Assembly: GCA_033064195.1 (NCBI GenBank) | Contig: JARBJD010000345.1 | Span: 1 to 64,000, forward strand | Direction of reading: 5' to 3' | DNA: 64,000 nt | Source of the DNA: Blattamonas nauphoetae | Taxonomy: Eukaryota > Preaxostyla > Oxymonadida | Shown: positions 1 through 64,000 of the stretch, in pieces | Numbering within the stretch: the stretch's first letter is position 1 | Layout of the letters: every line of letters begins with the position of its first letter | Notes under the pieces: model-generated | Databases searched by the model: none | The model's input: the letters and a program-made list of their open reading frames with translations, nothing else | Told to the model about the DNA's origin: nothing | Position numbers and translations under genes: made by a program

Positions 1-1116
1 TGAGGGAAAAGGAGGTGAGAGATATGACAGTCGTTTACGAGAACTGCCATACCACAGTCAATGATGGCCCATGTCATTGACAAGCTGTGTTGAGGTTGAC
101 AGATAAAATCATCAGAAAGGGGACTGAAAGGCTCCAGAGAGAGATGACACAGAGATTGCGGGGCATATTAGAGTAGGTTGGGCAAGTTGGACGAGTTGAG
201 GATGGTGCTCGATCAAACAGGATCTATTTGAAAATCGAAAGAGGAAGTCCCGAGTGTGAGAGAATGAAAATTTCTTCTTCATATGACACAGAAATAATCA
301 ATGATGGAGAAACAGACTGATTATTGTATGTGACTCAAGATCGACGTCCTGGAGAAGAAAAGCATGGAATGGCGAAAATAATGAATGAAAAGAGAGAACT
401 TGACTCTCGTGTTGAGATACAGGTGTGCCAAGACGATGTTGGAGATCTGTTCGTTCACTTCGATCATGTGGTTCATGCATCCTGAAAAGAGAAAAATGGA
501 AAAGCGAAACCGTAAGATGATCAGTAGAAGAGAAATGAGAAATTGTGAAGACTGTTGAGGATCATGTCTCGATCTGACTCGACAGTGGAACAACTGGAAT
601 CGCATGTGAGATCATGAGTGAAAACGAGAAGTAAGTACTGAGAAGAAAAAGAATACCGTTTTGTAATTGTTTGGATTCGTGGAGATGCTGTCAGAACGAA
701 GAGGAGGAGTCGGAGTCGGTCTGACAGGCCGACTTTTTGTCCGATGTTGGGGAAGGACAGACCGACTCAGGGACTCTTGATCTACGACGTGTTGAACATT
801 AATTTTGAGAAATATGAGATGAACCAATTATAGAGTTGTTGTGAATCAAAATGAGAAAAAGGAAACAATAAAGGACCCTGGCGGGATTCGATCCTGGGTC
901 CGGGAGCAAAAGCTGATGGGCTACCACTCGACTAAAGGGCAGTTCAAAAAGTCGCCGACTGTTTTATTTTTAGGACTGGACTCGATGTTCTCAGACCGAC
1001 CACTGCCCATGCCTAGTATTAAAGAGATATCGTGCCAACAAAACAAATCCAGTTGATATTAGCAAAGGTGTGATTGACAATATTGTGTTCAATTCGATTC
1101 AATCAAAGTTGGTTCA
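1..1116. other. No gene recognised; GTCGGTCTG repeats
   Basis: Only short open frames without recognisable motifs are present, and none looks conserved. The stretch holds three copies of GTCGGTCTG: plus strand near 712, and reverse complement near 760 and 990. The first two form an imperfect hairpin. A 6-bp perfect hairpin (GGACCC/GGGTCC) lies at about 873-902. The fragment may be old non-autonomous transposon DNA, but no clean ends are visible. Confidence 0.4.
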
Positions 1117-1437
1117 ATGTTGTGGGATCAATGGCTTACAGATAATGTTCAAGGCTACGATAGTACGTCAGAGGAATGGAAGAAAATCAAACAAAGAAAA
1201 GACTTTAAGGAACGGGTTTATCCACGATTTTATCAATTGATCGAGAGTGATAAAACATATTTGGAACAATTCTTCAATACATATTCATCACAGATATCTA
1301 CAATTGCTAATGATATTCAACGTCAAGCCTACAGAACAAGAGATCTCACCACATACCAATCACAAATGCCAAACTATACTAGATTTGCTCAATTGCAGAA
1401 AGACATGGGAGAAGATGACAGTGGAAATGAAAGTTGA
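1117..1437 (+). CDS. Virus-like element small protein, unknown function
   Basis: This 106-residue open frame is the first gene of the virus-like block. It is charged, rich in Gln, Tyr, Asp and Glu, and probably helical, with no signal peptide or membrane helix. The acidic tail (EDDSGNES) ends just before the next T-rich leader motif at about 1457. Its own start lacks that motif, so the gene may be 5'-truncated at the left edge of the element. I do not recognise the family. Minor virion or core protein is a guess from position only. Confidence 0.45.
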   Translation: MLWDQWLTDNVQGYDSTSEEWKKIKQRKDFKERVYPRFYQLIESDKTYLEQFFNTYSSQISTIANDIQRQAYRTRDLTTYQSQMPNYTRFAQLQKDMGEDDSGNES

Positions 1438-1456
1438 TGATTAAAACAGAAATATA

Positions 1457-1482
1457 TATTTTTATTTTTATATAAAGTGATG
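1457..1482 (+). promoter_or_regulatory. T-rich leader motif of virus-like element, copy 1
   Basis: ATTTTTATTTTTATATAAA lies just upstream of an ATG at 1480. It is the same leader as at five other gene starts in this block and one at 14.37 kb. Confidence 0.55.
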
Positions 1483-2053
1483 CAACCAATTCTAAGTTGT
1501 CAATTTACAGAAACACACAAGTTCTTCTTCAGTACCAACATCAATCACCAACAATGTCATCATCGATAATAAAGGTTCGAATTCTGGAAGGTTGAATAGT
1601 GAGCAATGCGCTAATGTTGAACTAGAGAATGTTCCAGGTGTTTATGATCCACCACTCGAGACATATCCATCAGCACCAATCCAAAGTCGTTCTATCCCAC
1701 TCCGAGAATATACATCTAATATTACAGCATTCAAAGATCAACTGTTGCTAGTGTACAAGAATGCATTCGCTTGTGAAAAGAAACTATTGAATAACCTAAT
1801 TGAACCATCAAAGAAACTGATCACAAACCAAAGTGATTTATGTGCACTGATTGCTACACTCACTGGGATCAACGATGTGGTGATCAGATTGGATGATTTA
1901 TCAACAAAATGTTCATGCATTAATGCTCTCCCAGTGTTTAGAACCATTTTCAAGATCCTTGTTGGAGGAAAAGATATGAGTATTGCCTATAATGAAGCAT
2001 ACAACACTATTCTCAATTATGGAATTTCATTGACGAAAGCAATACCCCGTTAG
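1480..2053 (+). pseudogene. Virus-like element protein, broken
   Basis: Coding sequence follows the first leader motif and ends at 2053. The long C-terminal part, about 150 residues, has a proline-rich stretch (YDPPLETYPSAPIQ) and then a predicted helical region with paired cysteines, ending LTKAIPR. I do not recognise the family; a structural or morphogenesis protein is possible from its place in the cluster. The gene is not whole. Confidence 0.45.
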
Positions 2054-2104
2054 AATAGAAGTCTCTCATGAGATTATTTCCTCGCTAAAAATATAAATGA
2101 ATTG

Positions 2105-2126
2105 ATTTTTTATTTTTACATAAATG
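2105..2126 (+). promoter_or_regulatory. T-rich leader motif, copy 2
   Basis: GATTTTTTATTTTTACATAA runs directly into the ATG at 2124, so the start codon is part of TAAATG. The following codons read MAPG. Confidence 0.6.
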
Positions 2127-2433
2127 GCACCAGGAAGTTTCAACAAACTCAAAATATTGGCAAACAATTCTTTCAATTCATCAAACCTCTAGCTCAACAT
2201 TACTTCAAGTCGGTGGTGGATTGCTCTCTCAAACGAACAGTAAATTTGGACAAACAGCAGGAGGAATTCTTAGTGGATTAGGAGGAATGATGGATTCGTA
2301 CCAACAGAATAAAGCGATCAATCGAGCACCACAACAACCACAGATGATTGAGTACGAACCTCCACGAAATGCTCGGTACGTTAATGATGATATGCCCCAG
2401 TCGTCAAACTCAAAGATTCAATTCAAAGGCTAA
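2124..2433 (+). pseudogene. MAPG-type small virus-like protein, broken
   Basis: The gene starts MAPG directly after its leader motif. Its C-terminal part holds a Gly-rich segment (GGILSGLGGMMDSY) followed by a Gln/Pro/Asn-rich tail. The same MAPG start and the same leader precede the gene at 2470, so the two are tandem relatives or share a processed N-terminus. Gly-rich amphipathic segments of this kind occur in minor capsid or membrane-active virion proteins, but that link is inference. The gene is broken. Confidence 0.45.
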
Positions 2434-2450
2434 TCATTCACTAATGATCA

Positions 2451-2472
2451 AATATTTTATTTTACATAAATG
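2451..2472 (+). promoter_or_regulatory. T-rich leader motif, copy 3
   Basis: AATATTTTATTTTACATAA runs into the ATG at 2470 as TAAATG, with the same MAPG start as the gene before it. Confidence 0.6.
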
Positions 2473-2766
2473 GCACCAGGTTGGTTATCAAAATTAGCAG
2501 CAGTTGGCAAAAACATACTCAGAGTTGGAGCTCCATTTCTGAATCTCATTCCCTTTGTTGGACCAGTGATTTCAAAGATTGCTCAGACAGGTGTTGAGAT
2601 GATACCAGATGTGAAATCGGATCAGCAAATCCATGCAGAAAAGATGGCTCAGTATGAACAAGCAATCAATGAAGGAAACGGTTCACTTGCGAACAAACTC
2701 AGAGACGAAATACTGAGACTAGAAGAAAAAATGAAACCTAAAGTGAAACCAAAGAAAAGTAACTGA
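2470..2766 (+). CDS. MAPG-type small virus-like protein, open frame whole
   Basis: This is a 98-residue protein. Residues about 1-45 form an amphipathic to hydrophobic region (VGKNILRVGAPFLNLIPFVG). A charged helical middle follows, then a lysine-rich tail (MKPKVKPKKSN). A hydrophobic N-terminus with a basic tail suits a membrane-active or DNA-contacting minor virion protein such as the adenovirus pVI type, but I see no homology and only suggest a role. The start is fixed by the leader motif ending in TAAATG, and the stop lies 35 bases before the next gene. Confidence 0.55.
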   Translation: MAPGWLSKLAAVGKNILRVGAPFLNLIPFVGPVISKIAQTGVEMIPDVKSDQQIHAEKMAQYEQAINEGNGSLANKLRDEILRLEEKMKPKVKPKKSN

Positions 2767-2782
2767 GTTAAAACATTAATGT

Positions 2783-2804
2783 AATTTTTATTTTTGTTAA
2801 AATG
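2783..2804 (+). promoter_or_regulatory. T-rich leader motif, copy 4
   Basis: TAATTTTTATTTTTGTTAAA precedes the ATG at 2802, the start of the first large capsid-like gene. Confidence 0.55.
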
Positions 2805-4654
2805 AACTCGCATATAACACATCTGACAAACAAAGAGACATGGAGCTTCAACATTGACTGGCAATAGCACTGGATCAATCAAATACACAAGAGATGACAT
2901 TGGTCAAATACAGCAGCAACTAATGTCTGAACACCACGTTAATTATCTTCTGAATGATGGAGCACACAGTCCTTCTATTCAAGAATTGAAACCATCAGAA
3001 TTCACGATTCTACAGAGGACAAGAGATAATCATTCCATTGACTGGTAATCAAGACATTTGTCAAATTGATGATTCATTCATTACGTTCACAATCACAACC
3101 ACTTTGAAAGTCAACAATTGGAACATTACCCCAGACAAAGTTGGATCATACTCCAATGAAAGAATATTTATGTTCGTAGGACTTAAGCATTCAGCATCAA
3201 TCTTTAGTAGATTCACAGTTCTTCACAACAATCAAAGAATCATTAGCACTTCAAACAATGATGTCTCAATGGAATCACACATCTACAACATGATTAAACC
3301 AAAGAGTCAATTGGAGAATCGAAAACATTCGCACACTCCTTGGGAAAATGCTTGGAAGCATGATGAATCTGTCGCTGGTGTTTATATTCCATTATCATCT
3401 TTCACTACAGTGTCACAAGCTGGTGCTTTCATGGACACAATTGACGTACCAATTCGTATATCAATCAATCTTGAAGATCTTCTGATTTTCTCAGGGATGA
3501 CTGACTATCAAGATGTCTCTTTGGTGATTTGAAATTGAGTGTTTACATCAATGAGGATGCATTCGTGTGTTGTCCTGTAAATCCTGAGCTTACTTTGAAA
3601 ATACACTTTCATCCTTCTTTAATGTTGGCTTAACAAGACCACCAATTCATCATGCGATCGCTGATTGTCACCAACATCGTCCATGGTTTTCCACTCTACT
3701 AGCGAACTGCACCAAGAATTTTGTTCAGATTGGTCAATCATTTAGGATATCAGCAGTGACTCAAGACATTTACTACAACTCAGCTGGAACGGTTGCTAAA
3801 GAACCAGAATTCGTGGATCAGTACATCTCACTAAACATTATTGATTATCGCGTTGATGATGTTTATTGCATGAGTGCTGGATACCAAATGAAAGAAATTG
3901 CGAAGAGAATCTCAAGAAGATGTATCAGGATCGTCCAGGAACAATTCCAGCAGAAAGAGATATCGTTCTATCCATTTCAGAAGACACCAACAGCAACAGG
4001 TATTGATTGTACTCAGCAAATGGTTCTCGTTAATGCCAAGGACATCATGCTTCTCTTCCGTCACTACGATAATGAAGTCACTTGTTTCCACAATCCAATG
4101 CAGAAAGATCTTCGAGTGCATCTCCTTGACAAATACTATCCAGATAACTGGACATCAACGATTGGAGCTCGCTTCTATCAATTTGCTTTATCAACTCTCA
4201 ATCTTGATTCATACCTGACTGTTCCAGATGATTTGGAGCGATCATTAACAGATTCTCTTGAAGAGAAACTCTCCGGTGATGGAACATATGCTGGAGAAAA
4301 ATGACAAGAGTGCGACCGATTCATGACAATACAGACTTCCTCCTGTGCTTTTCAACACAAAGAAGTTTGTCCGACAAACTGCAATGATTCAATCAGTTCC
4401 AGAGGTCAAAATATTCCAGTCACATTGAGATCAAGTCCGATTTAAAGAGTGATTGACACATACTATAATGTTCTCGATCCAAGTCAAAGGGTGGTGACAT
4501 GACAACATTTACGCATCCTCCAGCACCGATTCTAGCAACCACTGCAACAACATGGTGGGTATTACGATTCAGCGATGATATACCTATTGTTGAATACTAT
4601 CCAAATCACACATTGAAAGCACTACACAATGAACTTGGAATAATGAAATCATAA
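2802..4654 (+). pseudogene. Capsid-like protein gene 1 of virus-like element, broken
   Basis: About 1.85 kb of coding sequence follows the fourth leader motif, enough for a major capsid-sized protein of about 600 residues. Visible segments are rich in beta-forming residues (Thr, Ile, Val, Asn) with many aromatic residues, as in jelly-roll capsid proteins. The last segment has a PPAPIL start, a W-rich core and V-E-Y, and it resembles the end of the next gene (PPPPIL, W, V-R-Y). The two are therefore probably paralogues. The capsid call is inferred from size, composition, tandem duplication and context. The gene is not whole. Confidence 0.42.
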
Positions 4655-4679
4655 AACTGTCAAAGAAAATAATGAAATT

Positions 4680-4703
4680 GTATTTTTTATTTTTCTATAA
4701 ATG
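4680..4703 (+). promoter_or_regulatory. T-rich leader motif, copy 5
   Basis: TATTTTTTATTTTTCTATAA runs into the ATG at 4701 as TAAATG. Confidence 0.6.
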
Positions 4704-6380
4704 AGAAGTATCAGAGCAAATCAATCCAAACCAACATCAACTTTAATTGAGCAAATTGAAGTCCAATCGTATATGCCGAAACAGTGGGATTCAGAACCAC
4801 ATGTCTATTCAATTCAAGAAGTGCATCCAACAAATCCTCCTATGCCATGCAGAATCACAGATGAGATTGAAGTCCCATTGTGCTATGACGGTCATGATGT
4901 GACTGAGTTTTCGAAGAGTCATCTGCGAATAGATCTAACAATCACCATTCCATATGTGAAACCAACATCATCCAGTTTGGGTTCGTATGTCGATGAATAT
5001 GGAATGTTTACGGATTTAAGTCGTCATCAGATGCAATTCGAGATATGAGACTCGTCGACAGTCAAGGAAATATTATTGACAATTCACTTCAGAATAACCA
5101 CATTCACGAATCTTTTCATCACGCATTCAAATCATGAAGAGAAAACAATATGAAACATTGCTACAGTCTTTGTGAAAATGTTCAGAGAATGGATCAAGTG
5201 TGTGGATTCTCCTTTGCTCCAGTAAACACAGCATTTCAAACAATCACGAGAACAATTCCACTTGTCATTCCCTTTGTGAATTTGCTTCCACTGAGTACAT
5301 TTGATCGGTATCCGAACTCCGTCTTTGGCAATCTCCGATTAAGATTTCATTTGACAACTGAATCACTTGTTTACTGTCCAATTCGAACATCTACTGTCAT
5401 CCGAAAACATTGGAAAACAGTCGCGAACAATATCCAGATAAGGCATTGATGTCTCTTTCAGACCCAGCTGAAATGGACCTTCTGCGTGAGGGAGAGTTAT
5501 CAAATATGACTCAGGAATTTACACAAATCAAATCCGGTTCAACAATATAATTCACGTAACAGTCCATCCTCCTCAGGAGTTTCAGAGATTTCGACAATGG
5601 AAGCAACAATCAATGTCCTTTCCTCATCGGTGGATAAAGTCACTTCGATCTGCTACGGATATCAAATCACAGATGCAACAAAACAATCACTGATCAACAC
5701 TTACTCAAAGACTCTATATGTCCTGAAAGCAGAAAGAATTGACACCCAACCATTTCAATCAAAAGCAAATGCCATGGGGAGTGAGATCCAACATCAGTAT
5801 CAAACTCAACAATCTCATGAATCTCATGTGCTTATTCCCTGAAAGACCTAATGAATGTACAGTCTTCAGAAATCCTCAATACGTTGGTCAATTCGAAAAG
5901 CTTCGGAAGTAACTTCCCAAATTTCCCAATGTCAACAATATCACCAGAGTTCTATCAAATGATGATGGTGAATGGTGATTTCATTGGATGTTCTGCAACA
6001 GAAGAGTTCGAAAACTCCATTTGTTTACCTCGCACTTATTTCTACAAAGAAACAGAAAATGAATATAAACGAAAAGACCAGTGACAGACGCAACTTCTTT
6101 CACATTCATGGTGCCAACAGATCGAAGTGAAATCGCTGGTGGTGAAGAAGGTATTTCGACAGCAGAATCTGTCAATATTGTCTTCAGAGGAACCCCAATC
6201 AAACAAGGTGAACTAGATCCATATTTCACATCAACTCCAGAAGGTCCTCCTCCACCAATTCTCGCATTACATCAGGCAACATATTGGTTGTTCTGGATCG
6301 AAAATGGACAACCACGGGTGAGATATGTCATTGATCGACGACTCCAAGAAGCATATGAAGAAGTGAAGAGAGGTTATTAA
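4701..6380 (+). pseudogene. Capsid-like protein gene 2 of virus-like element, broken
   Basis: This is a second large gene of about 1.68 kb, directly downstream of the first and with its own leader motif. Segments show strand-rich sequence, for example PCRITDEIEVPLCYDGHDVT and FAPVNTAFQTITRTIPLVIP. The C-terminal piece (PPPPILALHQATYWLFW...RVRYVIDRR) parallels the end of capsid-like gene 1. A tandem pair suggests two capsid subunits, such as major and minor or a second jelly-roll. The family assignment is inference, and the gene is broken. Confidence 0.42.
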
Positions 6381-6394
6381 TGATTAAACAGTTT

Positions 6395-6423
6395 TGATTT
6401 TTATTTTTGCTAAAACAGCAATG
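6395..6423 (+). promoter_or_regulatory. T-rich leader motif, copy 6
   Basis: GATTTTTATTTTTGCTAAAA lies nine bases before the ATG at 6421. Confidence 0.5.
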
Positions 6424-6829
6424 GTCAAACGCTATTTCTCAATTCAGAATTCTCACACTGCTCAACTTCCACATGATTTTGTCAATTCCGAAAACAAAAA
6501 TATATCTACTTTCTTGACTGTAAGCTCATCCATGTGAAGGAAGAGATTGGTGAGACTTCAACGGTTATTTCAAAGATATTCCTCAGAATTTCACAATCCA
6601 TGCTGATTGGATTCAGACTGATGCATTCAATGATTCTTATGTTGCTTTCTGTAACGAACAGATTGCTAAGCGAAAGAAATGGGAATTAAGCACTCGACAA
6701 TCAATTGTGAAGATCTGGTTCAAAGACAGTTCTGGTGAATCAATCGAGATGGAAACAACCAGGACAATCAATGGAAAAATAACCAAAGAGTATTATGAAT
6801 TTTTGGTTGATCTCATGTTGGAATACTAA
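6421..6829 (+). pseudogene. Small virus-like element protein, broken
   Basis: This is the last gene of the packed block, preceded by the sixth leader motif and followed by about 550 bases of non-coding element DNA. The C-terminal half reads as a compact alpha/beta protein (KWELSTRQSIVKIWFKDSSG, then EYYEFLVDLMLEY). I do not recognise the family. Its size of about 135 residues and last place in the capsid cluster would suit a minor capsid or accessory protein. It is not whole. Confidence 0.4.
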
Positions 6830-7383
6830 TGATGACATATATTTTGTCCGAACCGTAATGAAAACAAAATACGTGAAGGTTAGTTCCATTTTTCGTTCGT
6901 GTAAGTTTCCATAAGACTCTCACCTTGTGAGGTTCGAAGTCTCTTCGAGACAACCCGATACTCCTTTGGGGATCATTCTATCGTGATCCTACTTAATGAC
7001 TAACACTGGCGAAGTCCTTGAAGGAATAAGCATTGGGTGGGCATGATTTACAGTCACATCTAAGTGAAGCCAACATGAACCCCGGAGCCAAACTCGAAAG
7101 TTCGACCGTCTCAACACAACCTCCAAGTAGTTCTACGCATTAATCACAAGGGCACCATTTTGCCTAAGCATCAAGGGAAATTACGTCGAGGTCTCACTTG
7201 AACATTTTGGACCTACTCTTCATATGCGAAATAAAAATCCGAAAAAATAAATCGGCCTTAATTTTGAAAATTCCCATAAGTCCAGATAATGTTGTCAGAT
7301 CACTCTAGAAACATGATAAATGAACTTGCCGTATCGATATTGACCTTGTTGGTACAATTTTGGGTGGTCACAAAATAAAGGTC
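6830..7383. other. Non-coding right part of virus-like element
   Basis: No gene is visible. The AT-rich, low-complexity sequence lies between the last element gene and the inverted arm at 7.38-7.50 kb. Confidence 0.5.
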
Positions 7384-7498
7384 AATTTTAAAAATGGGTC
7401 GTTCACTCAGAATCGACACCCCTTTTTCTTGTTTCAAAACACTTCATTTGTTGTAATCAAGCAATTTTTGGGGCAAAGTTTATCTTTTCACTAGATCA
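7384..7498 (-). repeat. Inverted arm, left partner of 13.48-13.60 kb
   Basis: Read on the minus strand, this stretch shares ordered blocks with 13,484-13,600 on the plus strand: GTGAAAAGATAA, TTTGCCCCAAAAA, TTTGAAACAA and GATTCTG. Identity is roughly two thirds by eye over about 100 bp. It is probably a diverged terminal repeat of the virus-like elements on either side. Confidence 0.55.
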
Positions 7499-7690
7499 GT
7501 TTCATCGCAACTCTCAGAAATTATAATGAGTCCGATCTTCTTCCACCACGACAGTTGATTAAACTCGTCGTACACCTTGTCTCTCTTCGTGTATACTTCT
7601 AGGCTATGGGAAAGATGGAAAATATCAGTTTTCCGGCAGCGTGTCGCAGTCTCCACAGAATGACCCGTCTTCGGTCAGATCTCTCTCGTT

Positions 7691-10600
7691 TTGATTCTTC
7701 TCTCAGGAAATAATCAAGACAAACATCTCAATAACTGTCCACGTTTTATTTCAGTCTCCCAACAATGCTACATCCTTCATTCGACAATCCTTCTCCACCA
7801 CTTCTGTAATCCAACTATGCCCTCACATCGTCAGTGGTCGCTGCCTCATATTCCTTTTATCAAGATAACTCTCTTGAAACCAAACCGCAATCGTCAAGTT
7901 CTGTTCGATCCGCCAGAGTTCAAACGACGTGAAAAGCACTTCATAGAATGTCCGTTCCGATCCGCTCCTCAGCCTCCAAATTTGCCTTCAATCACCATAA
8001 TTCGAAAGATACACAGCATACTCATCTCTTCTGCGGTTAAAGCTCTCGTCTCATACACACAGGCACTCTGCTCTTTATCCTGAACCCTAAATCCCTCACA
8101 GAAACGGAACAATATCTTACTCTCAACTATGTTGCTCTCCCTGTCACTATTGTCACTCATCTTCTCCCATTCAACCCGTTCTCTCCTTGCCTCCTTTCTG
8201 GATCAACGCAAACTTGAGCCACAGCTGGAAGAGGCAATCGAGATCCTCCTCCTCTTTATTCACCACCAACCGTCTCTATCCCGACAACAATCCCATTCCT
8301 GCCCTCAATTTCGATTGACTTTGCCAATTTCTGTTCCACCAACATTGACACATCACCGGCGAGCGCTCTTCCTCTCTCGTCCATCGCATCATGCCCAATC
8401 ACCCTCCTCGACGAGTATCCTTCGCTCTCCTCCTTCCTCCACATCCACTCCACCATCATTCTCTTCTCTCTCCTCCATACATTGGTTCCTTTCCACCAAT
8501 CGATCATATCAAAAGCAGGTCCGTTCACTTCTGTTACCGAACGCCTTGTCGCCTCGATTGGACTGCACACTCTATATCCTCTTCTCCAGGCCATGACGCT
8601 TCTCAGACACTTGATTCTCTTCTCCCCACCGCACACCGTCAAACAGCTCCAAGACCGCGCTTTCCGCTGCGGTTTGATGGGCTGGCTTCATTTTGGGGCA
8701 TGCTCTCCGCCTGTGGCCATCACACAGCCCCGATCGCAAGAAAGGAAGACACAAGCTGGATGAGCATGTCGATCGCGGCTGAGTCGAACGCTGTGGGAAG
8801 CTCAGCCGCTCTGCACATCCGCGATTGCTACAGAGACCTGTTCTTCCTCCCTTTTGTCGCCCGCCTCGATCGAACACTACCTTATCCCCTCCTTCTGCAG
8901 AGTCTGTACAACTCAGCCCTCGTCCCTGCTCCCTCCACCCTGCTCACACACTGCACGCTTCTTCACTCCACTCGACACGAAAGACAAGCAGAGCGAGCCT
9001 CTCCGACTCCAACCATCGTCCATTGCCCACCCTCTCCTCACAAGCCCCAGTACCACTTCGTCAACAGACACACGTGTGCTATGCCTCCCTCGTTCCATCT
9101 GCTCCACCCCATCAACCTCGCCGACATACATCTCGCCTTTCTACGAGCCAGCACGCCACTTCCACGTCCCTCACGTGGCACGAACCGAACTATCTGCTGT
9201 CGCCGTTCATCCTCCCACCGTCCTCGTTCTGGGCGATGTCCTCGCCGGACTTCTTCTACCACAACATGTCGCCCTCCGCCAACTCCAACCCGCACACCAG
9301 ACACCAATGGGTGGGACACGTTTGATCAGTGGAACATCTCCGACAAGAAGCTGCGGCAGAGGGAGAGGTAGTCGTTGGTGCACGCTGTGGATGCTACGCG
9401 ATCTCATCGAAAGCTACACCACTCTCGTCTCGTTCTCGGCGCAGGAGATACAACGACACATCGCTCTCAAGCTCAAACTGCTTGTGAAAGACTTCCAAGC
9501 AAAGACGAAGACATCCCCACGCACGACCTCAGAGAACATCGATTCCTGGTCAGAATCACCGTCCGAGCAAACCAAGGACGACCCTCAGCACACAACACAG
9601 CATCCTCTTCCGAATCCGTTCCGTGTACACAGCGACGACACAGTGAAGAGGACAACGGTGGACGCGGACGGGTCAGGACGAGATTTAGGTGATCCACTCT
9701 CCCTCGCCGATTGGGATCGAGCGTTGTCGCAGGCAAAGGAGGACGGGCTGGACGTGAAGGAGGGTGAGAAAATGTCGAAGCTGCATCACTTCGAGCACAC
9801 CACGACAACATTCCTGCACACCCTCATCCGCGACAGAATTCAGAGCGAGCTGAACTTGAAGGACGCTCTTTCCAAACAAGGCAAGTCAACAGCCAAGCAC
9901 TCGATGACATCGAGCAAGCCTCAAATCACAGACTACTTCACCGAAGCGCACTCAAAGGATTTTGAGAATACTCAGATTCTGACAGTGGCTGTCAAGCGGG
10001 GACACTCGCTTCTTTCGCCCGTCGGAAGAATGGTGAAGGAGGCCACACTGACCAAGTATGGCTGTGGGGAGAAGTCGTCGTGGTTGGAGGCCCTGCTCCA
10101 ATCAACAGCAGCGCCTTTTGGGCGATGTTCGACTCGGACACTCGCTCGCCTGTGCTCGTGTGGGGCGAGAAGGACAGACAAGAACTTGTCTCGTTCCTCC
10201 ACAACGAAATGGAAGACAATGCCAAACTCACCGCGACTACCAACAAGCCGACTGATGCTGCGATGAAAGAGGACGCCACGTTCACTCTAGATCCCGACCT
10301 AGTTTGCACGTACTCCGTCGAAGAGTCGGTCAAGTCGGTGATGGTGGATGGGAAGCTCGCCTTCGTGTTTCCTTCGTCGATGCAAGACCAGTCGCACGCC
10401 AATCTGAACAAGGACAAACGATCGTTCATTTTCAGTCGTCGGAGTCGAAGGCGTTCAGCCAGTACAGTCGAGCAATGACAAGTCACATCCCGCCCTCGTA
10501 ACGACTCAGGGCACCATCACAAACACGCTCCTCCATCCCCGCTGGTCATCTTCCCACCTGCGCCGACTCTCTCCACCTGCGACTCGTGTTCACGTCTTCG

Positions 10601-13044
10601 CTGTCGCACGTGAAGGCGGGCGAGTACTTCATCGACGTGCTGATGGAGGAGTACGCCCCTGTCCTCTTCCTCGTCCATCAGCACTCTGTCGAGAACGTCG
10701 CCCAATTGCTCGCGTCGGATGAGCGACGGAAAGCGGGAGGAAGCCAAACAATAACTTACTCTGCTGAACGACCGCCTGCTCTACGCCGAACAACAGGAAG
10801 CCACATCAGCAACACAGCATATCGACACCATGCGAGGAATCGACGATTGTTCTCAGTTTGCGAGGTCTCTGTTTGCAGTGTCCAATCCCCTTCTCTTCGC
10901 CGAAGAGCTGATGAAGCGGATCGAATGCCTCGGACAGGTGTTAGGCAATCTCGAGCAGGGCCTCGCTAAGTCCTTCGACATTCAGAACTCGAAAACATCC
11001 TCGCTCTTGTTCGCTGCTCTCCCCGACTTGTCTGTGCTGCACCTTCTGCTCCGATTCTGCGTCGCTTTGAGCCGACCCTATCCGCAGACGAGTCCGTCGC
11101 TGTCTGTCATCATCCTCTCCTCCATCGTCTGCCAGAGCGTCTCTCTCATCCACACCATCCAGCGCACCGCAGCAGGACGGAAGTCGAGTGAGCAGTTCGC
11201 TGAGCATGGTGAGTTCGAGTTGTTGGTGATTGATTACTGCGTGAAGATCTGCGCCACGTCCTTCGCACTCATCTAGACTCTCATCCACTCGTCGAAAGCT
11301 CGCCTGCTCTCCTTCAAAGACAAGAACGGCATCGCGCTGGTCTTCTCCTTCTTCAACGTCGCCCCTTTCCTCTCCACGCTCTACCCGATCTCGTCGACTG
11401 TCCAGCCTGACGACTCTCTTCTCGCCCGATCTGCTCCGCGGCAGAAGACCCAATCCTCAGTCCCTCTCGTCTCATTCAGCCGCATCGAGTCTACCCTGTC
11501 TCATCCAATCTCGTTCCCAAAGACTCACCGTGTCATTGTGTCGCTTGACTCGCTCATCCCACTCTTCGCCTCCAACCAGATATTCCCTCTCTCGATCGGA
11601 CCTCGCTCGTTCCTCTACCAAAACCAGGTCAGCCGCTACAACCGCTCCGCCACAACGAAGGACAACTTCGATGTGTTGAACCATCTCTTCAAGGTGTTCC
11701 TCCACGACATGTCCCCACTCTCCCTCGCCTTTCTCCCCTTCGCCCCGACGAAAGCCACACTCACCCGCATCGCCAAGTTGTACATTTCTGCTTCATCTCC
11801 CGATGCACGCGAAGCTGTTAAGATGGAGATGTCGGTCATGATCAAGCGAATGTCGCAGTACGCAGAGAGAAAACACGCTCGCGAGGAGAAGTGGAACGAG
11901 CTTGCGAGCTTTCACAGTCAAGACCGCCATTCGAGGCAGTCTGGATGTGCAGTGTGCACGGCCATTATCCAGCTGGGGAAGGAAGAGTCAGCCGATTTCG
12001 AAGCCACACGTGCCTCGCTCTATCTCCACCTCAACACTGCCATCAAGCTGAAGCAGAGACCGCCCAACAGCTTCTGCAACATACAGAGCGTGGTGGGCAG
12101 GTGGAATGTGATCAAAACGTCGGCAGATGCGGACTTCGACGAGACGGAGTTCAGAGACGAGCGAGTGTCGTCGTTCATCCTTTCGTCCCACGACAACACA
12201 CTCGATTTGCACGGAAACCAGATCACACACACAAAGAAGAAACTACAGAAAACGCCACAGACGAGGAGCTCGACACTCCTTCCCCGTCCAGCGCGATGGA
12301 CGATCGCAAGTCAGAGTCGCCACACCTCAAACAGACACCCACCCTTCCCCGTCCGTCTCTACACAGGCCACCACTCCACCAGCTCCCAGCACGCCGAGAA
12401 CGTTCCCACGACTCGCCTCGAGACCAGTCTCACAACGTGCACTGGACATCTCATCACCGTCACTCCCTCGCGGCCAGTCTTCACTTGCATCCTCGTCGTC
12501 GTTCACTCTCCAAGACACACCCACTCCATTCTCCGACAGTGTCCCGTCGGAGGCGGAGGAAGGACAAGCGACTGACCTCACAACTCAACTTCAGGACGAG
12601 GAGGACGACGAGAACTTCGACGCGATGGACGAGTTCCGACAGTTCTCGCTGCAGAAGTCGTTTGGTGGACGAGGCTCAGAATGGGGAGGAGCATCCAACG
12701 GAGGACGTGGAGGACACCTCACAAATCTGTTTGCCTGCTTCCCTCTCTCCATCCCTCCCCACGCTGATGCCCAGAAGACGAACGACATGGCGTTCCCTCC
12801 GTCCACTCGCCTCAAGATGCACAAAGAGAGGTCAACCTTGTTTCTGCTGCAGTACGTGTGCATGATCACCGACCTCCCTCTGAAGGACGACATGGTCACC
12901 TTCGACGACACAACCCGATCCGGGTCAGTCTCGCCGTACTTCGAAGCTCTCCATATCATCTCCCGCTGCCTCCTCACTCAGTCTCCCGTCGCACGCTTGT
13001 CTATTCCGTCCTCACGTCAGCTCGTCTTTCGATCCATCCGCTGA
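7691..13044 (+). pseudogene. Degenerate large host gene, RME-8/DNAJC13-like in part
   Basis: This is GC-richer than its flanks, and coding-like plus-strand sequence passes through all three frames, so it is a decayed or badly assembled gene of about 5 kb. Near 10.08 kb the frame changes; the next frame reads NSSAFWAMFDSDTRS, then LVWGEKDRQEL. About 480 bases on comes LRLVFTSSLSHVKAGEYFID. These match in order the conserved FW..F..D....L.W...TR.EL...L.sE and V.y.sL..E...G.YYL.LLLE blocks of RME-8/DNAJC13, an endosomal clathrin-uncoating J-protein. No J domain (HPD) is visible. The later part (about 11.5-13.0 kb) has helical segments, an acidic region (EEDDENFDAMDEFRQFS) and no known motif. At least four frame changes are needed, which could be pseudogene decay or long-read indels. 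The family call is from memory of conserved blocks and is moderate at best. Confidence 0.4.
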
Positions 13045-13483
13045 CTTCTCTGAATCCAAATCGCTCGCTCTCGCTCTGTGTGGAACAGTCGCAGTAAAAT
13101 CATTGTCCTCTTTGTCACAAGATTGGCAGAGAGAAAGGAAACGAGAATATGACGATCTACTCGAGGTGACGAATGAAATACTGTTGAGTTGGACCTGAAG
13201 ACTCGTTGAGAACAACCGAACGGCGAAAATGGCTGTCACAGAGATTCAATCACACTCACAATCATCAAAACCGCACCCATTGCTGTTGGAAGAGAAAGAG
13301 CACCAGCGTCAATTGTCATGACATTTTTCTACATGACAAGAGAGCAGTATTTTGGTTTCTCTTCGAAGAAAGGAGTAAGTGAGTCTTCTTTAATCATATT
13401 TCATTACCATTCACAACAATTCTCAGCCTTGACACTTCCTGACGTCATTTGATAAAATAATGGGTTTGATCAACTTCAGTTGT
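13045..13483. other. No gene recognised
   Basis: This is the tail of the GC-richer block passing into AT-rich element DNA. Short minus-strand frames show no motif. Confidence 0.4.
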
Positions 13484-13600
13484 GATTAAGTGAAAAGATA
13501 AGGTTTTGCCCCAAAAAAATGGTTTGAATTGATTAAACTAAGTTATTTGAAACAATAAAACGGGAGTGTTGATTCTGTACAAAACTAGCTCAAATTCATT
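13484..13600 (+). repeat. Inverted arm, right partner of 7.38-7.50 kb
   Basis: It carries the same ordered blocks as the minus strand of 7,384-7,498 (GTGAAAAGATAA, TTTGCCCCAAAAA, TTTGAAACAA, GATTCTG). It marks the left side of the second virus-like fragment. Confidence 0.55.
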
Positions 13601-13750
13601 TTTTTATTCTCTATGGAGTTACTTCATCAAGTGGTGGACTTTTCAAAAATGAAAATCAAATTTTGACCCATTGACACCCGTTGACACAGTGACACGAGCA
13701 TAGTCATTAGTCCGGAATAATCAATGAGTAGAAAAATAATCTATTCGTCA

Positions 13751-14368
13751 TTATTCATTTGGAGAATCATCGATGGAGTTCTTCTCTGTCTTTCCTCTCA
13801 AGTGAGGTTTTCTCTTTGCTCTGAACCATTCGTCAAGTCTCGCTTTGTATACTTTATCATCACCAATCACTCGATAGTGAAAAGGAATGTGTACTTTCTT
13901 GTACTCATCAATGAGTTCACAATTATGCTTTCTCAGTTCGTTTTCAACAAAAGATTGAGTGTAATGCTTACGCTTCATCTTGTGTGTTCTGACTCCTTTC
14001 ATCCATTGTGATGGTTTGATTCTCCATTCAACTCCTTCATGAAGATATTTCACTACTGACTCTGATGTTTTGTATTCACCAACGAGTTCACAATTCTCAC
14101 TGTGTAGTGACTCAATGAATTTTTCTTTATTGCAACAGTTATCGAATCTGTGATACATGTTTGGATTCAGATGTGGTCTTGCTCCTTTAATGAAAGCAGG
14201 AATGTAAACTCGATAAATCTCATCAGGTTTATCTTCACTTGCGTAATCGAAAGTACCATGTGCCAAATATGAGGTTCCAGAACGATTCAGAACTGGTTCG
14301 GTGATTAGTATTAATTTTTCATTCTTTAGAGTCTCGTTAAGTTTGTTTGGTGTAAGCTGATTCGTCAT
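13751..14368 (-). CDS. Virus-like element protein with three internal repeats
   Basis: This protein has 205 residues and an intact frame. It contains three diverged copies of a unit with pattern Y-R/K-V/A..., then F/W, then G/A-x-R-x-H: YIPAFIKGARPHL at about residue 57, IKPSQWMKGVRTHK at about 120, and ARLDEWFRAKRKPHLR at about 180. Units are joined by segments with CELV/IxEYK (residues about 93-101 and 150-156). The start is fixed by the leader motif on the minus strand. The repeat pattern with basic and His residues could bind nucleic acid, but I do not recognise the family and the role is unknown. Confidence 0.6.
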   Translation of the reverse strand: MTNQLTPNKLNETLKNEKLILITEPVLNRSGTSYLAHGTFDYASEDKPDEIYRVYIPAFIKGARPHLNPNMYHRFDNCCNKEKFIESLHSENCELVGEYKTSESVVKYLHEGVEWRIKPSQWMKGVRTHKMKRKHYTQSFVENELRKHNCELIDEYKKVHIPFHYRVIGDDKVYKARLDEWFRAKRKPHLRGKTEKNSIDDSPNE

Positions 14369-14388
14369 TTAATACAAAATAAAAAAAT
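14366..14388 (-). promoter_or_regulatory. T-rich leader motif, minus-strand copy
   Basis: On the minus strand, GATTTTTTATTTTGTATTAA runs into the ATG as TAAATG. This is the same leader as in the 1.1-6.8 kb block. Confidence 0.6.
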
Positions 14389-15262
14389 CAGATAATAAAA
14401 AAATTAACGTTTGTTTTGTCAATGAATGAAAAAAACCCTTTAGATTTAAGTGCACTAAATGAGGTCTCTTTTTTGACTAAATAATTGAATTAGAACCCAA
14501 AAAAAGGTATCCACCAAAATGCAAGAAAACAAGTATTATCCGGCATTTCGGAATCATAGCTGATTGTACTTTAAAAATAAGACTCTGTTCAATCGGAATT
14601 GAGAATCACTATTCAGTTCCCAGTATTATAATTCCCGGACTACTTGCAATCCTTGGAGATATAGATATTCTTCTTCTATACTACTATCTCCCACTGCACT
14701 CTCAAGAGGTGGTGGACTCTCTCTCTCCTCTAAACAACGTTTAACTCTCTCTTCGTGCCGTTTCAGCGAGTGTTCGGTGACTAAACCGACATCAGAAGGT
14801 GGCGGACTGGAACACTACGAATACTCCGAGTCAGGTGAGCAAGTCGTCTCCAATCTGATTTTCGAAGGCTGCGCGTGTGGGGGGAAGGGAGGCGGCCTGT
14901 ATTTCAGGTGCAACAAAGGAACGTCGCTTGTGGATATCCAGTTCATCAACTGCCACACAACTGAATTGACCTCCTCCTCCCAAGGGGGAGGACTGTATGC
15001 AGTGGGTTCCAGCGATTATCTTGAACTGATTGGCTGTGAGTTCGTGAATTGCTCATCGCCGGCTGCTGGCGGAGCACTCTGCTTCTCTTCCTTTCTCAAC
15101 TTCTCGATGGAGGACTGTGTAGTGAAGGGGTGCTCGTCTGGGACTGGAGCAGTCATGATGATATGGTACGCATCTGAGCCCCTCCCAGTTTCGTTCACTC
15201 GTGTGCAGTTCATCGAGAACCGAGTTGGGAACTCGCGTATCTTTTTCAACACACCGCTCAAA

Positions 15263-15271
15263 GAGAATGCC
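15263..15271 (+). repeat. 9-bp target-site duplication, left copy
   Basis: GAGAATGCC directly precedes the GGGG end of the 2,067-bp element. The identical copy is at 17,339-17,347. Confidence 0.85.
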
Positions 15272-15326
15272 GGGGACGACTATATCTCATCAAGCATTCC
15301 ATCTATATCTCATCAAGTTTTGATCA
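15272..15326 (+). repeat. MULE terminal inverted repeat, left
   Basis: This 55-bp arm begins GGGGACGACTATATC and contains two copies of CTATATCTCATCAAG. Confidence 0.85.
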
Positions 15327-15699
15327 GACTTTACTCTGTCCCTTAATAGTCTTTTATCTTAGGAGGAAGAAACGCTTTTCCATCTCCAACACATCATTAT
15401 TATCTTCATCTCGCTGTAATTCTCTCTTTTTTCACTATTTTTTGTAGAATAAACTCACTTCTGTTGTTTCAAACAAATTTCGTTGATCGAGCCATTGATT
15501 GTTTCTTTCCACTTCGAGAATCAGTAACAGTGGACTCTTCTCAGTTGGTTTTGCGAAATTGGAACAGTATTCGTGAAAAAGTTCAATAGTACTGGTCAAA
15601 TAGAACGAGACACTCTTCAGACTCCTCCAACCTCTTCGCAAATCATCTGTTCACTCTCAACTGACTTGCATTCTTTCAACATTAGTACAATCTGCATGC

Positions 15700-16640
15700 G
15701 TTACATCTTCTCCGCTTCGATAAACTGGATGACGTCGGCGTCGTTCGAATCGGTAAGTGCTTGTTGTCTCCTGTTCTCCTTCTGCGAATGTGGTGAGATC
15801 AGCTCAGAGATCTTTCTCTTCTTCTCCTCAAAATTCTGTGTCCTCTCTTCTTGTAAGCGCTTTCGTGCGAGGCGTTCCTGTTTGAGCTGTTCTCTTCTTT
15901 CATCCGCTTCTCTTCCTCTTCCGTGATCTTCAGAAACAGTTCCGCAGCTTGAACATCGAACTCGGTGTTCATCTCTTCCTCCACTCTCTCCTTCTCCTCC
16001 TCCCTTCGCTTCTGCCCCACCTCTTCTACCGACATGAATAGCACACCTGGCTTTGTCTTGTTCAGACACATCTCCCACAATCTGATGATAGACCCGCCTA
16101 TCAGCTCGATTTGGTTGATCGGATCGACCAGCTTCTCCTCCACTTCGTTCTATCTCGGTTGATCCTTCGTATTGCGAACTCTCTTCTTCTTCGGCGAAGA
16201 TGTTTGTGTCGGCGGGAGTGATATTAGCGATGCGTCGAGCGAGGTTGGCGGAAGAACACGAGGGGACAGTGCGAGAGGTGCAGCCAAGGCCGACGATACA
16301 GTCGACGAGGATGGAGTGGGAGTGGTCTTTGATCCAATCGATGCTGCATTCGCCTTCAGTCTCCACAATTCCTTCTGAAGATTTGTTTTCTTTCTGCGTC
16401 TGGCTGTTTAGGAGTGACGAACGGATGAAATTCGAGATGAGTTGAGTGAGTGTGGGCAGCATCGGTCGCTGTCCATCCTGCGAGTGGAGAGGGTTCACAC
16501 TCGCCTTCCTGTTCAGCGTGGACATTCTTGTGGAGGGAGAGATCTTTCACTTCGCCAGTCTGAGCAAGTTGGAGACCGTACACCCACAGGACGTCGTAAA
16601 GGTGGCTAGCCCTCATTTTGAGGAGGAATACTGACAAATG
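15700..16640 (-). pseudogene. Host-like coding fragment carried inside the MULE
   Basis: The minus strand reads as protein-like sequence in more than one frame. In order, these are: a start near 16,637 (FLLKMRASHLYDVLWVYGLQ), a middle (TPADTNIFAEEEESSQYEGS), a helical stretch (DPINQIELIGGSIIRLWEMC), then a long Glu/Lys/Arg-rich coiled coil (EEVGQKRREEEKERVEEEM; RKRLQEERTQNFEEKKRK) ending IQFIEAEKM near 15,701. GC content and residue pattern match host genes rather than the AT-rich element ends. This fits capture of a host gene piece by the transposon (Pack-MULE). The donor gene is not recognised, and frames change at least twice. Confidence 0.45.
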
Positions 16641-17283
16641 CCCTGTTAAACATGGATTGGATTCGTGAAATGATGGAATAACGTCACTTTCCGACGACGG
16701 CGAGGTGATTGCGGTTTTTTTGTCTTCGCTTTAGCTGTTGAAGCATGTCAGCCAGCGTTGCTGATTGGAAATCATGTAGTCTCTCGATGTTTTCAATCGA
16801 GAATACCTCCACCATGTCGACCAGAAGAAACATCAAGAGAAATGGTACAACTCTGCCTGGTAGGCCAAAAAGCGGCAATAAACCATCCCAATACATTTAC
16901 ATACAAACATTGACTGATGAAGATGAACGTACATTAAATGAAGATAAAGGACATTGGTGTGGGATTGATACGAGAATGTGAGGGGGCAGAAGAGTTCTGA
17001 GTCCGATTTCACCATTGATGTCTCTATGATGCACATAGAAATAGTCGATAAACGACGAGATAACGAAGATGAGTCCACTGTTACTGATTCTCGACTTGAG
17101 AAAGAAACAATCAATGGCTCGATCAACGATGTTTGTTTGAAACGACAGAAGTGAGTTTATTCTACATAAAATGGTGAAAAAAGAGAGAGCTACAGTGAGA
17201 TGAAGATAAGAATGACATGTTGAGTCTGAATTCGAGTGAATTCTGAAACTGAAAAAAGACTATTAAGGGATGGAGAAAACCCT

Positions 17284-17338
17284 TGATCAAAACTTGATGA
17301 GATATAGATGGAATGCTTGATGAGATATAGTCGGCCCC
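17284..17338 (-). repeat. MULE terminal inverted repeat, right
   Basis: This is the reverse complement of the left arm with one mismatch in the first 55 bp. Confidence 0.85.
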
Positions 17339-17347
17339 GAGAATGCC
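17339..17347 (+). repeat. 9-bp target-site duplication, right copy
   Basis: GAGAATGCC follows the right arm. The receptor frame resumes here in the same phase as before the insertion. Confidence 0.85.
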
Positions 17348-19110
17348 ACAGGCTTCCCAGATTTCTTCGTCCATCAAGAATCAAATCCGTGTCCCGAACT
17401 GTCATTTGATGAGTGTTTCACGACACACACTTCAAACTTCCCTGGACAATACAAAGTCAGCGAGGTTCAAGGAGAGAGTGGACCAGTCAGTGTGTACGAG
17501 AGGGTGGAGGACGCAGCATTTGACAAGATTGGGCCACTTCTGACAGCTGCACCAACAGTGAAATTCGATACGACGACTGGAAGGCTGAAGATGGAGATGA
17601 AGGGGATGACACCGCGGATTTCGCAGGAATGCAAAGTGACAGTGAAGGACTCTGATGGAACGGAAAAAGCCTTGCGAATGTTGTTCTCGAATGGAACTGG
17701 GACTCCGGTGTCAGAGTCGGAATTGAATCTTCGATACAACACCGGATACACGATCACATCGATTATTGGAGTTGTGCCCGCCTCGTCGTCTTCCTCTTCT
17801 TCTTCGTCGCTGTCGAATGCTGTGACAGTTCATCAAGCAGCGTGGGTCTTCCACCTCGCTGCGACTCCCTCCTTCCTCTCGTTCACCACACCCGAATGTC
17901 CCCCTTCGCTGTCAACAGCAACAGCCTATCTGCGCTCTGACGAACCGAACTTCGCCCATGTTGTCCTCCTGTTCGACAAGGAAGTATTTGGATCGTTCGA
18001 CATTGTTGTTGTGGACGATGGGAAGGATGTGACGATCACAGTGCCAGTTGTGGGGACTTCACTGACTGGAGAAAGCGACAAGATGAGTGTGGATGAGAAA
18101 TCCAGTTTCACTTCACATACCAAAATCGTCGTATGTTCCTCCGGAAGATCCAAAGAAGACGCTGTCGCCTGAAACGAAGGCATTGCTGAGCTGGCTGATT
18201 CCGCTAGTTGCGTGCCTGCTCTTAGCTCTCATCGTCCTCATCGTTGTGTTTGTGTTGGTCTATCGAAGAAAGAAGAAATCTGAGCCAGCTCAGAGTCAGA
18301 TGGAAGAACAAGACGAAGTGCGTGTGGAAGACAAGATGGAAGCGATGGAAGAGGAATACACGAACCGAGTGATCGAAACGGATGGACTTGGACACTCAGG
18401 AGCAGAATCGTCGGATGTCGGATCGACGCGTCTTAACGGATCGCGAGGTGGATTGGAGGGTCGGGGGAAGGAGTGGGTGGAGGTGATGGCGTGCAGTGGA
18501 GGGTTTGAGATCACGTCGGCGCCGATGACGAACACGCTGTATTCTGTGCTTCATACGGAACACCGAGAGATTGGGAAGCGAGGAGTTGGAATTCAGATTG
18601 TGAATGGATTGAAGCATGTTGTGGCTCATCGAGGATGGAGTGATGTTCTGACTCGCCTGTCGTCTCACTGGATTCTGATTGACGGATGTGGAAATGTTCA
18701 ACTGAAACTTCAAATGAATGAATCTGAAGCGGAAATGGAAGCGGTTCAGTTTCAAATGCAGAATCCAACCAAGGGTGGAAACGAGAATGAGCAAACTGTG
18801 AATGGAGCAAGCGAACGCACAGAACACTCTGAGAAGGACAAAACAGGAATGGATGGGATGAGATGGCGAGCTCCTGAAGTTGTGGGATCGAATGGAGGAG
18901 ACGTGGATGGTCAGAAGGCGTCAGTTTTTAGTCTTGGCCTTGTGTTGTGGGAAATTGAGACTGGTCAAGTGCCGTTTGGAGAACTGGATGCAGTGAATGC
19001 TCAGCGGCAGTCCGGAACAGGAATTGGACCGAAAATGGACACTCTGAAGAACGAGGAGTTCATCTCTCTGATCAGTCGCTGTGTGTCTGCGAATCCTGAA
19101 CAACGCCCTT

Positions 19111-19119
19111 CGCTTTCTG
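19111..19119 (+). repeat. 9-bp target-site duplication, left copy (second element)
   Basis: CGCTTTCTG lies within the RPSLS codons of the pseudokinase tail. The identical copy is at 19,789-19,797. Confidence 0.8.
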
Positions 19120-19788
19120 GGCATGTATTACCCCTGTAGGTAATCGGAACCCTGTAGGTAATCGAGCGAGTTTGTGCGAGAGAACCTGTCTGAGAGGGGG
19201 GATAATGGAGAATTACAAACTTTACTTTGCCTTGCATCCACTGATGATTTCTTTTAAACATCTATTCGGAGGAAATTGTGTGTTTTCCCCAACACTTTTG
19301 ATCGAACGCATCTTTCACGATCTATCAGGCAAATATGTTGAACATAAGGAGAAAAGAGAGAGAAAAGGTGAATATATGTTAACTGACATGGAAATAGTCT
19401 AAGTTGTGTTCATTTGAGTCGACAATCTCCATTTTTGTTGTTGTGGTCTTGATCAAGGATCGCGACCAAAAATGATTTTCACTACAATATGGAGTTGAAA
19501 ATTGATGATGATATGCATTAAAATGAGAATATGAAAGGAATAATGTCATCAAAGAGAGAAATTCAGTGTTTGATGGAATGTGGCACTTTTGAAGCAGTTT
19601 GAATCTTGTGTTGGTCTCGAGAATGTTTTGCGGAGCGAAATAAGTGGAGAACAGTGTTTCCGGTCATACCCTACAGAGTTCAAAAACATCCTACAGGGTT
19701 TCATTCATTACCTACAGGCTTCCTCTTCACACCCTACAGGGTTCCGATTACCTACAGGGTTCATTTTACCTACAGGGGTAATACATGC
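19120..19788. mobile_element. Short non-autonomous DNA transposon (669 bp) with CCTGTAGG arrays
   Basis: Inverted ends read GCATGTATTACCCC then TGTAGGTAA; the left end has one extra G. The right arm holds a run of about seven spaced AACCCTGTAGG/CTGTAGG units at 19,665-19,780, and the left arm holds two. These subterminal arrays look like repeated transposase sites. Identical 9-bp duplications flank the element. The interior is AT-rich with no convincing gene, so it is a MITE-like passenger. The superfamily is uncertain: the 9-bp duplication suits Mutator-like or Merlin-like elements. Confidence 0.75.
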
Positions 19789-19797
19789 CGCTTTCTG
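19789..19797 (+). repeat. 9-bp target-site duplication, right copy (second element)
   Basis: CGCTTTCTG is followed by the native 3' end of the receptor gene. Confidence 0.8.
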
Positions 19798-19868
19798 AAA
19801 TTGGGGAGTTCCTCTGTTCTCATCCCGATGAAACGATTGGTGGATCTGGAAACGAGATGAAAGAATGA

Positions 19869-20481
19869 GGATTGTGATTGTGGACACACCTCTCACATTT
19901 CACTCACTCTTGATTCGACGGATGCTCACTTCACATTGAACCACTCTCTCCATCGATCAGTGCAATTGTTCATTCGCAATGGAACAAAGTGCTTTTCATC
20001 AGTCACCACATTGATCAATTCTCTTGTCTTGATTTCGGGAACTGGAGGAGAGTGAGGGAAGGCGTGGAATGTGGCGGAGTCTGGTGATTCACACGTCACT
20101 CAACTATTTTCCAGACTGGCGTCATTTGGTGTTGCTTGTGTTTGAATTGAGAGCCTTTGCTTCTTCTCCTTTCTCGTCTTCCTTCCACATCACTCGATTC
20201 TTGGTTTCATCTCTGAAATTTGCCTTCATGCACCCTCTTCTTTGTTCTTCATTCGCTTCTCTTTGTGATTGTCATGCTCCGCTTCCGTCTTGTTGCTCTG
20301 CTCTTTGGAGTGGGACAATGAAGATGACAAAGATGTTATCATTGTTTGTGGAGTTTCTTTCATCTCAATTCTGTTCCCATTTCGCTTTCAGCGAACTTTC
20401 AAATGATTCAGTTGATTCTTCTGAATCGAGATTGTCTCTGATGCCGTGAGATGTTGGAATTTGAGGGCTGATCCATCAAAC
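19869..20481. other. Intergenic, no gene recognised
   Basis: Short frames only. The plus-strand frame at 20,069-20,449 lacks motifs and is probably chance. Confidence 0.5.
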
Positions 20482-23262
20482 ATGCCTCCCAAGCATAAAT
20501 TTGGGAGAAAAAGAAGCAAAACAAAATCAAATCCTCGGAAGAAGCAAGCTCAATCTTCAACTTTGGGCAATCACATCATTCATTCAACGATTCCAATCTC
20601 TGTCGGAATCAACAACGAAACCTCGCTTAATTCACATTCAATCCTGTCCGCAACTGATGTTCTCACAATTACTGACAATGATCAACACTACGTTCGTCTG
20701 TCAAAACAGATTCTTCAATGTGAACTGCAACGAAAGCGAATCAAAGTGGGGACAAAGCCAGAACAAGAAATTCTTGACCGTCAAGAGATCACTCTTCTCA
20801 CTTCCATCACGTCGGATTGGAGAGTGATCTTGCAGGATTGGATTACGACAGATGATCTACGGCAAGGGTGTATCTCTCTCTTCGACCAAGTAAACTCTGA
20901 CATGAGTCTGTCACAAACTGAAATGAATCATGCTGTCCGTTTCCTGGAATATGCAGGTCTCCACATCAAATATCATTCACACACCGAACAGCTTCTCGAA
21001 ACCATATTCCCGAAGGAGAAACATCGTCAAACCAAACTGGTGTCGTCGTTGATAAATCTTCTGTCTCTTCCATCTGACACGCTCCAAACAGTTGTCCTCT
21101 CCTTCTTGGCCGTTGGTATCTATAAGTCAACACGTGAATTCTCTGCTGCAGTCACTTTAGCTGGATTGTTGCCTAAACTCATCGATCATCTGAAACCACA
21201 CGAAATCCCATTGAATGGAACAACCATCGAATTCCACAGCCATCTCATATCGATCTTGGATGATTTTTTCCGCTTTTCTACACCAGAATACATCTGCCAC
21301 CATCACGGAATCCACCCTTTCAAATCTGAAAATACGCAGTTCGCGTTCAAAATCATTGAGCCCATTTTCCAATCATTCAGCACATATTTGCAGCATCTCA
21401 TCACCGCTCCAGTCTGCCCCACTAATCCTCGCTCTGGTATCTCACTTCTGTTGGACAAGGAATTCTACGAACAAAACGTGATGATTCGTCGCGGTCTACC
21501 CTCCTCTCCAAACATCAGTCGTTTTTTTGATGAGCTGAGAAAGGGCACGACGAACGAGCTTGCCTCATGGATGGATATTGCCATGACAGGCGAAGAACTC
21601 AACAATCATCTCTTTTTCGAAGTGAGATGGACGAGCAAGCCATCCTGGGTAGAAACATTCACGTGTCTTCTTTCTCGCTCGAGTGAGGGGAAGACTTTCT
21701 CTGATTTGGGAGTCAAAGCGTTCCTGTGCTTCATGTCGAGTCTCTCATCTAAAGTGCACTGGGTCATCTGGTCTGATGCCCAATTTGAGCTCAAAATCGA
21801 CACACAAGAGGTTTCTTCGCCAAAATTGGATTTGAAGGCACTCTGGGCACTCTTCACTCCAACACAGCCACACCATGCTGTCACCATTCTCGCTGCATTC
21901 CGCAAGTTCTTGCTGAACACGGACAATCAGACTTGGATGAAGCACGTTTGGAACGGATGGTTCCCCAACTTCAGCTACGCCGTTGATCTGGCCAATCTGC
22001 CCTTCACTCGTGAATTCACCCGACTCCACACCGACCTCATCAAACTGATGAGTAATCATCTCAATTGGATTCGAAAATATGAAGACGAAAACAAACATAA
22101 AATGACAACTGAACATCGAAATGACCTGGACGAGCTCTATCGAGCGTTCTACACACAAACGAAGGATTACGTCGTCCATATTTCGCTCCATCCGTTTGCA
22201 TTGGATGATGAAGAACATGACACAATTCTTGACTTTCTCAGCAAGTTGTATCTGCATGCTTCCAAGAACAGTCTGAACAAGCCCTATCGAGAGGAAGTGA
22301 GGCAGAAAATGGATACATCTGCCCTCTCATCGTCATCTCCTCCACTCATCCTCACTTCTGACCTTGTTTGTCCTCTCACCGACAACGATATCCTCAATGT
22401 TGTCGACAGAGTTGTTGCTCGGCTCGAAAGCAACTCGTCTTTGGACGACGACACCATCCTTCGGATCTTCGCGTTCCACAAAAAGAAACTCGAATCTGTC
22501 TATCTTCCCGAATTGTTCAGAAACGCTGGGCGATCGAATGCACAATACTTCCACGCACTCGGGACACTCCTCTCGCTCCTCGTTGAGTTTTTGGATCGAG
22601 CACCCATCCATTCTCTCCTCTCGATTCGGCCGGACAGAATACCGTCGTTGGACGAATGGGACGAAGTCGATTTGGAGACAGTGGGAATTGTGCTGCGAAT
22701 GATCAACGAGAACCAACTTGCAAAGAATTATGAATCAAAATCATTCGAATCTCTTTTCGTCGAATTTGCCATCAGAAGCCTTCCACAAGCTCGTTTCATC
22801 ACTCATCGACTGTCCCAGCCACAGCTCGAGCGACTGATTGCTCCGTCCGCCGATGTCCTCGGCAGACACTTCATCCAGCCCCGCCACTTCAACGGATCTG
22901 AAAGAGTGGATCGCCAGAGAATGTTCATCGATGTGTGCCATTGTTGCGATCAGCGAGTGATTGCTCTGTGTCTCAGCAGGACTGGATTCTTCTCTCGCTT
23001 TGTGACTGCTCTGCTCGACTTCCAATTCAACTGGAGTCCATTTTTCTTCCAGATCATCATTGATGGTGCAGACACTCATGGTGTTGACATCGAAGATCAG
23101 AGGAAGCTTCGAGGGACCGTTCCGTACTTTCTGGAGGAAGGCTGGCAGGATGCTTTGGACCACATCTTGATCATGAAGTATTTCGATGGTTCTGACATCA
23201 AATCCATCACAGGAGTCATGATGCGGTTCTTAGGAACGAATGTGAACTGGCGCTTTAGATAG
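20482..23262 (+). CDS. Large helical-repeat protein, unknown function
   Basis: The protein has 926 residues, taking the ATG at 20,482 (MPPKHKFGRKRSKTKSN). A longer frame begins 12 codons upstream but only at GTG. Residues 1-30 are strongly basic and Ser/Lys-rich, like a nuclear-localisation or nucleic-acid-binding tail. The rest is alpha-helical with regularly spaced Leu, Ile, Phe and Trp, typical of an ARM/HEAT-like solenoid. Examples are LVSSLINLLSLPSDTLQTVV and LGTLLSLLVEFLDRAP. There is no signal peptide, membrane helix or catalytic motif. The frame is uninterrupted and ends in TAG, which supports the standard code. It is convergent with the NTPase gene at 23.7 kb. I do not recognise the family; it may be a lineage-specific multigene family. 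Confidence 0.7.
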   Translation: MPPKHKFGRKRSKTKSNPRKKQAQSSTLGNHIIHSTIPISVGINNETSLNSHSILSATDVLTITDNDQHYVRLSKQILQCELQRKRIKVGTKPEQEILDRQEITLLTSITSDWRVILQDWITTDDLRQGCISLFDQVNSDMSLSQTEMNHAVRFLEYAGLHIKYHSHTEQLLETIFPKEKHRQTKLVSSLINLLSLPSDTLQTVVLSFLAVGIYKSTREFSAAVTLAGLLPKLIDHLKPHEIPLNGTTIEFHSHLISILDDFFRFSTPEYICHHHGIHPFKSENTQFAFKIIEPIFQSFSTYLQHLITAPVCPTNPRSGISLLLDKEFYEQNVMIRRGLPSSPNISRFFDELRKGTTNELASWMDIAMTGEELNNHLFFEVRWTSKPSWVETFTCLLSRSSEGKTFSDLGVKAFLCFMSSLSSKVHWVIWSDAQFELKIDTQEVSSPKLDLKALWALFTPTQPHHAVTILAAFRKFLLNTDNQTWMKHVWNGWFPNFSYAVDLANLPFTREFTRLHTDLIKLMSNHLNWIRKYEDENKHKMTTEHRNDLDELYRAFYTQTKDYVVHISLHPFALDDEEHDTILDFLSKLYLHASKNSLNKPYREEVRQKMDTSALSSSSPPLILTSDLVCPLTDNDILNVVDRVVARLESNSSLDDDTILRIFAFHKKKLESVYLPELFRNAGRSNAQYFHALGTLLSLLVEFLDRAPIHSLLSIRPDRIPSLDEWDEVDLETVGIVLRMINENQLAKNYESKSFESLFVEFAIRSLPQARFITHRLSQPQLERLIAPSADVLGRHFIQPRHFNGSERVDRQRMFIDVCHCCDQRVIALCLSRTGFFSRFVTALLDFQFNWSPFFFQIIIDGADTHGVDIEDQRKLRGTVPYFLEEGWQDALDHILIMKYFDGSDIKSITGVMMRFLGTNVNWRFR

Positions 23263-23672
23263 GATGTGACTGACTGATGCTGTTCACTCCCATTCATACG
23301 CACAATCACGAATGGACGAATCAAACACGTTCTGTGTTCATTAACCACTTCATTTCATTCATTGTTCTCATCTCATCCAAGGAACCAAGTTTCTCTTTTG
23401 TTTTCTCCTTCACAACACAATATATCGTCTCTTACAAGATATCCCACAGTTGAGAGAACGTCATGCCTTTACAGGATCGATAACTGTGTCGAGATCATCA
23501 CCACGACTTTCACGACCGAGAGTTCACGATTGACAAGACCGATTGACCAACCTACTCGATATTTGCCCCCAATTAATCTCCAGACGACTCAAGACAAACG
23601 AGAGATGCAGAAAATGAAGATAAGTCTCATGAAATGGTTTTGACGAAATGTATTTTTGATTCCTTCCTTCCA
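23263..23672. other. Convergent intergenic region
   Basis: About 410 bases between two gene 3' ends. No gene or clear signal was seen. Confidence 0.5.
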
Positions 23673-26600
23673 TCATTTCTTGCTCCATGTTTGCTCAGAA
23701 CGGTTTCTCCTCCTGTGAGATCGGTGATTGTGGCGAGGAGTCGACGTTCCCCCTCCGCTTAGCGTGTTGGAGACCCACATTCTCTTCTCTGCTTTGGGTG
23801 GGGCATCACACGACTTCGTGTCAGTCTGGTCGCCCCTCTTCTGCCTCACGCAGGGTTCATCATCAATCGCGGGGGCTGGCGGGGTCCAGCTAAAACGCGG
23901 GTTGGGCTCTCTTTTCTTTTTTCTTCTCCTTCTCGAAGGGTTTCTCGTCGAAGTGGATGGGTGGTTCTCCAAGTCTCCGAGAAGAGGTGTCTCTTCCTCC
24001 CGTTCGTCAACCATCACGACATCAGATGAATTGGACTCGACTTTCTCCACATTTCCATCACAATCGGAAGTCTTTGTCACAAAATGATTCAGTTCGGTGA
24101 TCATCTCATACAAATCGTTGAGCATTTCGTTGTTGCCAGTCTTCTCCAATTTCCAGTGGCACGCAGCGATGATCCCTGAAATTCGGTCAATCAGGAGCTG
24201 AGCATTCATTCGAATGTCTTGCGGGACACTCGAGTGTTGTGGAAAAGGATCAGAAATTGATGAATTGCCTCCAAGAATCATCCTCACTTCGTTTGTCCTT
24301 CTCGTCCCGTCAAGGTTGCCTGGCGGTCGAGGTGGTGGACTGCGAGAGTGATGGCGTTCTCTGACAAGAGCATGCCAAGTGCTACAGTGATCGCGTGTCG
24401 TGTTGAGGATGTTCCCGATCGCTGTTGTCACAACACCGATGTCCAGCTCCTCAATTTGCTCTGTTTGACATTTGAATGTGGCGGGGAGGGGCTGAATGTT
24501 CGCGTCTCCGAAGATCCGATTGATGGATTTCAGTTCATTCTGAAAAAAATGAACCTCATCCCAACTTCCTGTCATCCATGCAATTCGCAACTGCAAACTC
24601 AATCCTTCCTTCATCGCCTGCAGAAGAGTGTTCACCACAATTGTCCTTCGGGCTTCATTCGTGTGTTGCTCGTCAGTGCTGGCACTTTCAAGAGTGTCTT
24701 GAGAAGATCCTTCCGTCGCAGGAATTTCCACAACAAACTTCTCTAGACACGATCCCAATGCTGGCACGTGATCTTGAACCTGTCGGAGATGTTGGTGGAG
24801 AATGTGAAAGGACGGGTTCAAGATGATCGGCAGGTTCTGTCCTTCCTCAATCCATCGTTCCCAGTCGATCCCGAAGCAGTCTCGAGCATTCGCTGCAATT
24901 CGTTCCAGTTCATCAAATTCATGAGAGCTCGTCTCTGGACCACTGCTGCGAGCGTGTCTCGATTCAGACTCCACCTCAGCCGCGTCATTCATCTCCATGC
25001 GTTGTTGCGACTGTTCAAATAAACGGATTGCTGTTTCGATGTCTCCAGACTGGAGAGAGAGCCGTGATCTCAGAAGGAGTTCTTTTGCTTCAAGACATGT
25101 TGGGTGCGAATCCACGGTTGCGTTCTCATAATCTTGGATGCTTTCGATCAGTTCACATTCCACCTCAGCCGTGTCATTCAGCACCATTTGTTGTTTCGAC
25201 TGACCGAATAATGACATTGCAGTTGTGAGATCTCCAGACTGGAGAGAGAGTCGAGATCTCAGAAGGAGTCCCTTCGCTAAAATACATTTGAGGTATGATT
25301 TCACGGTCGTGCTTGTTTGGCGTTGGATGTTTTTGATCAGTGCGTTTTCATCTTTCTGAAGTGTACTGTCCAGACCAGCAGGAGGGGTCTTCTGACTCAG
25401 CGATTGCCAAATTGACTCGTACTGGATGCGTTTGTCTTGGAGAGGATCAGTCCGGTTCTCGCAGTGTACATCAACAGATCCCGAATTGGCATTTGTACCA
25501 GTAGGCAGCATAAATTGTCCTGCGAGTGTGAGGTCTGTGATATCCACACTTGGCACATCATACTCCAACGATTGGTCTGGATGTTCTGCAAGCTTGATGA
25601 CGTTGTATTGCGATCTGCCCACTTTCTCATAACTCAGTTTGAAACCTTCACTCCACAGACAATGCGCTTCGATGATGTTTGATGGATCATTCGGAGATCC
25701 TGACGACTGCTGCTGTGATGCATGATGATGAATGGCTCGACTTGGTGTTGATGTCGTTCTCCTCAGTCTTGAGTGTTTTGAAGGGAAAGGCTGTCGGTAG
25801 AAATCGGGTGTCCCAGGGATCTCGCTCGTGCATGTGACCCGAACAAAATCGGTTTGGTGAGAAGGAGATGGTATTGTTGGCCACAAGCCACCGCTCGCCT
25901 TCTCGTGTTGGATGTCAGATGTATTTTTCACAAAAGCAACAGAGATCTCGACTGTGTTCGGTTCTGGCGTTTTGTCATTCTTTTGAGTGTTCTTTTGGGG
26001 TTTCCCTGCGCTGAGTTTGGTCTCCTGCAACACGATGGTCGTCGAGATGATGGAACGTCTTCGTTGATTCCGCCGTTCGATCTGAATGTGTTTGGCAGCT
26101 GACAGAAGTTTCTGTTCGTCGGAATAAATTAGATCAATCAGTTCGCGGTTCAGATGAATCGTGGGGCTACGACTTTCCATCGCTCCACAACAATGGTTGG
26201 GAAAGTTCTCAGCGACAAGTGATCCACAAAATGAACAGCGGACGGCATGTGGATTATGGTTCACTTCCAGATCAGTGAAGCGAGCCAAGATTGGAGCTGT
26301 GCTTGCCGTCATTGCAGGAATGGTGATGTCTCCAACATCAATCTCTTCTTTTGCTTCGAACTGTGCAACCCACATGTTCTGCACTGCGATGAACGACCCC
26401 AGCTTTTGGATTCTTTTGGGGTTGAAGGCCGAGTACCCTTTCTGATCAGCGACGACGATGAACGACGGAAAGATCTGGGCTCGCTTCAAACGATACAGTG
26501 TTTTCAGGATGAAACACCATCTCTTCATCAGCTGCACACCTTCGGCAGAGATGTCATATTTCGACTCAATCGAGTTTTTGAGGAAGAAGACACCAAGTGA

Positions 26601-28810
26601 ATGCAGCACGTCTGACTCCTTCAGCAACCTGAACATCACAAGGATCGAATCAAACGATGCGTCTGGCGGATGATTTGGGACGAGGTGACGTGTCACCACG
26701 TGCAGTCGAGCCCAATGCGCACGATATTCTCCAGTCACGAAGTCTTCGTCAGTGTCCAGCGTGTTGTCCGCATCGTTCGGAGGCGAAAAACAAGTCAGAG
26801 CTTCTTTGCGAAGGCAACACTGGAAGAGGAAATCCCATTGCGGATTGTACGCCTCAGCCTCGTGCCCGTTGAAAGAGGCAGCATCGGGAAGTGTGACTTT
26901 TTGGATGTCTGACGGGTCTTTCATCAGAACACAAAGGCTGGACTTCGTTTTTGGGAACGAAACAGTTGGGCGGTTGAATGTGGGTGATTCAATCGGTCGC
27001 AATTGCGTCAAAGTGAGGCCTTTCTCCACAGCACTCAAGAAAACTTCGTTCTGGCCTTTGTAATATCCCGCTGCACGCAGACGTATGTTGCCTCGCGATA
27101 TCAGGTTCAGTCCCTTAAATTTGGTAATTGTGACGGTTGTTCGACCTTCGACGATTTGTGACGCGTCCAGAGTCGCGTGTTGTGTGAACCCGTTCAACGG
27201 ATCAAATTGCGGAGAGGACGGGTGGATGTTGTGATACATGTCCTTCCTGACGAGTGGAGTGAACACATCCCGTGGAATCATTCCTTGCAGGAGGATGGTA
27301 TTTTGTGATTCCATCATCAGCGAGTCTTCGTTCGTGTTGTATTTGAATGGACACGGGATTGCATTGAATATGTGGACAATCTCCGGAAACAAGAGTGTCG
27401 GCACATTGTACACCATGCACGGATTCTTGGACTGGTCGTGTTCTGTCACGTCTTTCCATCTTTTCTTGTTGGGTGATGCCAGTTGAACAACGTGGTCACA
27501 ATGAGGGATTTTTGAGCGTTGAAGAATTAAGCTGTTGGAAGAGGCAAAATATGAAGAAAAGAGCGAACATACTCGTCCACAACATGCCAAGTTGTTCCTC
27601 GAAGTCGATTCTCAACCTGATTGTCTTGATTCACAAAGAGTTTGAAGAAGTGCGGGAAATGATGGATGCTCGGCATGGTTAGTTGTCCGATGAGTGTTTG
27701 TGATGAAAATGCGTGTGCAGGGTCATACTCTTCGTTTTCCGATGTTGGGAGACACATGAAGACGTTGTAAGTGTAGCAAAAGGTATCTCGAGAAATACGA
27801 ATTGCTGGACGGTTCTTTCTGTTGATTGTGATGAATGCCTTTCCGATTTGGGGTGATGGTCTTTTTTGAAACGATCGCTCATCATAATCACAAGGAATCG
27901 GATCTGTTCCATTGGTGATCGGATTCCGATTCACAAAGAGGAATGATGGTTCGTATTTTCGTGCTGTTCCAACTTGCTAAAAAATGTGAGTGAATCAAAA
28001 GGAGCACACATTAACCCCGAGACTCATCGTCAAAGCGATGAGCGGCATTCGAATCACAGATTTCCCAATCCCAGGTGCTCCAGTCACGATGTGAAAGATG
28101 GCTGGATTCATCCTTGGATAGAAACGAGTTCCTGAACCACTTGGTTGACTCGCGAAACAAGTTCTTGCGTATCCATTGGAGTTGAAGAGAATGTGAGAAA
28201 ACAACGAGAAGATCGATGGACGAAAGAGAAAGTCGACAGGTGGCTCGAGATAATTGTTGCAGTAGTGTATTGCATTGATAGACTTGTACATATATTTGGT
28301 TTTGTTGAACGGCTTCACATGTTCTGTTTCTTCAGCAAAATTTGGGATCTCCGTTTGGTGGAGTGGGACGATTGATGAATCAATGGAAATTTGAAGATTT
28401 CTGAAGATCGTCCGTATATCGTTCGTCCATTTGTTTAGTTTAACATTCGCCAGAGTGATTTCCGACTCTAATGCATTGCGCAAGCCAAAATGCAATTTAC
28501 GATATCCTTCATAATTAAGGTTGTGTTCGTGATTTGACCACCACATGTAAAAATAACCAAACATGAAGTCACTAATCTGTTGGACCTCAGGATGGAGTGA
28601 ACGGTAGGCGGATCGAAATCTGGTGTAATGTTCTTGAATAGACCGTTGTTTGCTGGATGTGGTGTCACTCTGCGTGGTTGAGGTAGCTGCTAGGACGTGA
28701 TTGTGGAGTTCATCGAGTTCGTTCATGACATTGGATATGAGATGAATGTCTTTTGTTCCAAGACTTGGCTTGTTCATTACACCCGTCACAAAACGAGAAT
28801 AGCTTGACAT
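23673..28810 (-). CDS. P-loop NTPase of RHS/Crinkler type, three exons
   Basis: Exons run 28,810-28,016, 27,976-27,573 and 27,531-23,673. They sum to 5,058 bases, divisible by three, giving 1,685 residues. Residues about 1-240 are helical. A Walker A motif GAPGIGKS is at 244-251 within FHIVTGAPGIGKS, followed by MSLG and, after the first intron, QVGTARKYEPSFLFVNRNP. A G-x-P-G-x-G-K-S motif followed by a poorly conserved long C-terminal half is typical of RHS and Crinkler NTPases, which are expanded families in several protists. A CSFCGS...NHCC cysteine cluster at about residue 830 may bind zinc. Two tandem 60-residue helical units (LLLRSRLSLQSGD) lie at about 1,150-1,250. The C-terminus is low-complexity and basic. 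It is divergent from the gene at 28,909, 98 bases away. The RHS/Crinkler link rests on the Walker motif and layout only. Confidence 0.7.
27532..27572 (-). other. Intron 2 of the NTPase gene, 41 bases
   Basis: On the minus strand, GTATGTTCGC...CCAACAG. Removing it joins HVVD to DLILQRSKIPHC in frame (phase 2). Confidence 0.75.
27977..28015 (-). other. Intron 1 of the NTPase gene, 39 bases
   Basis: On the minus strand, GTTAATGTGTG...TTTTTTAG. Removing it joins ALTMSLG to QVGTARKYEP (phase 0), shortly after Walker A. Confidence 0.75.
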
Positions 28811-28908
28811 TGCTATTTTCGGGACTTTTCCGGGACTGTGTCGGGTGACTCGGGATTCAAGGACTTCTTTTTGGGCTCAACAGATCACACCATCGTTGAA
28901 ACTTCTCA
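28811..28908. promoter_or_regulatory. Divergent promoter with CGGGACT repeats
   Basis: 98 bases separate the start codons of the NTPase gene (minus) and the beta-helix gene (plus). At 28,821-28,857 lie CGGGACT twice, then CGGGTGACT and CGGGATT, spaced 9-12 bases apart. They may be binding sites for a shared regulator; this is inference from position. Confidence 0.4.
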
Positions 28909-31900
28909 ATGAACCGACTTCTCATCGTGATCCCTCTCCTTCTCTCAACTCTATCTCACTTCGCAACTTCGTCAACTTCTTTCGATTCACTTCTAAACTC
29001 CGACAATCAGTCCATCTTCGACAAAGATTCTTCCAAATCGAATATATTGACGCTTAACCAAGATATGGTCATCTCCTCCAGCATTCAGATCAGGTCAGAA
29101 GATGTCACACTCGTCGGCAATCGTAAAACATTCACATTCCAACAAGACATTCAACCAAGTTCTGCACATTCTTCAAATCCACCCAACCAAGCATCAACAA
29201 AAGTAACATCGGAACAAACTCAGAAAGTCAATGAATGTCGAGAAATTGCCGCCAATTTCATGTTTGAAGTCACGAATAGCACATTTTCGATCAGCAGTGT
29301 CAACACGATCGTGACTTCTGGACAAACAGGAATATGTTTGATCGCTGGCTCGACTGTTCGCTTTTCAGAGAGCTCGATTGCATGCAATGACTATTTGTCG
29401 CCGATCATGATCAAGACATCGCAATCTGAAGGGACGAATTTGGGGTCCACTGTCGTCCTGTCGTATGTGACCCATCACTCGGCGTCCGGCCATATTGCCC
29501 CATTTGTTGGAATGATTCATCCACAAACATCATCCAACACATCTCCCAACTGGTCTGATTTGCCCACCGCCGAAATGGAATCCATCAACATCGTTGGAAC
29601 TGGCCTCTCGCTGGACTCGAAACATCTCTTCGCAGGAACTGGCCCTCTTTTTTCGTTTGGTCTGTCCGAAACAGACACATCTTTGGCATATCCTGGCTGT
29701 CTGGTCAGGATGGAAACAAATCTCATCCAAAGCAGTCTGAAGAACGTGACATCGTCGTCTCCATTCTCACCAGGCAATCCGCTGTTCGGGAGTGAAGTGT
29801 CTCAACGAGTGGCTGGGAGTTGTGTGAGAGAGAACACGAACCACGACAGCGGGACCGGAATGATGTCGCCGAACTTGGGAGGGTGTTTGATGTGTCTGAA
29901 CACCTCCTTCTCATCCTGCATCCGCAAACCAAACACGGCCTTGGACTTCTCATTCGAACACCAAACTCCAACACACCTTGATCGTCTGGACAACGTATCA
30001 AATGCTGTGACCTCCGTCACCTTCACTCTCTGCACGTTCTTCGAGCTGACAGTCGAAACCGAGCCTGGTTTTGGTGGGGGAGCAATTTTAGTCGAACAGA
30101 CGACGTCCTCCCTCACCGTTCGGACTTGCTTCTTCCACAGCTGCACCGCCACTGGAATTGGTGACGATGGGGGAGCCATACGCTTCAAGTGTGATGACAA
30201 CTATTGACACCCATTCTCCGTCTCTGACTCGTCGTTCACAGAGTGTTCGGCCACTGACTGTGCAGGCAGTGTCCTTATTATCCAGATATCATTGGCGTCG
30301 ATGGACAGTTGCTTCTTCGACCACTCCACAGCCAGGCACGATGGTGCTGTCAATTTTGAATCAACATCCGTCACCGTCTCGAACACTGCATTCGTTGACT
30401 GCTCTGCCACCAATCGAGGCGGTGCCTTGTATCTTGACAGAGTGATACAACCGATTCTCTCATTCGTCCAGTTCAGAGGATGTTCGTCAACCAACAATCA
30501 GAACGGAAAAGACATCTTTTCATCCACTTCGATATCTTCAATCACGTCTGACACATTCACATTCTGTGACTCTACATCAGGCGAACCCAATGTCTTCTTC
30601 TACGGAAGTTTCACGGACGGCAGCTATCTCTCCCACTACCAACACCACAATCAAGTCCATCATTGTTTCGTTCAATGATAATACAGCAACAGTGAGAGTG
30701 GCAACAGCAGAATCGATCCTTGGAACGCTGGGACTTCTGCTCGATGGATCAAACGTTCCGAGACTCATCCATGTCGTGTTCGGAGATGACGCATCATCAT
30801 CCAACTTAGGAACAGCAGTCGTTTCATCGGGAGCGAATGGAATTCTGCATCGTGCTGACTATGCCTTCCGATCTGCGGCAGTGACCGGATATCGAATCAT
30901 CGCGTCCATCGGGCCGTTCATTTTCGAAGCATCTTCAACACTGAAAAGATGGAACACGACAGAGATTGTTATGAGTGGAACGAACCTGGAGGAAGGGAGT
31001 TATCGGACGCTGGTTGAGAAGGGAGGAACAGAATGGAACATCCCACTGACTCGAATAGACTCAAGAACACTGACAGGAACAGCACCTCTTTATCCATCGA
31101 ACGCAGAAGGAAGACTGGAATGGGCGACAGAATACGAAGTGACGAAAGTGATGTGGGTTGGAGAAGATGAGGAACCTGAACAAGAAATCCCACTTCGAGA
31201 ATCGCTGACATTGACAACACCAACAGAACCACCTCGAATTTCATCAGTTGCTCGTTCACTTAGTGGAAAGAAAGACTTGGTGATTGTTGAGCTGATTGGA
31301 ACGAAACTGACCTCAGCAGGACAGACAGTGGTGATCTCAGGATCATCAAGGAATATCTCGTCGAGTGGAGTGATCTTCAACGTGACGTCGACACAATGTT
31401 TTGTGAACTTTTCGATTGGGTCGAGTGATGACGACTCTCATGTTGTGTTTGGAAGACAATACGAATTGTTGTCCGTTGGAACCGACTCTTCGTCGTTTGC
31501 TGTGAACGGTGGTCTCTTCTTCACAGTTCCTCATCCTCCCCGAATCGCCTCGATTGTCCCTCAAACAGAGGTCAGCTCATCTTCCTTCGTTCTTTCTGTT
31601 TCTGGCGAGAATCTGCCATCTGGCTCGACATATCTCGTGACCCTGACATCTGACCACACTTTCAACATTTTGTTCAGTTCAGCCATCGCTGGAACAGCAA
31701 CCGTCCAAATCGGAAGAAGTGGAGAGGTGGAATACGGCACAGAATACGCAATCAAATCCATCATTCGAAAAGAAGAAGGAAAGGACGACGAGCACATCCT
31801 GTTCTCAGCTGCGACGTTCAAAACACCACTCGGCCCGACTCTTTCATTGATTTCAAGTTCATTCCACTCCTCTGATCCCAACTTTTTGAATGTGTCTCTC

Positions 31901-34790
31901 ACAACGGTACGAATGCCATCAGAAAACTTCACTCTCACTCTGAAGACAACTCAAACGCCAACTGAAACCGTATCTCTCACCATCACTCCCACTGACGTCT
32001 CCGCTGGCTTCATTCTTGTTGAAGTGTACGAAAAGACAGACACTCTGAAATATGGAAAGGAATATGCAGTTAATGAAATGAAAAGTTCATCAGTCGTCGC
32101 AGTTGTCACTACACCGTGTTTCATCACTCCAGCTGAACCCATCCGAATCACAGAAGCAACCTGCTCGCTGGGAGGAGATCAACAGAAGTCAGCACTCGTG
32201 ACACTGACAGGAGTGAAGTTGGGAGGAGGCAAGGACTTCAAGGTGACAGTTCGAAAGATGGTTGGATCGACACTAACTGGTGGTGAGATTGTGCTGCCTG
32301 GAACACTCTCTGGTGGATCTTCATCGACCACTCACATCCACGATGTCGTGATCTTTGGAACAGCCAATCCTTTGCTCTCATACGAAACGAAATATCTGAT
32401 CACGAAGTTCACAGTTGATGGCGAAGTCTCTGTTGTGGATGCCGATGTGACTTTCTCAGTTGATCCTGAACCAGCTCGCCTGACGTCTCTCGAATCTGTT
32501 CTTCAATATTCGTCAGACGAGAAGAATGCGACGATCGCTCTTTCAGGGATTGGGATGGTTGGCGAGTACACTCTCACACTCTCTGTGAACTCCAGTGCAT
32601 CAGTCAACGTCACTCTCGATGTCACATTCGATGCAGAAGGAAGTGGAATCGTGACTGCTGTTCTGTTCGACTTGTCAGATCCACCTGTCGTCGATCTCTC
32701 GTACAGCACGCGATACGAAGTGGTTGGTGTGAAACAGGAATCGACTCCAATATTCTACGAGAATGGATTGGTCTTCACCACAATGCCTGTCACTCGTCGT
32801 CTCCTCTCCGTCAGCATGAGTAATTATGTGGTCGGAATGGACTTTTTGGACCTCTCGTTCGATTCGATTGCTCTTCCAAGCGAAGCCACCTTCTCACTAA
32901 CATTAGAGTCTGTCCATTCTGATGCAACGACACCTCATCGGAAAGTGATCATTCTCGAAACAGATCAATTTGGACAACTCACACCCCACCGAGCTCAACT
33001 GTATCCGTTTGAGACAGAAGCAGAAAAGAAGAAGGGACAACTGAAATATGGCACGGAATACAAAGTTGTGAGCATCACAGAAAGTTCGACGCTGATCCAT
33101 TTTGAAGACGTCGCAACCCGAATCCAGACACCGACTGAACCAGCTCGCATTGTCGGAATCAAATCAAGGCAGTTGAACAAGGAACGAACAAAGATGATTG
33201 TTTCCTTCGAAGGCCGCGCACTCAGCTCTCGATCGGGAAAGGTGAGTCTTATGAGTGGAAGCACAAGTTTGGAGTGGTTGTCGGATGTGGTTGTCAATCA
33301 AACTCACTGCACAGCGGAGTTCGCAGTTGCAAGCGACGATTTATGAACTGACACTGAACACGAACATCACACTGAGTGTGACATTCACAACATCGACAGA
33401 AGGAACTTCAAATGAAGTGTCAATTGGAGAGAGTGGAATCTTGAAACACAGTTCATCTTACACAATGACGTCTCTCGAACCGACGAATGCGGTGGATGGA
33501 AAGATCCTTTTCGAAGCATCTCTCTCGTTCACAACCGGAGACAACAGAGTTGTGGATGTAGTTGTGTCTGAAGGAGGATCAAACAGAACGGATGAATGTG
33601 GAGCATTCTCTGCTCCGTGTGGATCGATTGCGATTGGATGGAAAAGAGGGCTCGAACTAGAAGGATCCGAAGGTCTAGTCATCCACATTTTGAGATCAGT
33701 GAGATTTGGAGACCGGCTTTCGGTTGGACTGAAGACTCTGTTACTTCAGGGTCTGTTTGATGGAAAGAGTCGAGTAGTGGTGGACGATACTCTGCCGCTA
33801 AAAGGAAAGGAGGAAGGGGTTGTGGTGGTCTCAGGAGGGTCAGTGCAAATAATAGAACTAACACTGTGTCTGGGACGCCCTTCGCTGCTTGGAGAGAAGA
33901 AAGCAGGATCTGTTGTGAGCGGGTTTGGAGAGTGTGTGTTTGAAGCTGTTCGAGTGGTGGAGAGTTGGGAGGGAGAGGGGGTTGGGGTGGGAATGGTGTT
34001 GTGGTCGGGAGGATCGCTTCGGCTGACGGAGATTGAGATGAAGTCGGTTTGGATGGAGTCTGAAATGACACTTGTTGAATGCCGTTCGAACACGAATGAA
34101 GTGACGCTCGAAATGGAAGACTGTGTGTTCATCGATGTGGAGACTCGAGACGCGGGACTTGTGTCATTCTCGTCAACACTGAAGTTGTCACGAATTGACA
34201 TGCAAAGATGTGTGTTCATTTCAACGAATAGAAATGAGACAAGAGGAGGAGAGCGGACGGGATTGATAGAGATTTTGACGTGGCAAGAACGGACAGAAAT
34301 CAGAAAATGTGTGTTCTCGGATTGTGGGACACTTTGGACAGAGAGTGGAGGGAGGAAGAAGGGAGGAGTGATGGTTGTTTCAGTGTGGAGAGAATCAGCT
34401 TTGGATCGGAAGGAAGTGCGAATTCTTGACTGTGTTGTGATGAACAGCTCGCCATTGAGAGAGTCGGAAGGAGAGAGGATGAGTGGGGGAGTTGTTGTGT
34501 GGAGTGAGGGGAAGGGTCAAGTTGTGGTTGATGTTGGTGGAAGCTGGTTTGAGGAGACTCGCGTTTCGAAGCAAGATTTGGAACGAGACTCGATTGGAAT
34601 CCCGATTGTGTCGCGGAAGCGGAAGATTGTGCACTCTTTGTCGTCGGATGAACCAACAGGACTTGTTGTGAGTGGAGGTGGTTGTGTGCCTGTGATTGTG
34701 CGTCGTGGATCATCGTTCAGCGGATGCTCCCTTCGCGTGGAGAGAAGACAGACTGAAACAACGACTCAACAAAACAACAACGACCTCTAA
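28909..34790 (+). pseudogene. Beta-helix/Ig-like-repeat surface protein gene, decaying, no kinase tail
   Basis: The gene starts with a signal peptide (MNRLLIVIPLLLSTLSHFATS). It then has a beta-helix domain with GGGAILV and DGGAIRF turns to about 30.6 kb, then six to seven tandem Ig-like units of about 100-115 residues (30.9-33.4 kb). Each unit runs from PxEPxRI through LxGxxL to LKYGTEYxV. A second beta-helix follows, entered by ECGAFSAPCGSIA, to 34,790. Breaks: an in-frame TGA at 30,205-30,207, after which the same frame continues HPFSVSDSSFTECSA; a frame change near 30,620; another near 33,335. Unlike the other copies here, it ends without a membrane helix or kinase-like tail. It may therefore be 3'-truncated or a secreted variant. 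The few breaks over 5.9 kb point to recent inactivation or to assembly indels. Confidence 0.7.
31222..33450 (+). repeat. Tandem Ig-like (IPT/TIG-like) coding repeats
   Basis: Unit starts with the pattern PxEPxRI or close variants occur at about 31,222, 31,530, 31,830, 32,130, 32,464, 32,785 and 33,130, spaced 300-345 bases apart. Each unit ends with (L)xYGTEYxV-type strands. The fold call is inferred from strand pattern and spacing. Confidence 0.55.
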
Positions 34791-35361
34791 TCAGCCATCT
34801 GCAACAGACGATTCTTCTTTTCCTCCCACCACTCGACACACCAGACTTCGAACAAAAGCATTCACCCCGTGTTGAATTGTCTGTCGTTTTCTTTCATAAT
34901 ATTCTCAGAATCCTCTCTCTTTATTCACACATAATTTAGCTCTCTCCATTCAATCATCTTCATTCAACCGTCTTCATTCAGCATTATTCATCGTTCTTTT
35001 CGAATGAATAAGATCGCATGTTGTCATCGTCTCCCACCAATCGATAGAATCACCTGTCTCGCTCTCACTCAACTCAAGCGAAAGCAAAACCTTCTGTGAT
35101 CATTCTTTCAGTCTCACAACGTACTCTCGGAGCATAGTCTGGTTTTATCAACTGTATTTGTTTCATTTGTTCTCACTTCGTCATGTGTCTTGAGTTTGGT
35201 TGTCTATACAAGTTGTCCGATAATCTACGGTTCCAATATCATCTCTTCGGATATTATCACACTATGAACTCGAAACAAACAACCTAATCGCTCATCTCTT
35301 TTGTGCTTTTGTTTGTTCATGGGTTGATCGAACATCCATTACTCAAGAGGAGGTGCAAATC
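34791..35361. other. Intergenic, upstream of giant receptor gene
   Basis: About 570 bases with no gene. Presumably holds the promoter of the 35,362 gene, but I cannot point to an element. Confidence 0.5.
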
Positions 35362-38300
35362 ATGATTTTACTACTCCTAGGCGCCTATATCTGTTGTTGC
35401 GACACCCTCGACGAGAGAAACCCATCACATCGTTCTTCATGGTCTCTTTCACGCAATCATCCATTCGATCTTCGTTCAACAGTTGCAGAACACATCTTAA
35501 GGCATTTGAAAACAGAAACTATCTCAGAAATCGATTTAGGAGGGTATTTCTCGTGCTCAGATTTTGAAATGGATCATGAGCTGATTTTATTCCGAGGGGC
35601 GGAAAACACCACCATTTTCACGGACTACAAAAGCGGGTCGGCCTCGAATCTCTTCAGAATGACCAATTCGACCACCAAATTCCACCAAATCTGTTTTAAC
35701 ATGATGAAAGGACAAGACCAAATGAGCCTATCACACCCATCAAATCACGTTCTCAACTTGGTCTCATGTGCTCAAATTGCCAACGCAATCTTCTCAGCGA
35801 ACAAATGTCAGTTTATATTCGACGGAACGACGAGCCTTTTCCTCCTCACGTCCCCATCAACCTCTGAGAGCTTCCAAGTGAACAGTGTCGTTCTCAGTTC
35901 CTGTCTTTTCGAAGTATTTGGTTACACAATGAGATATTTTTGCCAAATCGATCCAATTGCAGCAGGTCCGATCCACAACACCATTTCCATCACATCAAGT
36001 CATTTAAACGATCTCGCAATTGATTCACCATCAGGGCTTGCCGTCTCACCAATCAAAGATCCCAGAAATACCATCACCACAAGTCTGGTCAGTCTTCGAC
36101 TGAACAACCTCACGCGAAGTGAAAGGAATTGTTGTTTTGACGTTGATCTGAAGCCGCTCACCGAACGAGTGACCAACTGTGTTCTCGAAGGAGTGGTCGA
36201 TGGTCTGGAAGGGACGGTGACTGCTCCCCTCTCCACATCTCACTCTTTCCTCTGTTTGAATTCGTCATTCTCTCAAATCATGAACTCCGCCCAACACGAG
36301 CACAACACTTCAAACTTCACACACGTCGGGCAGACGTACAACGCTGACGTAGTCTCAGAACGATTCAACCTGACTCATCAAACCACGCCTGTCATCTTCA
36401 TCGGCTGCACAATCACCTCCACAAACCCACCCAAAAGCTTTATTTTCATCTCCATGACGAATCATTCAGAAGATCTTACGATCTCCAATTGCACCTTCAG
36501 CGTAACAACCACATCATCCATCGATGTTCGCATAGTTTATTTTCAGCCAGCTGTGGGGTCGTTCCCCACTCTCATTGTGGACAAACTGAAGGGTGAATAC
36601 AGCGCGACCGACAGTTCTCCCAATTCGCTGTCACTCATCCATGCCGCCCGATCTGTCACTGCCCACATCACAGGCTCGAACTTCAGTTCACAAGCTGACT
36701 CAAAAAGTTCGCGACCACTCCAATTCTCAGGCGGGACTTTCATTCTTCACATCTTCGGATGTGTCTTCTCAGATGCGATGACCGCTGGAGGTGGAGGAGT
36801 CATCGCCGTTGGGAATGGAGGCGAACTGATCATGTCTGATTGTCTGATGGAAGGTAATCAGGTCACGGGGAATGGAGGGTGTGTGTCTATCGGTCGACAG
36901 TGTGTCTCATTTCATCGCTGTGTGATGAGGAACAACAAAGCCACACGTGGTGGAGTACTCACGTCATCTGGGTTGACTCTGGGAGTGTGGGAGGACTGCG
37001 CCTTCGAAGCCAATGTCGCCACAGAGGGACAGCACTTCAGCGGGAACGATATGGTGAATAACGCTGGATTGAGTACTTACAACCCTGAGTTGATCATCGG
37101 CTGCACGTCGACATCAGCCTCTCCGAAGATCAGTTATTACACGTCTGCCACGTCAAATGGAGTCCATCCACACGAAGACATCATCTTTCCACATCCTTCC
37201 ACAAAATCCGAGTATGATCAGAAGCTGGCAGTGGATTTGGATGGAAGCGGAACAACGTGCTCAGATGAGATGCCGTGTCAGACGATCAGTTCGGCTTTCA
37301 CTATTTTAAGTCCAGCAGGTCGAAATCGGATTTTAGTTGGAACGGGAGCTTTCTCAGACTCTGCTCACGCTCTCTCCGGTTCCGTGGAGTTGGTCGGAAA
37401 TGGATGGATTCGCGATTCTTCATTCTTCACCACACTGACGACAGCAGGAATGAAAGTTGGAGGAGGAGGAAACATCACACTCCGGTCGATGACGCTCCTT
37501 CCTTCCACAGACACCACAGTTGTTGCTTCGATGGACGAAGAGGGCACACTTCGATTCTCGTTCATCGGAATTGATCTTATCTCGTCTCACGCAACTTCCT
37601 TGGTTTCCATCTCGAAGGGTATTACCACGCTCTTCCGCTGCTGGTTTGACCAAGTCACTCTGGCGAACTCAGCCTTCGTGTCAGTCTCTGGCTCTGCATC
37701 TCTAAATCTTCATGGCACTTATTTCATGTTGATCCGTCGAGAAAACGGAGATGGAGCGAGCTGCATCGATTCAGAGTCGACAGGTGCCATCTCATTCGAA
37801 ACATCTGACTTTGGGAATTGTTCGTCGTCAGGAAAGGCTGGAGTGCTCCATCTGAAAGGGAAGGATGGTGCTGGCTCCATCTCGTTCAAAAAGACGTATT
37901 TCTACAACAACGAAGCCGGACAGAGCTCGCTCACCACGAACGGTTCGTTGATCTTCGCCAACGACATCATTCTGGATGGAATTGCCACAAACCAGATTTC
38001 TGCAACATCCCTCCAGTCAATCAGCCATCAGATAAGCTTCATTCGCCTCGGGATCCCTGTTCGTCTGTCTCCTATCGCCCAGTTCGGCTATTCCGCTGAT
38101 GGGATTACATTCACACTCGCCGGAAAGTATTATCAGGGCATTCCGATCTCCCAATTCTCCTCAATCAAAATAATGACAGAGGATACATTCAAGTATTGCA
38201 CATCAGTTTCTCCGATCATGCCTCGGGTCACTCTGCTTCTCGACCCACTTCTCGCTGAGGACGTGGATGTCCATTGGAGAACAGCTGTTCTCCAACCATC

Positions 38301-41300
38301 AACCTCAGCAGAGACAATTGTGAAGGTCGGACAGAATGCTACATTTGGGATCAGGGAAGGGTCACTCACTTTCGTTGAGCTTCCCACTGTCGTTCCATTT
38401 GTCGTTCTACATTCAACAGGGCTTTTCGAACTTCGCTCCGAAACCTGGACGTTCACTTGCGACACCACTCACATCTCTGTTCCTCTGTTTTCGGTGTCAG
38501 CTGGACAGATTAGAATCGAAACCTGTGAGCTCCAGGCTGGTCTCTCGTTTCTGGGATATTCAATGATGGAAGCAACAGGAGGGACAATAAGACTCCTCCG
38601 CACCGCCTTCAAACGGATCACAACCACAGAAAACGGAAGTGTTGTTCATTCCACCTCCGCCACAGTCAACATCGACAGCTGCTCATTCGAAGAGTGCTCT
38701 GCGAAGAACGGGGGAGTAGTGTGGTTCGAAACCTCTGGATCACACTTCCTCCAAGTTTTGCACCCGCCGACATCTCCCTTCTCCGCCACATTTCTAAATT
38801 GTGGAGCGAGTGAGAAGGGAGGCGTTCTGTGCGTGGAAGGAACCACATCTCTCCCCAATCCCATCCGCTTCGCCACCAATTCAGTGAACCACGCTCGCTT
38901 TGCCGGAAGTTGGAGTGGGAGTGTTGGGAAGGATGTGTATGTCGGAAAGAGTGTGTTCGGATCGAAGCCCACATCGGACATTCTGAAGTTCGGAGGAGGA
39001 TCGTACAGCGACTGGCATCACGTTGAGATTGAGGGGCGAGGGGCAGATGAAGACGAACTGAAAGATATTGGATTTCTGATCCCTCTTCCGATTGTCTCTG
39101 TGAATGGGTCAGTGAAGGAACTGACAACAGGATTGAGTGGGAAGGACGAGGAAGCGTGTAAATGGACATCGTCGTTCTGTGCGACACTTGGATTTGGGAT
39201 TGGAATTCTGAAGTCGAAATACAATGGTGAGAACATTGAAATGGGAGTTCAGTTCGTGTGGAACATGACATACACTGAGAAGCCGATGATTGTTTCAGAC
39301 CAGAATGTGGTTCTGACAGGAACAACAGCGAAGGATCTGTCGAAGAGCAACACGACACGAACGATTGTGAAGATGGACACGTCCTCCACAGCCGGCTCTC
39401 CTCTTTTCACGATCACCAACCACGCCATCCTCTCCGTATCGAACATCGATTTCTTCCTCAAACCAGAAAACGGCCTGTTTGCGATGGATCCGACGGGTGA
39501 CACTTTGAAGATCGAGAATTGTGGGATGATCGCATCGTCTGGCTCGGTGTCGTCTGAAAGTGTGATGTCGGTGGCCGGAGGATCAGTTTGGATGAAAGAC
39601 ATCTCACTGAACACGTCTGCCACTGGAAGAAGCACCTTCGCCTCTCCACTGATTTATGTGAACTCTAAAGCAGGTCCCATCATCCTCCAAAGTATCTCTT
39701 TCTCGAACATTGCAATCTCTGACTCTTCTTCGATCGTCTCCATTGTCACTCAATTCGCAGTTGTGCTGACAGACGTCACCTTCGACGACTGCCTCGTGTC
39801 GTCCAACGACAGCCATCTCGTCTTTCTCGAAGGAACAGATTTCCTCAATCAGATCATCCCCTCCTGTTGGGAAGGATCGTTCTCTTCATCAACGTCACTC
39901 AAAGATTTCTGGGGGAAGGACTCGTCTCTGTCGTCGTCAGAAGATTGGAAAGAGTCATCGCTCCTGTTTTATCTCTTCCCACCTGAAACAGTCATTGTTC
40001 TGAACAAAGATGCAACGAATCCCAGTCATCATCCAAACTGTGGGTCAGTTCTTCTCTCCTGTCAGTCCCTCAACAGTGCTTTCTCCTCGCTGCGAGACAC
40101 AATTCGAGGTGTATCGATCGAAAGTGAGGCTGACCTGACAGAGAAGATTATCGTGACATCGTCGTGTTCTTTCATCGCCTCTTCTTCGATTCATGTCCTG
40201 AAAATGGCTGAAACAGGTTCGACTGAAGTGAATGGTCCTGGAGTCACGCTCTCCATCAACAAACTCGAAATCAAATGCCTTTCGTCGAGTTCAGTATCGT
40301 CACTTTTCTCGGTTATGTCTGGAACTCTGGAAATGGAGGGATGCGTGATTGGTTCATCGTCATCTCTGTCTCCTCTAAGACTCCCTTCATCAATGACCTC
40401 TCTCGTCGAAGTCGGTTCTTCTGGCACAGTCTCCTTCGTTGCTTCTTCCATCACTCATTCTGTGTTTACCAATCCATCAAAAGGAAGCAGCCTCATCGTT
40501 CAGAAAGGAGGCTCGATCACACTCGACACATCTTCGTTCATTTCGAATGTTCTCTCGAGTGGTATCGGAAGTCACGTATTGGTCTTCGGTGATTCTTTCC
40601 CGTCCATTGCCGAAAGTGAAGTGATGCAGCGTCTCAAACCAACCCTCCCAAGTTCTGGCTTCTTCTCGTCCGAAGAACGGAATCGGCTCGCTGGCTGTGT
40701 CGATGGGGAAGTTGATGGAATTCTCTTTGAATGGTATCCTGCCAACGTTGGAGAACAGCATGTTCGGACGGGAGGAGTGAACCATCTGAAGGGAGGACAC
40801 TCTGCTCTTCCTCAACTGACCATCAAGTTTGGCATTTCTCAGTTGGGTAGTGATGGGTCGATCATTCTTGACTCCTCTCTCTCATTTGGCGAAACAGTCG
40901 CTTTTCCAGACTCAGCCATCGAAATCACTACCAGTCCCGTTCAGAACGACCGAAAGGAGATTTTCGTTGGAAGCGGAGGGCACTTCTCGGTCGAGCATGG
41001 CCATCTCACCCTCGCTTCTCTTTCATTCTCCACAACAATCCCCGCCAGTTCGTTCATCGCTATCTCTAATTCCGGGTCGTTGTCCATTTCGACTTGCTCA
41101 TTCGTCGGTTTCTCCACTCTTTCGTCAGGACCTGTGCTGTCTGCTTCGCTTGGCTCAACAAACACTCTTTCCATCGTCAACACCGAGTTCTCAGATTGCA
41201 GCTCAGAGATGGATGGCGGTGTGATTGCATTGACACTTTCGCAATCCACAAAATCATCTCAACTCGAAATCAAGGCATCATTCTCATCGTGTTCATGTGG

Positions 41301-44300
41301 AGACACCAAACACGGAGAGTGGATCCATGTCGCTGGACATAACCTCGCCCGTCAAATTCTCCCATCCAACTGGGAAGGCCATCCTACCACTTTCGGAGAC
41401 GAAAACGAACATACTGTTTGGGGAACAGACTTGTCAGTCACTGGAACCTTCTTCGCCTCGTACACTCTTCTCGTCCATCTTTTGGAGCGCAAGGAGGAAA
41501 CAATTTTTGTGAACTCTCTCGGACAGGATGCGATTGGTTGTGGATCGACGAAATACCCGTGTAAGACAATCTCGTCGTCACTCAGCCATCTTCTGAATGG
41601 ATCCTCGTCGCAGCTCGCCCTTCAAAACTCGTCGGTACTCTCGTCCACAATCGAGAACAAATGGAATGACCTCCAGATCTGTGGAACCGTTGAAGAATGG
41701 CAAGATGTCGATGTGTCTGCCACTGGTCGCATCTCAGTACCAACTCTGCAACTGTCTCTCTCTTTCCTGTTCTTCACAACGAGCGAACCCTCTCTAGACC
41801 ATTCCCTCGTTTCGATCACTGGCACAGGCTCGCTCAAAGTTGGCTCCTGCTCATTCTCTTCCTTCCGCACCACTGGAAGTGGATCGATCGTGTCTGGCAC
41901 CCTCTCATCATCGTCGCTGCTCCATCTGACCAGCACTTCGTTCTCCACCTGCTCGGCCTCTGGAAATGGAGGAGTGATTTCGATCATTTGCGACGAAGCA
42001 GTGTCTTCGTCGTCGCTCATTTTGGATTGCTCGTTCGATGCTCTCTGCTCGTGTGGAATCGACTCGAAAGGCTATTGGGTGTTTCTGGACGGATTTGGTT
42101 TCGAGGATCTGATCTCTGCGCCGAATTGGTTGTCTGTCTGTTCGAGTCTGACGTCTCCGGAAAACGATTCGGTGCTTTACGGCATTGATCGCAAAGAGCC
42201 TGTAATCTCTTCCTTCCACTCGCTCTCGCTTCTCTACTATCTTCTTCCATTCCGCTCATCGACAGTCTTTGCTGGATCATCAGGACGAGACTCGAATGGA
42301 TGTGGACAGGAAGAAAGAATGTGTCGACGACTTGAAACAGCACACTCTCATCTGTCTGGAACCGCTGACTTCGATCTCTTCGTTGTCGGTTCTGCTTCTC
42401 TCACCACACCACTCATCTTCACTCCGAATGACCTCCAGCTGAGACCGAAATCAGGACGCGAGACGATCCACGTGGAAGAAGAAGGGAGATTCGAAGACGG
42501 GGACATGGCAGGGAACCACCTGCTGTCGATTCATCGGATTACGTTCAACCTCAACACTGCGACGTGCTCGACTCTGTTCAAAACAGGAGTGGGGCAGCTC
42601 GCTCTAACATCCTGCTCGTTTGAGAAGGACAGTCCATTCGATCTGGAAATTATGAATCTGGTTGGCGGAGAAGTGAGCATCGAAAACACAACATTCATCT
42701 CAGCATCATTCACCAGAACTCCCTTCGTGTTCTCGTCGTTCACCTCCGTCGAGTTTGAGAAAGTGAGATTCGAGCGCTGTTCCGGCGAAAGGTTTCTGGA
42801 AGCAAGTGGAAGTGGAGAGAACAGCAAACTGTCGTTTGACTCGTGCCATTTCTCAGGAAAGGTGGACATTGTTCAACCACACACCAATTCAGATGAGATC
42901 TGCACGTGGTCGACAGGAATGATCCGACTGACCAACACATCGACCACATTTCGGTCTGTGGACTTCACAAACGGGAGAGGAGGGATCAGACAGGAAGGGG
43001 GATGGTCGTACTTGACAAACACGACCTTCTCAAATCTGTCACCTTCTCATCACCTCTTCCCGTCTGCTCGACGAAATGTTTTCTGCTCTGGGAATGGGAC
43101 AGTTGTTGTGTATGGCGACAGTTCGGAAGGGAAGGACTTGTGGATTGGAGGGACAGACTGCTCGATCAATAACGGCACAGAAACACTCCTCTCTCCATTT
43201 TTCATCCCGACTCTTGATTCGTCTCAAAGCAAGTCAGAACAGAACAAGAAGAAGCAGACCTTCTCACTCCTGATTTCTGGTACAATGTTGATACCATGTG
43301 GACTGTCTCTGGAAATCGTCGAAGAGAAAGGATCAACCTCTGATCCTTCAGCAGTTCCTCTCCTTCTTTCCGAATCGACCACAACGTCATTCAACGAGAC
43401 CACAATCACACTCGAAGTGTCCCAATCCTCTCTCGAAAAAGCTCTGAATTCGTCGCTGGAGTGGAGTGGGCGATTGATGTTCGGAGTAGGAATGCGGACA
43501 GCAGACAAGTTCCGAGTGAAAGTGAGCCGAATTGAAGAGAAGAAGTCACAGGCGAAACAAGCCGTGAGTATCATCGTCCCGATCGCTGCTTCTCTTCTCG
43601 TCATGCTCTTCCTCCTCCTTCTCATTCTTCTCCTCGTCCGCCGCCATCGCAAGAAGACGAAAGAATCGCTGGCATCTCAGAAGGAACTTGACCACATTGA
43701 AGAAGACGGGGATGGAATCAAAATGGATGTATTCGGCGTCGACCTGCACGAGAAGTGGACTGGTGACATCATCAAACCCGATCAGTCCACTCGCTCCGGA
43801 ATCGAGACATTCAACGACGAGACAGTTCGAGAAGCAAGCGAGCCTTCAGAGCGTTCTTGTCCGAGCGACAGGAATGGAGTGGGTGGGCGAATGGTGGAAG
43901 CGATGAAGTGCGATGGAGAGTTCGCGACGAGTGTTGTTGCTCGGACTGACACGCTGTTTGATCGGCTTCATTCGGAATCGAAGAAAGAAATGAACAAGCG
44001 AGCGATTCTGGTGGAGCTAACGAAAGCGCTTCAGAAGCTGAGGATCACACTGCCTGAAGCAGAAGCACTGACTCACCTGTCTTCGCATTGGGTGATGTTC
44101 GACAAAGATGGGCAGATGTTGTTGCAGGTGAAACGGGAAAAAAACAAAATAGTTCAACCCCACCATTCTCACCACTCCCTCCAAAAACCGATCCTCCACC
44201 CTCCGCAGCAGGTTGGGTCATTCACCTCTTCTTTGAACTTGAACAACTCTTCTCCTCACCCATCCCAAAACCAGCCTCGGGAATCTTTTTTTCGCCTCGC

Positions 44301-44841
44301 CAACGAATCGGACGAGATGAGCTTCAACCTATCGGCGACTCAGACGAACGACAACTCGCCACAGACATCGCCAACCACAAGTGACAGACAAGATGCTCAC
44401 TTTGAGAACATCGCTCTTCGACACGGCTTCACTCAGCCTGTCACACAACCTGACTTCGACATGCCAACACCCCAATCGAACCCTCGAACTGACACAGCAT
44501 TCGAAGGACTTCGGTGGCAGGCACCAGAAGTGGTTGGGAGTCGTGTTGAGGTGGACAGGGAGAGGGCGGCTGTGTTCAGTCTGGGTCTGATCATGTGGGA
44601 GGTGGAGACAGAGGCGGTTCCGTTTGGAGAGATGGACGCAGTGAACGCGGCTCGACAGAACGAGACGGGGTGTCTTCCTCGAATGAACCTGATTTCGGAT
44701 CCGAAGGAACGAGATCTCATCCAGCAATGTCTTCAGACTGATCCGTCTTCTCGCCCCTCTCTCTCCTCGCTCCTCTCCACTCTTTCTGAACTTCCATTGA
44801 CATCTTCAGTTGTCCACAAGAACGATCCCCACATTTCATGA
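35362..44841 (+). CDS. Giant beta-helix receptor with membrane helix and pseudokinase tail
   Basis: The protein has 3,159 residues, taking the ATG at 35,362 (MILLLLGAYICCC, a signal peptide). A slightly longer frame starts only at GTG. Residues about 30-2,700 are repeated right-handed beta-helix modules. They are Ser/Thr/Asn-rich with many NxS/T sites and GGGV/GGV turns. New modules open with a paired-Cys motif: CSDEMPCQTIS near 37.26 kb, CGSVLLSCQSL near 40.04 kb, CGSTKYPCKTIS near 41.54 kb and CGQEERMCRRLE near 42.30 kb. A membrane helix (IIVPIAASLLVMLFLLLLIL) lies at about 2,735-2,757 with a basic RRHRKK stop. The cytosolic tail has LFDRLHSE, HLSSHWVMFDKDGQMLL in place of the HRD loop, then RWQAPEVVGS (APE), AVFSLGLIMWEVETEAVPFG and RPSLSSLL. 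There is no VAIK lysine, HRD or DFG, so it is a pseudokinase by sequence. Likely a surface adhesin or sensor; ligand unknown. Confidence 0.85.
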   Translation: MILLLLGAYICCCDTLDERNPSHRSSWSLSRNHPFDLRSTVAEHILRHLKTETISEIDLGGYFSCSDFEMDHELILFRGAENTTIFTDYKSGSASNLFRMTNSTTKFHQICFNMMKGQDQMSLSHPSNHVLNLVSCAQIANAIFSANKCQFIFDGTTSLFLLTSPSTSESFQVNSVVLSSCLFEVFGYTMRYFCQIDPIAAGPIHNTISITSSHLNDLAIDSPSGLAVSPIKDPRNTITTSLVSLRLNNLTRSERNCCFDVDLKPLTERVTNCVLEGVVDGLEGTVTAPLSTSHSFLCLNSSFSQIMNSAQHEHNTSNFTHVGQTYNADVVSERFNLTHQTTPVIFIGCTITSTNPPKSFIFISMTNHSEDLTISNCTFSVTTTSSIDVRIVYFQPAVGSFPTLIVDKLKGEYSATDSSPNSLSLIHAARSVTAHITGSNFSSQADSKSSRPLQFSGGTFILHIFGCVFSDAMTAGGGGVIAVGNGGELIMSDCLMEGNQVTGNGGCVSIGRQCVSFHRCVMRNNKATRGGVLTSSGLTLGVWEDCAFEANVATEGQHFSGNDMVNNAGLSTYNPELIIGCTSTSASPKISYYTSATSNGVHPHEDIIFPHPSTKSEYDQKLAVDLDGSGTTCSDEMPCQTISSAFTILSPAGRNRILVGTGAFSDSAHALSGSVELVGNGWIRDSSFFTTLTTAGMKVGGGGNITLRSMTLLPSTDTTVVASMDEEGTLRFSFIGIDLISSHATSLVSISKGITTLFRCWFDQVTLANSAFVSVSGSASLNLHGTYFMLIRRENGDGASCIDSESTGAISFETSDFGNCSSSGKAGVLHLKGKDGAGSISFKKTYFYNNEAGQSSLTTNGSLIFANDIILDGIATNQISATSLQSISHQISFIRLGIPVRLSPIAQFGYSADGITFTLAGKYYQGIPISQFSSIKIMTEDTFKYCTSVSPIMPRVTLLLDPLLAEDVDVHWRTAVLQPSTSAETIVKVGQNATFGIREGSLTFVELPTVVPFVVLHSTGLFELRSETWTFTCDTTHISVPLFSVSAGQIRIETCELQAGLSFLGYSMMEATGGTIRLLRTAFKRITTTENGSVVHSTSATVNIDSCSFEECSAKNGGVVWFETSGSHFLQVLHPPTSPFSATFLNCGASEKGGVLCVEGTTSLPNPIRFATNSVNHARFAGSWSGSVGKDVYVGKSVFGSKPTSDILKFGGGSYSDWHHVEIEGRGADEDELKDIGFLIPLPIVSVNGSVKELTTGLSGKDEEACKWTSSFCATLGFGIGILKSKYNGENIEMGVQFVWNMTYTEKPMIVSDQNVVLTGTTAKDLSKSNTTRTIVKMDTSSTAGSPLFTITNHAILSVSNIDFFLKPENGLFAMDPTGDTLKIENCGMIASSGSVSSESVMSVAGGSVWMKDISLNTSATGRSTFASPLIYVNSKAGPIILQSISFSNIAISDSSSIVSIVTQFAVVLTDVTFDDCLVSSNDSHLVFLEGTDFLNQIIPSCWEGSFSSSTSLKDFWGKDSSLSSSEDWKESSLLFYLFPPETVIVLNKDATNPSHHPNCGSVLLSCQSLNSAFSSLRDTIRGVSIESEADLTEKIIVTSSCSFIASSSIHVLKMAETGSTEVNGPGVTLSINKLEIKCLSSSSVSSLFSVMSGTLEMEGCVIGSSSSLSPLRLPSSMTSLVEVGSSGTVSFVASSITHSVFTNPSKGSSLIVQKGGSITLDTSSFISNVLSSGIGSHVLVFGDSFPSIAESEVMQRLKPTLPSSGFFSSEERNRLAGCVDGEVDGILFEWYPANVGEQHVRTGGVNHLKGGHSALPQLTIKFGISQLGSDGSIILDSSLSFGETVAFPDSAIEITTSPVQNDRKEIFVGSGGHFSVEHGHLTLASLSFSTTIPASSFIAISNSGSLSISTCSFVGFSTLSSGPVLSASLGSTNTLSIVNTEFSDCSSEMDGGVIALTLSQSTKSSQLEIKASFSSCSCGDTKHGEWIHVAGHNLARQILPSNWEGHPTTFGDENEHTVWGTDLSVTGTFFASYTLLVHLLERKEETIFVNSLGQDAIGCGSTKYPCKTISSSLSHLLNGSSSQLALQNSSVLSSTIENKWNDLQICGTVEEWQDVDVSATGRISVPTLQLSLSFLFFTTSEPSLDHSLVSITGTGSLKVGSCSFSSFRTTGSGSIVSGTLSSSSLLHLTSTSFSTCSASGNGGVISIICDEAVSSSSLILDCSFDALCSCGIDSKGYWVFLDGFGFEDLISAPNWLSVCSSLTSPENDSVLYGIDRKEPVISSFHSLSLLYYLLPFRSSTVFAGSSGRDSNGCGQEERMCRRLETAHSHLSGTADFDLFVVGSASLTTPLIFTPNDLQLRPKSGRETIHVEEEGRFEDGDMAGNHLLSIHRITFNLNTATCSTLFKTGVGQLALTSCSFEKDSPFDLEIMNLVGGEVSIENTTFISASFTRTPFVFSSFTSVEFEKVRFERCSGERFLEASGSGENSKLSFDSCHFSGKVDIVQPHTNSDEICTWSTGMIRLTNTSTTFRSVDFTNGRGGIRQEGGWSYLTNTTFSNLSPSHHLFPSARRNVFCSGNGTVVVYGDSSEGKDLWIGGTDCSINNGTETLLSPFFIPTLDSSQSKSEQNKKKQTFSLLISGTMLIPCGLSLEIVEEKGSTSDPSAVPLLLSESTTTSFNETTITLEVSQSSLEKALNSSLEWSGRLMFGVGMRTADKFRVKVSRIEEKKSQAKQAVSIIVPIAASLLVMLFLLLLILLLVRRHRKKTKESLASQKELDHIEEDGDGIKMDVFGVDLHEKWTGDIIKPDQSTRSGIETFNDETVREASEPSERSCPSDRNGVGGRMVEAMKCDGEFATSVVARTDTLFDRLHSESKKEMNKRAILVELTKALQKLRITLPEAEALTHLSSHWVMFDKDGQMLLQVKREKNKIVQPHHSHHSLQKPILHPPQQVGSFTSSLNLNNSSPHPSQNQPRESFFRLANESDEMSFNLSATQTNDNSPQTSPTTSDRQDAHFENIALRHGFTQPVTQPDFDMPTPQSNPRTDTAFEGLRWQAPEVVGSRVEVDRERAAVFSLGLIMWEVETEAVPFGEMDAVNAARQNETGCLPRMNLISDPKERDLIQQCLQTDPSSRPSLSSLLSTLSELPLTSSVVHKNDPHIS

Positions 44842-45704
44842 AATGCCCCCCCTTCCAACTGAACACGTCTCCAGTCCGTCGTTTGAGACTCTTCTCGCCA
44901 ATCAGGGAATTGTGACTGATCAAGCCAGCTGCCATCAACACTGTCTCGGACAATGTCACCAGTGCTGACACCGATCATCTCACATCACATCCAACTCGAG
45001 AGGTGGTCTTCGCTGATCCTAATGATTGGTTCACCACCACCCTCAACCCACATCACGATCTGTCTTTCGTTGGTTCAGAAACCATCCTCATCACCCTTCT
45101 ATTCGTTCCTGCCCACATCACACCGTTTACGAGGACCTCCCCCTTCTTCAGTGAAAACTCTTCCCTGCTGCTGGTTCCTTGATGGTCTGTCTCATTATTC
45201 GTCTTATTATCATTCAACATGCTTTTGTTGGTATCTTTGCTGTCTGTCTGATTTTCTCGGGATTCTCGTTGCTGTTGAATGTTCATCCGTTCATCTCACA
45301 AAACCGTCCCTTCGCACATCGTTCACGTGTCTTCTTTCTCACTCCACTCCATTTTTCTTCCGTGCCACTCTTCCTGTGCGTTTCTCAGACGGTCCATCGC
45401 TCCGAATCATGAAGCAATCCGTTCTTTTCGTCTTCTCGTTTCTTTGTCATCTCATAGTTCCCCGACCAAGCCGGACTTGTTCATCAAGTCGGACAACGGG
45501 TAGGTATGTCAAGGATACCTCCTTATTTGACTGTAAAGTTGATTGATAATCGCTTTACGGCTTCAACAAAGAGTTTGAGAACGATCAGACCATTCATTGT
45601 ATTTGTTCACTTCCCTCATCCATTTTTGCTATTCTCACACAATAGCCAATCGAGCAAAGAGGTGAAGTGATTAAATAACATTTGGAACTATTTAGATGTA
45701 TGTT
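44842..45704. other. Intergenic, no gene recognised
   Basis: A plus-strand frame of 197 codons at 44,953-45,546 is Ser/His/Pro-rich without motifs and is probably chance. Nothing else was seen. Confidence 0.45.
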
Positions 45705-46209
45705 CAGTTCATCCCCCCATCGAGGATGAGAATGGATCCATCGAAGAAGAAGTTGACGACGGAGAGTTTTGTGGGTGCCAATTGATTGTTTTCAGCCTCT
45801 CGCAACCAATTGAAGCGGATTCAGACGACTTGTATCATTTTTGCTTGGAATGGAGAATGTGAATGAGATTCTGTTTGCCTCATCTCGGATCTACTGTGAA
45901 AAAGTGAGGAAACCTTAAAATTGCAATCATAAGGCAGTTTGAGGAACACACCATCATTCCAAGATCCAAGTAGTTGGGATGAATGCCATTGGAGATCTTG
46001 TTGAGCATGCCATTCCGGAAGTGAACAGATTCCATCTTATTGAGAGGAATGAGAGATACAAACATCCAAAGACCTTTATCCTGCAGAAAGGTCGTCGGAT
46101 GCGTGATTCTTGCGGGTCGGAGAAGACCTTCGTAGAATGAAAACAAGAACATTTTCAACCTCAAAATTGGTCTGTCAAGGTGCACATTATGAATATAGCG
46201 TGGAGACAC
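45705..46209 (-). pseudogene. Small unrecognised gene or gene remnant
   Basis: The minus strand begins near 46,209, or at a second ATG near 46,155 (MFLFSFYEGLLRPARITHPT). It reads as coding to LDLGMM. After a possible intron of about 61 bases (GTGTGTTCC...ACAGTAG) comes IRDEANRISFTFSIPSKND, then, in another frame, REAENNQLAPTKLSVVNFFF to a stop near 45,705. At least one frame change is needed, so it is a remnant or has an unresolved intron. No family is recognised. It is divergent from the small gene at 46,223. Confidence 0.35.
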
Positions 46210-46222
46210 ATCACTAACATCA

Positions 46223-46573
46223 ATGCTGATGTGAGTTTAGACCTCCGAGAACTGTGATGCATGTCCATTCAGGTTCGGATTTGAAAAAGCACCCATTGAT
46301 CGTGTCTTTCTTCTCAGAAATACCAATTTTTACTCAACACTCGCATATCGAAATGAAGAAATTATCATGCAACTAGAAAGTATTGTTGTCCTACCTGATG
46401 AACAAGTCCGGCCTAATCGGAGGACTATCACCCGTTTTCTGAAGATGACTCCCCCTTCTCTTGAATCGATTGGGAATGTTGTCGAAATCATGGTTCACCA
46501 AGACTCAATGGTGTGGAGAGGATGCTCGCACGTATCGGTGTTGAAGGGCAACGAGATTATCTCTGAAATTTGA
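46223..46573 (+). CDS. Small two-exon gene, unknown function
   Basis: Exon 1 is only eight bases (46,223-46,230). The intron 46,231-46,272 is GTGAGTTTAG...CCATTCAG. Exon 2 is 46,273-46,573. Together they make 309 bases, giving 102 residues that start MLMFGFEKAPIDRVFLLRNT and end KGNEIISEI. The frame upstream of the internal ATG at 46,367 is open and coding-like, which supports the intron. No motif is recognised. The start is inferred from the splice frame; a longer 5' part cannot be excluded. Confidence 0.4.
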
Positions 46574-47212
46574 ATAAAAAGAGGATTACTTTTGAATCAT
46601 TAAGACAATTCGGGTTATCAGTGATTCTGAGTCGAACTGGCGACCAGATGAAGGAAAGGTGATGTTCAAACATGGAGAGATTCGCTCATCAACGATGAGA
46701 GCTACTAGACACAGAAGCTTTCAGTTTCAACAGACAGCAAAATCTGGAAAGAGAGAAAGATGATGATGTGCGACGTGCCATCAAGGAACGCAGAAAGGAG
46801 AGGGAAGCAAGATATCAGAAGAAGGAAGAAAGACTCCTTGTTTGGATGAATGAAGAACGCCAGGGTGAGCAATGAGACACTGTTGATGACGTGTGAGAAA
46901 GAAAGACAACGAAGGGGAATATGCGAGAAATCTAAGAATGACAAAAGATGAACGATGACAGTGAAGGGGATGTTGAAACGAAGAATGAGCTGGTGTGGTG
47001 CAGGCGGAATTTCTGAAAAACAAGAAAGAGCTGACGTGGAAAAGAGTCGAATGAGAGATCATATGATGTGTGACTCGTCTCGATCGACGAAGACGACGAT
47101 GAGGTCCCAGATCGCTTTGTTGGGTTGTGAGTATGTTCCATTGCGTGAAGTGGCGCTGTGCAGGAAGATGAATTGATGGTGATTCTGACACAACTGTCTG
47201 ACTATTGTGTCA
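46574..47212. other. Mostly non-coding; coiled-coil fragment at 46.73-46.88 kb
   Basis: A plus-strand frame at about 46,731-46,875 reads NLEREKDDDVRRAIKERRK... and ends at a possible splice donor (CAG/GTGAGC). It looks like one exon of a coiled-coil protein or a relic. The rest shows no gene. Confidence 0.3.
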
Positions 47213-50200
47213 TCAGAAGTCGCAGCCGAGGGGGTCGTCCTGCAGGATTGTTCCTGTCGTGAACAGACCATCCTCACCCAGTTCTTTCAACACTTCCGCC
47301 AGAGTCGGTCGGCCAGTCGGATCCAAATCCAGACACTTCTCAATCAGCTCAACCAGCTTCAGAGACGATATCTTCGTCATCGGCAGCTGGCCTCCGCATC
47401 CCAACTGTCGCTGAGCATTCGCTGCATCCAGCTCCCCGAAGGGTACAAGACCAGTCTCTAATTCCCACAAGATCAGGCCAAGACTAAAAACTGCCCCGTG
47501 GTCGTGTTTCTTGTTTGATTCTTCGTCCATTAGTTCTGGTGCAATCCATCGCTGGCCTTCCACTCCCGCCGAGTCCTGTTTTGTGTTTCTCGTTTGGGAC
47601 GCTGCCACACTCTCCCCTCTCCTCGCTTCTCCAATCTGAAGATACATCTGGTTCGTCCAGTCAAACACAATCCAGTGAGTCGACACATTTCGAAGACCAA
47701 GACTTGTCGGATCTTTCTGCGCCAAGTTCAGAAGGCCTCGTGTTAGCTGTTGAGCAATCGTCGCTCGCTCTGCTCCAATCATTCTGTTCTCGCCGGAGTG
47801 AAGTCGACGATACAGTGTGTCTTTCCAGTTCACAAACACTTTCTCACTCACATCCGAACAGTTCACCGCTTCGAACTTTCCATCGTTCTCAACAGGTTTG
47901 TCTCTGTCCATTGGTTGCTGCTGTGTGTGTGATGTTGAGCAGCCACCTTCGTCGAACTCGTTCGGATTCACTTTTTGAAGATTTGCTGTCGTGTTCACGA
48001 GTGTCGGAGCGAATGAGTCCTCAACCTCCAATTTCTCCGCAGGGAGCTGTTCGTCCATTTCTGTCTTCGTTGTCAATTGTTCATTCTCTTTCTTCTGTTT
48101 GTTCCTTCGTCGAACAAGGATAACGATCAGAACGATGAAGAAGAGCAGAAGCAGAGCGCTGCTGGTAATGATCACAGGAATCAACCACTTTCGAACTGAT
48201 GCGAATTGCGCTTTTCGTTCGTCACTTGCGCTTCGCTTCAGGAGCGTTGAGTCTGTTTTGAATCCATCCCCAAACACGATCCGACAGCGCCATTCCATTT
48301 TCGAGTCCAGCGAAGACAGCGCAGAAGAGGCGAGTTGGGTGGAGAAGGACGATTCTGTCCAGTTCATCGTGTTGGCTGGTGAGAGAGGAATCTGAATTGA
48401 TCCGTTTTCACCCTTCTTCTCATCCAGCGAGAACACATTCAAACGAAGATTGCAGTCGAGGAGAAGCGAGCCAGAGAGTGTTAGAGTGTACATTTGGCTG
48501 GTCTTGTTGAAAGAGGCAGGAGATTCTGACGATGTCAGAGTTGGAATGAAAAAGACAGCGAATGGCTCAATCACTTGCGAAGAGAAGCGACATTCCGAAT
48601 CAAGCGAGATCCACGCTGATGGGTGATCCTTCGATCCATCTCCACCATTCAGCGAGTCCACCACAACTTCGCCTCCTTGGCACCGAATGTTCTTTCGAGC
48701 TGATGGGAATTGAGAACTCTCCCCAATGTTGCTCGAGAATACGGACGAGTGAATAGTGGTGTGCGTGTTGGACAGGAAGAGTGCACCTTGTGAGAGATGA
48801 GAGAAGTCTGAATTTTTGATGGAAACAGTGGAGTCCACGATCGTGATCACGCCTGTTGTCCATTCACAAAGAGACTCATGTTCATTGTGAGAAGCTTGCG
48901 TTGGAATAATTGGTCCTTCGAACGAGCATGATTGGAGACTCAGTGTGGTGATGTTCGAGCATTCCAGGAAGACCAAGTCAGAAGTGTTGGAGACTTGGAG
49001 TTGGATGAGTGTGGCGGAGCGGAGGTCGGACAGGCGGATGGGAGTCGAGGCGAAGGAGATGTTAGCGCTAACAAGCGAGTTCACAGAGACTGTCCCTTTC
49101 TCACAATCCATCAGTGTTCCGACATTGTGTGATGACGAGATTGTGATTGTTTGGAGTGTTAGAATCGAATTCACACTTTTGAAGAGCGGTGTGGTCTGAT
49201 CAGCCAACACCGAGATCTCCACCATCGAAAGGTTCATGTGCCCAAACAGCACAACCAGTGCCGCTGAGCTCCTTCCACCCTCCTTCAACACAACTGTCAC
49301 ACTTTCAAACTGAACCGTGTCGCCTGTCTCTTCACGCAGACATCCCGACGAAGACAGCACAATCGACGACATCACAGGCAATCCCTTCACAGTCACTCCT
49401 CCCATCTCAACCTCATTCCCAACGGATACTTCCCCCATCACGTGCAGATGGTTCGTCGGCACTTTCGATGCTCGTGTCAGCGAATGTTCCAATGTTCGAC
49501 ACCAAACAGAGTTGTGCCCACATTTCTCCAAGTCAAGTCCATCACTCGCCACTCCAATCCCCCCACTCCCAGCAAGCAGATAGAATAGAAGAGAGGCATT
49601 GAGCGAAGTGGCGTGGTCAACACTCCACAGCCACTCATACGACACTCCAGTTTCGAACGATCCAGCAAAGCGAGTATCTTCATACGCAATCCATTCGTCG
49701 AGATTGTTTCCTTCAACCCAAACAAATGCTCCATTTGAGTTCGATGACGAAGAGCTGGAATACTTCAGATTGCGGAGACAGAAGGCGGGAATCTTCGACT
49801 GATCGCTGATTGAGGTGAATGAGATGAAGAAGCCATTCGCAACTCCATTCTGGGTTGTCACATCACTCAGCTCAACAGCATCTATTTCCAATTTCATTCC
49901 TTCAACCATCTCGACCTCCAACACACTCCCATTTCCATCTGAACGTGTGATCTGATGGAACTTGGTCGAAGTGAGCGAGAGAGAGCCAGCTGCGAATTCG
50001 ATGATAGCTGTTGTGAGAGTGAGAGACGAGAACGAGCAACCGTCAATGATAACGATGCAGCAGGCAGATGAGAGCGAGATGAATGGAGCAGATCGAGGAT
50101 GACCAGTGAAGGAGAGATCGAGGAGAGTGAGCGATTTCTGGCCAATAGTAACCGAAGCAGCAGATGTCGTTGCGATCGTCTGTTGAGATGTGGAAGACGT

Positions 50201-53200
50201 CAGGATCGTGTCAGCAGCGATGGTCAATTCTTCATTCAGAGTTACGGCAGAATCGATGACAAACGTGTTGTTCTGGTTTGGATGAGAAAGCGTCCTGTTG
50301 AATGATGAGCAAGGGAGCAATTCTCGCCCACAAAGAGCGTGGTCTTCTCCATCTGCGTGAATGTGAGTCGATTCGCAAGTGGAGGTGTGAGGATACCAGT
50401 AGAACAGAAGCGATCCTTCTGATGATGTCACAGCGTCAACTCCAAACCATTTCTTCTTTTCTAACCTCGAATACGGCGTTGTTTGTGTCAATGGTTTGAG
50501 AGAGGCGAGAGATGAGGAGAGGAATGTCACAAGATCAGCTGAAGTGATTGAGATCCAGTCACCTTCGCTCTGAGTGCTCGAACATGAAACGAACCTGATT
50601 GGGTCTGTCATCGAGTATGATCCACCATTCAATGTCACTGCCAATGCACCTCCTCTTACACGTGACAAACAGGATGAGAAGTTCGCGTCTTTGAAGGTGA
50701 GGGAGTTCCCGGAATTCAGAGAGGAGGAGAAGATCGATCCATCGCCATCTTTCACAAGAGAAGAGAACGAGCATCCACTCACAACAATCGATCCACTTCC
50801 AGAGATCTCCAGAAGTGATGTCGAGCGCTCAACGGATTGCCCGTCGAACGAGAGAGATGTGAGTGTGAGTGTGAATGCAGAGATAGCGAATCTTCCCTCA
50901 GTTCCAGTTGTGATTGAAGCTGTTGCTTCATTCGGGCAGATTTCGATTGCATTTGTTGAAAACGAGAGAGGTGTGGTGAGTGTTGTAGACGTTGTCACAA
51001 TCAGCTTGTGCGAACCTGTTCCTGACAGATGAGATGCTCCAACCTCAAGCGACTTGCATTCCCATTCCAATCGTCCACATCCATCCTCATCTCGTCCATC
51101 CGGACCAGCTGTGATTGTCTGATTGCGGTACGGGATGAGATAGTACAGAAGAGTCATCGAGCGATATTTCGACCCTTCTAGCTCTGAATTGTCTGTCCCC
51201 CACAACAAGTTGTCGTCGGTTGGTGTGGTGAGCGAGGACACTGTCGACAACCAGTTCTCTCTTTTGAGGAGGGTGAGGAAGGTAGAACCTTCCACAAACA
51301 CCCACTGTCCTTTCTGCTCAGATCCACATGAGCACGACGTGAATGTTGACTTGACCACGAGCGATGAGGAAGCAACTACAGCAGCACATGACACAGAAAT
51401 CGCACCTCCATTCCCACCCGATGAGCAAGAAGAGAAAACACAGTCTTCCACTGACAGTGTTGACTCGGTGGTCAGTGTCGCAAGAAGAACTCCCCCATTT
51501 CCAGTCGATCTCAGAGAGCTGAAACGGCACGAGGAGAGTTTTGTGTGTTGAGTGGCTGAGCCATCCATCACAACGAACGACCCACCAGCTGCACTCGTCT
51601 GCACAAAATTCGAAAAGTTCGATGAAGACACGACGAATGACGACTCGCCAGCCATTCGGATGAAGCTGAAGGAGCTAACAGGAAGCGATGACAGTGTGAT
51701 GTTTCTGACAATGAGTGAGGCCGTGGAGAGAGAAATGAAATCCGATTTCAGAGCTGTCGAATTCGGAGTGATCTTGATCGAATCAATAATCACTTTTGAG
51801 TGACCTGCGAACGCTCCAAAGCTGATCCCTTTGGCAGAAAAGTCAAATGAATGCGAAGAGATCGCCAAACTGGCAGCACGACTGAATTGGACGAATGGCG
51901 ACTGGCTGGAGGCAGTGACGGAATAATACTGAGTGGCAGTCCCAGCGTAGATGATGTTTGAAGTGTCAGATGACGTGAGGGTGTCGTTTGAGCGAGATGA
52001 CGATGGAAAATAAAGTTGTTGGTTCGTACAGGTCGCAAAGAAGTCCAAGTTCGATGAGCTATAATGGAAAAATCGAATGTCATTCTTGATGGTGCCATTA
52101 CAGCTTGAATAGATGAAGTTTCCTCCTTCAAACTTGTTGCCGTGCATCAACAATGATTTCGGATCCTTTACAGAAAGTTCCAACGTCGCTCGGGTGAGTT
52201 CTGGTTGGATGTGAGTATTGCCAGTGAAAAGATTGTTGCTGATTTCGGCTGTTGAGAAAACCGCCAGAAAGCATGCTCTCTGTTTCGCCACATTGCTTTC
52301 GTAGCGGTTTCCTGTGTTGATAATCGTTCCGGTTGAAGTATCTGTGTGAAAAGTAGGCTCGCACTCAGCTGTGCAGCTAGTGCAATTATTGTTGGTGAAG
52401 GACAACAGATATTTGTATGGATGGATTGCACAGGCACCACCCCAAAAACCACGACATGACACGAACTTGGTGTTGGAGATCGATGTCGTTGTTTGATTGA
52501 GATACACCCCTCCACCTGCCATGTGGGATTCAAGAACATAGCAGGAGAGGAAGGAGGACGACGTGATCGTGACAGTCTGTCCAACCACATACGACGAAAT
52601 GGCGCCTCCATGCTCAGTCGTTGAGAAGCAGTTCGTAAAGGCGCATCGGTCGAAAAGAACATCTGCTACTGTGGGTTTAATTCTTGCTGTCTTCTCTCCT
52701 GTGTAGGTTGTCGGGGCATTTGAGCGGTCGGTGTGAGCGAAGGTGTTGTTCGAGAAGACAAATGATCCAGGCGTGTTGATCGATCGGGTGATCGTTCCAT
52801 CGTGAACACAACACACACTGTCCGTTTCACATCCAATCATGCGAGTCTTTTGGCTTGTTTCGGAGGGCGGTTGTGTTTGGTCAGCGGTTGACATAGAAAT
52901 GTTTGTGAACGCACTCCATGCAATTTGAGTGGATAAAGTGGACGAAGATGCAACGAGAGGTTCAGACGATCCCAAAATCATGTCGTTTATTGATGTCGAA
53001 GCCAGTGTCACGGTACCACTGTTCTCCTCGTTCCTAACAAGACTATCAATGGTTGAATGTGAGGTTCGGTGCTTGAAGGTGATTGAGGAGAGAGTAATGT
53101 GAGAGTTGAGGGAAATAACGAGCGAGTTTGGTGAACTCATCCAAAGTGTCACGGTGTCCAGAAAGATGTCCGAGTTCTTCGCAGATATCGCCTCTTTGGT

Positions 53201-53578
53201 TGGTATGATTGATGTGGATTCAATCTTCATGGTTGTGTTCGTGACTCGGAACATTTCTTGTCCAATTCTGTCAACTCGCGAAACAAGTCGGCTGCTTTTT
53301 GTTCCCACAAGATGAAGCGGGGAGAGCACGCAAATCGATGCACATGAATAGGAGTGGTCACTCAAAAGCACATATCCTGCATTCTGATTGCTTTGGTGCG
53401 GAATCAAAAGTTCTTCGATGGTTAATTCGACCCTATCATCAATTTGTTCTCCCAAATCGTAGTGATTTGAATAATTGTGTCTGGATGGGTCAATATTGTT
53501 GGCTGAGAGCAGGTTTGTGGCGGTCGTGAGGAAGAGAGTCAGGTATGTGAATGTTCTCATCTTACAGCATCTCATCAT
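47213..53578 (-). CDS. Beta-helix receptor with membrane helix and pseudokinase tail
   Basis: The protein has 2,121 residues in one uninterrupted frame. The signal peptide is MMRCCKMRTFTYLTLFLTT. The ectodomain of about 1,780 residues is beta-helix with GGAIS and GGGVYL turns. Paired-Cys module starts are CGRLEWECKSLE, CGRELLPCSSFN and CGHNSVWCRTLE. A membrane helix (WLIPVIITSSALLLLFFIVL) lies at about residue 1,800, followed by RRRNKQKK. The tail has TLYRRLHSGE, VSTHWIVFDWTNQMYLQI, RWIAPELMDEE, AVFSLGLILWELETGLVPFGELDAANAQRQ and RPTLAEVLKELGE. The catalytic Asp, DFG and ATP-binding Lys are absent. It is a paralogue of the 35.4-44.8 kb gene with the same domain order and about two thirds its length. 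The two genes face each other 3' to 3'. Confidence 0.85.
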   Translation of the reverse strand: MMRCCKMRTFTYLTLFLTTATNLLSANNIDPSRHNYSNHYDLGEQIDDRVELTIEELLIPHQSNQNAGYVLLSDHSYSCASICVLSPLHLVGTKSSRLVSRVDRIGQEMFRVTNTTMKIESTSIIPTKEAISAKNSDIFLDTVTLWMSSPNSLVISLNSHITLSSITFKHRTSHSTIDSLVRNEENSGTVTLASTSINDMILGSSEPLVASSSTLSTQIAWSAFTNISMSTADQTQPPSETSQKTRMIGCETDSVCCVHDGTITRSINTPGSFVFSNNTFAHTDRSNAPTTYTGEKTARIKPTVADVLFDRCAFTNCFSTTEHGGAISSYVVGQTVTITSSSFLSCYVLESHMAGGGVYLNQTTTSISNTKFVSCRGFWGGACAIHPYKYLLSFTNNNCTSCTAECEPTFHTDTSTGTIINTGNRYESNVAKQRACFLAVFSTAEISNNLFTGNTHIQPELTRATLELSVKDPKSLLMHGNKFEGGNFIYSSCNGTIKNDIRFFHYSSSNLDFFATCTNQQLYFPSSSRSNDTLTSSDTSNIIYAGTATQYYSVTASSQSPFVQFSRAASLAISSHSFDFSAKGISFGAFAGHSKVIIDSIKITPNSTALKSDFISLSTASLIVRNITLSSLPVSSFSFIRMAGESSFVVSSSNFSNFVQTSAAGGSFVVMDGSATQHTKLSSCRFSSLRSTGNGGVLLATLTTESTLSVEDCVFSSCSSGGNGGAISVSCAAVVASSSLVVKSTFTSCSCGSEQKGQWVFVEGSTFLTLLKRENWLSTVSSLTTPTDDNLLWGTDNSELEGSKYRSMTLLYYLIPYRNQTITAGPDGRDEDGCGRLEWECKSLEVGASHLSGTGSHKLIVTTSTTLTTPLSFSTNAIEICPNEATASITTGTEGRFAISAFTLTLTSLSFDGQSVERSTSLLEISGSGSIVVSGCSFSSLVKDGDGSIFSSSLNSGNSLTFKDANFSSCLSRVRGGALAVTLNGGSYSMTDPIRFVSCSSTQSEGDWISITSADLVTFLSSSLASLKPLTQTTPYSRLEKKKWFGVDAVTSSEGSLLFYWYPHTSTCESTHIHADGEDHALCGRELLPCSSFNRTLSHPNQNNTFVIDSAVTLNEELTIAADTILTSSTSQQTIATTSAASVTIGQKSLTLLDLSFTGHPRSAPFISLSSACCIVIIDGCSFSSLTLTTAIIEFAAGSLSLTSTKFHQITRSDGNGSVLEVEMVEGMKLEIDAVELSDVTTQNGVANGFFISFTSISDQSKIPAFCLRNLKYSSSSSSNSNGAFVWVEGNNLDEWIAYEDTRFAGSFETGVSYEWLWSVDHATSLNASLLFYLLAGSGGIGVASDGLDLEKCGHNSVWCRTLEHSLTRASKVPTNHLHVMGEVSVGNEVEMGGVTVKGLPVMSSIVLSSSGCLREETGDTVQFESVTVVLKEGGRSSAALVVLFGHMNLSMVEISVLADQTTPLFKSVNSILTLQTITISSSHNVGTLMDCEKGTVSVNSLVSANISFASTPIRLSDLRSATLIQLQVSNTSDLVFLECSNITTLSLQSCSFEGPIIPTQASHNEHESLCEWTTGVITIVDSTVSIKNSDFSHLSQGALFLSNTHTTIHSSVFSSNIGESSQFPSARKNIRCQGGEVVVDSLNGGDGSKDHPSAWISLDSECRFSSQVIEPFAVFFIPTLTSSESPASFNKTSQMYTLTLSGSLLLDCNLRLNVFSLDEKKGENGSIQIPLSPANTMNWTESSFSTQLASSALSSLDSKMEWRCRIVFGDGFKTDSTLLKRSASDERKAQFASVRKWLIPVIITSSALLLLFFIVLIVILVRRRNKQKKENEQLTTKTEMDEQLPAEKLEVEDSFAPTLVNTTANLQKVNPNEFDEGGCSTSHTQQQPMDRDKPVENDGKFEAVNCSDVSEKVFVNWKDTLYRRLHSGENRMIGAERATIAQQLTRGLLNLAQKDPTSLGLRNVSTHWIVFDWTNQMYLQIGEARRGESVAASQTRNTKQDSAGVEGQRWIAPELMDEESNKKHDHGAVFSLGLILWELETGLVPFGELDAANAQRQLGCGGQLPMTKISSLKLVELIEKCLDLDPTGRPTLAEVLKELGEDGLFTTGTILQDDPLGCDF

Positions 53579-54790
53579 TTTCCTGCGCTCCCATACTCTG
53601 CTAAAAGTCTCCTTGACTCCCTTCTATTGTTGATGCGAAGTTTCACCAAAGTGACACATCTTGATGATCAAGGGGGAAGTGATTGTTCTGGACGGCATTC
53701 GAATCAGGACAATGAAGATATCATGTGGATTTTCAGTCTAAAAAAAGAATGTTTCAGGTTTCATTAACACCGTGAGATCGTCAATCGGGGCTGCCAAAGG
53801 ATTGGAGGCATTTGGAGACCGTTGAACTTCGTGAGTCAAATTTCTGCTCATACGTTCCCAAAGTCCGGATTTGAAGGTTTTGTTCGTGTTCTGCGAACAA
53901 TTTACCGCAAGTACCGTTGTTTGAAGTCTCATAGTCAAACTTTTGAGAAGTGTCTCTCGAGATTGTACGAACCCATTGAATCGCGTTTCTCACCTGTATC
54001 TTCGAGAAGATCAAGCACAACAACGAGCCCAAGAACCTAAGTTGATCATATTGTCATTCTCTATTCATCTCTCGCTTATTGTTCGAGAAGCAAAGAAACA
54101 TGGAGAACCTGAATCATTGTCAATTCACCACCCCATCTCGTCGCGATAGACCACTACGAATCGAAGTTGTTGTTTATTCGGAGGATACCAGCAAAATGAG
54201 ACAGAAATATGGAATGACATCCACGGTGGACGAAATAAGGATTGGAACAAAGGAGCATCTGCTGGATGAGGCGCTGTGAGTCGAAGTTGCTGATGAACCG
54301 AAGCGAATCGAAGAAAGACGGGTGACGTAGAATGGAGCGAAGAATGAAGCGACAGTGAAACTGAATGGAAGAGGGCTGATTGATGGAACTTGCTGACTGA
54401 ATCTGGATGGTGTGTTGTAACGACTGAGATCTTCAACGAGACTGAGGGATGATGGGAACTGGTGTTGAAAGTGTGAATGAGCCTCTCTCTTTCTCTCTCT
54501 TCAAGTGGGATCGTTGACCGTTCTCGCCTGTTCGTTTTTCAAATGCTCGGCGACTGCGGATGGTCAGTCACAAGGCAGGGCGATTCGATTTATGTGAAAC
54601 TCGGCGTTCTCGTTCTGTTTCAGAAACTACAGATTCGATTCGTGCTTGTCAAGTTGTGCGAATCCACGATGACTTCGCACTATCCTCAAAAACACACCAG
54701 ATTGAGTCGTGACCAATAGAAGGAAGAGGAGATCACGTCTCATACCTTTCTTTTGCCATTTCATTCCTTGTTCGTTTCATTTCGCTCGCC
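53579..54790. other. Upstream of receptor gene; no gene recognised
   Basis: Short frames in several registers show no conserved motif. A promoter for the 47.2-53.6 kb gene should lie at the left edge but is not identifiable. Confidence 0.4.
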
Positions 54791-54799
54791 CATTTCAGA

Positions 54800-55426
54800 A
54801 AATTGGTTTCGATTGCATCTTCTTTTGAGACCTTATCAATCGCAGAAAGTCAGTCTTCCACTAATAAATATCAGATTATGTCACATTCTCATCAAATATC
54901 TCACAAATTCAGCTCTCTCGTCGAATATTGGTTCGCAAGAAAAGGAAGTCCATTCTTTTATCCTGATCTCCAACAAGTAAACTAGTGATCAAACCAAACA
55001 CCATATCATCGGTGTTGACAACTCATTTCACACATTTTTTCGGACAATACACTCCTCAAACCAATCCGGTCAAAATCAGGCGATTTCTATCTTCAATCTC
55101 ATCCAAAGGACATGGTCAATCAAACAATCGCACAAATCTTATCTGTTTTCAGGAATCGTCTCCCAACCTATGCCATTCTGAGTCAATCACAAAAGAAACA
55201 GACTCCAATCGACAGTTCACTGCGATTCGCATTTAGACGGAACCAGACATATTTATCCAACTTGGTCGTGTTTGATCCCTTTTTATCAACATTTTCAGAC
55301 ATGACAATAGTCAGTCGCCATTCAGTTCCCGTGTTTGCTTCGAACCAACTTCTGAAGTCGACCATATCCTTTGCGAGAATAAAATCGGGACGTTATATCA
55401 CTAAAAACAAGAACAGAGTCGAATAA
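54800..55426 (+). pseudogene. Unrecognised coding remnant
   Basis: Two stretches read as protein. One at 54,800-54,985 includes HKFSSLVEYWFARKGSPFFY. The other, at about 55,030-55,426, includes DMVNQTIAQILSVFRNRLPT and ends KSGRYITKNKNRVE; its 104-codon frame from 55,112 is the clearest. The parts lie in different frames, and no canonical intron joins them cleanly. Basic residues and the short form would suit a mobile-element or nucleic-acid-binding protein, but nothing is recognised. Confidence 0.3.
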
Positions 55427-55876
55427 GATTCTTTTGAATGACACACGAGACATTGGGAAGTCATTTTCTGCGATCTGATCACAATGTCGGATATCACCGT
55501 GTTTTGGTTGTTTGTCCTTCAAGCTCCAGTTTCAGCATCAAAACATTCACTGTCTGATAATTTCCAGTTCAACAAAACAGAAACCTCACATGTTCGTAGA
55601 TAATGACGACAGAAGAAAGTTGTGACCGTTTATCACTATAGAGCTCGTTAGAAGAGAAATTTAGATGCGTAGTATGATCTCACTTCTTATTTGGTTTTGT
55701 TGTCTGATTTATTTCAAAAAATTCGAAAGTGTGTAGTCATCGTGGATTCGCACAGTTGTTGCGTTCGCTCGCTCTCCTGTTTCACCCCTTCACATCTGGA
55801 AGTGACCAGAACGATCTTTTTGATATCAGAATCTTCATTCACAATCACTACAGCAGCGACTCAGTGACTGAGTGGA
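55427..55876. other. No gene recognised
   Basis: AT-rich, with stops in all frames. Nothing seen. Confidence 0.45.
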
Positions 55877-58800
55877 TTGTGTGTTGAGAGATGTGTGGGA
55901 GGGTGCTTTTCAGACTTTGGAGTGGATTCATCTGAGCTCTCTCAACTGATAACAATCGATTCCTGGTCGAACACAAGCGCAAGCCCTCGAACTGCTCTGA
56001 AAAAGAGAGGGGAGTTGACACTCTGGCCAAGCGTTCAAATGGTTGTGGATGGGAACGAAGGAGTGGATGAGGCGTTCTGTTTGTTGAGCACGAAGAAACA
56101 CCGAACACCTCGCAATATCGTCACTCGATTGGGATCCAATCTGAAACGAACGATCCTCGTGCGAAAAGGAAAGACCACTGAAGCCGAGATTGTGCTGGTC
56201 GATACTCACATTTCACCAATCTTTTTGTCCATAACAGATAGTGTAGACATGTTATGAGTGGGATGGGACGGAAGAAAGTGGGATTTTGCTTGGGATTTCT
56301 GCCCATATTTTTGTAAAGCTTCAACGAAACCCCAATTGTCAATATTTCTCACTTTATCAATGAATTAACTCACAACAAATCAAATATATCAGCGATTTGA
56401 CTGAAAAGTATTGTGATCCCATGATCGAACCCAACAAATGGTCAACGGCTTCCTGGATTCTCATTCGAGTCTCGCTCGGATTGATCATCTCACTCTCTTC
56501 AACGGTGGAGCTCTCTCTGAGAAGGGCGAGGACAGATTGGATTCGCGTTCAACACGCTGGACAGCGGGACGGCGATCTTCATCGAAACAGAAGGTTGTGT
56601 CTTCGAGACTCCGCTGGAACCGCAACCAAAAGTCCTGTCTGCTGAGACAGAGTGTGCAGATGTGATGTGCACAACGATGAACATTGTGTTGCGAGGACAA
56701 GCGTTTCTTTCCGATCGGACAAATATTCTCGTTCTGGATGGAATCACTGAGCCAATCCCGTTCATGTGTGAAACGCAAACATCAGCAACAATCAGCTCAC
56801 TTCGGATCGGAGCAGGATTCGATCTGACACACTCCACGACGTACCCACTCATCTCCATCATAGAAGACGCAGTCACAGATCCCCACCAGATTCTGTGTGA
56901 TGGGGTGACGTTCACAACACCCTCGGCACCTCGTCTCCCAACGGTGTATGTCTCATCGTGGAATGGAGACGATGGATGGAATTGTGGCGAAGAGCCTGAT
57001 CCATGCAGATCGATGGAACGTGCATTGACCAGGCTCAGCAACGGAAAATCGACGCTCCTGCTTCAGGGGACCTTCAATCACGTGTCAGTGTGGGAAATCT
57101 CGTTCTCGTCTTTCGTGATTTCCCACAACCGAGTATTGAATGATGTGGGAAGCGCAGTGACTCACTCGACAGTTCGAGTTGGGAAAGAAGGAAGGCTCGT
57201 TGTGGATGGAGCGACAGAGACAAGATTGGAAAGCCTCTAGTTCGTTCTTCATCCTTTGCCAACTGTTGCGGTGTACGCTGAGATCAAAACAGGCCTGCCG
57301 ACTATCATGAACTGTCTGGTGAGTAGAGATGTGTCGACATCGTCGTCTCTCTCAGCGAGACACTCTTCCTTCGTCCGAACTCGGAATGCAATGGATTTGG
57401 TGCGCCTGACGACAACACAACTCGAGCATCATTCTGTGACGACATTTTTGGCTGAGCAGAGTGTCGGATCAACGCGGATCTTGAAATGGAAAGCAGAATC
57501 AGTCCACACGCAATCGACAGCAGGCTCAGCTGTGTTCTTCACACTCTCCAACACATCGTCACACGATTTATCGGCTTCGTCGTTCACATCCTGCTCATCG
57601 TCGAACGCGAACTGTGTAGGCGGCGGTGTGTCGTTCTCGCTGTCTGAATTAGCGTCTCTTGTGATCCAGTTCTGTTCGTTTGTGAGCTGCAGTGCTGGCG
57701 ATGGAGGGAGGGGAGGGGGAATTGGATTGTCATTCTCATCGGACAGCTCCAACGACTACCTTCTGGACACGCTGACATTTTCTCACAACACCGAAGTGTT
57801 TGGACGAGATCTCATTCTGGTTGCTGAATCGCTGGAGAAGACTGTGACGATTGATCATTTCCTGTTCAATCTGCATCCACCTGGATTTGATCGCTCGAAT
57901 GCGTTGTTTGGATCGGACAGCGTGGTTTACGTGGAAGAGACCGACTTGTTTCCGTTTCTGTTCCCGAACAATCGGTTCAAGAACGTGTTCATTGATTCCT
58001 TGGTTGCAACAGGCGAAGCATCGGATAGTGCGGAGTGCGGGCGAGAATATCACCCCTGCCAGTCCCTTCGCGATTCGATGTACCATCTATTGAATGTAGA
58101 CAGTGATGAGGAAGTGTCGCAGTGTGTACTTGAGCGAAGTCTTGTTTTAATGGGCGATCTCGTGCTTGGAGAGGATGGTGATGTGGAGTTGTGTGGATAC
58201 GTGACAGTTGGGCAAGTTCGATTTGATAGGAGCTGAAGCATCGGATTCAGATTGACCTTTGGACTGAGTGAGGTTGTGTCTCCACAGACGGTGCTGATGA
58301 AATATCTGGAGTCCGTGCTCCCTCTCTTCTCGACACACCCTCAGCCGATCATTGCAGTGTAGTCCGTGAGTCTGTCTCTGATTGAGTGTGTTGTGAAGCC
58401 GATCGATTCACAACAAGCTGATTGTTCAACTCTGTCCTTCCACACATCTCTCACATCGATGACGGAGAGTGTTCGTCTGAGTGTGTCTCGTCTTGTTGCT
58501 CAGAACCTGCTCCTCTCCCAACCAATCATCTCCATCCGATCCACTGCAGATCTCCCACCTCTCATGGATTCTCTGTCCACTGGCCATTCGAGCATGCTCA
58601 CTCTAAACCTCCCCTACTCCCTCTCGCCCTCTCTTTTCTTCGAATCCTCCATCTTTGAAAGTGTCTTACTTCAGATTGATGCGACACACGATGATCCCAT
58701 CGAGACGGGAAGCGTGTTGTTCGCCGATCATTCTTTTCCGCTGAGCAAGCTGTTGATTCGTGACTGCTCATTCTCGACGTGTTCCGCTGTCATCGTTTGA

Positions 58801-59167
58801 GTGATACCGCTCGCATCTCTCTCTGACCGAATCGTCTTTCGTGAATTGTTCGTTCGAATTCGATCCAGATTGCATTGTTCCTCCCTCCTTTTCTCTCCTC
58901 GCTGTCACATCCCACGCTCTTGCTGTTCGATTCTTTCTCTCGCTAAATATCTCCCAGTTGTCCTCATCTCTCTCGGCAGCAAACATCGACTCTCCCCAGT
59001 TGGCCAAGATTCGGTCTTCCAACCTTGCCAACCCTTCCTTCCTGTACGACGACACACTGAGCCAGTCCTCGCTTGCAAGCGGACTGGAACTCATTAGGGT
59101 GCGAGTGTGTGGCGGTGCATGGCCTGCTCATCGGAACTTGCTGTTTGTGAATTGCATGTCATCTTGA
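55877..59167 (+). pseudogene. Shattered beta-helix/Ig-like receptor gene
   Basis: Pieces in several frames keep the order of the receptor family. An Ig-like part at about 56.65-56.92 kb ends GVTFTTPSAP. It is followed by a beta-helix entry motif, WNCGEEPDPCRSMERALTRL, near 56.98 kb. Beta-helix with GGGVSFSLSE and GGGIGLSFSS lies at 57.6-57.75 kb, a second entry motif ECGREYHPCQSLRDSMYHLL at 58.03 kb, and more beta-helix to about 59.17 kb. Breaks include stops at 57,238-57,240, 58,234-58,236 and 58,798-58,800, plus a disrupted stretch at 56.24-56.43 kb. No membrane helix or kinase tail remains. It is the most decayed copy in the window. Confidence 0.65.
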
Positions 59168-60098
59168 AGAGACGAGAGCTGACACACAAAAAATGAAAAC
59201 AGACAGAAGAAGATATCTTTGAATGACTGCAGACCGCCGACGAGAAGGATGATACCATGTGATATTTGCATCATGTTTACGAAAAGATCTTCATTGTGAG
59301 GTGGTGGTACAACACTCTGTTCGCTTTCTCCGCTCACTGTCTATACAACCATCGTGTCTCCTCTGATCCACTGCACACCGTTGAGGTCCTAGTGAAGGAG
59401 AAGCTGATCCACTTCTTATCATACAAGCTTCCATCTGAATCCGTGTTCTATTTGGAAAGGAATAAATTGGATTGTTGAATGGAGACGCATCCCGTTCGGT
59501 CTTTCTGTCATTTAAACGTTCGTACTGTCGCATCTTCGGTGGTTGTCATCTGCTATTCTCATTCACTCTTCTCCCTCCACCTTCTTTCATCTTGTTCAAG
59601 TTTCATTCTGAGACATTCCTTCCTTTTTTTGGAATTTCCGACACATCGAGATACACTGGAGAGAAATTAAAAGTCACACGAGGAGAATGCCATTGCCAAG
59701 TGACAAAACTGGGAAATTCAATTGTTCGACGCTTCCGAGTTAAAACTGCAAAATCTTATGACTATTATAGAGAAAACTTAGAGAAAACTATCCATCCGTG
59801 CATATTCTTGGAGTCATCAAACAGTAAATGTCACCGTTCTAAAACGAATGAATGTTCGGGATGAAATGGGGAGATCTCCCAGTCCCATCCCGTGGGATTT
59901 TGGGGACTGTTGGGTTTCGTCGATTCACCGCCATAATATCAATGAACCAATTGACAACAGCAGGAAAAATGAGGTTTTCGCAACTGGGATTTTCTGGGAT
60001 TTTTGTGTGGAGATAAGGGTTGATCAAGGAGAATTGGTACCAGACCGTAAATCCATTTCGTTTATTGGAAAATCACGCGTACTGTATCTCACCTCAAG
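59168..60098. other. No gene; GGGATTTT-rich stretch
   Basis: No convincing gene. G-rich repeats such as TGGGATTTT occur near 59,897 and 59,983. Similar ones occur beyond the hAT-like element near 61,867 and in the decayed receptor gene near 56,280. They may be parts of an older dispersed repeat. Confidence 0.35.
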
Positions 60099-60106
60099 TG
60101 AATTTC
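60099..60106 (+). repeat. 8-bp target-site duplication, left copy
   Basis: TGAATTTC, identical to 61,801-61,808. Confidence 0.8.
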
Positions 60107-61800
60107 TAGGCTTGTCTGACCGGCCAAAAGTGCCGGTCAGTGTCAGTCACGTTTTTTTCTAAGGGTCGGATCTCACTGTATCATCAACTACATGATCTTC
60201 ATTTGAAATAAGCAAGATTGTAGATGGTAATCTCTTTACTTGCGGACCGGAGTTGTATGAATGCCTCTTTTCAATTATTTGTGTGAAACATCTCTCTCTC
60301 TTGATCCTTGTGCATTTTGGGATCATCATCGCATCATTTTGTTCTTATCTGCATTGGTAGTGTGTTTTGTTTCGTTCGTGATATCTTTTTTCTGCCCTAT
60401 TCTCAATTTTCTTCAGAATAGAGTCCACCACACAATTCTTCTCTTTTCTGACGACATACAAAACTCAGAGCAACCAGATCATTCACTATGCTGATTTCAG
60501 CCCGTTCAATACACCCGAAACGTCCTCTGTCTCCCCTTCGCCAAAACTACTCGCCATTCTTCACCCCAACTTTCCGAAATCCACACACACCTGGGAAATA
60601 GTCTACACTGGTTATTTGGTACGCAGATATTCCTAACGAACCGAAGCATTATCTCAACTTCCTCCCGCTGCCGTTTCTGGACGTCGCACCGAAAAGCATG
60701 GATGTGGACGATCACGTCTATTTCCAGTCTCCTTTGAACACCAACTCTCCTCAAGTTGATTCAGAGATGTCAGTTGACCACCAATTCCTTTTCGATATGT
60801 CGTCGCAAGATTCTCTCCATGAAGCATCGTTATTTTCCAGTCTGTCTGATCTTGCTCTGGCGCAGACTGGAATCGCCTGATCCGATTGTCACCTTCTAGA
60901 GCGAGATTCTGTCTTTGCTGTCGAAGCGGTCGGCCTCTTGTTGTAGAGTCTGCTGCTGTTTCTCACATCGAACACTTCGAAGTCTGTGAACCTCCACCAG
61001 TTTGGAGCAGACAAGGCCACTCCTCTCCACAAGCTTCACGAATCACCCTTGTCCTCTTTTCCATCCTCTGCCTTCTGATTCGATGCGACACCTACACTGA
61101 TGCAAAAGAATCAGTCACTCTCGTTCTCCATCACTGCATCAAACACAGCACCCATCCAGCGAGTTGTGATCAACTTTCTTGAACGATCTCATCACAAGTC
61201 CATCCCGCTGTTCCTCTTCTCGTCATTGTCAACCCTTCACGATCAAAATCAATTCTGATTCAACAGTGAGCTCAACATTGGTGGCCTTATACGAAGGTGT
61301 TGTCATCCAGATTGGAGGAATCCTCTCGTTCCGTACATCCATGAGGAAGGCGAACGCTCTTTGCACTTTCAATTCTTCAGGAGGAGTTGTTTTCGTTTTT
61401 ATGATAAAACCCTCTCTCATTTCTTTCAAAGATTTTCAAGAATGTACATATCGTGAAATGGTGAAAAGGTGATCATTGTTGGTTGGAGACATCATGATGA
61501 AAGACAGATTTTGTCACTTCTCTTGTGTTTCAACTTGAATTCGGATCACGGATGGGTATGATCGGCATAAGTTGATGAAAATGGACATGATACAGCTTCA
61601 GGGACAGAAAAAGGATGTACAAAAGTCGAATCCAGAAGAAAAGACTCGGAAAAATTAGAAATGGAGTTTCGATCCATTGGAAGGTCTTCACTTTCGGAGA
61701 AATGGTAACTCTCGATTATGGGTACCAAAATTTCTCCGGTCAGTGACGGTCAGTACGTTTTGATGAAAACTGACCGGTCAGTGCCGGTCAGACAAGCCTA
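60107..61800. mobile_element. hAT-like non-autonomous DNA transposon, 1,694 bp
   Basis: The ends are inverted TAGGCTTGTCTGACCGGC (18 identical bases), flanked by identical 8-bp duplications. Just inside each end is a perfect hairpin: CTGACCGGC/GCCGGTCAG at 60,117-60,141 and CTGACCGG/CCGGTCAG at 61,769-61,790. An 8-bp duplication and a TAGG start suit the hAT superfamily. No transposase-sized frame exists. The middle carries a piece of host-like coding sequence at about 60.63-60.88 kb, perhaps captured. Confidence 0.75.
60630..60880 (+). pseudogene. Host-like coding fragment inside the hAT-like element
   Basis: A plus-strand frame reads IPNEPKHYLNFLPLPFLDVA, then MDVDDHVYFQSPLNTNSPQV, then SSLSDLALAQTGIA and a stop at 60,880. 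It is acidic and Ser-rich, unlike the AT-rich element ends. It may be the end of a captured host gene or a small element gene. No family is recognised. Confidence 0.35.
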
Positions 61801-61808
61801 TGAATTTC
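61801..61808 (+). repeat. 8-bp target-site duplication, right copy
   Basis: TGAATTTC directly follows the right inverted end CAAGCCTA. Confidence 0.8.
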
Positions 61809-62237
61809 AAGTCAAATCATGTTCAAAGGAGAATAAAACTGAAATGTCAGAAAAACAAATCATGGATGGGATTTTTGTGGGATTTCCAGGAAAAAAGTGG
61901 GATTCGTGTGGGAGATGGGTGGGATCGTAACATGTCTAAGATAGTGTTACTTCCTCTTCACTATCAACACTCATCAAATGGTTCATCATTCGAGAAATGT
62001 GTCGATCCACCCAACCGCATTTCTTTCTTATCGGAGTCGACTTGAATTGAAAGATCTCACTCTTCGTGGTTAAGATCAGACTTGGGAACAATCTCTTTCG
62101 TCTTATTCACAAAGGAAATCGATCAGAAACACTGTTTCTAACGAAATCTCAAAGCAAACCGAAGCGATCACGACAGGAACACTCAAAACGACTCGACTCT
62201 CTGAATATCAACTCACACTCAACAAATAGAAGATAAT
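61809..62237. other. Intergenic, no gene recognised
   Basis: Includes GTGGGATTT-type repeats near 61,867-61,925. Nothing else seen. Confidence 0.4.
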
Positions 62238-62763
62238 ATGCATTATTTTCCAAAGAAATCTCGGAAAACAAAGCTTCCTGAATGTGCCGAGGATGTTCTT
62301 GTCAATCGTCACAGATATCCCTTGCTTGTGTGGTATGATCCTGAACCATCAAAAAATACTGATGATTCTCTGCTGCAGTTCGAGACTATGAAAACATTAT
62401 CATCATTTGTAGCTTCTAAATGTAAATCCGGAGAGGAGATTGAGTGGCAGGTCTGCATTCCATTTGTTCTCATTTCTGATTGGTTGCCATGGATTCTTCA
62501 CTGTTTATTCTGAATTATTTCAGAATGTGATGGAATGGTTCGTGTGTGCTGTGCTTGGACTTGAATCGAAAGCGACATGGCACAATGATTCGTTTTGGTT
62601 GGATTGGGATGATGTTTTTATGGATGAATTTGGAATAGCTCGGATTAGTTTGTTTCTTCCTCTTGACTTTTTTCGAATTCAGATCTATTCCACTCATCTA
62701 CATGTTCATCACCTCCGCCTTCCCCACAATCCTTCTCCGATGGAATTTCCCGTCTCTCGCTGA
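62238..62763 (+). CDS. Small two-exon gene, unknown function
   Basis: Exons are 62,238-62,450 and 62,524-62,763, giving 150 residues. The 73-base intron GTCTGCATTCC...TTATTTCAG removes in-frame stops and joins EIEWQ to NVMEWFVCAVLGLESKA in phase 0. The N-terminus is basic (MHYFPKKSRKTKLPECAED). The middle is Trp/Asp-rich (FWLDWDDVFMDEFG). No signal peptide or known motif is present. The last 26 residues may be read beyond a further splice site. Confidence 0.5.
62451..62523 (+). other. Intron of the 62.2 kb gene, 73 bases
   Basis: CAG/GTCTGC donor and TTATTTCAG acceptor; phase 0. Confidence 0.55.
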
Positions 62764-62874
62764 TCTTTCTCGATTTTATTCGTCAACTCACCGTATCAAA
62801 CTGCCTCCCCAAGTGTTTTGATCACCAGCAACATCACAACGTGATTTCATCAACCATTCACCGTCTTGTCACTT

Positions 62875-63236
62875 ATCGGGGGTGGCAGAAAGACTTTCCG
62901 GAGGTACCATGCCGTGTGGATCGCGATGTATCTTCTAATCTCCTCCACTTCACTTTTTCCATTCTGTATTCCTCCAATTTTAGAAAAGAGTTGGGAAATG
63001 GATCATATTGAGAAATATGTGTCCAATTTTTCCTTGAGATGAGAATGACATATGATACCGAGAGAGATCCCACTCACGATCACCTCATTCCCGACTTCTC
63101 AAAAACACTTGTTTTTCTCTGTTTTCAAAAATTGAAGGTTTAAGAATGGAAAAAGTGAAGTGGAGGAGATTAGAAGATACATCGCGATCCACACGGCATG
63201 GTACCTCCGGAAAGTCTTTCTGCCACCCGCGATATC
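62875..63236. repeat. Inverted repeat, about 90-bp arms
   Basis: The stretch 62,881-62,966 is the reverse complement of 63,145-63,230, identical by eye over about 86 bp and extending a few bases with one mismatch (TATCG(G/C)GGGTGGC). The spacer is about 180 bp. The right arm contains the first codons of the gene at 63,146, so the left arm carries the same start (MEKVKWRRLEDTS) pointing the other way. Confidence 0.75.
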
Positions 63237-64000
63237 TCGTCAGCACTGGCCGTTTGGGCCCCGCCTGTGACCCATCTAAGTTCGAAGAAATCGTCAGATG
63301 GAGCGCAAATTCCTACATCCAAGTTGGAATCACTGATCCAAGCATCTTCGATGATTTGATTTGGATGACACGACTTAGCAACCTCATCGTTCAATCCTTG
63401 GAAAACGAAGGGATTGTTGATACAGCGGTGCGGCTGACTGACACAGAATTCGATTATCTCTCTCCAAAAATCACAGAATTCTCACAACTTGTCGATCCGG
63501 AGCTTCTTGAGGTAAGAAAACAGTTGAATCCACAATTATTCGAAGAAGTGGGACGGATTTCGTGGTGGAGGGAGTTTTTGCGGAAAGTGGCAGGCGGGGA
63601 GGAAGTTGAGGTGTGGATTCATCTTTTCTTCATCCCTTCTCAGAATAACATATCGTTCCTGAAATCGTCATTCTTCAGACCGACACTGCTCTCGCTCCAA
63701 GCGAAGTTCCAGCAACTGGCGTCGTCGTTGGATGGGTCAGAGGACAGTTCGACCTCATCTCTGCATTCATCACTCTCTTCTCCCCACACCTCTCTTGAAG
63801 CCCTCCTCGACTCTTCTCTTCGGATTCTCTCGTCGTCTTCCCCCTTCAGACAGGAATCACTCCAACTTCTGAACATCCTTCACTCTCTCCTCACCTCTCC
63901 TCTCCCTCCCTCTCACACCAAACAGTTTCGAAGAGAAAACTTCGGCCCAAGACTCGCACTTGTCGAACCGGACAACGTCAGTTCCTCAGAGATCTTCGAC
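63146..64000 (+). CDS. Unrecognised protein, 5' part, runs off the window
   Basis: The frame opens at ATG 63,146 (MEKVKWRRLEDTS) and stays open to the last base, 285 codons so far. Residues about 33-150 look globular and helical (DPSKFEEIVRWSANSYIQVG; WMTRLSNLIVQSLENEG; RISWWREFLRKVAGG). A Ser-rich helical region follows (SSLDGSEDSSTSSLHSS). A possible 33-base intron (GTGTGG...CTTCTCAG, about 63,610-63,642) would keep the frame. No known motif is seen. The start lies inside an inverted-repeat arm, so the N-terminus may have been acquired by, or shared through, that duplication. Confidence 0.5.
   Translation, partial: MEKVKWRRLEDTSRSTRHGTSGKSFCHPRYLVSTGRLGPACDPSKFEEIVRWSANSYIQVGITDPSIFDDLIWMTRLSNLIVQSLENEGIVDTAVRLTDTEFDYLSPKITEFSQLVDPELLEVRKQLNPQLFEEVGRISWWREFLRKVAGGEEVEVWIHLFFIPSQNNISFLKSSFFRPTLLSLQAKFQQLASSLDGSEDSSTSSLHSSLSSPHTSLEALLDSSLRILSSSSPFRQESLQLLNILHSLLTSPLPPSHTKQFRRENFGPRLALVEPDNVSSSEIFD

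Follow-up and report, generated by a model that had tools for sequence, protein, structure and literature searches.

Several proteins with inactive kinase folds, among them ILK, MLKL, and the receptor PTK7, act through protein contacts; they retain the N-lobe and are encoded by one or a few genes each. The repeats of the Pmp proteins of Trichomonas form a beta-helix. Together with BspA proteins, Pmps make up large surface-protein families in trichomonads, and they combine FxxN and GGA[I/L/V] motifs with a membrane helix and a cytoplasmic tail (PMC6701047). The word "kinase" is absent from the main text of that paper, as available (PMC6701047). Another family from a gut protist, the transmembrane kinases of Entamoeba histolytica, joins an extracellular domain, a membrane segment, and a kinase-type tail (PMC2880585). 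In the accessible text of that source, members are tied to proliferation and, citing others, to erythrophagocytosis; one recombinant kinase domain is active, and some members are termed pseudokinases, which arose by truncation or stop codons (PMC2880585). Among oxymonads, the genome literature places "tyrosine kinases" among the largest gene families of Monocercomonoides exilis (PMC8767320).

The 64,000-nt stretch of DNA from the oxymonad gut protist Blattamonas nauphoetae that we analyzed (the window) contains two intact genes that recall these systems in outline. Gene 1 (35362..44841, + strand) lies in an open frame at 35224-44841:+ of 3,205 aa from stop to stop, and its Met at 35362 gives a protein of 3,159 aa. 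Gene 2 (47213..53578, − strand) lies in an open frame at 47213-53623:− of 2,136 aa, and its Met at 53578 gives 2,121 aa with the same architecture. These frames agree with the coordinates and lengths in the first-pass annotation, which had proposed a putative receptor family built from a signal peptide, a repeated beta-helix, a single membrane helix, a basic stop, and a degenerate kinase C-lobe; that proposal largely holds. Each gene encodes one strong membrane helix. In gene 1 it lies at 43582..43651 (+; Kyte-Doolittle 3.31 at ORF residue 2787) and is followed by the basic stop RRHRKK; in gene 2 it lies at 48107..48175 (−; 3.12 at residue 1817) and is likewise followed by basic residues. Signal peptides were judged by hydropathy only, with an 8-mer cutoff of 2.0. 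The start of gene 1 passed, with a maximum of 2.88, whereas that of gene 2 looked like a signal peptide by eye but reached only 1.79 and also failed a second test; by this measure the signal peptide is clear in gene 1 and weak in gene 2. Scanning the window for Rfam families and tRNA genes found nothing.

Structure prediction bore out the proposed ectodomain. AlphaFold modeled the membrane-proximal ectodomain of gene 2 (ORF residues 1085-1805; 48209..50371, −) as a right-handed beta-helix resembling tailspikes and polysaccharide lyases, and the model contains the parallel coil of pectate lyase-like right-handed beta-helix proteins. VIA returned clear matches. The top eight Foldseek rows had TM-scores of 0.12-0.29, and no more than 6 matches reached an E value of 0.001 or less; the low scores perhaps reflect several solenoids bent against one another. 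The part adjoining the membrane is perhaps a beta-sandwich, judging by its strand pattern. Pfam found no beta-helix family in either intact gene. The two prediction runs took 56 and 48 sequences as input. A shared beta-helix fold does not itself demonstrate glycan binding.

The tail was modeled as a TKL-type kinase C-lobe, as the degenerate C-lobe of the first-pass annotation had implied. In gene 2, residues 1-64 of the tail model have pLDDT values below 50, and the fold begins with a two-strand hairpin (beta4-beta5) that precedes the C-lobe (together ORF residues 1911-2118; 47270..47893, −; AlphaFold, Foldseek, VIA, and PDB profile). In gene 1, alignment and Pfam place the C-lobe at 43948..44793 (+; end approximate), starting from DTLFDRLH and with a long insert before RWQAPE. 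Pfam PK_Tyr_Ser-Thr (PF07714) matched the C-lobe only, covering positions 166-258 of 258 in gene 1 (E 3.4e-8) and 151-258 of 258 in gene 2 (E 2e-11). A profile search of the gene 2 tail against the PDB gave a best E value of 3.3e-15. One VIA row aligned model residues 81-284 with BRAF 510-721; other rows start at model 62-76 and BRAF 447-471, so that a few residues align with the N-lobe. Neither the glycine loop nor the region of the VAIK lysine is present in the model. The C-lobe fold and the TKL-type WxAPE motif place the tail, by descent, in the TKL group of the protein kinase superfamily. PDB matches include ILK (VIA, profile), MLKL (Foldseek, profile), and PTK7. Unlike those proteins, the family described here keeps only beta4-beta5 and the C-lobe and has hundreds of copies.

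The window also holds remains of further members. A decayed gene retains a membrane helix and C-lobe tail at 18087..19139 (+; PF07714 E 5e-10; family tblastn matches; C-lobe signature at 18927), and a beta-helix fragment at 14603..15346 (+; PF13229, Beta_helix, E 5.3e-8; weak blastx matches to family ectodomains, best E 1.8e-6) probably belongs to it. The claim that this gene has the same order as the intact ones thus stands in part, for the helix and C-lobe and probably for the beta-helix piece: no signal peptide was seen by eye, and no family match lies between the two pieces. The two further ectodomain relics reported earlier were recovered by tblastn. One, at 28873..34790 (+), spans three frames and has a signal-peptide-like start by hydropathy; its matches (to P0077, P0106, P0021, and others) extend to 33752, the remainder is an open frame at 33255-34790, and neither a match to the tail (tblastn) nor a strong membrane helix (hydropathy) was seen. 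The other consists of three short fragments within 54160..57039 (+), at 54160-54666, 55838-56215, and 56602-57039, each matched by 3-4 family proteins.

Counting members across the genome showed that the architecture is common to many copies, in line with the receptor family reading, which sequence and models support. In the 88-Mb B. nauphoetae genome there are 727 occurrences of the C-lobe signature, compared with one of a reversed control; this count takes in relics and misses members with an altered motif, and the exact peptide is found in 90 of 122 family proteins. That set comprises the two window genes and the best 120 of 148 proteins chosen by likeness to gene 2. By hydropathy, 121 of the 122 have a single helix within the last 700 residues and none from residue 60 to there, and all 121 of these have at least four Lys or Arg residues within 12 residues after it. 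Starts passed the signal-peptide test in 48/122 family proteins versus 388/3,162 internal Met controls, and many gene models are perhaps cut at the start.

The relics in the window would also fit a functionless repeat family in decay, or selfish DNA. The M. exilis so-called kinases overlap unclassified repeats (PMC8767320, in part), and 5 of the 30 places sampled are damaged or lack a part: L044, L052, and L068 have no in-frame helix, L057 lacks RWxAPE, and L054 lacks both at the cutoffs used. The other 25 places, from a sample hand-picked at one per contig from about 100 matches listed among the 727, have the helix and RWxAPE in one frame. Furthermore, 69 of the 71 best-scoring matches to a 630-residue query of membrane-proximal ectodomain and tail (gene 2 included) are free of internal stops, and dN/dS in the tail is 0.20-0.39 (five paralogues). 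We therefore rejected a mere pseudogene or repeat family and regard decay without function as very improbable.

Alignment of 121 Blattamonas tails (P0120, which has no helix at the cutoff, was left out) showed that the HRD aspartate and the helix-F Asp are each present in 0/121 and the catalytic-loop Asn in 8/121. A VAIK string occurs in 1/121 and GxGxxG in 11/121 of these tails of about 300 aa, as motif-like strings not placed in the fold. Structural residues, by contrast with the catalytic ones, are invariant (121/121). Sequence and model thus indicate that the tail cannot phosphorylate by the usual chemistry, because the catalytic residues and most of the N-lobe are lost while residues that stabilize the fold are kept. 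Conservation from helix F to helix G, a predicted docking surface, could serve folding.

The ectodomain, membrane helix, and C-lobe all have matches in M. exilis proteins, one of which is named "putative Protein tyrosine and serine/threonine kinase." From names and abundance, the published M. exilis "protein tyrosine kinases" (PMC8767320) are apparently the same family. Their label implies catalysis and, like the Pfam PK_Tyr_Ser-Thr matches, would make the tails active protein (tyrosine) kinases. However, the HRD aspartate is found in only 1/57 M. exilis tails and the catalytic-loop Asn and helix-F Asp in 0/57, counted after 26 of 83 proteins with no clear membrane helix or with a tail no longer than 300 aa were set aside. 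Given these losses in both genera and the missing glycine loop and VAIK lysine region, we rejected active kinases, an extremely improbable reading. The inactive tail is probably older than the split between Blattamonas and M. exilis, since M. exilis shares the architecture and the losses. Because members of the M. exilis set were all picked for their resemblance to a single protein from that species, the tree may draw the split more sharply. The helix F-G region reads IPFGEYEAEVAGQKI in the M. exilis tail versus VPFGExDAxNAxRQ in Blattamonas, and it is therefore not certain that the two genera share a partner.

The tail is under purifying selection in one paralogue group, and ectodomain dN/dS was at most 0.47 in the comparisons made; dS values above about 2 are saturated. 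N-terminal ectodomains have been swapped between similar tails, a mosaicism to which truncated gene models may add spurious N-terminal differences. The nearest relative by membrane-proximal ectodomain was also the nearest by tail in 67/109 cases, and mosaicism is therefore weaker near the membrane. Hundreds of copies, mosaic N-termini, and relics next to intact genes would fit an antigenic-variation coat, in which one or few members are on at once to escape recognition and the tail is incidental. The ectodomain ratios are unlike strong diversifying selection, however, and the insect host has no vertebrate-type adaptive immune system; we consider such a coat improbable.

Most of each protein is ectodomain, with the greatest variation at the N-termini, as might be expected of adhesins or coat proteins whose tail serves folding, sorting, or endocytosis and passes no signal. 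Trichomonas Pmps have a similar outline, and their screened tails bear endocytic motifs (PMC6701047, in part). The tails here hold a folded C-lobe under purifying selection, with positions invariant in 121/121, which goes beyond the needs of a sorting motif. The E. histolytica pseudokinases likewise differ from this conserved inactive half-domain (PMC2880585, in part). We regard adhesins or coats as a rather unlikely, if serious, competitor.

The best explanation, to which we give somewhat better than even credence, is a surface recognition repertoire of single-pass receptors with a shared docking tail. The members of this very large oxymonad family would most likely sit at the cell surface. 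Outside, a chain of right-handed beta-helix modules would probably bind glycans on gut bacteria or on surfaces of the host, a ligand class suggested by fold and habitat. Inside, the TKL-derived C-lobe would most likely be a shared scaffold for docking; because it has lost its catalytic parts, the receptors would probably signal by docking other proteins, not by phosphorylation. Binding or clustering of diverse ectodomains would offer one conserved C-lobe surface, perhaps the helix F-G stretch, to a cytoplasmic partner that they share, and docking would couple recognition to uptake, adhesion, or signaling. The repertoire would diversify as genes duplicate and as N-terminal ectodomains are swapped, with the tails staying more uniform. 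A bolder version, which we hold tentatively and with more doubt than belief, is an innate-like recognition system in which about 700 to 1,000 beta-helix receptor copies with swapped N-terminal ectodomains feed one cytoplasmic pathway through the half-kinase tail and tell gut bacteria apart for uptake or attachment. Such a family would, to our knowledge, be among the largest pseudokinase families.

If the recognition repertoire is real, the "tyrosine kinases" that an oxymonad genome paper places among the largest gene families are kinase-dead receptors, and kinome counts for oxymonads would change. The family would also offer a natural experiment, the retention of a kinase C-lobe as a docking module by hundreds of copies across two genera, and a testable molecular basis for bacterial recognition by gut flagellates that lack mitochondria.

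The first-pass annotation knew of no characterized receptor class with this order outside oxymonad gene catalogues. Literature searches found nothing that joins right-handed beta helix, pseudokinase, and transmembrane, nothing related under receptor pseudokinase family expansion in protists, and no work by title on pseudokinases of metamonads or Monocercomonoides kinase surface proteins that describes the family. In the available text of the 2023 Blattamonas genome paper, "kinase" appears twice, neither time about the family (PMC10703272). A description of this architecture may already exist in the 2019 genome paper on M. exilis, and the novelty of our description is uncertain. As for full-kinase versions of this receptor in B. 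nauphoetae, the HRD string is missing from the 121 tails and from the 30 sampled loci, which are samples and not proof of absence. Two kinase ORFs inspected in that genome (L003 and L004) read as ordinary cytoplasmic kinases.

The two intact genes are arranged tail to tail, gene 1 at 35362 to 44841 on the plus strand and gene 2 at 47213 to 53578 on the minus strand. Both frames are open at the lengths reported in the first-pass annotation (3,159 and 2,121 residues). Each encodes a single strong membrane helix with basic residues directly after it, and the Pfam kinase profile matched only at its C-terminal positions (166 to 258 of 258 in gene 1, E = 3.4e-8; 151 to 258 of 258 in gene 2, E = 2e-11), in agreement with the proposed order of membrane helix, basic stop, and kinase C-lobe. 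A signal peptide had also been claimed for both genes. The start of gene 1 is strongly hydrophobic (score 2.88; cutoff, 2.0), but that of gene 2 scored only 1.79, and the first-pass observation as a whole was therefore confirmed only in part. The odds of the competing explanations are unaltered by this failure, because they rest on the helix, the tail, and copy number. The best database matches listed for gene 2 are 82 to 83% identical and include no identical protein; thus, a gene model corresponding to gene 2 may be missing from public annotation.

The exact C-lobe DNA signature occurs at three sites in the window, corresponding to gene 1, gene 2, and a broken third copy. This copy is the decayed gene described previously, with a membrane helix and C-lobe at 18087 to 19139 and, probably, a beta-helix piece at 14603 to 15346 (Pfam Beta_helix, E = 5.3e-8). 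The two further ectodomain relics were likewise recovered, one at 28873 to 33752, in a frame open to 34790, and the other as fragments within 54160 to 57039. Between 30446 and 33346, the former contains repeats of approximately 100 residues (PPRI... starts) that look IPT/Ig-like by eye and had no Pfam match at an E value of ≤0.1; some family members may combine beta-helix with IPT/Ig-like domains. Elsewhere in the window, two 2-kb blocks at 8001 to 12000 have a GC content of 54 to 56%, versus 37 to 50% in the remaining blocks, and a C-rich plus strand with long overlapping frames (8349 to 13044), four of five of which were scanned with no Pfam match at an E value of ≤0.01. A 1,312-amino-acid open frame on the minus strand (23673 to 27611) is tandemly repeated between 24963 and 25309, with a period of 189, and had no Pfam match above the cutoff.

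Among 148 proteins related to gene 2, the best 120 all come from the oxymonad Blattamonas nauphoetae. The first-pass annotation had suggested counting family members per genome. A 35-base degenerate DNA signature for FxLGLxxWExET, with at most one mismatch allowed, was found at 727 places in the B. nauphoetae assembly (88.3 Mb, 837 contigs), versus 1 for the reversed control. Because only 90 of 122 proteins contain the exact signature peptide, tails may total approximately 700 to 1,000, relics included. Of 30 places hand-picked from those listed, 28 were scored first and two later; 24 of the former and one of the latter (L056), 25 in all, encode a membrane helix and RWxAPE within the same open frame, whereas L044, L052, L054, L057, and L068 do not.

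Alignment of 121 Blattamonas tails (those of gene 1, gene 2, and all but one of the 120 relatives listed) revealed a uniform loss of catalytic residues and retention of the structural core. The HRD and helix-F aspartates are absent from all 121, the catalytic-loop asparagine is found in 8, a DFG string in 5, and an HxDxxxxN-like string in 1, inside a different-looking stretch. Every tail keeps the Arg, Pro, and Glu of RWxAPE, the Phe and Gly of VFxLG, the Glu of LWE, and the Arg of RP.

Monocercomonoides exilis possesses the same kind of protein: a search with MONOS_4133 returned 84 rows, 83 from M. exilis (including the query) and 1 from Blattamonas. In the last 400 residues of these 83 proteins, there are no HRD strings and one HxDxxxxN-like string. 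In the 57 with helix and tail used for residue counts (26 of 83 were excluded), the helix-F Asp and catalytic-loop Asn are absent, the HRD Asp occurs once, and the APE Glu is invariant. LxxLS[PS]H replaces HRDLKPxN in most tails of both genera. In a FastTree phylogeny (178 tails, 142 columns), one branch (length 1.68, support 1.0) splits Blattamonas from M. exilis tails with the sole exception of MONOS_10987 (P0130), a split possibly sharpened by the selection of the two sequence sets. Read most simply, these data imply that the bulk of duplication, or else homogenization, postdates the divergence of the genera and started from ancestors that were already inactive. MONOS_10987, which groups with the Blattamonas tails, could represent a second subfamily of greater age.

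Four paralogs of gene 2 (81 to 82% identical over a 630-residue query) span approximately 350 kb of C334, an 809-kb contig of B. nauphoetae. Among gene 2 and these close paralogs, dN/dS (NG86) is 0.20 to 0.39 for the C-lobe (10 pairs) and 0.09 to 0.37 for the helix and juxtamembrane region. Six pairs have the N-terminal ectodomain; in four, its dS is 1.8 to 3.2 (upper end saturated), against 0.09 to 0.26 for the C-lobe, and in the other two it is 0.34 to 0.42. The comparison implies that either N termini were exchanged or tails were homogenized. When 109 long proteins were compared pairwise, the tail and the membrane-proximal 500 residues matched in each of the 5,886 pairs, but the first 500 residues in 2,366. 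Judged by N terminus, the nearest relative is the one given by the tail for 40 of 108 proteins; judged by membrane-proximal ectodomain, it is so for 67 of 109. Gene models truncated at the N terminus may account for part of this mosaicism.

Beyond the established architecture, model-based fold, catalytic-residue loss, conservation, number, and mosaicism, a mechanism can be proposed. The proteins would be located at the surface, where the ectodomain, judging by the company its fold keeps and the gut habitat, might bind glycans or bacteria, and the C-lobe would bind a partner, leading to signaling or uptake. Given its strong conservation among Blattamonas tails, the region from helix F to helix G, which is exposed in kinase structures, is our suggested docking face. 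Alternatively, the proteins could be adhesins whose tail serves folding, sorting, or endocytosis and transmits no signal, which we consider unlikely, if far from negligible.

The family resembles two known kinds of protein, receptor pseudokinases and polymorphic repeat-rich surface families. A mostly title-level literature search, with the 2019 M. exilis genome paper outside its scope, found no description of the family as kinase-dead half-kinase receptors. The M. exilis “protein tyrosine kinases,” which appear to be this family, are described as among that genome's largest families and as overlapping unclassified repeats (PMC8767320). Public annotation labels the gene 2 relatives P0042, P0046, and P0071 “large repetitive protein,” “Fe-hydrogenase, simple,” and “Titin like protein,” respectively. 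P0046 additionally bears PF02906, an iron hydrogenase family, and is perhaps a fused gene model.
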